From Bugula neritina (Eukaryota; Bryozoa; Gymnolaemata; Cheilostomatida; Bugulidae): a stretch of DNA of 64,000 nt. A program made the translations under genes and the position numbers. Where the stretch lies: NCBI GenBank assembly GCA_964035545.1, contig OZ037767.1:11885081-11949080 (forward strand), in the 5' to 3' direction. Below, in pieces: positions 1 through 64,000 of the stretch (position 1 is its first letter; every line of letters starts with the position of its first letter). The notes beneath the pieces are model-generated. The model worked only from the letters and a program-made list of their open reading frames with translations. It was not told the origin of the DNA and made no database searches.

Positions 1-1646
1 ACTATTAAGACTTAGTTTCATTAGCTATTTTTTTTGTAATTTTAAGCCTAACAGTCCTGTAAGTTTATTGATAATCTGCAAGACAGCCATTAATTTTATA
101 TAAGCTGTCAAGCTAAAAAATTAAAATTAATTATATTAAATTGGCCAAATTACCATACACTGAAAGCTTTGCTGCGTATAGTTTATAGCTGGGATTAAAT
201 TTTAGACTACGAACATGTTGTTTTCGACAGTAGTAGCTTTAATCACTCAAAAGGGTGAACAAATTATACTTTTAAAGTATCCTTCACTTAAGAGGGGGCA
301 ACTTCGCGAGATCGATCTGACACTCTCATGGAAAAACGATCGATCTGAGCACATTTCTCAGACCGATCTCAGCGAGATCGATCTGAGATCGGTACATGGA
401 AAGCCCGTGAAAGTCACCCCCGACTCAGAGCTGTTTATAAGAAACTTCCACCTCTAACCCTAGCCATGCACAAGAGCCTGTGTTCTTATCAAAAGAATCA
501 AAGGCGGTGTTTCACATAATAATATTGTTTTAACAGTTTAACAGAACTCCTGCCCGAACAATTGTTACCCATCATGCAGGAATTTTAGCCCCAAGGTCAA
601 AGTGCAACAATTTGCAAAACTCGCGTGCTACTGATACTCAGGGTTTATAACTTATGTTATTGCAGACTCAACAAATCTGACAATTTCAATTCACCGTATA
701 TTTATACATCATTATTATAATTATTTTTTGTTCGCGATTATCAATTGCTATTATAATTAGGCATATTAATTAACACCAGATTTTCATTGTTCGGCCTTGC
801 TATTTCGTATTTGCTATTACTATTAGTATTACTATTAGTATTACTATTAAATTTAGTTTTACTTTTACTTTTAGTTTTACTTATACTTTTCAGCAAGTTT
901 TAGCAAAATCCTAAAACTTTGAGTTTAACTTTGTGATTTTGCCTCTGACCTTTGGCCTGGGCTTACTCTAACTCTTACTCTTAGCTAAGCCTAAAGAGAC
1001 CAACTGTCAAGTCCAATTGATATCTTGAAGTTGATGATAATAATAACCATAATGATAATGAAGTTATTTATCATTTAATATAATCAGAAAGATAAATAAA
1101 TAAATGAGTAACCACACCAAATTTGAACTACTCAATCACAACGTCAATGTGAAAGGAAAACTGAATGTCAATCACAACGTGCAATTATTGTCATCATTAT
1201 AATCTTGATTCTGATACTAATACTCTCTTACTGATAGTAGCCTATTAGTATTACTATTAGTATTAGTTGATACTCATACTAAATTAAAAATAATTACAAA
1301 AAACTGACCCTAAATGTATAACCACAAGTATAACATTTAGTGATTTACATCTTACTATACTTAGAATTAGAGCATTGACTGCAAAATAAAAGCTGTAAAC
1401 TAAAAGTAGCACTAAATTATATTGAGTTTAATATGATATTAACTATAATCACTTTGTGATCATATTAACAATACTAATCATAATGGTAATTGTAACACTA
1501 ATAATTGTAATACTAATGCGCTCAGTCATAGGGGTAGTGATTCTCACTATGACTATCAGTTTTGCTGTTAATCACAGTGTGAATGGCACTGATACTGATA
1601 GTTATAGCCATGATAATAATGTTACTCATATGCATGCTCTTACTGA

Positions 1647-2105
1647 AAGGTTACTGTCGTTTTGTACTCAAGTCGTTTCACACAGCGCTCGTTCCGTACA
1701 CAAAATTGACGTTTTGTACACAAACTGCTGTCTATTTCGTACTTGAAATAAATAATAAATCATTATTGAAATAATATTGAATATTAATGTCTTTGTCTTC
1801 ATTGCTGAAAAAAAAATTTATTAACTATGTGCTGCCATCAACTAATGAAAGTATTTAAACTGAAAAAGCAGTCCCCTCCTTTAACATCTACACATCACAA
1901 TAATAAATAAGCATGCGGTGTAATTAAATGTGCCAGTTACTTGTGAGCAGTGCTGTATGACTCATACATCAAATAATTAATAAATATCAAAAAATATGTA
2001 TTTTAGTTAATTTATATTGAAGTTTACGAAATGACCTATGAGGTGTGTACGAAACGACCTGTAAAAGCGGGTAAGAAACGACTTGTGTACGAAATGACCT
2101 TTACC
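1647..2105. mobile_element. MITE-like insertion with 8-bp target duplication
   Basis: A 459-bp segment is flanked on both sides by the same 8 bases, CTTACTGA (1639-1646 and 2106-2113). Its ends are imperfect inverted repeats built on GTCGTTTTGTACTCAAGTCG on the left and the complement of CGACTTGTGTACGAAATGAC on the right. No coding capacity is seen. An 8-bp duplication is typical of hAT elements, so a hAT-derived MITE is the simplest reading. The flank is simple-sequence rich, so chance cannot be excluded. Confidence 0.5.
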
Positions 2106-2324
2106 CTTACTGATACTAGTACATTTGTCAAAGCGCTGGTCATTTTAATGTTAAATTTTAATTTTAATTTGACGCTGAAAGTAAATCTGATATGCTAAGA
2201 TAAAGGCAATAAAAACCCAATATCTAATTTATCAAGCTCGGCATCATTTGCGTTTATTGTGTATTTTTTTTTAGTAATACGCTGTTTGTTGTCATTATTT
2301 ACTTTTTAAATTTAACATCACTGG

Positions 2325-2545
2325 AAGCAGCCGTGCTCTTGGGGTTAGAGTGCTTGCCTTGTGAACACAAAGTCATGGGTTCTAAATCCAACAAAGGCCA
2401 TTGGTGATGTTACGAAGAGCATCCATTCATAATTGCTCCTGTGCCCTATCTGAAAAATTCCTTAGCCCGTTCTAACAAAAACCCTTTTCATAAGGGGTTT
2501 CTCACAGGGATAGCCACTATAAACTTGCGGGAGAGTGAGTTTTTA
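2325..2545 (+). repeat. tRNA-derived SINE
   Basis: The head has an A-box-like GGGGTTAGAGTGC and a B-box-like GGGTTCTAAATCC at tRNA-like spacing. It is followed by a body containing GATGTTACGAAGAGCATCC and a hairpin (AACCCCTTATG-like arms, about 2480-2510). The same head or body recurs, mostly inverted, near 33390-33480, 44085-44175, 54180-54290 and 57460-57565, which supports a dispersed family rather than a functional tRNA. Confidence 0.65.
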
Positions 2546-4167
2546 AATTTAACATTACTATAAAAATAATTATATTGATGTGGACATCGATGGGAGTTAT
2601 TTAAAAGTTGAATTAGTCAGTAACTCATTACCTAAACTAAAAATATAATTTTAAGCTGAACTCAAAGTATATGTGTTAGACAAGTTGTATATCTAACAGA
2701 CTATTTCATGCAACATTTAAATATTACACATTAACTCTGAGTGACGAACACAGCTACTCCTTATACTATATAATATTGAGAAGGCTTCAAAGGTGTACTA
2801 ATATCTAGAACACCAATTGCTATTTCAAATTGAAAAGACGCCTGGAATTTTTTGCATTATATAGTATTATCAAATTGCTTATTAGCAGCGTTTACATAGA
2901 ATTGTGCTCACTATGTTGTATCCCATTGTAATAATAGTCTACAATGTAAATGAAAAAAGGCAAAATATATATTCTTTCGATGGGTTTGATAAGTTATCCA
3001 CCACTTCCTATCAAAGTTTTGATTATACCACAAAAGACTATTTGATAGCACACTCAAGTATAGAAATGTAGATGTTTGCTTCTATTGAGCAAGCTTTTAA
3101 TTTTTGACTGGGAGTTTGAAGTTTAATAATTTTTTTGCAATAGTTACTTCTGATGCTACAAATACCCTCTAGTCCTAGTCTAACAACTGCAGCTCCTTAC
3201 TTACCATAAGGCTAGCAGTAGTGCTCAACATTGCTTAATGGAGGAATATTTGCCAAGAACTAATATTCTCAAAATCAGTGCTGTCATCAAAAAAAGAAAA
3301 CTTTTCTGTCAACATTCTTACATAAGCTTTGAAGCCTACTGTGATGTTCACAATTTACATGTAGATTAAAGCAAAATGCAGTATTCAGGGCCATGAGCAA
3401 TGGTACATGGGCTTCTCGTTGACAACCTCTACTGTGTAGGAAAGACAAACAGTATTTGTATCTAGCCAGTCTTATTCAGAAATCATACTAAACTACATTA
3501 GTGAGTTTTAGCGGATGTGTATTATCACTAGCATGCAAAATAGCAGCGCCAACAAACATCTCGACTAGGAAAAAATTATATATCATGTGCAATGTGAATA
3601 AACATTGGCATAATGTACTATTAGGCTTAGTAACATTTGTTATAGTGCCATATTATGAATGAATGTGAAAATATGTCAGTTACTTTTGTCGTCCGTAGGT
3701 TGATCACTCATGGTAAATATGGTGGTGTAGAATTAAGACCACTTAGGTGCAGAAACGGGGGATGTTGATAACCTAAGTTGTTCATTTGTCTTTATAATTT
3801 TGATTTTGCAAATCATTTAATAACATCACTTCTTTTTCTATTTGTCTCGATTATTGTATAATATACAATAATATTATATATTATGGTATAATATACAATG
3901 ATATATATATTATATACTTCCCGGTCACCTAGATATATGTCGCACAACTCAGCCCCTTTACTAAGCTGTGTATATGATACAACTAGACATTATTTTTAAT
4001 TATATTATTTCATGATACTCTATAAGCATTCTTCCCGGAAACCTTGCTCAAGTACCAGAATGTGACCTATCTAATGCCCAGGGCTTTTATTCTTATTAAT
4101 TGCATCGTTTCATAGGAATAACATTAGTAATGTTACTATTATTTGTCTTCTAGAAATACGTGATACA

Positions 4168-7022
4168 ATGGATTATCTAGAAATAGCCGCGGAGAGGTTA
4201 AGGGTACACTCCTGGAGAGATAAAACAATGCGAACGACAGCCTATTGTTTTTCTATCATTGCATCCAGGTATTCCAATACCAAGTTAGGCGCCAGGGCGG
4301 GCCGTATTGCTACCGCCCTAAACAGCACCAGGGCGTTCACCAGGCTACTCGATGACTTGCCTATGTTGAAAGCTACATTGACATATGGGTTTGGTAAACA
4401 GGTTTGTCCATTATAATTCAACCAATGTGTGTTGCCACTAGTTGGACTTGTACAATTTATGAAAGTTTAATATGCCTTAATATTATCCTCGTAGCTTTTT
4501 TTGTTGAACTTTATTACCAATTTGAATTTTAAACGTTCAATGATGATTGGTTATTTTCTTACACTTTTATGTAATTAAGGTTTTAATAGTGAGTTGATTG
4601 TATCATCTTTTTTGTTGGTAAAATAACTTTTCACTAAATTAGCACATAGTGAGTAAATAGTACCTCTCTAGTATATAGTCATGTTCCTTGTTATATATCC
4701 CGAGTGATAACATGGGACCATATAAAGGAAGCTGAGTATATAGCGAGATAATGTATGTTTTTCACAGGGGGAGCCAATCTTATCCAGAGTGTTGCAAGTC
4801 ATAGAGAATGTAGCCTATCAGCTGTTCTTTCCCGTCGAGCATCTGGCATTGCTCTGCCAGTTGGAGGTGCTACCTGTAGCTAACAGACAGAAGTGGGTGT
4901 CAAGGTGTACCACCCTCTGGGCTGTCGCCCTCGTCTGCGTCATCTCAAAGTTGGTATTACTTCCTCCTCACCAGTAGCCTCTGATTCAAACTCTCGTTTT
5001 GCTGTAGGCTATGCCGAGATCTAACCCACTACAAGCTAATTTGCCCTCAACTTTCTCTCTGCTGGAATGTTGCTGGTTGCTAAACACATAAATAACTTCA
5101 CTCAATTCGTTTTAGCATTCTTTATTTTTAGTAAATTTACAAGAAATGTTTCTTGTTGCACAATATCAAATAGCACTTCTCCCACTTGCACTGTAGTCCT
5201 GTATTTGTACTTATGAACCCAAATAGTTTAGAGAGCTCCTTTGAGTTCTGGTTGATTTGTAAAACACTGTAAATGGTTTAATGTATGACAAATGATATAT
5301 TTACTAATACCTGTTAATACATTGGTAACTACCTGTTAATATGTTGATAACTACCTGCTAATATGTTGATAACTACCTGTTAATATGTTGATAACTACCT
5401 GCTAATATGTTGATAACTACCTGCTAATATGTTGATAACTACCTGTTAATATGTTGATAACTATCTGCTAATATACTTAAACCCGAGTTTGATGTCAGAC
5501 TGTCATTACTTCAAGTTTTCAGGCAGTACTTTTCGTGCTGATATCATGACTGGTAGCTTATGGCACTGGGGTCAAGGTGTTATGACTGTCTACCTAACCT
5601 ACGGCCTTGTGGCCGCATTCCCACAACAAGAGTCATATTAGACCAACACCTTTAGCCTAGGCTGCCTCTTCTATTCCTAATACTCTCTAGCAGTCAGCAC
5701 ACTCTCTAGCAGTCAGCACACTCTCTAACAGTCAACACACTCACTGACAGTCAATACACTCACTAACAGTCAATACACTCTCTGACAGTCAATACACTCT
5801 CTAGCAGTCAACACACTCACTAGCAGTCAACACACTCACTAACAGTCAACACACTCTCTAACAGTCAACACACTCTCTAGCAGTCAACACACTCACTAGC
5901 AGTCAACACACTCTCTAACAGTCAACACACTCTCTAACAGTCAATACACTCACTAGCAGTCAACACACTCACTAACAGTCAACACACTCTCTAGCAGTCA
6001 ACACACTCACTAGCAGTCAACACACTCTCTAACAGTCAACACACTCTCTAACAGTCAATACACTCACTAGCAGTCAACACACTCACTAACAGTCAACACA
6101 CTCTCTAGCAGTCAGCACACTCTCTAGCAGTCAGCACACTCTCTAGCAGTCAACACACTCTCTAGCAGTCAATACACTCTCTAACAGTCAATACACTCAC
6201 TAGCAGTCAATACACTCTCTAGCGGTCAGCACACTCTCTAACAGTCGATACACTCACTAACAGTCAACCCACTCACATGCTTATACTCTTTTCTAGAAAT
6301 GTAATGCTGTTAGCTGAACTCCTAAACGCCAAGGAAAGGCTGCTAAAGTCTGAGCCTTCATTAGATAGGTGAGTGTCATCAGATTGGTGCATCTTATTAC
6401 AGCTCTACTCTAACCTTTGCTATCCTGCGGTCATATTGTTTGTATTGTGATATGAAGAGATAACACCCGCATTTTGGGAACTATATTGTAAATATGTTCC
6501 ATGTAAATATTTATATCAGCATTAATGTGATTCATCAGAGTTGCCTCCTCTTATGTTAGGGCGACATGTCGGAGATGGTGTTCTGTATATTCAGCTGTTA
6601 GCCAATATGAAATCCAGGTCATGTTAGAAACTGGCTTTTAATTTTTATTCTATCGCCGCTAAACTGTTATTGTGTTGGCTGTGATACAGTAGAGTTGAGT
6701 CTACTTCTGGATAAACTATACTTGACTCGTCAAAATGGACCATATAACCTGTGCCATAGCAGATTTTCAACAGCAACCTAATGGGGATAATTTTTGTAGA
6801 GGAGAATCCGGCTTGCATAGTTCTAAAGCTAAAGAGCTAGATTCAAGGCTGCGTCTAACCAAACTCACAATCATAAAAGATTCTTGTGACTTTCTAAATG
6901 CTGTCAACTGGTTGCCAATCACCAACTTCCTGTGGAGCGGCAAACTGTCACCTTCCCAGAGTGCAATAGCTGGCCTCGTTTCCTCTCTGGTTGGCTTTCA
7001 GATTCTTAGACTGACTTCTTAA
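4168..7022 (+). CDS. PEX11G: Peroxisomal membrane protein 11-gamma (PEX11C/G-like)
   Basis: PEX11 proteins sit in the peroxisomal membrane and promote elongation and division. Proposed coding exons are 4168-4401, 4768-4949, 6297-6368 and 6821-7022 (690 nt, 229 aa), close to the usual ~240 aa. The sequence resembles the gamma branch throughout: an N-terminal RDKTMRTTAYC helix, the LLDDLPMLKATLTYGFG segment (compare RLFDDLAMF in animal PEX11G), the QLFFPVEHLALL segment in exon 2, and a C-terminal DFLNAVNWLP motif followed by a hydrophobic helix ending at LTS. Reading phase is consistent with a donor GTTGGT after 4949. The better-looking donor GTATTA four bases further would put a stop in exon 3, so it is disfavoured. 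A splice acceptor just before the ATG implies a 5' UTR exon. Intron 3 contains a 22-bp and a 19-bp minisatellite. The identification is by recall of family sequence, not a search. Confidence 0.85.
5320..5474. repeat. 22-bp tandem repeat
   Basis: About seven copies of a unit close to GTTGATAACTACCTGCTAATAT, alternating CTGCTAAT and CTGTTAAT, lie in the intron between exons 2 and 3 of the PEX11-like gene. Confidence 0.85.
5690..6270. repeat. 19-bp minisatellite, about 30 copies
   Basis: This is an array of a 19-bp unit close to CACTCTCTAGCAGTCAACA, with variants TCTCT/TCACT, AGC/AAC and AACA/ATACA. Variant types recur in blocks (compare about 5810-5960 with 5960-6100), suggesting duplication of multi-unit segments. 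It ends about 30 bases before the acceptor of PEX11 exon 3, so array length could influence that splice site. Confidence 0.9.
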
Positions 7023-8090
7023 ATCTTTTTAGCGATATTTTGTTGAAACAATCACAGAATTATGTGACTATCCATGTCTCCTGTCCCTCACTGATTTAGG
7101 GTACTTGAATGTTATGGAGCTTCAGGACTCCCAAACTTTTTATTGATTTAAGGGAATCCCCCTTTTCCAAAAATTGTTTTGCTGTAATTTTGTGAACACT
7201 TTATAATTTTTTATTATAATTATTTATTATATAACACGTGCAACAATTATAATATTTCATTTAGCATATTGCTTTTTAAAAAATGAAATTGTATAATTTG
7301 TATTTTGTTATCACTATTTTTCATGACATTCAATACAATGATTTTTAGGTTTAGTTGACTAGTCTTTAATCTTGTACTTGCGTTATTAGTTGTACTAATA
7401 GTCTGAGAGTTCCACTATAGGTTTCTATTTTCTATTAGCGTAAAAGATTAACATATCGTAGCCATTACATGGCAAGACAATCTTTCAGACTAAACACAAC
7501 ATTTCAGCTTGCTAATTCAACGCACTCTTCAAAACTATTTTGGAATGCCATAAAATAATGATAATGAACAATCTATTTTAGCATTTTATGTATTTTTATA
7601 TTACATTTTACAGTGTTAATATTTTGTCGATGAGTAATCTTTTATAACAAGAGATGTTGAAAAGTTTACAAAACCGATTAAAACATTCAAAATTATAAAT
7701 GACATCTTAGCTAGAAGGTTGAATATCTCTCATGACATATACAAATCAGGAGTTGCTTTTGCAGCAATTCTGTCCTATATTTGAAAAATCTACATTTCAG
7801 CCATTTATTGAAGTTGATAAGGGGACACAACTCCTAATAAGCATTCTGATGACATTAAAACAGCTGGACTTTCTCACTCTGATGGCAAACAGTTCAACTT
7901 AGTAACATGCAGATAGATTAATTTGGTAGCTAAATTTTTAGAGGACAGAAGCCTAACCAACTTGCATCCGGTGTGTCTATAGTGTAAGATCACAGTCTAA
8001 CAAGCTGTTCATTCTCAGTTATGTGGTCAGGTTAGGAGAAGCAGCTGGTAACCTGATAGAAACCATTGCGGACCTGAAAGCCAACGCACT
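7023..8090. other. Intergenic spacer, PEX11-like to GM2A-like
   Basis: This AT-rich spacer lies between two genes on the same strand. It should contain the 3' UTR of the PEX11-like gene and the promoter and leader of the GM2-activator-like gene. I see no further coding exon, RNA gene or repeat, and no unambiguous AATAAA close to 7022. Confidence 0.5.
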
Positions 8091-10496
8091 ATGAAGATTA
8101 TAATTGCTCTCTCCGTTCTTGTCTTCATACAGGTAGCTGCCAGCTTCAAATGGGAAACATGTGGTAAGTGACTGCTGCATTTGGCAGATTTTCTGTGTGC
8201 TCCAACACATTTACAAACTTGAAGAAAAATATCAATGTGGGGAAAATCTTTTGAACAAGTAGGAGTGATCATTTAAAAATACTTAGTCATTAACAAAACA
8301 AAAAACTGTTTATTAAAGCAACTATTATAGAACTTGAAACTCATCTAATATTGCTATAATTACAAAGAAAACTTATAGAAAAAGTAAAGGAAATATTATA
8401 ACGACTGCCAATAATTAACACAAGTCTGTAAATGGTTTACTGGTGTTTACCAAATGAGGTCATCAAAGGATTTACTAATGCAAAAAATATTTGTACATTG
8501 GCCATTAGATTTTTGCATTAAACTGTGCATAAGGTTTTTACAGTAATGATGGGTTTTCTAATAAGGTTTCCTAAATAAGGAAGATGTCTGTGAAAAAAGA
8601 GAAATACTATAAAATGGTGCAAGAGTATTACTTTGTCCCCAGAACCCTGGTACACCTGACTAACTATCCATCACTACATGGCTATTGTACACTCACTTTT
8701 TATTTTATTTCATCATATTTTAGTTACTCAGTAGTATCCATCTATGACAACAGTAAGAGTAGCTGTTTATGTCCAATACCTTAGAAATTCTGTGTGGTAT
8801 TTAAATGCTATAATAGTGGAATTAGCCAATTTTCACAGTAACACTACTGACGATGACGCAATATTGTACCATTGCATGCTGCTCATGGTAACAACAATAA
8901 ATATTTTTCTAATGTAGGTCAAACTCCCAACACTAGGCTGAACAAATTTGAAATAAGTCCAGTCCCACTAAAGTTTCCTGGACAAATTTCATACAACATT
9001 GATGCCGAGCTGCTGAAGGATGTGAAAGACGTCAGCATGACCCTGAAGATTGTGAGAGAAACGTTTTTCTTGGATATCACTTTGCCATGTGCTAAACAAA
9101 TTAGCTCCTGGTAAGTCAGGCTCTGACGTGGAGATGAATTAATTCACATTTCTCAGAGATTATAGCTTATAGCATTTGACTTTATTGTTTGTGGTCACTG
9201 GTTTACATCAGTATAGGGCAAGGGAGGTTACTCCTGATACAAGTATATTATGATACATTCATTGCTTTATGATGTATGTTGCAGTTCATACAGCAATCTG
9301 TGCAGCTTCTTCAAAGATATGTATGTTAATGACTGGGGAAATATTGGAAAGAACCTTATTGGAAATGCACTCAGCAAAGTATGTTAGCTTTTAGGTTTAT
9401 ATGAACTTTATAACCTTTATGCTTCGACATTTACTATAAAATACTTGCTTGATCGTGATTATAGCAGAGCAGCTGATGATGTTTAAACAATTGTACGGAG
9501 ATTTTGTGTTTGTTTTAAGCTGTAGTTGGTAGTTTGTGTTAAAAGTTGTAAGAATTTTTAATTTTGTAAATTTCTAAAGCAAAGACGCATGGCTTGGTTG
9601 GACTTGTCCTGGCTGGTTTGTTAGTATTCATATAAATGATAATGTCAATATTAAAGATAATATCGTACTTAGTCTGTTACCATGCAGGTCTATATATAGA
9701 AGTTGACAAATTGAAGTGTTGATGGTCAGTTTAACAGTAGTTGAAGCATGCAACTTTTTTATTAAGCTGAAGAGACTTAAAAAAGGAAACAACCCACCAT
9801 TTTTTAAAAAACTCTTGATTTTGGCTTGTATAAAATAGTAGTTGTTTGAATAGTTAAACATAGCCAATAAGAATGGTACTGTAAATCACTTTACAATTGT
9901 TTGTAATATAGTGAAGATAGGCTATAACACAAAGTCTCTACATTTGATCTACAACCTGGTGTTTTTATGCAGGAAGGAATCACCGGGGAAGCAGCTCAGA
10001 GAGCCGAGTTGATTCAGAAGACGAACGAAGTCTGCCAGAATGGCGTGAAGGCTCAGAGGATTAAGAAATCTGGAGTAATAAATGTTCCAAAACTACCAGG
10101 AATTCTCAACTTCATTGTAGGGGTGAGTTTATGAGAGTACATGTAGATATGCTATCTGCATCATGTGGTATTATATTGCATATGTTTTTATTTGTAATAT
10201 AATATTATGGCTAATTATTTGAGGTAAAATTCATACTTAAAGTTACATGAAACTATTAGCATTTTAGATATTCTTTATCAACTAAAGCTCTTCTGTCTTT
10301 CTTGTCAATTTATTCACAGTATTTCCTAGATCAGATTCCTACTAATGTTTCTGAAGAAATCGAATTCAGTTTATTGGTAGCTGAATTATGTTGATGTCTC
10401 ATTTACTAGGGAGATTACTCTGTTCGCATGGAAATGAAGGACAACTCAGATAATACAATGCTGGCATGTGTCAAGGGAAGCATTGAGTTGGACTAA
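8091..10496 (+). CDS. GM2A: Ganglioside GM2 activator-like ML-domain lipid-binding protein
   Basis: Coding exons 8091-8163, 8918-9110, 9285-9378, 9973-10122 and 10410-10496 join in phase to 597 nt (198 aa). Residues 1 to about 17 (MKIIIALSVLVFIQVAA) form a signal peptide. The mature part matches the ML/GM2A beta-cup family: an early ETCG cysteine, the ISPVPLKFPGQIS strand, an LPCAK motif, the WGNIG segment, a PKLPGIL loop, and a C-terminal strand pair ending YSVRMEMKD and MLACVKGSIEL. GM2A proteins extract glycolipids from lysosomal membranes for hydrolases; invertebrate relatives can have other lipid ligands. I count six cysteines in the mature protein, versus eight in vertebrate GM2A, so one disulfide is probably missing. 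A polyadenylation signal follows 60 bases after the stop. Confidence 0.85.
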
Positions 10497-10555
10497 TTCT
10501 CTTTGCACCAAAGAAAAATGGTTTGGCAAATAAGTTTTGATTTTTGTTTTAAATC

Positions 10556-10561
10556 AATAAA
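10556..10561 (+). terminator. Polyadenylation signal of GM2A-like gene
   Basis: AATAAA lies 60 bases after the TAA stop of the GM2-activator-like reading frame, a normal distance for a short 3' UTR. Confidence 0.7.
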
Positions 10562-12008
10562 GCTGATAAGTTATTCAATCTCAAATTTATTATACATATA
10601 GTAAGTTTAATTGAGTTGGACATACAGAAGCAATATATAATAAATTTAATATAAATTCTAGCTGGGAATACAATTTATTTGAGTTATCATCAAATCATGC
10701 AAAGAGAGTTCAATAATCAATATATTTACTACTTCTAAAATCACAGTATAGGCAATTTATGCCATCTCATCATATTCTTGCAGCCTTTAATAGATTAATT
10801 AATTATCAATGGAATTACATGTCTAATAACAAATGCCAAATAATATAGAAACTAGAAAATAAAACAATAGCGTTTACCAGCTGTCTTAATACCCATATAC
10901 TGCAAACTACATGCATTTGTAGCCAGGCATATAACATATTGATTGCTTAGATGATACAAATTTTAACTTGGACAGTTTATTGGAAACTGGACGGCCAATT
11001 ATGAATATGAATTTATTTTTCAATAATTTCAATTTTAACTATGTACTATCTGAAATTCCTCCGCCTTTGTTGGGATTGGAAAGCTTCATGTCTACCTGGC
11101 ATGAAGGCTTTGCCTTTGTGTCAGGCGGACATTCGAATTAGAAACAGTATTAAGATACTTATGACTGGAGTCTAGACATGTGCAAGACAACAGCACTGAA
11201 TATCCCATATATATGCATTGCCAACCCCAATGCATATATATATGGGCCTTGCCTCTCATTAGGCACAGCAATTGTCTGCAAAAAGCTCCGAGTATAGCAC
11301 AACTTAAAAGCATTGCATATAATATTTCACTACAGTCTACAATCATATTGTAAAATTATCTTTTACATGAAATATATTAATATAATATGTATATATGCAG
11401 TTGTAAATTGAGTGTAGAACACAATGACAGAGATGAAGAGTCTATACACCAAATTCAGATGATGTATCAGTAGCACTGTTCAGATTTATGCTTTCATAGC
11501 ATCAAACTCCCACATGCAACTATTCTGCATGAGCACAAACACAAGATTTAGTTATGTGAACATTCTCCGCTCTTAATAACAAACATTTCAAACTGGTGGT
11601 TTATATGATTTATAGAAAGGACTGCATGCGTAGTTTAGTTCTGCTTTTAGATGCTTCTCCAGTCTGAATTTTGGAAACTCTATTCGTAAATGCTGAATTA
11701 AAGTTCTATTCATTGAATAAAAGCATACAATATTCACAAAATGTAAAATTGCTAGTCTGTATAATGACACTAACATGCTAGCCTAAAAAAAGAACCCTAA
11801 GCCCTCTGCATCCCATATCTGATGCTGGTGTATTTTCACCTTCAATTTATACTTATAGGCATTTCCAGCACTAAAAATATAGTTTTAAACCTGGTAAATT
11901 TACAATTCTGTAAATTAGAGCTACTATATTGTTGATATACTAATTCATATTAAAATTAAAATCAGAGAAAGGAAAAGTGCCCAAAATTTCTAATACTTTT
12001 GGTTGAGA
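10562..12008. other. Convergent intergenic region with a hairpin
   Basis: This region separates the 3' end of the GM2A-like gene (+) from the 3' end of the TANGO1 gene (-). No coding exon is recognisable; the minus-strand open frames at 11092-11346 and 11588-11776 show no domain. An AT-rich inverted repeat at 11204-11246 could form a stem of about 17 bp. Confidence 0.55.
11204..11246. repeat. AT-rich inverted repeat (hairpin)
   Basis: The left arm CCCATATATATGCATTG and right arm CAATGCATATATATATGGG are complementary apart from one extra AT in the right arm, with a loop of about seven bases. Confidence 0.75.
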
Positions 12009-12014
12009 TTTATT
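12009..12014 (-). terminator. Possible polyadenylation signal of the TANGO1 gene
   Basis: The plus-strand TTTATT reads AATAAA on the minus strand, about 360 bases beyond the stop codon of the TANGO1-like gene. Distance is acceptable, but other signals could be used. Confidence 0.4.
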
Positions 12015-12372
12015 ACAACTGTTATGGGAACAGAAAATAAAATTAAAACTGCAGTAGTTGAATTTAAATAATTATAGTAAACTAATGGCTACTAACCAAG
12101 ACATTGAATTGAAAAAAAATAATATTCAGCATATTTCCACTAAAATGCAACCCTTTATGAAGAACAAAAGATGCTGTAACATAGCTTTTTTTGTAACAAA
12201 ATGCCGTCAATAATGTCTTGTGTATACAGTTCAAGGAGTGGCATTAAGCAGGCTGTTTATACAGAAAATGAACTCTTCCTTAGCACAGTTCATGAGGTTG
12301 AGCTCATCAGCTGAAGAGAATACGCTGACTAGCCTTCGTATATAATAATTTCGTCAGTTCAGTCGACTCATA

Positions 12373-15300
12373 TCACTGCTGTGGGGGCGGCAGCTGTGTA
12401 CTGTGACCTATATTCTGTTGAGGGAAATTCTGCATTTGCTGATTTGGCGGAGTTTGTGACAGAAGTTGCGGGGGAGGGGTCATCATGTTACTGCCTGGCA
12501 TCATGTTTTGCTGATATTGTAAATACTGCATGTCGTACTGTGGGTTGTGGCTAATTGGAACCTGCCCTTGATACACCATATCCTGAGGTGGATATGCCAT
12601 CTGTGGGTGAGAAGGGTACATGTCCTGCTGCATCGGCTGCTGAGGGTACATGCTGTTGGAATAGTCTTGGTCTCCACCCCAACCAGGAGCCATCTGCTCG
12701 CCGTATGGTCCTAAACTCTCATTCCACTCGATGTTGTCGGCCATGTTTACAGGACTTTCCTCCTTTCGAGCCTTGAGAACTTTAGACTTCTTTTTACGCT
12801 CACCCTTCTTGTATGTAGAGGCTGGGGGCGGGGCTCGCAGTGGGTCAACAGGTTTGGGGGGTTCGGCTTCAGAGCTGCAGAAAGTTAGGTTTCTATGAGA
12901 AGTCAGTACATACTAGGAAACATTGATACGAGACACTAAAGTACTAGTCAAGTGTTGGAGACATGTTATAGCCTGTAGCAAGTATATTACACAGAACTAA
13001 TGCGTAAAGCTGAAATGACCAAAGAGATCTAAAAGTTTAATGTTGCTGATGTTTATTATTCACACACTTTCCATCTTAACAAGTAGTGTCATGCACTCAC
13101 CCATTGAAAGGAGAGAGAGAGCTCCTGTGTCCCTCCTCAAACCTACTTGATCTCATAGAACTTCGGCTATGGGGGCGTTTAGAATCGGTCACACTAGCGT
13201 CATCACCTAGAACAGACACGTTTACACCAAATCGTATTGCCTAATGCAACTTCTAATCTTTAGCATTGGAGGAAACAATGTCGAAGATTTGTTTGTATAT
13301 AAATACACTCCACATAATATACGGAATAGAACACTTATATTCAAGCAGTTGGAAAAGACTGTTGCAACTAATAACTAGTACAAATGGTGAAAGCGCTTGT
13401 ACAGGTGGTGTCTCCTGACATCATCACACATAAAAACAAACTCAACAGACCAAGTTACAAATCGATTGAGTAATGTAATTTTAGTAGCTAGAATGGCAGC
13501 CTTGTCAATGGCTATGAGTGGACTTCCTTCGTCTGACTGCCAGCACGTAAGTAGAACGTAGCATTGCTAGTGACTCACGTTCTCTGGCCTCCATCTGCAG
13601 TTGCAGCTGCCGGTAGGACTCCTCCCCCACCTGATAGTCAGCCTCCAGAGTCGCATAGTTCCGCCGTAGAGTTTCCAACTCTTGTTTGAGAGAGGTAACT
13701 TTACGCTCTGAGTCGCGGTGTAGCAACTGTAAGAAGAGACAGAGTGTGCTAAGAAGCAGGCAGTGCAATACTTATCTAGCCTGCTATAGTCTGAGACACA
13801 TAGACTCACTGTAGTCTGAGATACATAGACTCACTATAGTCTGAGATACATAGACTCACTATAGTCTGAGATACATAGACTCACTGTAGTCTGAGATACA
13901 TAGACTCACTGTAGTCTGAGACACATACACTCACTGTAGTCTGAGACACATACACTCACTGTAGTCTGAGACACATACACTCACTGTAGTCTGAGACACA
14001 TACACTCACTGTAGTCTGAGATACATACACTCACTGTAGTCTGAGACACATACACTCACTGTAGTGATTCCTTTTCGATACTCACGTGCTAACAACTTCG
14101 ACTAACAAAATGCTATACTTGATGAGATGATAAAACAGAGCAAGGAATCATTACAGCTCAGTGGTACCAGGTTAGTGATAGATTCAGCTTAGAATAAAAA
14201 CTATTTTCTGCTTATACTAAAAGGTACTACAGAAAATTAGGCAGTAAAATGGCAAATCAGTCATTTTACCTAATTCAGTACACACTCGACATTTCTGATT
14301 TTTAGCTATTTTTCCCAGTTTAGCTGTAATGCATATATGATTTCTCGCCCTAAACTAAGAAAATATTAACAAAATAGTACAGTTGAATAATCAAAGTTTT
14401 TTCCAAGTTTGCTCGATTTTCAATGTTTTTCTATTGTTTTATTAAATTAGTATGCGAGGACCGGTTTTCCATCACTGGCCACACATAAATTCAGCTGATA
14501 TGACAATGACGTTATGCTATAATTTTGCAAAACCCCCTCCCAGCCTTTTTTACTATGCATAGTTAGTATCAGCACATACAATTACTCCATATAGTAAATG
14601 TTTATGAATTTGAGCAAAATTTAATTTTTGGGCATAGCTTGGTGATGTGTACTAAGTAAAGTAAAATGACCCAAATACTTAATTGCTATAAGAATATAGC
14701 CAAGTGAATACCTTTCTAGCAATACTAACATGAGCTACCCCAATAAACATGCAGCAGACCAACATTCTAGTGAGCTGACTCGAGAATCATGTTGAAATAG
14801 ATGTCAGGTGAAATATTTTGCATTTATCTACTCAAAACTGAATAAAAACAAACCCAATACATCCTTATTATAGCATGTAACAAGTCTTACTAAAATGCTG
14901 ATACACGGCTTCTTCACTCGACTGGTTAAATAAAATACATACTTACCCAACTTTCGTGTGCTTTTTTCTCGCCCTCCAAAAGCCTCTTTCTCATGTCTTT
15001 CTCGTTTGTCTTGTATTCTTCCTCAGTCTTGGCAACTCTCTCTTCCATCTGCGATATTTCCGCCCTCAACTCGCTGACCTTGGCAGCCTGAGAGTCTTGC
15101 AGTCGCTGCTGCTTCGCTTCTTCTGCTGCTATATTGAGCCTAAAACAAAGGATATAACTTGCTGCAGATATACAAGCTGTGTTCTATCACAAGACTCATG
15201 TAATGCAGTGAGATAATCTATAGATTGCTGCCAGATGACTCATAAGTTGCTGCCGCATTGTATGAGTTGCTGCTTTCATCGTGACAAAGTCAGTTGTATC

Positions 15301-18300
15301 AGGAATATAAGACTAGCCAATCAGATTAGAAAAAATAACTTACCAGAGTTAGAGTAAAACATTCTACACAATTCAGCTTACAGGAAGATGATGTCAATTA
15401 CAAAAAACTCACAATACATTATAACATGCATTGGGCTAAAACGGCAGATATTCGGATTCAAGTAGACTGTTTAAAGCCTATATGCTCAGAATTTCCCCGT
15501 ATAAATTCGTTTGTAGCAAGGAGTACAATGTTGAAAGATAAATTTCTACCGAGTTGTGATTTGTTTCACAGTAACAACAATATGCAGAATAAAACATTGC
15601 AGAAAGTAACAAAGGAAATAAAAAGAAAAGCAGTGAGTAGAGGCTGATTGGCTGAGAATGTTACCTGCCAATAGTAAGGTTAGCCTCAGCAAGCAGCTTA
15701 GAGATCTGTGCCATAGCGCCTTCGGTGTTTGTCTTCTCTTTCTGCACCAACTCGAGTTCCTCCTTTAAGGAGGCAGCGGACCTTTCCTTGTGCCGAGTCT
15801 CCTCTGTAAATTAAAGAGAACATCACTGAATGCAGAGTTTATGTGGTGAACAAGGGAGTACATCAACCCACACCGCTGTGTGTAAAGACAGTTTGTCATT
15901 CTAAATACAAGTCTTTCCCACTTTTGATTCATCTGGACATGTTTCACTGAAAACTACAAGCTTAGCAGAGTCACACTTTAGGCAACAGGCACATGAGGAG
16001 GGGGGGGGAGAAGAAGGGGTAATGGGGGGATGAATCCACAAAGCTTTAAAATATAACAAAATATTGAGAAATGTTTGCAGCAAGCAGAACAATTAAATGT
16101 AGGCTGGGGACCACATCCGGCCTTGGGGTCGCCTGTTGGACAGCCCTGATTTAAAGCAACAGAGATGCAAACTTCACTGTTGGTATATTGCAATAAACAT
16201 AAAAAAGAAACAAAAGAAAGTAAGTCTGAACGTGTTTAAAATCAGCTTCAAAGTAAAAACATATTTTTGCTAAATATTTAAGACCACAGCTGCAGTATAA
16301 TCAGTGACCCCGGACTGACCTTCAAGCCTGGCGATACTTTCCGTTGCTTTATTGTGTTCTTCTTTTAAAGTGTCGTATTCTTGAGTAACTTTACGCAACT
16401 CTGTCTTTGCCTGAAGAGACACAAATGTAATCATAGCGAGAAGATACTATTTCATGTACACAAATTACGTAGTGTGTGCGTTCGTGTGTGTGTGAGTGAG
16501 TGTGCATGTTCGTGTGAGTGAATTAGACTATAGGGCATTACTAACTTTCGAAACATCCAACAAAGCATCGATGGCCTGCTGTTTGGAGTTGTCATCTTCG
16601 TCATCGCTCTCCAGGCTGGTGGCATCACGCAGCTCGCTGACGCAGGTGCGCAGTATCTCAAGTTCGCCGTTCCTCAGTTCTAGGGTGCTGATCAGCTCTT
16701 CATTGGCAGCATTGGTTTTACTCACATCCTCTTCCTTTTCACTCAATCTGAAATAATGTCAGCATTAGACTCAACAATTCTGGAAACACAACAGTAGATA
16801 TGCCTGGTGCCAGGTGTTGTTGAAACTACAAGAAGCTGTTTTGAAGAGCTTTTATCCGTTACAGTTCACTGCTTACCAACACACAGACTTTGAAAAAGCA
16901 AACTTGTTTAAACTAAATGTTTTTAATGTCAAATTATGTTACAGTTTCACACACTAAATGATATTTCAGCAAATAAAACTTGTAAAATGACACATATTGT
17001 CTTACGAAATGTTACATAAAGTAAAACAGTTCATTGATGAAAATAATATCAATAATGCATTTTCAAAGTCGCCATAAGTTCATGAGTTTTGACACAGAGA
17101 CCAAAAAAATCGTGAAACCCACAAACCACTTACTGACTAGAAACTTTGTCTAATTTAGCTTGAGTATCCGCTTTTTCCCTTGATGTGTCGTCTAGCTCTC
17201 TCTCCAACTCCTCTATTTTTAGTCGAAGATCTTTCTCCTTGTTGCTAAAATCGGACTTCATGTCTTCAACTTCCTGTTTCAGCTGATCTGCTTCCTCTCC
17301 GCTCAACTGAGCGCTCTATGAACATGCGCAACAAATTCAGGCAAATGTTTTAGAATCAACAGAAAATTTCTATTTATTTATTTATAAAAGGTTTTGCAGC
17401 ATTTGATTTGCCAAATGTGCAGAATTTTGAGATAAAAAACATAAACTTGAAGCCAAAAAAGTTTCATTATTCAAAGCATGCTTATATGGTAAAACGGACT
17501 TCAATGAAATAGCAAGTTAACAAACCTTGTAATATAAAAAGCATTTACACTCGCCCAAGCGAATTTTTCTACTCTGCATTTAAAACTAAATCCTTGCTTC
17601 AAATAACTATGAGAGAAGCTCAGTGTCAATTGTACAATACACTTTACTAGTAGTTAGCATGAAACCAGACACTGTGAGTTGTCTTCATCATTCCATGACA
17701 GACAGGAGAACACAACTATGAATTGTACCACAAAAAGTGCAACAAATCAACAAGAGAGCAGTCAATATAGAGAAGCACTGTACGAGTCCACATGGTGCAT
17801 GCAATGAAGACACTCACATTTTGGAGTTTAGTTTCCGCTTCAGCAAGAGCCGCCCTGCTGGCCTCCAGTTCCACCTGGTGGTGCTGAGACTTGAGTAGCT
17901 CCGCCTCGTACAGATCCTGCTGGGACTTGGAGTACACCTGCCACTCGGTGACAAGTCCGGCATTCTGGTCACACTGAATACAAAAGAGAAACTTATTCAT
18001 TACAAAGTATCGCAAGAAGAATCTTAGCATAACTTGATATGTGATGGTCAAATCTCTGATAAATAAACTCAACTCAGGGCATACATAAACTGTTGAGTAG
18101 TTTAAATAACAGCAAACACACAATATAGAGATGTACTAGAGTGGAATGTAGACAGAGCAAATCTCAATAACTAACATTTCTTTAAAAGAGAAAGATTGAT
18201 AGGAGATGTAGTCAAGTATAGAAAGACATAACGTCAAGGGTAATACTTACTGAGGACTGATGGGTATAAAAATAAAAAAACATTTACATCAACATTGAGG

Positions 18301-21300
18301 GTTAACTATTGGATACGTCTAATAGCGCGCCACGCTGTTTCAGGGACCAGAAACTAAGAAACTAGGAAGCAATACCATTATAAAAAAAAACAATTTCTAT
18401 CGCAAGAGAAAAGCATTAGTAGAGCAGAGTAAAACTGCTCTAGCATATTGATACTAACTCACGCAGTTCTATTTACTTTAAATTTCAAGCTGATAAAATG
18501 TGTGACCTTGAAGGAGAAGAAGAGTGTATATATATGAAAGAAAATATGTTTGCATTGACAGCCTTTCACTAATCATTAAGGATAAAAATATACAACAACT
18601 ACACAGACAATACATAGAATACAATATTATAGAAACTACACATATATTATATAGATACTTTAGAAAACTACACAGATATTATATAGAAATATATAGAAAC
18701 TACACAGATATTATATAGATACTTTATAGAAACTCACATATATTATATAGATAATCTATAGAAACTACACAGATATTATATAGATACTTTATAGAAACTC
18801 ACATATATTATATAGATAATCTATAGAAACTACACATATATTATATTAATACTTTATAGAAACTCCAAGAAAAAAGCCAGAAATCAGGTGCCAACCCATG
18901 ATGTGATATATCTGAGGTATGAGCTGAGGTATACAGGTAAAACTCAGGTAAGTATAACAACTGTACGATGATTGGCTACATGTACCTGCGTCTGTACGGT
19001 CAGCACACTCTCCTCTAACGCCGCCTTCTGCTGCTCCAGGGCCGCCACGTTGAGTTGCAGAGAATTGATTTGAACCTGCAACTCACTTTTCTCCTCATTG
19101 GCAGACGCAATGCTATCCTGCGTAGATGTGAAGCAGCAGATTTAATCAAACTGTAACCTTGAAATTCATTTGTCTCACCCAGTTAGCCATGAAATTGAAA
19201 TACGGAATTAAAAATTTGCCACCAAACTTAACATTAGTCTTGTGCAAGTAAATAAGAGCTTTTAGTTTACTGAAATCCACAAAATAAATTACAACAATGA
19301 GAATAATTGGCAAGCAACACCTACTTTCAGCTCCTGTGCTTCACCTTGTGTTATTATAACTTCATTCTGCAAGTCTTTAATCTTTCGCTGGAGTTGCTCA
19401 GCTTCAGTTTGAAATATCGTGCTTTTCTCAAGCGCCTCGTAAGCAAACCCTAAGAAATAACAAAGATAAGCTAAATTTGTATAAATTACCTTATGTGATA
19501 AATCACCTACTCACAGTTCAAATGGCTAGTAAACTCCCCTTTGTTGATTACGCAAGTACAGCATTGATATCATTATATTATGATTTATAATTGGGAGTTG
19601 TGTCCCTGACTCAGCCAGCTAATAATAACACGCAATGAACAAATATTTCTATAAATAGACAATTTTGAGTCTGGTAAAACTGAACAAATTTCACCAAAAG
19701 TTATTTTCCAAACATAGAATCAACACGTTAGCAATGATAGTCTAAATTTAGAAGTATTCCATTAATTTAGTAAAAAAACCAACTATTTGAGTATTCCTGT
19801 GTAAGAATTAGTTTATACTAGTTTAAAGCAGCATGATATGGGTTTTATAGTTTTGAGCTAGTAATAAATAATAACCACAACAGGCAAAGTCTGGCAGATC
19901 TTATACATAAAATTATACATAAAACTGCTGCTCCAACAAAAAACATGAGAAGAAAACCTCTCGACTGACTACCTGATCACAGTATGCCTTGATAATCAAC
20001 TACTCCAGCAGTATTGGGACAGATGATATAATTGTAACTGGAGTAACCAAGCAGAGTTGGCCAACATAAATGAAGGAGCAAACACATACTTCAATATGTA
20101 ACACCATGTGTAGGCGAGGTAAACACTAAACTGTCAATTTGGAACTTTAAAAAGTGACCAGACACTTCTATCAACAGGTAGACGTAGCTCACTTTTCATT
20201 TTAGATGAGTTCACACATCCGTCTAGGCAAATGAGAAAGGCTACGATAGTGATATAGAAAAATATAGCCAAGGCTAGAGTAACGCCCACGCCGCCTAGCT
20301 TCACCATGTCGGCTCCACTGTAACCAAAGGGCTCTCTCGCCAGCATCGGCTGAAATGTGTCGGGAATCTAAGAAACAAACATAAAGAGAATAAGTGGACA
20401 TATGTACATCAGTAGAAATTACAGAAAGAGCGAAAACTCGACGGCATATATTGGAAGAAAAATTTTTGATCACAAAATAATGTCCACAGGACATATTGCT
20501 TACTTGAGAAGCGACCACCCATGCTTGTCGCTCAAAGCCATTCTCTAATTTAGCTAAGATTTCAGTGTAGACATATTTCACTGGTTCACCGGATGGACTA
20601 AGAGTGCGCGGGTAAGGTGATTCACCCTACAAATAATGAACACCTTGACAATTCAGCAGCCTCAAAACTTTGCGCAGAAAATATTTAAACTTGATAAGAG
20701 AAATGCCCCATACCTGCCCAGCAGCATTTTCAGTGGCTGTACCAGCAATGGGGGCAGTCTCGGAGTGCTCTTGCTTGACATCAGCGACCATTTCAACATC
20801 TTTTTCATCTTCCACAGCAAGCAAGTTTCTGCCAATATCAAGACTGGCATCCATTGGTTTATTCAATTCAGCTTCAGTCAAATGAAGCGCTGCCGAATCG
20901 CCATCAATATTTTTTGAAGAAGTATATATAAAATCATCTATGGCAGAGTCACTCTCTTCTTCATCAAAAAATAAGTCATCCGTATCAATGTCAGAAAGTT
21001 CAGGTGAACCCATTACTTGCTGCTGCTGCATGTCCAATGATGTCTCGAGTTCCATGCTGTTAGTGGGCAAGTCTTCTCGATTTGGAAGTTGACCAGTTAG
21101 ATGTTCACCACTCATGTTTAATTTATCTCCAATGGAAGTATCATCATTTCTCTCTGAAGCTTCTGGCGCTTTAAATTCAGGTTTTTCCCAAGCATTGTCA
21201 GCAGGAGATTCCTTCTGATCAATGTCAATTATTGGGGGGTCGACTTGATGCTGTGTCTTTTCTGAATCATTAGCATCTTTGAAACTATTCGGCTCATTGG

Positions 21301-24300
21301 GTTCTATTGGCTCATTGCTAGTTTCTTTAGGATCATCAACATTTGAAGCAGCTTGAGTATCAGTCATTGGAGTAGACGGTTTCTCACTACTATCTTGTTT
21401 AAAATCGGCTACATTATCTTGAGAGTTTTCAGAGTTGGTTGAAACAGAATCTTTTGGTTGAACATCTTCGCTGGTTTCATGAACATTTTCTTTGGTAATC
21501 GTACTTGACTCTTGTGACTTCGTTTCACCGCTCTCAGTTGGTTTGGTCTCTGGGTTCTCCACATCAGTTATATTTAAAATTGGGTCTGCAATTTCTGGTT
21601 CTTGCTCATTAGATTTAGGAAGTTGATCGCCATCTGGACTCTCAGCTTTAGATTGAATTTCTTCAACATCACCTTGCTGTTCACTCGACTGTACACTTTT
21701 CTCTACCTTATCTTCAGCTGGCAGCACTGATTCATTTACTGTGCTATTGTTTTCAACTGTTTGCTGCTTGAATTCATCTTTTTTTGTTTCATCCTGCTTA
21801 TTGATTACATCATTTGGTTTTGGCTCAATTATTTCTTGGTTGATATCACTTTCCTCTGACTCAATTGCTTTCTGATCAACATTGGGCTTTTCCAATGCTT
21901 CTGTTTCATGAGTGGAACTTTGCAATGGCTCTACTTCCTTTTGATCTGACTGTTTAGGTTTATCTTCTGCATCACTTCCTGTTGGCTTGTCTTCTTTCAA
22001 TGGTGGTTCCTGCATAGTTGTGTCAGTGTTTTCTGTAGAATCAACTTCAGTCTGACTTTCTTCAGTTTTCTTGGCTTCAACAGTTTCTTCAGCTTTTACA
22101 GCTTCCTTATTGTCAATATTCACATTAGCCTCAGAGGTCTCTTTGCTGGTTTCCATTGATACAACATCTAATTTTTCATCTTCATTAGTCTCTAATTGAT
22201 TCAAAATTTCTTTACCTTCATCCACAGGTATTTCGTTTTGATTTTTGATAAGTTGCTGTGGTTCATTGGTGGACTTTTTCTCTGCATCTTGTTCAACTTT
22301 TGCTTCATTATGGCTATCTGTGTGTTTGGTATGAGCTAAATTCTGGTCTTGTTCAGTTTTTATTACCTTTCCATTTTCAAAAGATACTTTGTCTGAACTT
22401 TTGTCTGATTTGATGTCATTTGAATCTGATTTATCAACTTCTGAATCATCTTGATCTATTTTAATCTGGTTAGCATCTAAACTATTTTGATCTTCAACTA
22501 TTTTAGTAGAAATTAAATCCTCAGCCTGCTTACTGTCTGCTTCCTTAAGAACTTCATTAGCTTCATCAATTTCAGTTGAATCTTGATTTATTTCAGTGCT
22601 TGTCCCAGTACTACTCTGATCTACATCAGACTTATTAATTGAAATGGTATCCTGGTTTGAAGCAGTTTGTTTGGTTTCGAGATCAGATTTCAAAGGTTCT
22701 GTTAGTTTATCATCTGATTCTGATTTTTTGGTATCGGATACATTTGCATCTGTTAGTTTCAGTTCCTTCAAATCTTGTTCTTTAGCTTCCTCTTTTTCAG
22801 GCTGAAATGTATCTTCACTAGGCTTTTTTTCTGCATCTTCACCAATTGTTTTTATACCATCATCTTTTAAATTTGATTCAGTCTTTTCAGCACCATGCAC
22901 TTCTGAAGGTTCTTTTTGTTCCTGATTTGCTTCTGCTAGATTTGGCTTATCTCCTTCGTTTGGTTCTTTATTTGCCTCCACTAGGTTTACTTGACCCTCT
23001 TCATCTTCTTTTAGTCCTTCATTGGCTTCTGCTAGATTATTTTCATTACCCACATCTTCTTTTGGCTGCATATTTAATTGCAATTTTTCGCCAACAGATT
23101 GGTCTGACTTTTGGTCTATCTGGTCAATTTTTTTATTTTCACTAGAAATTGCTTTATTGAGACTTTCATCTTGACTTGGCACTTTCCCTTCAGCTGTTCC
23201 TTCTTGCTCTGCATCTTCACCATCTAAAGTATTTAAAATAAATGTTTACGCTCGATACAAGACCAAAAAATTTTAAGCCAGCATGTGACAATAAACTATT
23301 GCACATAACTAAATCTATTGTCAACTATAAACTCCATAAATCTGTGCATCATTTGATTAGCTTAATTGTATTAAAAACCATAAGAGGTAAACTATGTATA
23401 TAAAATACAATGAAAGATAACTTGGTACCAAAAAATGATCCAGGTTTTTGGGATGTTTACTTTTATCTTGAAGGGTTATAAACCAAAATAAAATTACTAT
23501 TATTATGTAAAATTTGACAAGAATTGGTAACTATTAGATTGGTATCTAATTTTCTATTTTCAGATGAAGCAGAACAAAATAAAGTGTGTCAATATACAGA
23601 TAAATTAGAAATAGCCATGCACTGATATTATAAATGTGTAAAAAATTAAAAAAAAAGAATTGAATTCAATCTAAAACTATTATGTAAAGAGTAGCCTATA
23701 GGTTAATTTGATTATAGTATAATCTCATGGTCACCATATAATACATTGACTGATTAGCTTATAATCAAGTTCTCAAAATTGATATTCCATGTTAGCTGAT
23801 GAAATTAGAGATATACAACACCAAGATAAAAATAAGCTTTAGCACAGTTTGTCTTTTAGTCATTTAAATTCACTCACGTGCACCGAGAGCCAGAATAAAA
23901 ATCAGAAAAGTTAAGTGAAGTTTGATGATCATCTCTTGTACTCAAAAAAGTCTTTAGCTAGAGTCTACGTTGTTTATTCAACAGAATAATCAAAAACTTT
24001 GTGTAAGAATGTAAACAATCCAATAATGGAATTGTTTGTTTTTCCAAATGAATCAACTATTGTAGAAATTAGTATCTATTATTACATGCAATACTTTTCA
24101 ACAATTACACGCATGCTTATAAAACCCAACATTATTGGCCTTCAACATGGGATCATTAAATCCATCTTCCATGTAAAAATAACAAAGATAACTTAAATAT
24201 TGAAATATACCAGAAACAACCAGAAATCTGTCAACATACTTGAAATTAAAATTGAGAAAAGATCAGCAGGTCAAATCAACATGATAATTACACATTTATA

Positions 24301-27300
24301 ATTACTTTCAAGGTAGTACCAAAATTCTAAAAGCACGTTAATGGTCATGCACTAAATGAAGATGTATATTCCAATTTGCTAGTAAGTGACAGAAAGGTTT
24401 CTATATTAGCTAGAGTAAGGGTGGCTAGGGTGAGGGGTAATTATAGAAATAGCATAGCAGCAATATAACAGCTGAAACATCACCTGATCTTGAAAACCAG
24501 CTACTTATTCTACCAAACAGTCCTACATCTATATGATGGTAAAATATCGAATTTCAATTCAAATAATCAGAGATAATATTGCAAAAATGAAAACAAAATA
24601 CAAGTAAATTAGATCATTTAGTAATATAATCTCAAACTATAATCATAATAATTTATAAAGCTAGTATTCAAGTAAAATAACATAAATTTACTCTTCTACT
24701 TCTATTCCCTTAAACATTCATCATAAGTGAATAAACCTGTATAAAGTTTAAAGTAAATATATATATTAGACTAGAGCTAGAGCCTCTTTGACTTTATAAC
24801 TGGGACAATAACTCCTACCAAATATGAACATCTTGCAGACAAAACAAGAAATCATAATTCTGACAGGCATTACTTCAAACTCTGATAACTCTGGTAAAAC
24901 ATTGCAAACTCAACTCAAAGTATGTTGAAATATTCTCAATTACTTATATATTAATGAACATATTAAAGATAGATTTCACTGATTGGGAAAGATGAATGAA
25001 ATTTGTTATGGTGTTGAAGCAACATACTTATTGAGTCTCTATAAAGTAAAATTGTGAAATATGTGATACTAATTGTAAAACAATTTATTAAAAGACATAT
25101 TTTCAAACTGAAAGGTAGACAACTACCATAAAGCAATAAAATAATTCTAGATTCTAGAGTCTAGAGCCTTGAAAAAAATTCTCAATTTTTTCTTGAATCA
25201 TTTTTAAAAACAGACAAGGGATTTAGCTATGAGTTTAAATTAAATGGTATCCAACTATTAAAAAAACTCCAGTTCCTAAAACTTTGTAGACTTTATTTTG
25301 GAATCTACAATAGGCTACAGCTTTTTATAAAATACAAAATATATCAATATTTTCATCTAGTAGACATAACGTAGGCCAAATATTTTTTAAGAATAGTCTG
25401 ATACTTTCTAAAACCACATTTTAATGTTAATATACTATCATAGTGCTTTATTGCTGCAGGTCCCCCTTTCAACCTTTATTTCCTATACATATTTTAAATA
25501 AAAAATGACAATACCACCCAATGTTATAATAGGAATTTGAATACTTTTTAACATAAGTTACAATTTCGCCAGTGTCATAGAGGAAAATGACCCATATTAC
25601 TTTACAGCAGAAACTTTTCCAAACCTATGTTCTCAAGGCACAATCTAACCACTTCACTTGCCAGGGAGTTGAGGGAGTAAAAACTAGTCTAATGATTATT
25701 GCTCTACCAACGGGATGAAACAAGCGCTTTATATTACTTGAGCAACAAACTGCTACTTGGGTACTAAACAAAGAGCAAAGCTTCCAGTCTAGAATGACAG
25801 GTTGAGAGTAAACTTTAGGCACAGAGATTAGAAAATACTATGAAATATAAGCCTCCAAATGCACAGGTCTACTAAATGTTGCTGGAGTTAAAGCTGCTAA
25901 GAACAAAACAATATAACAGAACAATCACAAAAAGATGCTTTATGACAAACATACCTCCATCAACAGCATCTGTGTTTTCATCTACTTTAGCCTAAAATAA
26001 AATAAATATTCTACTAAACAAAATTAAAAGCAACCATAGTAATAAAAGTTTTTAATAATTGCACTAAGAACGTGATGAAGCTAGGAAATCTGCTGCACAA
26101 GTGTTTCAAAAAGTATAAACTAAATTTAACTAACATGAATATCAACCAAACCTAAAGACACTAAAATGAAAGAAGATTGAACTTTGTTGCAGCTTATTCT
26201 AGCTTCACTAGCAGTACCAAATACCTACCAAACCAACTGCAAAATTACAAATTCACTTGACTTATACTCACATCAGCATCAACAGGGGGTGTCGGTTGTA
26301 TTAACGTCTCTTTATCCGCAGAGGGATCTATCGGAGCGGTCGGAGAGATGTCTTCTAGTGGATCAGGAGAATCACCATCTACATTATCAACAAGTACTTT
26401 GTTAGACAGAGGTAATAATTAAGAATTGATTACGTAAAGTTGCTAGCACTAACTGCTGACGCACACTGTAATTTAGAAACTGCACTCAACAAACTAAAAA
26501 AGCAGAAACTAGTCTCCTTCACTATAATGGCACACACAAACTACGCCAACAGAATGCTGTAAACACAAAAGTGGAAGTGTAGGAAGGAGAGAACTCAGAA
26601 GCTGGCAAATCATGTGGCAAACTGTGAAAACTGAAAGACAGTCACTCCCTTGGCAGACTACAACTGCATACCACTGATTGGTGAGGTGAGTCCGACACCT
26701 GCAGCAGATCTAATAGAAACAGGGTTGGCCGAGATCTGTCTCATTTTAGCCTCTCTCTTGGCAAAGGCATGACGTCTGGCAGTTATCAGCTCCTGCACTG
26801 AACGCTTTTCTTCTCCCAACAGTGTGTTTAGTACTTCTTCAGCAGAACTGCTTGTTTCAGCAGACAAATGTTTGGTACTAACTGTTTCATCAACCTTTCC
26901 TGTAGAAGCTGCATTAAAACTTTCCATATGACGTTCTCTTTCTAGTGACGACCAATCAGAGAAGCACATCTGCTCCATATTAAGAAATGCTAGAGAAGGA
27001 CAAGTTCCAGCAACATTTACAGCATCTTCAGCTCTGCCCACAGTAGAATCTGAAACAGATTTTTCAGGACTTTCCTGCTGATAACCGTCAGCATTTTGAT
27101 TCGTCCGTCTTGAAGGAACCTCATCACTTTGTGAGTTAGCTAGTTGATTAAACTCCCTCATTGTATGGCCCAGCATAACATCTTTCAAAGAGGGAAGTAA
27201 TGTTCTGGGAGAAAGAACAGCAGTGCGCTGATTGGTTGAAGGAGGTTGATGAGATTTGTCCACAATAGAATATTTTGCAATCTTGTTTAAAGCTAACTGT

Positions 27301-30300
27301 TTTGGGCACACAGGATACTGTTTTTCACTAAATAATTTATCAAGAAACTTAATAAAGTCTAAACGGCACCTTCTTTGATCAAAACCGTCCACAATAAAAT
27401 CCTCGATTTTACTATCTATTTTAAATTTGTTTTCAGGTCTAATATTTTCTTGCGGTCGACTTAATGGAATTCTTCCTGATCCAGTACTGGAAAATTGATT
27501 TTCAATACCTACATAACAAGTCCATTCTGAGTTTACTAGATTGGTTAAATAACTACTTTTAGGGCACACATCGGGGCGTGATTGTGAAACCGAGTCTAGG
27601 GGCATGCCAGGTACTAACTGCAGAGTATGTGAGCTCATACCTGAAGAGTCTGTCTGGGCATCAGAGTCACTGTCAGCACTGTCTGCCAAGTCTCCTGGTG
27701 TCTGTAAACAAAGTGCTGACATTTGAGTTACCAGCATTACGACCACACCAAAATCTTAAATTAGTCTTACATGATAATAAAAAGTATATAATATACATGT
27801 GACTAACACGTTCATCCCAAGTACTGCCTATCCAGTAAGCAGATGATTTGACTGAACTAAAGCCTAAGCCATGACCAAAAAAGCTGCCAAATTCTGTAAA
27901 ACAATCATGATATAAAACTCGCTTTAAACTAAGTTTAAAGACAGCCAGCCCCCTGTCAACCACAAATACGATACAGAGTGGCAGTTAATCATCACAGGTC
28001 AAAGCAAATTAAACTATTCAGCATACCACAGTATCTGTGGTCGGTGGGAACTCAGAAGCCTCTGGTTTCTTTGTCTCAGGAACAGCGTCAGCTTCTGGTA
28101 CGGTATTCATATGTGGTAACGTGCTGACTGGCTCACTAGGTATATCATCCGATGACTTCTCATTGGTCGGAGGACTTGGATCTGGCAATATTACAAAATA
28201 AATCAGTTAAAGGATTGCTCTATCTTGTCTAATAAATGGCCATTTAGGTCAAACACACATAATATTGTGTTTTTCTAAGCATGCATTGACAAAAAGCATT
28301 TGACCAAAGGTAGAAAAAGTTAGTTGAAGTTGAGGGTGTAGATTGGTAACAGCCAAAACGCCGATTTTGAAATGAGTTGGGAAATGTGACGTAACAGCGC
28401 CAGCATTCCTGCTGATCACGTGACTATACAAATGAATAACTATAGAAATATGACTGTGAGATGTGATCTTTCAGCTCGTAATTTGTATATTTATAGAAGT
28501 GCAAATGTGAATTATCTCAATCTATAGTTTTTTGACATGTTAAATAACATGTATGTGATAACATTAGGCCATATTTTGCTTGTAAACATAGAAAAAAGCA
28601 TTGCAAAAACATGCATTCTTTAGGATGAATGCCTGCGATCGATCTAAACTAGGTCAGATTGTGCAATATTACGGGCGCACCAAAGCTGACCTATATAGCG
28701 CGCTTTAACTGCTTGAGCGTTATTGATTGATGTTGCGCTTAGCAACCTTGAATACTAGCGTTATAGTTAGCACGTGCAGCATAGTTACTGGCGTTCACAC
28801 GTCACGTATTAGGCTATTCCTTTTCATGGCTGAAAATTTTACCTCCCTAAAAATTGGAATTTTGAAAAGCTGTTTTCTAGGCATATATCCCTTTGCAAAG
28901 TCACAATTGTTTGCATACACATTAGATTATAGTTCATAATTATAATGTGATTGTAATAAACTAAGATAGAGCAATCCTTTAAAGACACCAACTGCCTGTG
29001 TATACCTTGGTGAGCCTCATGGCGAGATAGTAAAATACAACTGAGATGGTTGATACCATGCTTTAGAAATAATTAAAATATAATTAGTTTAAGGTTTCAA
29101 ATTTTAGTAATTCACATAGATTTAGCAGCTTTGATTATAGCTTAGGATTATAGTATGAGAGCTGCAGCAGAATAATTTATAAAGAACATGAATTTAATAA
29201 TTATGACTTGTTTTACTGAATTGAACATACCTTCAGTATTAGCAGGATCTGAACTAGCTTTCGGTACAGTTGTATCAACACCCTGCAGACATAGAGCAAC
29301 ACATTACATTACATGTTAGTATCGAAACACTTTCATAAAAATATGTATTTATGAACTACAGGCTACTGCAGATATTTTATGCTTCAGTCAGCCTAATTAG
29401 TACTTAATCCGAAAATAATCTATTCCATAGACTAGGAGATTTATAAATGACAGTATGTAAAATTCAGTACAGCTATAATAGACAACACAATAGAAAGCAA
29501 GGATTTTGCCATAAACAAATAAAACTTATTTTACCACTGCTGACTTCACATTAATATAAAACACCTACTGGTTCTTCAACAGTAATTGGCTGGTTAGCAT
29601 ATACTTCCAGTTCTTTCACCAAGTTCTTCGGAAATAACCCTTGGGCCACAGGCTAAAACAATTTGGTGAAGACCATAGAATGTAACAAAAATAATTCTAA
29701 GCTGTCTTTCTAATTTACATGCTAACCGCAAATTTTTATTCTCAATGAGAAATACCAACATGTTACCAAAACCTTAAATAGCATATATTGTATAAGCACT
29801 AGTTATAATAAAAGCATTAAATGCAACTGAAAAATATGCAATAAAATACCTTACCTTGACTCCCACCACTTCTCCATACCACAGTTTGTTGAAGGGAGGG
29901 GAGAGGTAGTGGCTAAACACATTTATCTTTTCATGCCTGTAGAAGGTGAGGTAGCCTGGTTTAGTGGCAGTGTAATCCTCATTTGCTTTGACAAGGCTAA
30001 TGGGCTCTAAAATACAGCACAGAAAAACACAACTAAGTAGCCGATATCCTTGATAATTCAAGCAATATAAAAAGAGTGGCATGGGTAAATGGGTGTTGCA
30101 CTAAAAACAACCATCATTTGGGGTATAGCCACATATTTAAAGGTAGAGACAGAATGTAGTTTATCAACAAGAACAGTTCTAGTCTACTGCTATATTCCAA
30201 GAAGTGGTCTATGAAAAAAATAATCACCTTAAAAACTCAAACTATGAACTCATGCTACACAAAATGTACATTCTTTGCCCAGAAAAATGATTTAATTTTC

Positions 30301-31499
30301 CCCTATTTAACAAAAGTATTACAAATAAAAATAAACGATTCAAAATCATAATAATATTGGCAACAATTTGATTACTAAAATAGATTGCTATCACCATGAA
30401 TGTAGTGGCTGGTGAGATGTTTGTGACAAAAATTGAACAGAAAAACCTTTAAAAAACTAATAAATTACAATCCTAAATCATAGTAGACTGATGTTAAATC
30501 AATATTTATAAAATTTGATAATCATAATGATGATAAAAAGAAATCAATAAATGAATAATCATAATGATGATTATTAAAAATAAAATACCTAATCTAATAA
30601 TTGAAATCAATTAACATAAAATACTATAAAATTAATTCAAACCTTTACTTTTAGAATTAGTGAAGTACGCTAACTCTAAGTTGAATGGAAACCATCACCA
30701 GATAACTCAATTATCAATTAGTGAACATATTTAGTATAAGTATTACTACTACTTTTAATATTAGTATTAGTATTACTATTAGTATTAGTGTAAGTATTAA
30801 ATTATAACCGATTAATTTACCTGAATTTTTACTGAAAATAGTACTTAAAAAAACTAGAAATGTAGAACTCATGAGAAGTAGAGCTACCACTAGAAGTGCA
30901 ACAAACTGAAAATTAAACACAGTATAAATAACTACAAGTATAAGTATTAGTATAAGACTGACTGAGAAATAATCACAATGAGTATGACTGTATCAGTATG
31001 AGTAACTCAAACTGTAATACTGATAATAATAGTATCAGTATGACTATTGCAGTAATACTATTATTATTAGTATTGCTATCAGTATGAGCATGACTATGAG
31101 TATGAGTATAAGTATCAATATTATTATTACTATTAGTATTACTATTAGTATTACTATTACTATTAGTATTAGACTATTACTATTATTTAACATAATGATA
31201 ATAATAACCATAATGTTAACAGTATTAACATTACCATTATGATTATGGTTATCATTATCATTATGTTATTATTGTCATTACGAACTTGCTAATATAAACT
31301 CAAACTTAACTTTAAACGATCAATTATGATCATTTAATACTGATAGTGAAAGCTTACTTGAGCACTCCTTGTTTGCACACGCCTTCAGCTTTACGTTAGA
31401 ACCGCTTAGAGTATCCGTAGGCAAAGGTTGTGCATGAACAGCAACTGTGAACCCCAAAAAGAGCAAAGGTATGATAATATGTCGACCAATAATTTGCAT
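12373..31499 (-). CDS. MIA3: TANGO1/MIA3, ER exit site cargo receptor
   Basis: TANGO1 loads bulky cargo such as collagens and lipoproteins into COPII carriers. Coding exons, 5' to 3': 31499-31358, 30006-29855, 29652-29569, 29282-29231, 28181-28027, 27701-26672, 26378-26272, 25991-25955, 23223-20714, 20626-20504, 20367-20193, 19449-19325, 19117-18986, 17973-17818, 17315-17134, 16747-16546, 16410-16320, 15803-15665, 15139-14947, 13726-13579, 13206-13101, 12874-12373. All junctions keep phase: 6543 nt, 2180 aa (human 1907). Domains: signal peptide 1 to about 24; MIA-type SH3 about 36-118 (ACANKECS, EDYTAT, LWYGEV, GLFPKNLV); acidic lumenal region about 127-1450; membrane helix about 1487-1512 (exon 11); coiled coils about 1523-1978; Pro/Gln/Met-rich tail to 2180. 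The tail is short, with few PPP motifs for Sec23 binding. The 837-codon exon 9 appears cysteine-free and rich in E, K, D, S, N and Q. Confidence 0.9.
13790..14060. repeat. 25-bp tandem repeat in a TANGO1 intron
   Basis: About eleven copies of a 25-bp unit close to TAGTCTGAGACACATACACT plus CACTG, with GATACATAGA variants at the left end, lie in the intron between the exons at 15139-14947 and 13726-13579. Confidence 0.9.
16085..16150 (-). mobile_element. hAT-type transposon end (fragment)
   Basis: On the minus strand this reads CAGGGCTGTCCAACAGGCGA, then CCCCAAGGCCGGATGTGG. That strongly resembles the CAGGGGTGTCCAA and GGCCGCATG-type termini of hAT-family elements. The opposite end was not found; a G-rich and C-rich tract around 16000-16030 may be internal. 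It lies in a TANGO1 intron. Confidence 0.55.
16474..16520. repeat. GT-rich microsatellite
   Basis: A short GTGTGCG/GTGTGTGAGTGAGTG tract next to the 3' side of the TANGO1 exon at 16747-16546. Confidence 0.6.
18590..18860. repeat. AT-rich higher-order tandem repeat
   Basis: About 32-bp units of the type AACTACACAGATATTATATA plus GATACTTTATAG alternate with AACTCACATATATTATATAG units, giving a repeat period of about 64 bp between roughly 18700 and 18840. It is intronic in TANGO1. Confidence 0.8.
23878..23932 (-). CDS. MIA3: Alternative first coding exon of TANGO1 with its own signal peptide
   Basis: Within the intron upstream of the large acidic exon, the minus strand has ATG at 23932-23930 followed by MIIKLHLTFLIFILALGA, an almost ideal signal peptide: basic residue, hydrophobic core and small residues at the cut site. 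It ends exactly at a consensus donor GTGAGT. The exon is 55 nt (phase 1), and the acceptor before 23223 needs phase 1, so it joins in frame to give LGAHGEDAEQ. The product would be about 1612 aa, entering the ER with the acidic lumenal region, membrane helix, coiled coils and tail but without the SH3 domain and the first lumenal part. It may be an alternative promoter exon. This is inferred from splice phase and peptide character; no transcript was seen. Confidence 0.6.
28211..28978 (+). mobile_element. Non-autonomous TTAA-target transposon, copy 1
   Basis: A 768-bp element has a perfect 16-bp terminal inverted repeat AGGATTGCTCTATCTT and a TTAA on each side (28207-28210 and 28979-28982). TTAA duplication is typical of piggyBac and Kolobok elements. 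A second, inverted copy occupies 60847-62883. The small open frames inside (28249-28431 on minus, 28727-28939 on plus) recur in the other copy because the DNA is duplicated; they have no known domain. This copy sits in a TANGO1 intron. Confidence 0.8.
30720..31275. repeat. TTACTATTAG-type simple repeats and AT hairpin
   Basis: Irregular runs of TAGTATTAC/TACTATTAG units occupy much of TANGO1 intron 1. They are followed by an inverted repeat at 31188-31268, where TAACATAATGATAATAATAA on the left is largely complementary to the right arm ending ATCATTATCATTATGTTA. Related simple repeats occur at 800-1270. Confidence 0.75.
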
Positions 31500-32824
31500 G
31501 TTTAAGGATGCGTTTCAATTTTTTTACAAAGCTCTACAACATCTAACTAAAACATCAAAACAAAGGTAGATACTAGATAGACACAAGGCTAGTGACAAGG
31601 TGTTTTTTAATACAGACACGTCACTAGATGGAGAAACTTTGATAGTAGTGCTTTGTGATTAGCGAGTAAATCAATTTTCATTTGCCATGTTCTTCTTTTT
31701 CTTAGACGACAGTTTATTGGCTAGGATTTAATCACTGCAGCCCAATCAAATCATCCTTTACTGTAATACCGTTGACCTCAGCCGAACCTCGTGTTACTGC
31801 GTAGTTTGAGAAGACAACTTCTGGTTATTTCCATCGAGCGCAACATCTATTACAATCATGATGTAATGTTTTGCGTGTGATGAATAAAACTACAAGTTAT
31901 CTTCTCAAACTACAATGATTGCACTTCTTACAAGAAAAAATCCTAAATTTGTTCAGTGACAAATCTATAAATTACAAAAAAAAAATATAGTGTTCTAGTC
32001 TTGCTAGTTAGTACAAGTGTGGATTATTAGTGTGCGTTTGCAATACTAGAACATAACTCTTATAAATAGGTTTGAGGGAGAGAACCAAGTATCCGTTGTA
32101 GTGGAACAGATGTATTTGTAACACTAATTACAAAAGGAAACTACATCGAGGAAAAAAGTAACAACAAGATAGAGATTTATGCACTAATGAGCTTTGTACT
32201 AAGTCCAAGAGCGAGGTGAGTCTGGGCGCCCGGAAGGTCTTCCTTACAAGGGCAGGCTGGGCTGTGATTGAGCGGTAGGTACCCTGCGCCACTATCTGCA
32301 GAGAGTGCGACATTTCACAGAGTAGCTCCGGCAGAATAACGGAATGTCCATAATACATTTATAACAATGATATATTTGTGCTTGTGCATGGACGTGGTTT
32401 TATTAGCGCCTAATGGAAGGGGGATAACACAGCTTGTTCCTCGGCCATCACAATAGTAGATGGTTAAGTGCTGAAGCTAGTTGAACTTATTAGTAAATTG
32501 GTAGGACCTACAACAGTTTATATACAAATTATATATGCAAATTGGCAGGAAATAAGTTTTTGGTATGAATTTCAATTCCTATTTTTGCCAGCTGTTGGAG
32601 CTAACTTAAGACTTGAACATAGGGGTAACGGGGGGGGGGGGGGGGGGGGGGCACAACGGGCCGAATTTTGCATTTTTTTTGTTCTCATTCATCCATTTTT
32701 CAAGTTACTAGTTCAATAATCTCTAGTCTTAATGCTGCATCTGTTGTCTATTACAAGTATCAGTTTGTTGTTTCTATCTCTCTCACAACTTTTAGAATAA
32801 TGAAATTTTCATGACGAAAAAATC

Positions 32825-32860
32825 GGCCCATTGTGCCCCGGTACCGGGGTACAACGGGCC
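32825..32860. repeat. 36-bp GC-rich imperfect palindrome
   Basis: The sequence is centred on CCCCGGTACCGGGG and flanked by GGCCCATTGTG on the left and TACAACGGGCC on the right, with two mismatched pairs. The motif CACAACGGGCC also follows the 22-G run at 32651, so the two are probably parts of one repeat element. Confidence 0.7.
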
Positions 32861-33389
32861 ACTGGGTGGGACACAACAAATATATTGAAACTTTGCGGAT
32901 TTTTTGCATTTGATCTTTATTTATTTAATATTGCAAATAATTAAAAATAATGAAAATGGTATACCGGAGCTGCACATACATAATTATAGTTTTGTAAATT
33001 AACAAATGACTATGTATACATAAGCTTTTGCTACAGCTATTTAAAAGTTTAATCCTTCAATCTAATAGACATTGAATAACTCCCAAGTACAGCCTATAAA
33101 AACTCAATCAACTATTTAGTAGGAATATTAATTTTTCAAAGAGAATCGTGTGTTAGCAGCATGTATTGTGTGAAGCTGTAAATATATAACATGACAATAT
33201 GACTAAACAGAGAAAAGCTGGAGGATTATATGACTATGATTGTAGCTGTGGGTATTATGTGAAATCTAAACATTGGAGAACAAAATTACTTTGTCCAAAC
33301 TTTGGGGTAAGCGCTGTGTAAAATAGGTACTGAGTATGCTATATTTGCTAAATTTATTAAGATTCATTTCAAATCTAAGTTGACTGGAT

Positions 33390-33480
33390 GCTTTTGTATT
33401 CTCAATAGCCTTTACTGGAAATTGAACTCATGACCAGCACTCTAACCCCCTAGGGCCTAGAATAACACTGCTCCCTAAAA
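33390..33480 (-). repeat. SINE head fragment
   Basis: On the minus strand GGGGTTAGAGTGCTGGTCAT is followed by a B-box-like GAGTTCAATTTCC and AAAGCATCCA, matching the tRNA-derived head and start of the body of the SINE at 2325-2545. Confidence 0.55.
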
Positions 33481-34328
33481 GTATATTAACTTATTGCATA
33501 CAACAATAGTTATACCAGTAAATCATAAAAAGACCTTGATAGTAATATAACATCTCAGCATAGTATAAAACAATCTTGATGGTAATATGACGGTACAGTA
33601 ACACTAATTTTTATGCTGAGCAAGAATTTCTCTTATATGTATCTCATATTATGTATTCAAAGGTTGGTTTAACTTAGTAGTATGCAGGTAGCTTTTGTAT
33701 ATAATATAATTTCATATTGTTATTAATAAATACCCTTTTCAGTTTAAGTGATATGAGTATTTTATTGATCGATGATTTCTAAGAATTTACTCTTTTTTGC
33801 CCAGAAAGTGTTCAATCATGCAGCTTAGTCCAAATAGTTGTATACACATAATGAGATATTATACTATCTATGTGCACATACAAGCCATTGGTAATTTTTA
33901 AGTTTGATTAATAGCTTTTCAACAACAATTTTACTTCAAAATAAAATTCAAATGACTATATTAATAGTATTGCTTATTATTTTATTTTATGGAATTCCAG
34001 CATTATATTTGATACTTCAAATATAAGGAAGACTTCTGACAAAAAAAGTATAGCCTAGTATAACTTAAATCAGTATTATTAAACTTAATATGCAATTCAA
34101 CCACATTATTTAATAGTTGCAGCCATAACAACATTTTGGTAGTTGTTCAATCGATTTTGTTTTCTATTTCAAACAAGTTCGTTTATCGAAACATCATTTT
34201 GCTAAAATTTGTTCAAGTCAGAAACCTCTTGAAATAACATCTTTTTAAATTTTTCATAAAAATTAAGTTTTAGATACAGATTAGATGAACTACACAATCA
34301 GTCAACCAGTTTAATTATTTCTGTATAG

Positions 34329-35485
34329 AAACAGACCTGGTCTCAATGCGAGAGTGTGAAAACGAAAAAGAAGCGCATTCTCAGCTAGGAGAAAGTATTT
34401 CACAACTGAATATTGAAATTGATGACCTAAAAATTAGGGCAGAGATCGAGGAAAAAGATATAAAAAAGAGGCACGGGAATGATGTGGAGCAGAGAGAAAA
34501 AGCATTGAAAAAGCACAGAAAGCAAGTACAGAAAAAAGAGCTGGGATTGGTCAGTAAATATGTGACAGCAGAAAAAGCGTGGGTAGAGCACCGAGATAGT
34601 TTGCTAGCAAAATTATAAAGAAAATTTAATATTAAAGCAACTAAAACAACAGTAAGTATAATTCTTCTGTCTTTCTTTTGCTATATTTTCCGTTCAAGGA
34701 AGATTGACTTGATTTATTGTTTATTTATATGCGACTTTGTCTTATGTTGTTGAAAAGTATACTTGCATTGTTCACAATCAAAACAGTAGGTTCTGATTAA
34801 ATCATTAGAAGTTTGTAGCTACATAAATGCCTAAGCGATAAATAAACTTACATAGAAACAAGTTATGATACCTTTTTGATCAAATTAATTTCATAATTTA
34901 GACCCCACATTTTGCTACTAGCGCCCTAGAAGACTGCAAACAATTTGGCAGGATGTCTCTAAATCAACTCAATGATGTTTTATTAAAACTGAAGAGAGAG
35001 AGATCCTTGAGCTCAAAGAAAAGGGCGAAATCAAAGTCGATCAGTGAAATAAACACACAGCACCTACAATGTTAAATGGAATTTATTGAAGTGAAAATTG
35101 AAACAATCGCCATCATGTTAAACAATATTCATGCAACTCAGTTATTGAGTTTGAGAGATGAATTTGAAATTAAAGCTAAAAGCTGAACTAGTTGTAAACC
35201 AGCAAAGGAATCATATTGAAAGCAACTTCACTGCATACAAAGTGAATCTTGACAAGATAAGAATGCAAGTGGAGGATTTTCATACTGATGCTATGTCTGC
35301 GGAGATAGCAGAACAAATGCAGAGTAAAAAGACTAAAGTTCAAATGGTAATGCTTCAGCTAAAGAAGGTAGAAGCACTAAAAATTGAAATCGACATAGAC
35401 TTCCAGAAATGTGTTTTAGCAAAAGACAAAGATATTGCTTGAGTGAGAGAAATATTGCATAAAAAGTTAGAAAGCAAACATAATA
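34329..35485 (+). pseudogene. Broken coiled-coil gene, interrupted by a transposon
   Basis: Three plus-strand stretches encode charged, heptad-like helices: 34346-34618 (ending VEHRDSLLAKL), about 34925-35075 (SLNQLNDVLLKLKRERSLSS) and 35050-35442 (LVVNQQRNHIESNFTAYK then LKKVEALKIEID). They are in different frames with stops between. At about 35190 the frame of LSLRDEFEIKAKS shifts to that of AELVVNQQRNH, and a TGA follows AKDKDIA. The spacing of IES, LDKI, VEDFH and EQMQSKK resembles the coiled-coil part of TRIM-like proteins, but no RING or B-box is seen, so this is only a suggestion. A 3.7-kb transposon begins at 35486. Across it the coil frame continues as KLESKHN then RQLETDRG at 39183, so the insertion split this gene or its remnant. 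Confidence 0.5.
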
Positions 35486-38400
35486 GGGTCATTCCACGTC
35501 AACTCAACCGATGGCCCACGCCTTTGCGTCTCAGATTTTGTTCATATTTACACCAAATGGACCTACACATGTCTTGAGTACTATTCTTGAATATTTCTGG
35601 CCTGACACAAAAACTTTTTGAGAAATGACTATTTTCATGAACAAAGGTTGGGAAAAATTTTGAGGAAAATTTGCGATTTTTACTTTTAGACCAATTTGTA
35701 AACGTCCATATCTCAATCATTTTTTTAGACTGAGCTTTAAAATTTGGTGTGTGATTTGATAAAACCTATCAGTTTGCACTAGTAGTAACACATACTGCAG
35801 AATACTTTGTGTGCATATATGCTAAGCCATTGAATATTGGCAAATTTTTGTGAATTTTGAAAAACTTCGAATATTTGCCACATCACAAAAGGCGTTAATT
35901 TTTATTTTACTTCCATAAATTTTTATCCATAAATAGTTGATTATGGTGACTTTATACTCCTTAATTTGTGTAATTTTGAAAATAATATTTTCCGAGATAT
36001 AGACACCCAAAGTGAAGAAAATGTGAAAATTCGCCCAACTTCACAAGGATGTAACCCGATGTTTGAATATGTTAATATTTTTTAAACAAGCATTTTCTGT
36101 AACGTCATTTAGTGTATTTTGTAGATTCATAAATTTAAATGTCCTTATATTGTCCAAACTTAAAGTAAATCGCACGGAAAAATGGTATGTGTACGAAAAT
36201 CGGCAAAATGCAATTTTTCAATATAATATGTTGGGATCATACATTTTTTATCATTCATATTGTTCAAAATATCAAGTAGATACATATATGTTTCCTATAT
36301 ATGTCAAATCTACTGAAGATTATAATAAAATCTGATTTGTGTGTAATAGCATAAGAAAAATTCTGCCGATATGCATTATATGATATTCCCATTAAGTTTC
36401 AGGTAGCAATTGTTATTTCTGTGAGTGAATGGTGTGAAACAGCTGAGATTTTGCTGGAATCAAGTACATTAAGTAGCTGAAGCAAGGGTGGCTTAAAAAA
36501 CATGCCCAAATATAACACCATGGCCCTGAACACAATAGGCCTAATTAATTGAATGACGGTGGTGTTTAGTACATGCCGGAAATAATTGTGTCTTTTAAAA
36601 CAGACGTGCCTAAATATAGCAGAATGGCCCTAACCTCGCCCTAATTTGGTCAGTACTGGTTAAAGAATCAAGTAATTGGCCTCATGCCATGTCTAATGTT
36701 CATCCTGAAAAAATTTACAACTCTCTTTTTCATAACTGGAAACAATGGTCTTCCAACTTTAATATCAAAATTCCTTTTGCAGTCTTCTGGCTTGCTGTGC
36801 AAGGTAGTTGTTGGGTTTTTACATAAGCTGGAAAAGCTTTTCCCTAATACATGATAGCTTTTTACATATCATCTCAGCTATATTATGCTTTTCCATTTTC
36901 ATTATAGCTAATACACAAAAGCTAACTTTTTTACGACTATAAAGACCCAGCAGTTTTTCTCTTATCCAAACTTGCATTTCACACTTGTACTGGCAACTTG
37001 TAACTCATGAGATAACCTTTTTTTTACGGTGCTATTTCTTCAGTCTGCTACTATAATAAATATTTATTTCTCTAACTTAAAACACAATGATAATTGTTTA
37101 CTCCAAATTCTATAGATGTCTTATCAATGGTCCAGCTTTCTGGTGCCAATGTCAATAACTGGACCTTCTTTTGTCCCAAAGATACTTTCACCTTATTTAA
37201 GGAACATATTAATATGTTCAAATCTTTATGATTATTAGGCTTTATACAGGCATTTGTTGCTTCTGGGTGGAGTTCCTCTCTCTCTATACTTGCAACTGTG
37301 GCAACCTTTTTAGCAATGACCTCCTCCACTTGATTCTGTTTTTTCCCCATAGTTCACTTTACTGGAAGGGCTAATTTTTGGGGCTCTCCTGGTATAATTC
37401 TACTCTTTTGAACTGTAGAAACTGAGAGAAACTGTGCAATATTAATTGCTTTAAAAAAAGCTGAGCTCTCAGAATACTCTCAAGAAACTAAAAGTGATGC
37501 ATTTCTTGAAGTTGAGAAGGAAGCACAGACACTAAACACTGGAATGACAGAATTGGAAGCTTCTCCCGTGAAAGTTGCAAAATTAGCCCATCCAGTAAAG
37601 TGAGCTATAGGAAAAGAAAACAAAAGAAAGTTCAGGAGGTCATTACTGAAAAGGTAGAAACAGTCTTGGGTATAGATGAAGAAGAACTCCGCCCAGAAGC
37701 AGTATGAAGCGTAGTAATCATAAAGATTTGAAAAAATTAGTATGATCCTTGAATAAGGACGCGGAAGTTTTCTTGTGACTAGAGAGGGTCTAGTTATTGA
37801 CATTAGCATGAAAAGCTAGACCATCGATAGAACAGCCATAGAATTTGGAGCAAACAATTACCTGGCCCAGCAAGCCAGAAAACTGCAAAGGAAATTCTGT
37901 TTGAACTAGATGGTAAAGTTGGAAAACCATTCTCTCCACATTCAAAAGAAAAAGTTGTAGATTTTTTCAGGATGATGAATATTATTCTTAGCCTGGGCAA
38001 ATTGCTAACCTGATTAGGGTGAGGTTAGGACCATTCTGCTATATTTAGACAGGTCTGTTTCAAAAGCCACAATTGTTTTCAGCATGCATTAACCCCCTCG
38101 TTGACCTAATTCGGCCTATTGTATTCAGGACCCTGGTGTTATATTTGGGTATGCTTTTTGAAGCCTTCCTTGCCTCAGCTACTTAATGTACTTGATTCCA
38201 GCAAAATTTCAGTTGTTTCACACCATTCACTCACAGAAATAACAATTGTTACCTGAAACTTAATGGGAATATCATATAATGCATATCGGCAGAATTTTTC
38301 TTATGCTATTACACACAAATCAGATTTTATTATAATCTTCAGTAGATTTGACATATATAGGAGACATATATGTATCTACTTGACATTTTGAACAATATGA

Positions 38401-39178
38401 ATAATAAAAAATGTATGATCCCAACATATTATATTGAAAAATTGCATTTTGCCGATTTTCGTACACATACCATTTTTCCATGCAATTTATTTTAAGTTTG
38501 GACAATATAAGGACGTTTAAATTTATGAATCTACAAAATACACTAAATGACGTTACAGAAAATGCTTGTTTAAAAAATATTAACATATTCAAACATCGGG
38601 TTACATCCTTGTGAAGTTGGGCGAATTTTCACATTTTCTTCACTTTGGGTGTCTATATCTCGGAAAATATTATTTTCAAAATTACACAAATTAAGGAGTA
38701 TAAAGTCACCATAATCAACTATTTATGGATAAAAATTTATGGAAGTAAAATAAAAATTAACGCCTTTTGTGATGTGGCAAATATTCGAAGTTTTTCAAAA
38801 TTCACAAAAATTTGCCAATATTCAATGGCTTAGCATATATGCACACAAAGTATTTTGCAGTATGTGTTATTACTAGTGCAAATTGATAGGTGTTATCAAA
38901 TCACACACCAAATTTTAAGGCTCAGTCTAGAAAAATAATGGAGATATGGACGTTTACAAATTGGTCTAAAAGTAAAAATCGCAAATTTTCCTCAAAATTT
39001 TTCCCAACTTCTGTTCATAGAAATAGTCATTTCTCAAAAATTTTTTGCGTCAGGCCAGAAATATTCAAGAATAGTACTCAAGACATGTGTAGGTCCATTT
39101 GGTGTAAATATGAACAAAATCTGAGACGCAAAGGCGTGGGACTTTCTGAAATTTGGTTGATTTGACGCGGAATGACCC
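35486..39178. mobile_element. Palindromic DNA transposon with very long inverted arms
   Basis: The ends are GGGTCATTCCACGTCAACTC on the left and its near complement, ending GCGGAATGACCC, on the right, with AATA on both sides (35482-35485 and 39179-39182). The two arms match in inverted orientation almost to the centre (about 35486-37380 versus 37600-39178). The left arm has an extra segment of about 270 bp (36819-37090). Each arm carries a decayed copy of the same coding sequence reading outward from the centre: 37350-37072 on minus (GKKQNQVEEVIAKKV, then LAPESWTIDKTSIEFGVNNY) and about 37610-38000 on plus, where stops interrupt it. The PESWTI and FGVNNY pattern resembles a helix-turn-helix-like region of a repeated invertebrate transposon-encoded protein, but I cannot name the superfamily. 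Other open frames in the arms (36063-36335, 38320-38592, 35822-36010, 38645-38833) are mirror copies of each other. Confidence 0.8.
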
Positions 39179-39587
39179 AATAGACAGCTGGAAACTGATA
39201 GAGGGGATGTTGTCTGCTGCACTTGCTGCTATAGCACTTCTATTGGGTAAATCAGATGCCAGGATAAAAGGATGTTTTGAGTGAAATGCAAGATGATGGT
39301 CATATCTGAAACAATTATGAGACTGCAGAAAATGTGTGAGAGAAGTCCTAGCATTCGCACCACATTTACATAACTCATATTGATACAGTGCAAGGAGATT
39401 TTGTAAAACACTGCTTATAATAAGTTATATATCACAAAGTTTTCAAGTAACCTGGCCATGATAAATTAAGTATGAATTAACTGTGTTTTGCAAAATTATA
39501 CGAAAATTAACTTATATAAAAAATAAAATTTTTCAATAAACATTAGAATGAAACGAAATAAAATCACATTACTTTATATAATATGTG

Positions 39588-39629
39588 TGTTCGTTCATGC
39601 ATTCGTGCGTTCGTGCGTTCGTGCGTTCG

Positions 39630-39661
<32 letters not shown>

Positions 39662-39667
39662 TGTGTG
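39588..39667. repeat. GTTC/GTGC tetranucleotide microsatellite
   Basis: Repeats of TTCG grade into GTGC: CGTTCGTGCGTTCGTGC, then GCGTGCGTGC and GTGTGTGT. Confidence 0.9.
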
Positions 39668-39905
39668 TAGATATACCATATATTTAATTATTATGATTTT
39701 TAACTGTTTTTATATCTGTAATATACCAAATAAGTTTTGAACATCATATCATTAAAATACTTTAGCAGCATGAAAGGAGAAAAAATGATTTTATTTTATT
39801 TTATCAAAATTAAAATTTTCAAGATGGCATATAAAGATGTACACTAAAAAGCTCAAAAAGAACACATACATATTCAAGAACATTCAAAAGAAATAAAAAC
39901 ATGCA

Positions 39906-39911
39906 TTTATT
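39906..39911 (-). terminator. Polyadenylation signal of the lectin gene
   Basis: The plus-strand TTTATT gives AATAAA on the minus strand, about 30 bases beyond the stop of the C-type lectin gene. A further AATAAA cluster lies near 39790. Confidence 0.5.
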
Positions 39912-39942
39912 TCTTCAAATACTTTAATGTAACAAAAATGAA

Positions 39943-42752
39943 TTAACCATGTTCACAAAAGTAGGCAAACTTCCTATGACAAGGAAAATTTGCAAATAAG
40001 AAAGAAGCATAATCTGGGTATGAGAGAATGCAGTTTCCAGTGCCGTATGGTTCACCAGTGTACCACCAGGAGCTTGTTAATTCTAGTCCGTATGATGCAC
40101 TGTTTCCCCATTGGTATGACTCATCTTCAAGAGATCCTCCAACCCACAATGAGTCTGCGTATGTACCTTAATGAAACATAAATTCATACTATTTGAGTAT
40201 ATTATGTCTATACATTGTTTTTCTTTGTTTATAAAACACTTTAAAAGAGTCTGCCCTTATACGAGCCTCTTTACAAGAGCATTTTTTGCCACAAAGTTAT
40301 TAACTAGCATATTTCTTAAAACCGATACGAAATCTTGAAGTTCTTGATTTGTTTTAGAGTACAAGATTTATGAAAAATGCAAACAAGTTAAATACAGAAC
40401 AAATTATTACCAAAAGTTTGACATCAGTTTTGTATGCTGAAACTGATGTAGTAATAATATAATGACACAGATGATTCAGAGAACATTTAACGGCTAATTT
40501 TACAAGTCAATGTTTTATATATACTTTTTAGCTAGCATTTGGTAATTTATTTAATTTACTAGTTTTTAAGTATTTAAATTTATTTTCAGTTTGTCCATAA
40601 GTACCATTAAGTTTTAGTTCATTTCTAACTTCAATAAACCACAAAAAGGCTTTTTCACTGTCCAAGTATATTAGATGAGCTCCCATTTCTTCGCATTTGC
40701 TTTTAGCAGTTGACCAGTTTTCCGAGAATTTAGTAACACTCAGCACACACGTGTTCCTGATTGGATTGTAAATCCACTGATCATCTTTGCAGCTGATAGA
40801 ATGAGTTCCTGCAAATATAGAAGCCTTAGATTCTGCAAACCTGCTAAAATTTTCAGTTTTAAGCTATATCGGTTCCTTGCTATTATTGGTAAATTGTATT
40901 AGTGCATTTGAACTAGTTTAAGAAACATCTAGTAATACATTTGATAAGTTGCAATGTTTACATAAAATGTTTGCTTTCTTTTCATCATCGTTAGCATTTT
41001 AAATTAATTTAATTAGACACAAGAAATCTAGCAATAAAAAGCTTAAATGTAATCTACCAAGTTGCTCTGATCAAATGGCTCATTTTTATTCCAGTCTTAG
41101 AATTGAAACATTCAAATTTTCATTTGTAAAAAGTTATCCATAAAATCGTATTATTATGTAGAAAGTTATTTTATTCATTATTATAATTCCAAACACATTA
41201 ATCAATTTTATTTGAGGTTCATAAACTTAAAATAATGTTTGATGACTGCAAAATGAAAACTTTTAAAGCAAGCAACTGCAGGTAATGCAAACAAGTTAAA
41301 GTATAATATCATGACTTTATTTAAACTTTGCTTTAAGTTTTGGTAACAATTAGGTATTGCAGATATCTAAATCTTTTACTAATTTTTTATAAATAAACTT
41401 GGTGGAGCTTGTACCAAAAATTAATACATATTTCTTTCACGTACTGGCATATACTTGCATGCCGAAATCGTTAACGGTCTCACTACTGTAATGTATCTCT
41501 TGGTTGGATAGTTTACAGAGCTGTTCACCACTGGTGTAAGAAAAAGCTTGACATGTTTTGTTATATCTGCATAGTAAAGCACACGCCTCAACTGTCTCTA
41601 CTCTGACAATCTTAAAAAGGTCTCGGAGAGAATGACTGGGAGACTGTTGAGAAAATTGAATATGTGTTGGATTCTACAAAAATAAAAAAATACCTCACGC
41701 AGCTATAGCTTTGTTTGGTTACCACAGAAATGTAATGCTGAAAAACTTGTTACAAAATCTTTTCTCTGGAACAAGCAGTTCTATGCATATAAATGAAAGA
41801 TAAAAATGTCTATTAACATAACTTTAATTATCATAATGCATGCCAAATTATTTTTGGATGCCTGCAAAATACTATTATAGTCATAACCAACATCAAAAAA
41901 CTTCAGCATCTAACTCTGACTAAAATTGGTTGATATTGAGTCTTACAGAGGTATGTACAGTAATAGAGGAACTAAGAAAAGCATGCATGTGCTCTGGATT
42001 AGAAATGTAGCAAAAAGTATGTTTTCATGAGATTTTAGACCTGCATTTCAAACCAAAACCCATTAAGAAAATTGAAAAACTTTGGCTATTCAAAGTTATT
42101 CAACAACTGTATTTAAATGGTTTTACATACATACAAACATATGTAGTTGATAACATGGTCTCAATTTTTTTTAAACTGTTAGCATGCATATGTACATGGT
42201 AATACTATTGCCACATACCAGCTATGTAAAGAGACTATTTATAATGACTGAGCAAGTTACTAAAAGTAATGAAACATTACAAAACAAACTGTTTTAATAC
42301 AGTAAAATGATAGTGATACAATATAAGACAGTATTTTGACCTAAAAATCACAGTAAAAGATAATTAAAACAATAAGCATCATTTATTTATTGTTGGATAT
42401 TCTATAGTTGTTAGGCATCAATTTGTTCCTATCATGCTGACTTGCTATGGTTGCGTTTAGCTTTTAACTCACAGAGGTTACAAAATTGAGCATATAAAGT
42501 CTATTTGACAGCGAGCAGCTTAATATCTTGGAAGTTATGCATTTTCACAAAACTTCACAGTGCAATTAGCTACCATTTTCTTATAATGATAATATTTTCT
42601 TTGCCATATACACATGTTGAAAGTTTTTTCCTTAAATAATTCTAAAACATAATCAAAAGCATATCAACTATACTGATCTATAGATCAGTAGTACTTACCA
42701 CATCACATAAAAATATCATCAAGTAGAACAAAGATTTGCTAGTAAAGAACAT
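39943..42752 (-). CDS. Secreted PAN/apple-like plus C-type lectin domain protein
   Basis: Coding exons, 5' to 3': 42752-42699, 41673-41445, 40808-40605 and 40166-39943. All joins keep phase: 711 nt, 236 aa. Exon 1 encodes a signal peptide, MFFTSKSLFYLMIFLCDV. Exon 2 is a PAN/apple-like module, with VETVEACALLCR, CQAFSY and EQLCKL motifs. Exons 3 and 4 form a C-type lectin-like domain: CKDDQW, a CEEMGAHL helix, LWVGGS, WWYTGEPYGTGNC and a final FAYFCEHG. The usual sugar and calcium motif EPN reads EPY here, and WND is replaced by FANFP, so classical calcium-dependent sugar binding is doubtful; a protein or other ligand is possible. The protein should be secreted. It is followed, on the other strand, by a Toll-like receptor and a fibrinogen-related protein. 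Confidence 0.8.
42671..42690. repeat. 20-bp perfect palindrome beside a splice donor
   Basis: TACTGATCTA followed by TAGATCAGTA is a perfect inverted repeat without a spacer. It lies two bases inside the intron from the GTAAGT donor of lectin exon 1. Confidence 0.9.
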
Positions 42753-45700
42753 GCTTGTACTGTCAAGGTACATATACAGTGCAGGTGCTTGCAGCAACTA
42801 TAGCCAATTATGCAATAAATAATACTTAATAACAAAAACATGCCTTTAGCAATATGATTGATTGGCAGGTCAAAATCTATGTACACCTTAGTATTATTTA
42901 GCTTGAGTGCTTTAAAGGAAATGGTTATAAAATAGTTAATAAGCAATTATTAGCTTGATTATTCTAAAATATATAAGTGACTATTGAGTCCCTTTTCAGC
43001 AGTTCTGGGTGTCTTTTAAGAGTAATTTCCTATATTGGTAAACTTGATACTCTGTAAATAGGTTGGCAAATAGCAGTGCATTTCATTACTTTCAAGTAGG
43101 TACAAACTGCTTTTGTAAATATACATAAAGCTTTGGTGTCAGCTGCTAATACATCACTGTTTATATCTGTAAGGAGCAGATTTTTTTCTGGGGGTTACAG
43201 ATCTCTGGCAAAAGGAGCCCTACAGGCGATGAATGGGAATCTCAGAATATTACTTTGGTGATATAATGTCAAAGAATAAGAGCTTTCTAAGTTAATTGCT
43301 CTTGTGTTCCAACATACATAGTCTGTTCAGATGCTCTTGGAAACAAGATTTTCTGTGATTGAGATTTTTAACAAATATGAATTGTTGTACGGTTAGCAGA
43401 GAGTTAGTTGTATGGTATGTTTTCAGAGCTACACTGTAGTTGTCTTCTCTAAAGTCAATTGGTTTCTGATGAGAATGTAGAAATCTCTGAAGGTTCAAAT
43501 GTTCAAGTGAAACACAAACTTTATCACTTCAATAAATAGTTGCAGACAATTTAATCAACATAATTACAAAGCTTTAATAGCGTCTCATAAGATTAGAAAC
43601 AAGAGCCCAATGCCCTAATGTACACTATCAATATTTGTCAACAAAGTACATATGTGTTCGAATTTTGTTTATTTGAGCATTTTTTTCTGAAAACAACAAT
43701 TAGTAACTTTTAACAACACTGTCTATGCTTAGCCTATAATTATTGCATGTTTTAAATTTAATATTATGCAATATGCTTTCTGCCTATATCACAAATATTT
43801 AATAAAATAAATGGTGTAAGAGCTAGACAAAAATGATTTTGCAACGTAGTAAAAGTCATAGATGTCTCCCAGTTCAATTTTATTTCACAAAGCATAATAT
43901 AATCAGCTATACCAGAAAATTGGAAAGCACATTTAAACCATGCACAACAGTAAGTCAAGTGCACACAATGAAGAACAAAAAAAATCATCTATTTTTAATG
44001 TCTGTTTCCCTACAATAATTCCCTTTATGGTAAATATTGTTTTATTACAGACATGCTAAAGGCTTGTTTTGAATGTGCCACATTATATAAACCAAATACT
44101 TTCCCTCACATCAGTGGGTTTCAGATCTGATAATTACTGATGCAGTGCTCTAATCACTAGAGAGCTGCTGCTATCTATACATTATGCTGACTAATAGTGA
44201 ATTATTTAGTTAGACACAATATGTGATGGTCAGATTGTTTTTATTCTAATTCATCTTGAACTAAACAAACATTTTTTGCATAATTGCAAATTTGAGTGCA
44301 TTATAACTTGCAATATAAAGCTTTATGTTTTATTGCTATTGATCGTCACTTGCAATATTATAAGAATCTATTATAGCACAATTGTCATAATAGTGTCGCC
44401 GCATAAATGTATAGCCTAAACAACCTCCTATACAAATAAGCTTCACAATAGTTTGCTGATAAAATTAAATCGTTTTTAATTCAAGCAAAATAAATATTAT
44501 ATACCCATGCACTCACGATTGCACACATATATAACTCAATCTATGTATGTATGCAGCTGTTGATTGAGATTTATCCCCTCGTCAGCACGGAATAGAATAC
44601 CATATAGCCCATACCTTCGAAATAAACAAAATGTGCATATTTCTATACTAAAGCATTATATTTAAATGTCTGAACATGTTGTAGTACATTTTACTTGTGT
44701 CATGGCAATAAAAATAAATTTTTTTTTCAGTGTACATAGGTGGTGATATCAGAGTATACAACAATAAATGAACAAAAATCTACATTTAACATCATGACAA
44801 AAAAATATACAAAATATTATATGATCATGTAGATTATTATTACAGATAGCTTTACAAATCTAAAAATGTACATACTAGAAAACAACATTTTCTTGCTTAT
44901 AAATATTTTTGTGATGACAAAAATTATAATAATTGTTTGTTGTAGACTTCAAAGTTTCCCAACAGCATACGCAGCATGTATTTAATGATAAACTATCTAT
45001 ATCACACAGAAAGTATAACTTAGTGTTCATATAAAGTGTAGCCCATGTTTTAATGCATTTGAATTAATAACACACTACTTGATTAATAAAAGTGCAGTTT
45101 TAGTAATCATCAACAGGCAATGCAGGAAACTCCTGCCATATACCAGTATAATACACTGTGTTTCCATGACTGCACATTGTGGAATGGATGCCCTACGGAT
45201 TAATTTGTGGTTGCGGTTTACATTAACTTATGGCTATGATTTCCTTCGATGTAACTATTTCCATCAGGCAAATAAAAAATTCATTCACAACGCAAATGCA
45301 GTGATAATATCCAGGTGACCATATAGGACATATTATCTCTTTGCTCTGTCATGCGCAGGCAGCGTTCACTGCATATGTGGATACCATACTTATACAGCGT
45401 ATCAGATGATATAAACAATTCATGCATGCATGAAAGGGTTAATAGCTGTGAAAACACTTCACCAGGAAGTTATAATAGGATTGTCAAACAAAACTGCTAT
45501 CACAGACTAAGATATTTTCTACAATGTACAAGTAGCTGATCTCCACTGCACTTCTGTGTGCATGTATGAATTTTACTTAGCGAAAGTCTGTTGAATAAAT
45601 TATTTTCAAGCAAATTACTGGATGGGCAGATAAGGACAAAACAGATTGAGACTGGTAATAATACTTTACCAAACAGTAGAGATATTTTTAGATTGTGATG

Positions 45701-46854
45701 GTAAGCATTAACTCTTGCTTGATAACTAAATAGTTGACTGGAAATGGATAGCATAAGTAAAAATAACTTTGGTGTCTTGATTTATAGTTATATGCATTTT
45801 TTCCACTACTATGGTAATAAGTAATATTGTGTTAGGATATTTTTATCTTTACAATTTCTTACTATTGCTATTTTGCCAAAGATAGATAATTCTTTTTATT
45901 GCCATTTTAAATGCTTTAGGAGATTTAGTGTATGGACATTGCAAGATAGAAATACATATATAATAAACGTAAGGCAACTAAATGATGATAATTATTAACG
46001 TGTAAATAACTTTATATAAAAATATCAACAGTTTTTTAGTTGCTGCATTACAAGCAATATATATTTATAAAGCTATAAAGTATACTTGCAGTAAAATATA
46101 GCTAGAATAAAATAAATAAAAACTTCTTCAACTTGACACAGTTTTACCAATCATATTAGTTCGAGCATAGAGCTATCAGATTCCTAATTTTTCATTTATG
46201 TTTATTCAATTTAGTTATTTTTTATTATTTGCAATTGATAATTATGCATTATCAAATGGATTTCTTATTGCTACTATAAAGCGCAGTTTAGTTAGTGAGA
46301 ATTATAATGGTGATCAATAAAAAAGTCAGTAAAACCTAGTTGAGTGTCATGGCTCTGACTGTAGTCTGAGGTTTTATGAAAAAATTACATAAGATCTTAT
46401 TAATGTCTACTAGCGCTGGTTTTATGTAACCATAGTAACACAAGAAAAAGGAAATAACCATATACATCAGTTTAAGCACTTTTGTGGTTCTCGTTGAATT
46501 AAATGTACATAAAACAAGAAAACTCAAATTAATGTATAATGAGTTTTTGAAGCAGAGACATTTTTAAAGAAGGAATTCTGTTTTTATTTGTTTCTCTACA
46601 AATGAGGTCAACTAGATCTTATTAAAATGTATTAATGTATTTTAGAGCTTTCGTGGTCATAATACCAATTTAATATGTGCATTTTTGCAAGTAGGACATC
46701 AACAAACAAGTACAGTTGCATACAATAATGCAATTTATTAAATGTTTTTAATTAATACAATGCAAATTCTAAAAATTACTCCAATTTTAATAAGAATTGA
46801 ACATTTATTACAGCATTCTATAGAACTGTATCTTGTTATTTTGTTTTCCAGAAA
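42753..46854. other. Divergent intergenic region, lectin to TLR
   Basis: This AT-rich region separates the start of the lectin gene (-) from the start of the TLR reading frame (+), so it should hold both promoters. An acceptor directly before the TLR ATG (TTTTCCAG at about 46845-46852) shows that a TLR 5' UTR exon lies upstream, unplaced. A decayed inverted SINE head lies near 44085-44175. Short open frames such as 43292-43498 and 45079-45318 have no domain, and I do not call them genes. Confidence 0.5.
44085..44175 (-). repeat. Decayed SINE head
   Basis: On the minus strand AGTGATTAGAGCACTGCATC and a later CTGAAACCCACTGATG resemble the A-box, B-box and body start of the SINE family seen at 2325-2545. 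Confidence 0.4.
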
Positions 46855-49800
46855 ATGAGATTTTCTTCAAGTATGCTGTTGGCATTAGGCTGTTTCTACT
46901 TCTGTAAAGTTTATGCCGTGCAAAGATCATGTAACAGCAGAGAAAGACTTTGCAAAACAGGGCTTTGTAGAATTGAAAAGTGTTCAACATGTGACATTCA
47001 TGACACTTTTTGCATCACTAAAGATCCAAAGGAAATAGTGCCAAAAAATCTCAACCCTTTAACTCAATACTTAACAATCAATTACATCGGTCCTTTAGTG
47101 GAGTTGAGCCAATCTTCGTTTACCTACTTACAGCGGCTAAAAAAAATTACTATTATTGGTAAAAATATCTTTTCTATTGCTTCTGGTACATTTGCACATT
47201 TAGAAAATTTATATTTAATTAATGTGACAAACTCAAAAGTTTCCTTTCTCCCAGATAATCTATTTCATTTCAGTTATCGAATCCGTTATTTTTATTTTGC
47301 AAAAAATCAGTTCACGTCTTTTCCTGTGAATATCTTTCGAGAACTGCCAGTTGTAAGAAAAATGGATTTTTCTTACAATCCTTTGAACAGTTGCAAAACA
47401 AACAAAGCTACTATCCCTCCTGAGTTTGCAAATCTTTCCAAACTTTTGACATTAAAATTGATAGGGTTTGGTAAAAGCCATGATGACTGTAAAAGCGTTA
47501 GTGTGGACTATTTTAGTCCTCTGCAAAACCTAACGACAATTTATTTGAGTGAATCTCACATATTTGCTGCTGGTGAAAAAGTCTTATCATCAATCACAAA
47601 TCTTGTGAGTCTGTTTATTGATAATTTACCGCTGTTCAAGGACTGTCCAGCCAATGCTGCTAATCTGTTTCACTATCTACCTAGAAGATTGGCTTTTATA
47701 TCCATGCGATTCTGGACAACCACTCAGCCAGCAAACAAGTCCTGTTTTCTAGTTCACACAACACTCTTGGGTTTAAAGAAATTGCCTAAGTTATCATTCT
47801 TGGATACTCGATTCAGCGATAAAATCTTTGGGCCTAATCTTTTCAAATCAACATTTGAAGGATTCCCTAATATCCATACATTGTACATTGGTTGGTGTGG
47901 AATCTCATGGATAGAGGAAGATGTTTTCGAGTCTTTAGTAAAATTAAAAGGTTTAATATTGAGCGGAAATCTATTGGGACCAAGAAAATTCAAATTATAC
48001 AGCAAAACTGTGGTATCAAACCTTAACTCCCTGAACCTAATTGATATTGGAATTAATGATGCAAACTCTTATGAACTATCAAGTATACTGGATAACTTTC
48101 CCAAACTAGACCGTTTGTATTTAGACAGCAATTTTCTCAAAGTCATTCCAATATTCAAAAATAATGAGGAGACTAATTTTAAATCGATTAAATTGTACGA
48201 ACTTAAGTTGAATAACAATCACATAAGTCAGTTTTCCGGAGACAATGCTAAAAACCTATGTCAGGTTATGCCTCAACTAAAATCACTCTTCATGGAAAAC
48301 AACAGACTAACTGACCTTTCCGAAATTTGCACAACTATAACTATTCTGCAATTGAACAATAATCATATCGGAAGAAAATTAGAAAAAAACTTCCGTGCTT
48401 TAGCAAGGTTGTCAAAACTAAAGACTATCAATTTATCATTCAATGAAATTGAGTACATTCCTAGCTATTTGTTTGAAAACATGTCAAACTTACGTACGAT
48501 TATGTTGAGTAGAAACAGAATCAGTGCATTGCCACCTAACTTGCCTTATTTATGCCCAAAACTCACAGTTTTAGACTTTAGCTCAAACCTCCTATCTTCT
48601 TTTGACAAATCAAATATCGAGAGATTAATGAGGATTAGATCAATATATTTACAAGACAATTCAATTACCTCAATTTCAAAAGGCTTAGTAGATATCTTAT
48701 CAAACAATTCGAGACATATTAAAATATTTGCTGTCAATGGAAATCCACTTATTTGTTCATGTGAGGACCACTTTAAAAACTGGGTTGAAAATTCATCTAA
48801 TGTGATGCTACCAATGAATATTACATGCACCCCACCTGAATCAAGCAATAAAAGTATTTCAGTTAAAGTTGTTGACTACCAGCCAGATCAATTTTACTGT
48901 TTTGTTAAAACTCCTTTATTAATCATAAGCGCTGCGTTAGCTGGAATAGCTGTTAGCCTAATCATAGCCTTTCCCTGCTACAAGTATCGCTGGTATATCA
49001 GTCATTGTAGCTTAGTATTAAGAGCTATGACAAAAAGAATTAAGGAAGTAAAGTTTGAACAGCAGTGTGAGTATGATGCCCTGGTGTCATATGACAGGCA
49101 GAGTGAAGCAGACACTCAGTGGGTGGTACAGCATCTCATCCCTCACATAGAAGAAAATGAAAATGTAAATGTGAGTGAAATTAACCTTTCAAATCCAATT
49201 ACCTGTCAACAGTATATGTTATCTCTAAATAAGTAAATCTCTTTGAGGTGCCAATTTTATGGCAGAGGCATACGCAAACTCTTCTTTTTATTCATGCCAG
49301 CTGTTGCTTTGCTTTACATTTTGAATATTTGAATTTTGGTATAGAAACTGAATCTATTCATAACTGATAGAGACTCTGAGCCTGGTGCCAGCACATTCCG
49401 TGAGCTATGTGAGACAGTACAGAAGAGCAGAAAGATAATAATTCTTCTCTCAAACTCATACCTCCTTAGTCCAGCCTGTCTTTATCAAACAGAGTTTCTA
49501 GCAAGTAACTTTTAAATATATTATATAATGTAAATTTTATCACTTGTATCACAACTTCTTGCTTATAGATTATATTGACATGTCACTGAGTTCAAGTCGC
49601 AGTAGTTTGAGTACTCACCACCAACAGTACATAAAATACACTGAGTCAAGTCAGCTTGTAAAAAAATAATGAGTAGATATGACTCAACTCAACTCAATGA
49701 AGTAATTTAACTCGAATTGATATAAGCACGTTGAACACTCCTTTTTTTCAAATTTAAAACATCTCAGTCATGAAATTGTTAAACATATTTTTAGTATTAT

Positions 49801-51866
49801 AGGGAACTAGTTTTCTAACTAGTTTTCTAGTTGCCTAAAAGTTTTGTCATCGATTCACATACTAAAGCTTTTAAGTTTTTGAAACTTCATTTATTCTATC
49901 AGAAAATAAAATACTGCTCTCACACGGTTAAGGTTTGATACAGGAAGGAGAAGGGTTTGAAACATTATTATTTATATGTACCATAAAAGCTGTTTATGCT
50001 CTTTCATCTGTTTCCTGCTACTTTAATAAAAATCTAGCTGCTGCTTATTGGCAGCTAAATTTTTAGGGCTAAACAAGTAATTAGAGCAAGTTTTGATGCT
50101 TATCATATTATAGCCTATGGCCATACACAGTCATACTGTAGTTAAGCATAATGATTGCACCTAGCCGTATATATTTTTACTCGTTTAATTAAAATAATTT
50201 TGTTAAATGTGCTGTACCAGCTTGTACAAATTGTTTTGGATGCACTGCTTTATCAGAGGATGAAATAAAAATATCTATACTATTTACGAAACGAAAAGGT
50301 TATAGTAAAAAGGCTGGAAGAAAAAATGCTATCGGCAATAAGGCCTAAAAACAATGCTGAAAATTGAATTATTTGACTGGTGAGTTTTTCAGCATTAAAA
50401 ATTGTTGCTATATTTACATGTGTAGCAAAGGCTGTTTTTACATAGGCCTACTATAGGTGCAAGACAGTGCAAATCCTGTAAGTAATAGCAAGATGTAATT
50501 TGGAAGAACACAAGATAATGAGCAATGTTAGTGCATCAACTGCCTAATATAGATAACCAGGATTCTTTTGCATTGACAAATTGTTATGTTTGACTGTTAT
50601 GTTAGAATAAAGTGTTGAAAAACTAATAAAAAAGTGCAAATATATTTTTTTAAACAAAAGACTTAAAATTTAAAAAAGTTCTTCTGAAGCTAGAAAACAA
50701 TTTGAATACTTTATTCAAGTAGCATTGAAATCTCAGTACAAAGGCCAGGAGGAAATTTGAGTGATTGTCAATGCAGAAAGTCTGCTTTGTAAATATTGTA
50801 AATGTTGTTAGCAGTTTTAATTCGACTCTACATTTGTAGCTTTTGTTCATCTTCAATTAGCGGTTCTGTTGCTTGCATGCAGTGGGTTTATCTATCACTG
50901 CAGATGCTAGTATGGAGGATAATGTGAACATTTATCAGCCTAACAGAATACTTGTACTAATCCTAGAAGAGCTCAATGAAGATATAATTAACTCACCAAT
51001 GACCTCTCTACTTACTTCAAACACATGCATCATAGATATAGTAAGATGTCTTTTAAATTTTCTTAATTATATGTAACATTTCTTTATTTGCTTGATTATA
51101 TTTTTATGTGTATTGAAAACCCAGCTTTTCTGTTATAATATCAAAAGCGACTATATACTTTTACAGTGATTATTTAACAAGTTCTCAGTAGTTATATTGT
51201 AGTTTCAGATTGGTATTTCAAGTACTCTAAAATGGGTTTGCATACAATAAATATTTTTCGAATAATATTCAAAAGAATCATTTGAAAAATAGTGGTGCAT
51301 TAGCATAGTCCTGTGCATTATCATAGTTTTATCAAATGTATTACACAACTTTTCTAAAGTCAAAAGTTTTTATAGGTGCCTTTTTCTTGCTTTTCAATTA
51401 TTTAGAATACCTGATTTTGTACATCATTAGAGCACAGAGCGTCATTAAATGGCTACCTGCTGCAAGTTTTTTTATAGTAATTATAATTGGTACTATAAAA
51501 AACTAGATATATATATATAATAATATCAATAATTATATCTAGAACAGTATTTACTGTTGAACGAATCAAACCTATGCAGTCAAGGTTTTACCATCTTCTA
51601 TCTTATAGGCAATTAATAATTTATTTTGCTAGTATTATCATTTACTTGCATATGTTATGCTCTTATGTTATGATTTGTTTGATTACTTCAAGACTAAATG
51701 CCATGACAACAAGAAAAAGATGGAACGGGTCTGGAAAAAATTGAGATACTTCATTTCAACACCCAATCGGGTCTATAGCAAGCAAAAGCCTAAGAAATTG
51801 AAGCGATGGGCTAGCTACAAGCGTATGCAGTTTTCAGAGCATGAAAGTGAACAACTTATTGTTTAG
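46855..51866 (+). CDS. Toll-like receptor (single cysteine-cluster type)
   Basis: Toll-like receptors sense microbial ligands through leucine-rich repeats and signal through a cytoplasmic TIR domain. Exons 46855-49170, 49345-49504, 50904-51040 and 51633-51866 join in phase (2847 nt, 948 aa). Exon 1 encodes a signal peptide (1 to about 20), a Cys-rich N-terminal cap, many LRRs (for example LKTINLSFNEIEYIPSYLF), one C-terminal cap (about 626-683, CSCEDHFKNW), a membrane helix (about 685-710) and the TIR start YDALVSYD. Exon 2 supplies box 2, TDRDSEPGAS, keeping the BB-loop proline. Exon 3 has NRILVLILEEL. Exon 4 has VWKKLRYFI in place of the box 3 FW. The start of exon 4 (YYHLLAYVMLLCYDLFDYF) is unusually hydrophobic and is the least certain part. 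If intron 1 is retained, translation stops at 49236 (793 aa), giving a membrane receptor without TIR. Only one cysteine cluster is seen next to the membrane. Confidence 0.85.
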
Positions 51867-54800
51867 CTAAAGTCAGTGCTATAATTTGCACTTGTCAAGG
51901 GTTAATTACAATATTTATAGCAACTAGAGTAGCACACTATTTGTTTAATAATCTTTTTGTTAGGTGTGTTCTAATAACTGTTGAATTTTAACATCTTTTT
52001 AAAATTTTGTCATTCTCAGAAATTGATTTAATTAGAGATGCATCAGATCATAACAGTCTGCAGTCGACTGAAATTTTTGCCAAACTGACGTTTTTTAGGA
52101 AAATAATTTCCGTTACGTAATAGTCGAACATTTAACATTTTATTATGTTACTTGTCTCAACATGGCAATCTTCTATCACATTAGTTGCTTAGTCATACCT
52201 GTTCATGCTATATAATATATATAGTGATATACTTCCTATTTGTCTATAACCAGCTCCTTATTTTTCATACTAATATCGTATTATGCTTATAGACTTTGCT
52301 AGAAACCGAAGACTTCCCAACAGCCATATTAACTAAGTTATCCATTACTGTTGATAGGTCTAGTTAGGCTATAAAAGATCCTTATTAAAATAGAGCTAAT
52401 GACCAGTTTCTGCATAAAATATGGTGTGCTAATTTCAATTTACTAACTTTTCAAAGATTTGATGCTCTAACAAACTTTAATTTCATAGTTATGAGCAAAC
52501 AACTCTCATGTGACAATAAAATGTTAAAGCTGGTGATACACTGAACACGGTGTGGTACATAGCTCAGTAACTGCACGCTTACAAGTTTACAAATGAACTA
52601 GAATTTTCAATATAATCATCAATTTACTTAAATAGTATTTCATCAATTCTAGCTGCAAAGAGAGTTTCAACTATTTTAAAGACAAATATTTTTAAGTCTT
52701 TTCAAAAAGCTGCAATAAAATAATAGACTAAAGAAAAAACAAAGCTAAATGACATGCACCTGTTAAGTATGCTATATAGTAAATTTGTGTTAGAAATCAT
52801 TTAATTCAAGCAGCACATTTGCTTTTCTAGATGACTTTACTTCATCCTCAATCTGGTATTATTATTATCTCAAGATAACACGTTGTGTTTCCAATAAGCA
52901 ACATGTTATTTATTTATTCCAAAGAGGCTAAGAATCTTGTGCTTTTAATTTAACGTATTCTCATTAAATTTAGGTAACAATAGCATTTAGCTCAGAAAGC
53001 AATTATAAGTTTAACCCAGCTATCAGCTGACAAAATTTACTAATTTTAGCTACATTGATGAGAATAAAATATAAAAATAGATGTCTACTTAATTAAACAA
53101 TTATCACATTAACGTACATTGTCAACTGTTGAAATATTTCTAAAATAAGGCTCACAATAATTAACAAACTGATTGTTGTCTTGAACCAGTTGATTCAGTG
53201 TCTATAAAAATTAAAAGTGTCCTAATTATTTTAACTATTGTAAATTGATTTGAATGTCAGATAGAACAACTGCTGCAACTTATTTTCCCTGACTACAGAT
53301 AAAAGTCAAAAACTAGTTTGTTAGTAGGTAGTAAGTTTTCTTTACATTTATACGTTTAAACAATGGTTCACATATACCTATATGCGAAAGTTTTTCTTTC
53401 TGTTTTTCAATTTTATACTGTAATTTTAAACAGTACATCTTTGAAATTTTGAAACAAAACCTCAGCTTTTAAACTAGCTCTGATGGTAATGAAATTGTTG
53501 GCTAAAATAAAGCCTCTTTCCTACCACACTTCAGTAACAAAAATAATGTTTGAATAAAACTGTTTTTTATGCTATTGATACAGTCTTGTGGTTTTTGAGT
53601 TTTGGTTCATTTAAAAAAGCAGAAGCAAGTTAGGGTTTCTGCTCAGTAAGTAGATCAAATATTTCCCATCCTGAAGGTCAAAAGGGGCTTTAATACTAAT
53701 AGATAATCCCAGCAATAAGTTTTCAGCAGACATGTTCCTTCTACTGATTGCTCTCTTACCAGGTCAAGATATAGATTCTGTCACAAATTGTATTTTGTTA
53801 ACATTGCTGCTATTAAACTTGTTGTATATGTAAACACCCACCTTCTTTGCTTATGTAAGGAATAGCTATAAGTACTAGCAAAATGTGTAAAACTTTCACC
53901 TCTTTGCTGCAACTATTGACTGTTGAAGGTAAATTTTTTACAACAAAACAAAGAATAGAAAAGATGTGGTCGGACCTTCCTATGCTAGTTGCATTTACAC
54001 AGCTCAGAGTCTCAGCTATATATAGTATCAGCTTATCTAATGGCAATCTCATATGCAGATGAATTATTGTAAGTAATTATAAAGTGCACATTTCATTGTA
54101 TATATTTGGTGATGATGGGAAATTATAAGAGATGAAATAGATAAATCGAACAGAAAGCATTAAACATTGTGCTATATTGCCAGTAATTGCTATCCCTGTG
54201 GGATTTCCGATAGGCATTATGTCTGGATGCTCTTCCTGACATCACTAATAGTTTTTACTGAGCCAGTAATGCTGCTGCACAGCATTTAGTGGTCTATAAG
54301 TTGCTATAATATGTATAATAAATCTAAAAAATATAACAATATATAATACATTTAGCTAGTGTAAATTGCCTCCCAGTTTCTGAGATTTAGCAACTGCTAT
54401 GTTTTTCATTGGTTAGAAGTGAGGCAAAGTTATTTATGAAAAATTTTCTCATTTTTCTCATTTTCTCATTTGAAAAAATAACGTCAGTTTCATTGACTTT
54501 ACAGTAATGACTTTACAGTCGTCTTGATGCATGAAAAGGCTCAGATTAGTATCTGATGGCAAACCACAAAATACTTGGCTTTCCACAATAGATTTCTGCA
54601 AAATAATAAATAAATGTAGCGAGAAGCGCCAAAAAATCGAGTCTTCTTGGAAGTCAGTCATTATATGACTAAAATAACAACAATGCTCTGCTGCCTATTT
54701 TTTGCTGATATTTTTAGTGTATAAAAGTGGCATTGTTTTCATTTTATGTTATTTAGTGGCTGTTAGTTGTACCCAAACATTTGAAACTTAAACTGAAAAT

Positions 54801-55257
54801 ATTCAACAAGACTTGACTGGCAATAGCAACAATCTACTATAGCTAATTTATTCAACAGAAATTAATATAATTCATGGAGAGTAAGTAAACTTATATAATT
54901 TACTGTTGGAATTTTACCAAGAGCATGCTTTCATATTACATATATAGCTACATATAATATCATGGCAGTAGTTATTTAGCTATACAATGTAGGCCTAGTT
55001 AATGTTATATAATATAGATATATCAATCATTGTAGTGAAAACAGATACCTTTCAGTAAAAATAGAAATTATTAAAATATGCAATAAAGTCTTAACTAAAT
55101 GTATGAGTTCTATGGTCGTGAGATTAAAATTTTCAAAATGCTGCTTTGTGCCTCCTCAATCTTGTATGTTGTGTTAGACAACTCACTGTGTGTAAAACTA
55201 AAGTCTGATTCTTTTAAGGAAATTATTACATTAAGGTTTTAATTGTTTCTCTTACAG
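51867..55257. other. Intergenic region, TLR to fibrinogen-related gene
   Basis: The region is AT-rich and without recognisable coding exons. It should contain the TLR 3' UTR; the nearest clear AATAAA is at 52515-52520, which is far. It also contains an inverted fragment of the SINE body near 54180-54290 and an unplaced 5' UTR exon of the fibrinogen-related gene, implied by the acceptor ending at 55257. Confidence 0.5.
54180..54290 (-). repeat. SINE fragment
   Basis: On the minus strand GTGATGTCAGGAAGAGCATC and CACAGGGATAGC match the body of the SINE at 2325-2545. The head region is eroded. Confidence 0.55.
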
Positions 55258-55274
55258 ATATCAACAGACAAGAA

Positions 55275-58200
55275 ATGTTTGTGTTATCAATGATTTTGCT
55301 AACATCAACATGGTTATCTGTGGCCAAGTCTTTGCCAGCTTTTAACCATCCAAACCAAACAACATATGATAACATGCAAGAATTTTTAAACTATAAAGCA
55401 GAAAGTGCTGAAAACTTTCGTGTGTTTGGTAACAAGCAGCTCAGTTTAAAAGCGGGTAATAATTCATTAAATTCATTGTCAAGTACCTATGAGATACCAC
55501 CAGAAAAATGGTTAAAAGATGAAGAGGTGAATTTGAGCCAACGGCAGCAGCGCACCAAAAGAGGTCAGCCAGTTAATGATATGAGTGACAGCATTTTGGA
55601 GTTAATCAATTTAAGTCAATCTAACAAGAAAAATGATGGTATGAATGTACTGAAGACAGAGCCAAACTTCAATGTATCTGTAAGTCGTCACGACCCGGTG
55701 ACTGTTGACTCTAAAAGACTCTCAAAAATTGTTAATTTCATGCAAAGAGATTGCTCAAAAGTGCCTGCCTATAGAAGCCCGATCAAGTGGGTGTCAGATA
55801 CCACAGCTATCCGATTTCAATGTGTAAATGGCGCTTGGGTAACCCGATATATAACCAAGTTTAATGGAACTCCTAAAGCAAGCTCAGTAAAAGGTAATAT
55901 ATGATCATGAAGTTCAACACTGGCATACAAGAAATTTGTTGACTAAATACAATATTACTTCATTCATTCAAGTTGTTTTACTCATATTATTATGCTAGAG
56001 CATTATAAGAAAAGCTTGAAAATTTAAAAACTGATAGTAGATGCATTTATTTTTTATAAGAATAATGAATTCAACTCTAATTCAATGATAGTTTTTGAAA
56101 AAAGGCAACGAAAATGTTTAGCCATGCATCTCCAAGTGTATGTTTCTTAGTCTAGAGTAATTTTTCTAGATAGTTGCAATATTTTCAAACATTGAAACAC
56201 CAAATTAGTTATAAGCTACTTTCCAATTGCTATAAGTTTCATTTTTAAAAAGCACCCTCCCTTTGTATGTGGTAGGAATACGTTCCAGTTTGTTTGAAAG
56301 GAGCTGATCTCATATGTTTCTTCTTATATAACTGTGATAGATTCTCATCCTCTACTGTAACTGCGTGTGTCAGTATTATAATTACTGTTGCGTATACTTT
56401 GAATGCTGTAATTGTAGCTAAGTTGGGCTAGCTTTCTAATGCCTTATTATTGTGATTGTTGTTAAAGCTTTCAGTATAATGTAATTTTCATGAAATACGC
56501 GTTTCCAGAGTTATTTTCCCTTTTTGCTATTTTATCGTTTTGCATTAATACTGATACTGGAAATTTGTGTAGCTTTTATGAATGCCTTCAATAGGTTGTT
56601 ATTATAGCTAAATTCTTGGCCTATTGAATGATTCATTCTCCTTTGTCTATTTTTTTTTGTTACTGTCAAGCTTAACTTTCTTTTGTCTGTTGGAACATTC
56701 TAGATGTGAAATCTTGTGTATAAAAGCAGGCGAGTTTCCAGTGTAGATTCAGACTACTACTGGAGCTCGCTGGTAGTAGGACCACATAAGCTGTATCTGA
56801 TACAATAAAGGTTATCCTCATTTGTACTCAAATACTTGGCTTATTCTTTCTAGAGCATGTAGGCACTAGTTGCATTCAGAACCCACAGTTTACTACATAA
56901 CTTTATGTATTACTTTAGTGATAGACACAAGTTTTATTGTTAATTCAACTGGTTCAACTTAAACATATTTTTATAAAAGCATTTGTGATAAACTCTATTA
57001 GTGAATGTTAGGACAGATCAAGTCACATCAAAAGATATTTCAAGAACATTTTGTAACCATTTTAGATTGCAATGATTTACACCAAAAGCAGCTACAAGGT
57101 AAACTTAGGTATAATGTCACTCGTTTGACCATCAGATATGAAAATGGAGAAAGCAAGAAAATGAAAGTTATGTGTAAAAGCAAGAAGAATAAACCTGCTG
57201 ATCATACCAAGAATGTCAAGCAACTTGTTACAGGTCAGGTTAAATTTCTTTTTTGAATAGGTATGATATGTATTTCATAGGATAATCACTCTGTATATTT
57301 GACTGAATATTATAGATTGAAAATGAATTATACTTCGCAAAGAATATTTAAATAATCAGTACAACTCCCTGTAAATTTATAGTTGCTATCACTATAAGAA
57401 ATTTAAAAAAACAACTTTTAGAGCAGGTTAAAGAAAATTGTTTAATGTGTCGCTAAAATAATTTAACCAAATGCTCTTCTTGGCATCAGCAATGGCGTTT
57501 GAACTCAGACCGCTACCCAGGCTAGCACTCTAATCACTATGCCATAGCTAATCTCTGGGTTGTCAATACTCGTGCAATTGTAAACTGTTGAAATGCTATA
57601 ATAAATTTATGTGTTTCACTATAATATGCACAAACTGAGCCATAACTTGAGTTTATACTCATAAATACATTTCAAAGTGGGTAGATAACCCCAGCTAGCA
57701 AGAAACTTTAAAGAAATAGTCATCATACAAATTTAAGTTTATTGATTCATTACAGTTATTTTCTGCAGCATCTTGCCTACAGTTGTTATCTGAAATGTTT
57801 TAATTACAGCCATTGCCTAAAAAACTAATTGCTGCAGTAAAATCATCTTCGATCTTTAAATGTACGTACTGAAAGATTTGGTAACTTTTACTAGGTGAGT
57901 GGACAATAATACAAAGGAGAGTCAATGGAGACGTCAATTTTTATAAACCTATGAGTAAATATGAGGAAGGATTTGGGAACATGGAGAGTGGTGAATACTG
58001 GTTGGGTGAGTCATTCTAATTTACTCACTCACAGAAAAACATTTGTTCGGAATTATTTATGTTAATAATGATTTCTTACCAGATTTATTGACTGGTTGCC
58101 TTAACAAATCTATAATTTTTAATACTTGGTCAGTTTTTGTGCTTTTTCCTGTTAATTAGCAAGTGGAAAATGTTTTGTATTTAAAAGCTGAAGAAACTAA

Positions 58201-59470
58201 AACTAAGCATAATTTATTGTTAAAAAATTGTTATTTGTTTGCTGATTGCCTGACAAGTTTGTTTTATGCATGATTGGCTAAGTTTGCTCAATACATATAA
58301 TTTAACCATGAAGTTTTACGGTATCTAATTTCTCTTCCATCAACATAATATATCAACAATGATGTGAAGTTTCTATTATTGTTGACAGGTTTGTTTGAGT
58401 TTTTGAGGTTTTAGGTTTAAAGAATCTCCATGACATTACCAGTGTTAGAGATTACATGCTGAGAATAGAGATAACAACTGGGAGTAATATCACCTATACC
58501 AGTGAATATAAAAAAATTGAAGTTGGTGACCGAAAAAGGGGATACAGGTCAAATCTTTATCTCAATATAATTTTACGAAAACTAAAATCAATATTTTAAA
58601 GTTGCTACATTTTACCAATATAATATGAACTAAATAGTTAATTCTTTCACAAAATGTCAATTATGAGTTATCACAACCTATATCAATCAGAAAAATCTTT
58701 ATTTGCATCTCTAAAAAGTTTATGTATATGAGCTCAATGTGTTTAATAGAAAATCTATGCCAAACTTAGTTAGAAGTTCATTTGACTTCTTCAAAGTTGG
58801 CTTAGTTGGGTATTAAGGCTCAGATCTGTTGATATGTTTTAGTTTCTAAAGTTCAAAGTGTTATTGATTATAATAGCAGCCTATTCAGTCCGGTTACTTT
58901 ACATTGTGATAAAGCGTGTGTGCTTGCCCCTTATAAAGCATGAATTACATTTTACCGAGTTCATATTTGGTAATATTATATTGATGTACCCGCCAATCTT
59001 CTCTTTTATTTATGTAGTTGCAATTTTTTTTATACCCGTAGAAGTTTCTTGTTTTCAACACACTATTATTTCATGATGCATCATGTAAATGGATGATGTG
59101 CTGGCAAAGACTCCAGGGTCAAACTATCCTTAACTGCATGCTGAATATGATTGAAACAGTGCGGGTTTTTTGTAGATTGAAGCTTGGTAATTTCCTCGTG
59201 CCTTCCAATCAAACTCTGTCATCTGGAGACTATCTCTCATCCCATAATGGTGGATTATTCCAAACCAGAGATTTCGCTCTGCTCCGAAACAACTGTGCCA
59301 GATTGTACAAAACAGGATTTTGGTTTAAAGACTGTTGGTCAAGCCTAAACCTGAATGGCCCTTACATAACAAGAAAGAACAAATCTGGTATTCACTGGGC
59401 TAAAAGCAATCCTAATAAAATGGTCTTTGTGTGGAAAACCGAAATGATGATCAAATCTTTAGCCAGTTAA
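55275..59470 (+). CDS. Secreted fibrinogen-related protein with a novel N-terminal region
   Basis: Exons 55275-55893, 57066-57233, 57895-58005, 58415-58547 and 59176-59470 join in phase (1326 nt, 441 aa). A signal peptide (about 1-20, ending WLSVAKS) is followed by a region without a family I recognise (to about 206). It has several N-glycosylation sites, a furin-like RTKR site at 93-96 and two cysteines (QRDCSK, RFQCVN). The fibrinogen C-terminal domain starts at DCNDLHQ (207) and shows GEWTIIQRRVNGDVNFYKP, FGNMESGEYWLG, SSGDYLSSHNGG, NNCARLYKTGFWFKDC and LNGPYI. In most family members the loop before NCA is rich in Asp and binds calcium; here it reads TRDFALLRNNCA, so that site is probably altered. 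Fibrinogen-related proteins of invertebrates often act as secreted lectins in immunity. Each of the three central introns starts at phase 1, so domain segments are split by same-phase introns. Confidence 0.85.
56268..56857 (+). mobile_element. Solo LTR in intron 1 of the fibrinogen-related gene
   Basis: The 590-bp segment starts TGTGGTAGG and ends AGAGCA (TG...CA), with TGTA on both sides (56264-56267 and 56858-56861). It has a TATA box (GTATAAAAG at about 56720), a downstream stretch with paired CTACTACTGG and TGGTAGTAGG, and AATAAAGG at about 56802, the normal order for an LTR promoter and polyadenylation site. No internal retroelement sequence adjoins it. Its promoter lies in the same direction as the host gene. 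Confidence 0.55.
57460..57565 (-). repeat. SINE head and partial body
   Basis: On the minus strand AGTGATTAGAGTGCTAGCCT, a B-box-like GAGTTCAAACGCC and GCTGATGCCAAGAAGAGCAT match the tRNA-derived SINE family of 2325-2545. It is intronic in the fibrinogen-related gene. Confidence 0.6.
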
Positions 59471-60150
59471 TAACATGTCAATCTAACAATTTATGTTAAC
59501 CTTCATCCTATCGATATATTTACATACAAATTTTACCAACTGCATGGGGTTCATTTGGACCCCCAAGTATACAATATGTGAATTCTTTTGAATAAGTATT
59601 GACAACAAACAACATTTTTAGTCAGAACTTATTTTATTAATTAAAATGAAAAACCTATAACCATACAAACTGCTCATTAGCAGCAGTTAGTCTATTCTAT
59701 CTAAGCCATAATTATTAGAACATGATGCCCTTAAAAATAAGCACAGTTTCATATTGTAATAATTCTGGCGATTATTATTGAGTGTGGATTTCGTACATAC
59801 AATGGTATTTTATCCAATCAACTATTCAAATAAATTACTCAGCTGCTAGCGTAAATAAAGAACTATATTTATCATATATACATAAAATATAAGAAAGAGA
59901 CACATCCAGTATCTAAGCCACATTCACCGTCTAGTTAAAACCTGCTACCTTTATCAACATACTACTCTTAACTAACTATACAGTCCTCTGGAAACATTCT
60001 GCTCCTCAGGGGGTAGTCACGTGCTTCAACAATATTGGCTATTATGAACGTGCACGATATGTACGCTTCGCTAGCCACTACACCGCCCCCTCCAGCAGGG
60101 AGCCCACTTCCTGCTAAACTCAAAGTGGGGAAAGAAGCGTACTACACAAA

Positions 60151-60214
<64 letters not shown>

Positions 60215-60217
60215 TTT

Positions 60218-60256
<39 letters not shown>

Positions 60257-60259
60257 TTT

Positions 60260-60310
<51 letters not shown>

Positions 60311-60846
60311 GTTTTTGCTCTAAGCTAACAAAAATTAAAAATTACATCTAAATAATCAAGGTTCTTTTAATTTTGCCTAATTATCCATGCTTTTTCCTAA
60401 TTATTCAGCTAATTTGGATTTGCTGACAATCACAACAAACAGTGAGGGTCCAATTTCGAGTGTGTACTAAATTAGGTAAAGTAACCGTTATAGAATTATT
60501 AGCATTGGTTCACCTTTTACAAGGGGCTGTTCAATTTACCCTTCCCAAGTAAAATCTTTATGCATTTAGTTTTAATGGACAAAGGCAACAACATATGACT
60601 GCATTTTATGGTGCTGGTCTTTGGATTGGCAAGGAGAATAATTTCTTCAAAACTTATGCTTAAAACCGCTATTTTTGGTTCAACTAGCCCCACCCTCACC
60701 TATCAGTTTTAGTAAAACTATAATTATGAACATATATAGTCTTAAGTAATATCTGATGCAAAAGTAAAGGAGTAGTAATGTATTAGTATTGTTCATTAAA
60801 CATTAGAGACTGTACAAGAGCTGCAATGGAAGTGAGTCTGGGTTAA
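59471..60846. other. Non-coding region downstream of the fibrinogen-related gene
   Basis: This contains the 3' UTR, with AATAAA at 59829-59834 as one possible signal, a slightly GC-richer stretch near 60000-60130, and the AT microsatellite. No coding exon is recognised. Confidence 0.5.
60155..60309. repeat. (TA)n microsatellite with interspersed AATATTTTTTGTG
   Basis: Three long TA runs are separated by two copies of TAATATTTTTTGTG. This suggests expansion of a unit containing both parts rather than pure slippage. Confidence 0.95.
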
Positions 60847-61254
60847 AGGATTGCTCTATCTTAGTTTATTACAATCACATTATAATTATGAACTATAATC
60901 TAATGTGTATGCAAACAATTGTGACTTTGCAAAGGGATATATGCCTAGAAAACAGCTTTTCAAAATTCCAATTTTGAAGGAGGTAAAATTTTCAGCCATG
61001 AAAAAGAATAGCCTAATACGTGACGTGTGAACGCCAGTAACTATGCTGCACGTGCTAACTATAACGCTAGTATTCAAGGTTGCTGAGCGCAACATCAACC
61101 AATAACGCTCAAGCAGTTACAGTGCGCTATATAGGTCAGCTTTGGTGTGCCCGTAATATTGCACAATCTGACCTAGTTTAGATCAATCGCAGGCATTCAT
61201 CCTAAAGAATGCATGTTTTTGCAATGCTTTTTTCTATGTTTACAAGCAAAATAT

Positions 61255-62519
61255 TGTAATGGATTTTAGATTATGTTATTATCGAAAGGATAACTCTTTG
61301 TGGCTTACTCTCTATACGCTGGGCATAATGGCTATAAGTACTGGAGATCAATTATCATAATAGCTGACAATTGGAATGCGTACAATCTGCTGGACAATTA
61401 TTGCTAGTTACTAATGCACGCAGTTAAACAAGGCAAGACTAATTAAATGGAATCAACAACTGTAGGAGGCGTAGATGGTTTGCACTGGCAGTTAGCTGCT
61501 TAGTAGCAGATGCTAGTGTTACCCCTCATTCACACTTACCGTATCGTACGCCGTAACAGCAAAAATAAAATGGCGACGCTGTTGCATTTTGTCAACGGGT
61601 GTTCACACATTGCCGTAAAAGTACAATGCATGACGTTGAGCTGTGACCAATCATAATAAAGCCAACTCTTGTCTGCGATGATTTGAACGCCTTTGAATAT
61701 TGTTTACAAATTATTCGCAACATTCTTATCAAAAGATGTTATATAAATGCTATTTACTAAAAAAAGCAATTACATGAAAAGAATCTTTCTTTCAAAAATA
61801 TCCGTTTTTAAAATAATTGTGGAAACTAATTTAAATAATGAATATTTAAGCCGTCCAAATCAGTTTTAAGTTTTTGGTTTGCTCGATTTTGTGATTAGGG
61901 AAAGCTAGATTTTTAAGCTGAGTTTAATTCAAACAAGCCGGATAAAGATTTTTTAATCTTTTAAAACTTTTGAATTGGTTAAATTAAATCAAAAATAAGC
62001 GAATAAAATAAACTAGCGAAAATTTTCTTTAAATTTTAGTACCAGACCAACTCTACCCAATAGGAGCCCGCCGTGATTTTTTGAATCAAGCACTGCTTGA
62101 TCAGCGCCGCAACGTATACCGGAGTACGATTTATCCCGGATGTTTACAAAAATCGCTAAAATTTGCTGTTACGGCGTACGGTACGGTAAGTGTGAATAGG
62201 GGGAATATCTTACAGTCGACAGTGGCACCACTAACGCTAGCCAATCAGGACAGTCACACTAATTGATAGCAGGTGGAGCTAGCTACTCGTAGTTGCAGTG
62301 CGCTGAGTAGCTAGCCGGCAGAGCAGCTTGGGACTTCATTTAGAGTAGTTGTGTATTAAAGCTCGCTAATTATGTAATCGTTTTCTATTCATGCTAGCAG
62401 TAAATAACCTTCTTGTATTTGTGTAAATAATAAAGTATCTTATCGTAAACAACCTGGTGCAGTGGCTTTGATTAAGTAGACCCACACATAATAATAGTGA
62501 ACTGGCAAAATTCACTACA
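61255..62519. mobile_element. Solo LTR-like insertion inside the TTAA element
   Basis: Comparison with the intact copy at 28211-28978 shows exactly what was inserted. It starts TGTAATGG, ends CACTACA and is flanked by a duplicated ATAT (61251-61254 and 62520-62523). TG...CA ends, a short duplication and AATAATAAAG at about 62427 near the right end fit a solo LTR of about 580 bp after removing the nested element inside it. The first 13 bases of both ends are also similar in inverted orientation, so a short-TIR DNA element is an alternative. Confidence 0.55.
61522..62203. mobile_element. Inverted-repeat element nested in the solo LTR
   Basis: About 42-bp terminal inverted repeats begin CCCCTCATTCACACTTACCG on the left and CCCCCTATTCACACTTACCG on the right complement. 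Both continue to CGTACGCCGTAACAGCAAA, with only a few mismatches. No clear target duplication was found, and the interior has no convincing coding sequence. Confidence 0.7.
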
Positions 62520-62887
62520 ATATGGCCTAATGTTATCACATACATGTTACTTAACATGTCAAAAAACTATAGATTGAGGTAATTCACATTTGCACTTCTA
62601 TAAATATACAAATTACGAGCTGAAAGATCACATCTCACAGTCATATTTCTATAGTTATTCATTTGTATAGTCACGTGACCAGCAAGAATGCTGGCGCTGT
62701 TACGTCACATTTCCCAGCTCATTTCAAAATCGGCGTTTTGGCTGTTACCAATCTACACCCTCAACTTCAACTAACTTTTTCTACCTTTGGTCAAATGATT
62801 TTTGTCAATGCATGCTTAGAAAAACACAATATTATGTGTGTTTGACCTAAATGGCCATTTATTAGACAAGATAGAGCAATCCTTTAA

Positions 62888-64000
62888 GAGTGCTGCAAAT
62901 AGTGAGCAGAATAATCTATATACTATTCCAAATATTGAATGGCTGTCACAGTTGAGTACCAGGTGACCGTACGCTAATGGTATCAACAAACTGCTATGTT
63001 AAATGGTTGGAGCTGCTTTCCTATAGATGACGATGTTTGATGAATCTAGAGAAAACAATGCACTGCTAACCAGATAGCAACAAATGCTGTGATGAATTGT
63101 ATGTTTTAAATTGGTTATAAAAAGTTTCACCTGTGCACAAAAAGTATATTTAAGGCTAATGCAAATATTGCAACATGCATTGCAGTAACTTCTGAAAACA
63201 TGATTTGCTATGCTGATCAACTTATAATGCATATGTATATATTTGCACATTATTTGTAATTTTTACTGTTAATTTTGAGTAGGCCTACAGCAATATTATT
63301 ATTTTGCATAATACCTCAAGCAGATTTTATTTTTCTCAATCAGAAGTAGCCAATCTTCTTCCTTTCTTGCACTTTCTTTTCTTGTAGACAATATGAGGTG
63401 CTGATATAAAATTGTGTATCTTTTTCCAAACTCTTTGCATCTTTTTCTCACTATACTCATACTTGAAATATACACATAATATTTTGACTCTATAAAAAGT
63501 TTTTTTTGATAACAAGCAGCAAACAACAAAACTGCAAAAGTATTTCTTGTAGTTATTTTTAATTGAACGCCATTAGCTGGTATCATTTGGAAAACAAAAA
63601 ACAAAAAAATTTAATGCTTCCCTGTATTAATAGAATTATCAGTTTGAAACCTGGCCAGTAGGTGCTGCACTTTTTGTGCTTTACTCTGATATGGAAAAAT
63701 ATAGCATGAATCTAAAGCAGTCAGGAGTACAAACTTTTAGATATGAGTCCATAATTAGGATAGCAAATAGCTACTTTTGCTTTTGAAGCCTGCAAAAAAT
63801 TTTATTTATTGCTGGCTATCACAATGTGAAAAAAGTTAGAGAGGCCAGATTTTAGATAGGAATGCATTATGCCAGAATTCATCTAAAAATAAACTTGACT
63901 CGCCTTTACAGTAACATCCATTTCAGATATATCACTGAATGTTTAATTGCAATAGTGAACTAGCACCTCTTGATTTGGATAGGTGTGCAACTTAGAATGT
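62888..64000. other. Unannotated right end
   Basis: AT-rich sequence with short open frames on the minus strand (62999-63250, 63299-63604) that lack recognisable domains and start and end without supporting splice or codon evidence. I see no gene, RNA or clear repeat here. Confidence 0.5.

Follow-up and report, generated by a model that had tools for sequence, protein, structure and literature searches.

Does the TANGO1-like gene of Bugula neritina carry a second start, hidden in an intron, from which a product that enters the ER but lacks the SH3 domain could be made? The question is raised by a 55-nt element in intron 8 of a minus-strand gene of the window, by which is meant the whole 64-kb stretch of DNA that was analysed, positions 11,885,081-11,949,080 of chromosome 3 (OZ037767.1) in assembly GCA_964035545.1.

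A TANGO1-like gene in the window

On the minus strand, 22 exons were assembled from 31499 to 12374 into a frame of 1,857 aa with no stop, and the introns between them were all GT-AG (21/21). The layout of the product comprised a signal peptide, a MIA-type SH3 domain (encoded by exons 1-3), an acidic lumenal exon, a membrane segment, a long cytosolic part and PPP motifs (Table 1). Only two hydropathy peaks exceeded 1.4, starting at residues 3 and 1170, and these corresponded to the signal peptide and one strong membrane segment. A long charged, heptad-like stretch in the cytosolic part, read by eye, may form coiled coils.

A protein search with the acidic exon returned two proteins at E <= 0.001 among 7,991 scored candidates. 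One, P0002, is the deposited model EB796_016823 of Bugula neritina, and is 84% identical to the acidic exon, while the other, P0001, is a genomic open frame. From their divergence, both are taken to represent another lineage of the B. neritina complex. P0002 follows the exon order of the gene over exons 1 to 8 and on into exon 9, within which it ends; the first residue of P0001 is a methionine inside exon 9. The initial annotation had called the gene TANGO1, with its SH3 domain upstream of the candidate leader, and this assignment as a TANGO1-like gene held up and is well supported by sequence comparison, because the exon order of P0002, its match to human MIA (the alignment spans CANKEC/CADQEC) and its Pfam SH3_2 score (28.2 bits against a cut-off of 21.8) all point to it. 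When the surroundings of exon 2 were taken alone in the frame of the window, SH3_2 reached 20.5 bits, just below that cut-off, and the sole match in the NCBIfam search scored 12.2 bits against a cut-off of 400. No paper naming TANGO1 together with Bryozoa was found in the literature searched.

Two other features of the gene were observed. Intron 9 (87 nt, 20627-20713, minus strand) is open in frame up to its final three bases, which form a TAG at the acceptor; its read-through tail is identical in P0001 at 26/28 positions, and retention of the intron would yield an acidic lumenal protein that lacks the membrane segment. An in-frame ATG at 20307 (minus strand), in exon 11, lies immediately ahead of that segment and is a possible start for a TANGO1S-like form.

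Table 1. Positions in the window of the exons discussed and of the candidate elements.
Feature	Position	Strand	Description
Exon 1	31358..31499	-	Canonical start, signal peptide, CANKEC segment; P0002 support
Exon 2	29855..30006	-	MIA-type SH3 core; P0002 vs human MIA E 1.4e-05
Exon 3	29569..29652	-	SH3 domain end
Exon 6L	26672..27701	-	Exon 6 (27701-27641) plus 969 nt to a second phase-1 donor
Exon 8	25955..25991	-	Canonical partner of exon 9, phase 1; same junction read through by P0002
Candidate alternative first exon	23878..23932	-	Signal-peptide leader MIIKLHLTFLIFILALGA plus 1 base
Implied 654-nt intron, leader to acidic exon	23224..23877	-	Acceptors of at least 4.7 from 23877 to 23223: 23795 and 23223
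Exon 9	20714..23223	-	Large acidic lumenal exon, 836 aa, net charge -136; P0001 85% identical
Exon 11	20193..20367	-	Membrane segment GGVGVTLALAIFFYITIVAFLIC
Exon 22	12374..12874	-	Proline/glutamine-rich C terminus; three PPP motifs, residues 1706, 1824, 1853

The candidate leader exon in intron 8

Intron 8 is the longest intron of the gene (2,731 nt) and has a GC content of 29%. A 55-nt open exon had been annotated within it on the minus strand, and was found exactly where it had been placed, encoding MIIKLHLTFLIFILALGA. On chromosome 3 this element corresponds to 11,908,958-11,909,012, and the acceptor of exon 9 to 11,908,303. It starts with an ATG at 23932-23930, runs for 18 codons plus one base, and is followed by a GT donor (CAC/GTGAGT) after its last base, 23878. 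The frame begins at this ATG because an in-frame TGA lies 12 nt upstream, and the nearest upstream ATG is 155 nt away, a distance matched by 10/248 intronic ATG spacings. Exon 9 requires one base ahead of it, so the phase of the leader (phase 1) fits. Spliced to the acceptor TTTAG/ATGGTGAAG at 23223, the leader gives MIIKLHLTFLIFILALGA-H-GEDAEQEG (...LALGA-H-GEDAEQEG), and the frame of this leader form then meets no premature stop in the rest of the gene (1,612 aa in total), in agreement with the phase match that had been claimed.

The initial annotation had also described the donor as consensus and the signal peptide as near-ideal, and both descriptions required some tempering. On a matrix built from the gene's own 21 donors only, the leader donor scored 8.93, compared with 5.63-10.43 for the real donors, 13 of which (of 21) scored lower; its base at -1 is C, however, making it a good donor with an imperfect consensus. 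GTs inside introns that scored as high numbered 4/924, a count that includes the leader and excludes the 21 real donors. The hydrophobic core of the leader is strong (best 10-residue mean 3.09), but near-ideal was a slight overstatement, as a cut after A18 puts L at -3. By our own reading the cleavage site is acceptable, not ideal, and A-L-G/A or A-H-G/E would suit the -3/-1 rule better than the cut at A18. The reading frame, phase, donor strength, hydrophobicity and uninterrupted joined frame are all direct observations, and in this respect the sequence observation is confirmed, whereas the isoform is unproven.

Immediately before the leader ATG is an AG that scores -3.45 as an acceptor, against 4.75-11.73 for the 21 real acceptors. 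Since this AG is no acceptor, the exon would depend on a promoter of its own. A promoter scan found 3 sites compared to 3.9 expected, but the consensus sites used are bacterial, so the result says nothing for an animal promoter. On the downstream side, the in-frame acceptor at 23223 (7.65) is the strongest of those from 23877 to 23223. The acceptor at 23795 scores 5.18, and joining the leader to it would give 7 residues followed by a stop.

The 201 nt around the leader showed one genome match at E <= 0.001, using a search that ignores simple repeats and very common words, and a location within a repeat was rejected on the basis of this single-copy match. An origin as a copy of exon 1 was likewise rejected, as the 55 nt showed no match to exon 1 in a short-word blastn. 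A search with the leader joined to the acidic start (131 aa) gave none at E <= 0.001 among 8 candidates sized 0.55-1.75 times the query; because candidates were restricted to that length range, a full-length leader isoform would escape it. The leader was absent from both relatives that share the acidic exon, P0001 and P0002, but this absence is weak evidence, because P0001 starts inside exon 9 and the P0002 model is built on exon 1.

Expected frequency of leader-like elements

A match in the chance estimates was an ATG together with a basic residue, a hydrophobic core free of charges, a cleavage site that could be tolerated, and a donor in phase 1; signal peptides were judged by a simple, home-made rule of hydropathy, charge and -3/-1 residues. 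The strictest thresholds were the candidate leader's own values. Among 12,000 dinucleotide shuffles of intron 8, matches were seen in 239 with a donor of at least 5.6 (the weakest real donor) and a core of at least 2.0, in 61 at thresholds of 7 and 2.4, in 21 at 8.9 and 2.4, and in 9 at 8.9 and 2.8, so that the overall frequency per intron 8 by shuffling was 0.0008-0.02. The values per intron 8 were 0.0001-0.0229 from two Markov models of 40 Mb each (donor 7-8.9, core 2.0-3.0), which gave 0.0007-0.1138 over the 21 introns, and 0.0014-0.0676 from two 4-Mb simulations, the top value of the latter being at a donor of at least 5.6 and a core of at least 1.6. The 3rd- and 4th-order intron models may overstate chance, because the candidate leader is part of the 13.6 kb used to train them. 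For both strands of the 64 kb and all phases, the Markov expectation with a donor of at least 8.9 was 0.022-0.896, depending on the model and the hydrophobicity threshold.

A scan of the window itself (donor at least 7, core at least 2.4, all phases) gave four matches, namely exon 1, the membrane exon, 8091-8163 on the plus strand, and the candidate leader. The same scan of 20 arbitrary 10-kb stretches of contigs C1-C5, on both strands, gave one match in total. A match of this kind is unusual for intron 8, but is not overwhelming for a search of the whole window.

Alternative explanations

It is quite plausible, if short of probable, that the leader is a product of chance, in the sense that an ATG and a good in-phase donor happen to flank a hydrophobic stretch in a T-rich intron, with no product made. 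Chance stays a live option because the finding was picked, by eye, from the whole 64-kb window, for which the expectation given above comes close to one at its upper end, and the AT-rich composition of intron 8 would favour hydrophobic codons. The low frequency of such elements in intron 8, the single comparable match in the 20 arbitrary stretches, and the rarity of strong donors among intronic GTs all argue against it, while the 131-aa search provided no independent support for a product. A start that is used but has no role of its own, arising from low-level promoter noise that gives a translatable mRNA, is improbable. Promoter noise of this kind is common in animal genes, and it would be compatible with every sequence feature of an alternative first exon, but it does not predict a good signal peptide and a fitting phase together. 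That the leader is the signal-peptide exon of another transcript, either a short peptide or a non-coding RNA nested in intron 8, is very improbable; the acceptor at 23795 is nearer than that at 23223, but it is weaker, and this reading was rejected because 23795 is the only other acceptor scoring at least 4.7 and yields just 7 residues. Finally, the main transcript might be suspected of taking up the leader as a poison or cassette exon, since its length of 55 nt is not divisible by 3, and its inclusion would shift the frame and end translation. An AG does lie directly ahead of the ATG, but its very low score is not that of an acceptor, so that the leader was rejected as an internal exon, and this explanation is extremely improbable.

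The Bugula TANGO1-like gene may well use the 55-nt element as a genuine, though minor, alternative first exon, a reading that is held tentatively and falls just short of probable. It is favoured by the open frame and fitting phase, by a donor stronger than most real ones in the gene, by its low frequency in shuffles and simulations of intron 8 and the near absence of comparable matches in the 20 stretches, by the long gap to the nearest upstream ATG, and by the in-frame acceptor being the best one available. It is also favoured by the over-representation of phase-1 introns near signal-peptide cleavage sites, as described in PMC1626468. It is disfavoured by the negative 131-aa search, the C at -1 of the donor, the requirement for its own promoter, and the whole-window expectation. 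The weights given to all of these readings are a judgement, in which the chance estimates were set against the presumed frequency of second starts in genes for secreted proteins.

The proposed isoform

For the alternative first exon, we infer a promoter, transcription, splicing, targeting and any effect along the following lines. Transcription from a promoter inside intron 8 (2.7 kb) would begin a short way upstream of 23932, and the leader, spliced from 23878 to 23223, would direct the acidic exon into the ER lumen by its signal peptide. The usual membrane segment and cytosolic part would come next, so the product would keep the TANGO1 cytosolic part but be missing the SH3 domain. In Drosophila, an SH3-deleted Tango1 showed no interaction with the p24 protein Logjam and a strong presence at the plasma membrane, according to PMC10932740. 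Given this deletion, a natural SH3-less form would be expected to be poor at binding p24 and SH3 cargo and, by analogy, may be poorly held at exit sites. Among the titles and abstract openings of the literature searched, no SH3-less lumenal TANGO1 isoform was found, and among the matches listed for TANGO1 with a missing SH3 domain, TANGO1 was named only in the same Drosophila study.

Exon 6L, a candidate hidden coding extension

Upstream of intron 8, sequence comparison points to a hidden coding sequence that is better supported than the 55-nt leader. The frame of exon 6 continues without a stop for 326 codons until it meets a TAG at 26658-26660, a run for which the probability from base composition is about 3.5e-10; elsewhere in the 21 introns, the longest run free of stops has 94 codons. 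Use of the second donor (exon 6L) adds 969 nt, or 323 codons, in frame with exon 7, giving a total of 2,180 aa with no stop. P0003, a genomic open frame from the sister Bugula lineage, is 82% identical over the whole 6L query, and its exon-6 residues equal those of P0002. On read-through, both exon 6 donors encode Gly-Met (GGTATG), and P0003 retains the two pairs. With a score of 6.03, and nine bases identical to those of the exon 5 donor, the donor of 6L is weak compared with the short donor (8.85), which fits alternative use, and the deposited EB796 model uses the short exon 6 and omits 6L. The 6L segment had a single genome match, itself, and no Pfam match, and the predicted structure of exon 6 plus 6L (mean pLDDT 32.4, from 2 sequences) was too poor to use. 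Exon 6L would add a large insert to the lumenal part; alternatively, translation up to its stop would end the protein before the membrane segment and so give a secreted SH3 form.

A broader but rather unlikely proposal is that one gene builds interchangeable lumenal arms: the SH3 domain with the short exon 6, the SH3 domain with the 323-residue 6L (or, with translation up to the stop of 6L, a secreted SH3-6L protein), and an SH3-less acidic arm from an internal signal-peptide exon. These would mostly be carried on the same cytosolic scaffold, and cargo choice would be set by promoter and splicing.

Other features of the window and assembly

The plus-strand match of the window scan (8091-8163) is a phase-1 exon that by eye resembles a signal-peptide exon, and lies within a region (8091-9400, plus strand) that, by eye, we take to encode an ML-domain/GM2-activator-like secreted protein. 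A long LRR open frame at 46801-49236 (plus strand), with Pfam LRR_8 in 9 stretches, is a candidate Toll-like receptor, in which a membrane segment and the beginning of a TIR domain were read by eye. Near-identical open frames of 102 aa at 36027-36335 (plus strand) and 38320-38628 (minus strand), about 2 kb apart, form an inverted repeat pair. The annotation of the assembly rests mainly on aligned transcripts (PMC11480708). In the assembly, eight COX1 matches were found on six contigs (C295, C6, C17, C196, C65 and C4). Seven of the eight carry an in-frame TGA, that on C17 being without a stop, and C196 and C65 each have two separate pieces; the stops and separate pieces suggest nuclear copies or sequences of other organisms in the assembly.

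Comparison with known systems

The role of the lumenal part of Tango1 was called still elusive in a 2021 review (PMC7829582). If true, a natural isoform that is lumenal, membrane-anchored and SH3-less would separate the functions of the SH3 domain from those of the remaining lumenal arm without engineering, and the conserved 6L represents a second, better-supported change to the same arm.

Like the leader form, the short isoform of vertebrate MIA3 (TANGO1S) is an SH3-less product of the TANGO1 family that keeps the cytosolic part, and cTAGE5 (MIA2) is presumably close to it in the same two respects. TANGO1S encodes the cytoplasmic domains, as stated in PMC12690545, and forms of its type lack the lumenal part, whereas the leader form would retain a signal peptide and the 836 acidic lumenal residues of exon 9. 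The initial annotation had drawn this same distinction, and the product predicted from the joined frame would bear it out, being SH3-less yet lumenal. The engineered Tango1.deltaSH3 of Drosophila similarly has lumenal and transmembrane parts without SH3, but is man-made and, as PMC10932740 describes, found strongly at the plasma membrane. Full-length TANGO1 and TALI are the same as the leader form from the acidic exon onward, but have the SH3 domain and first lumenal exons in addition. In the sponge Amphimedon, TANGO1 modules also occur apart, as split lumenal and cytoplasmic proteins, but according to PMC7829582 these are separate proteins and not isoforms with a common membrane and cytosolic part. 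The leader isoform, if real, would be a variant within the TANGO1-family isoforms.
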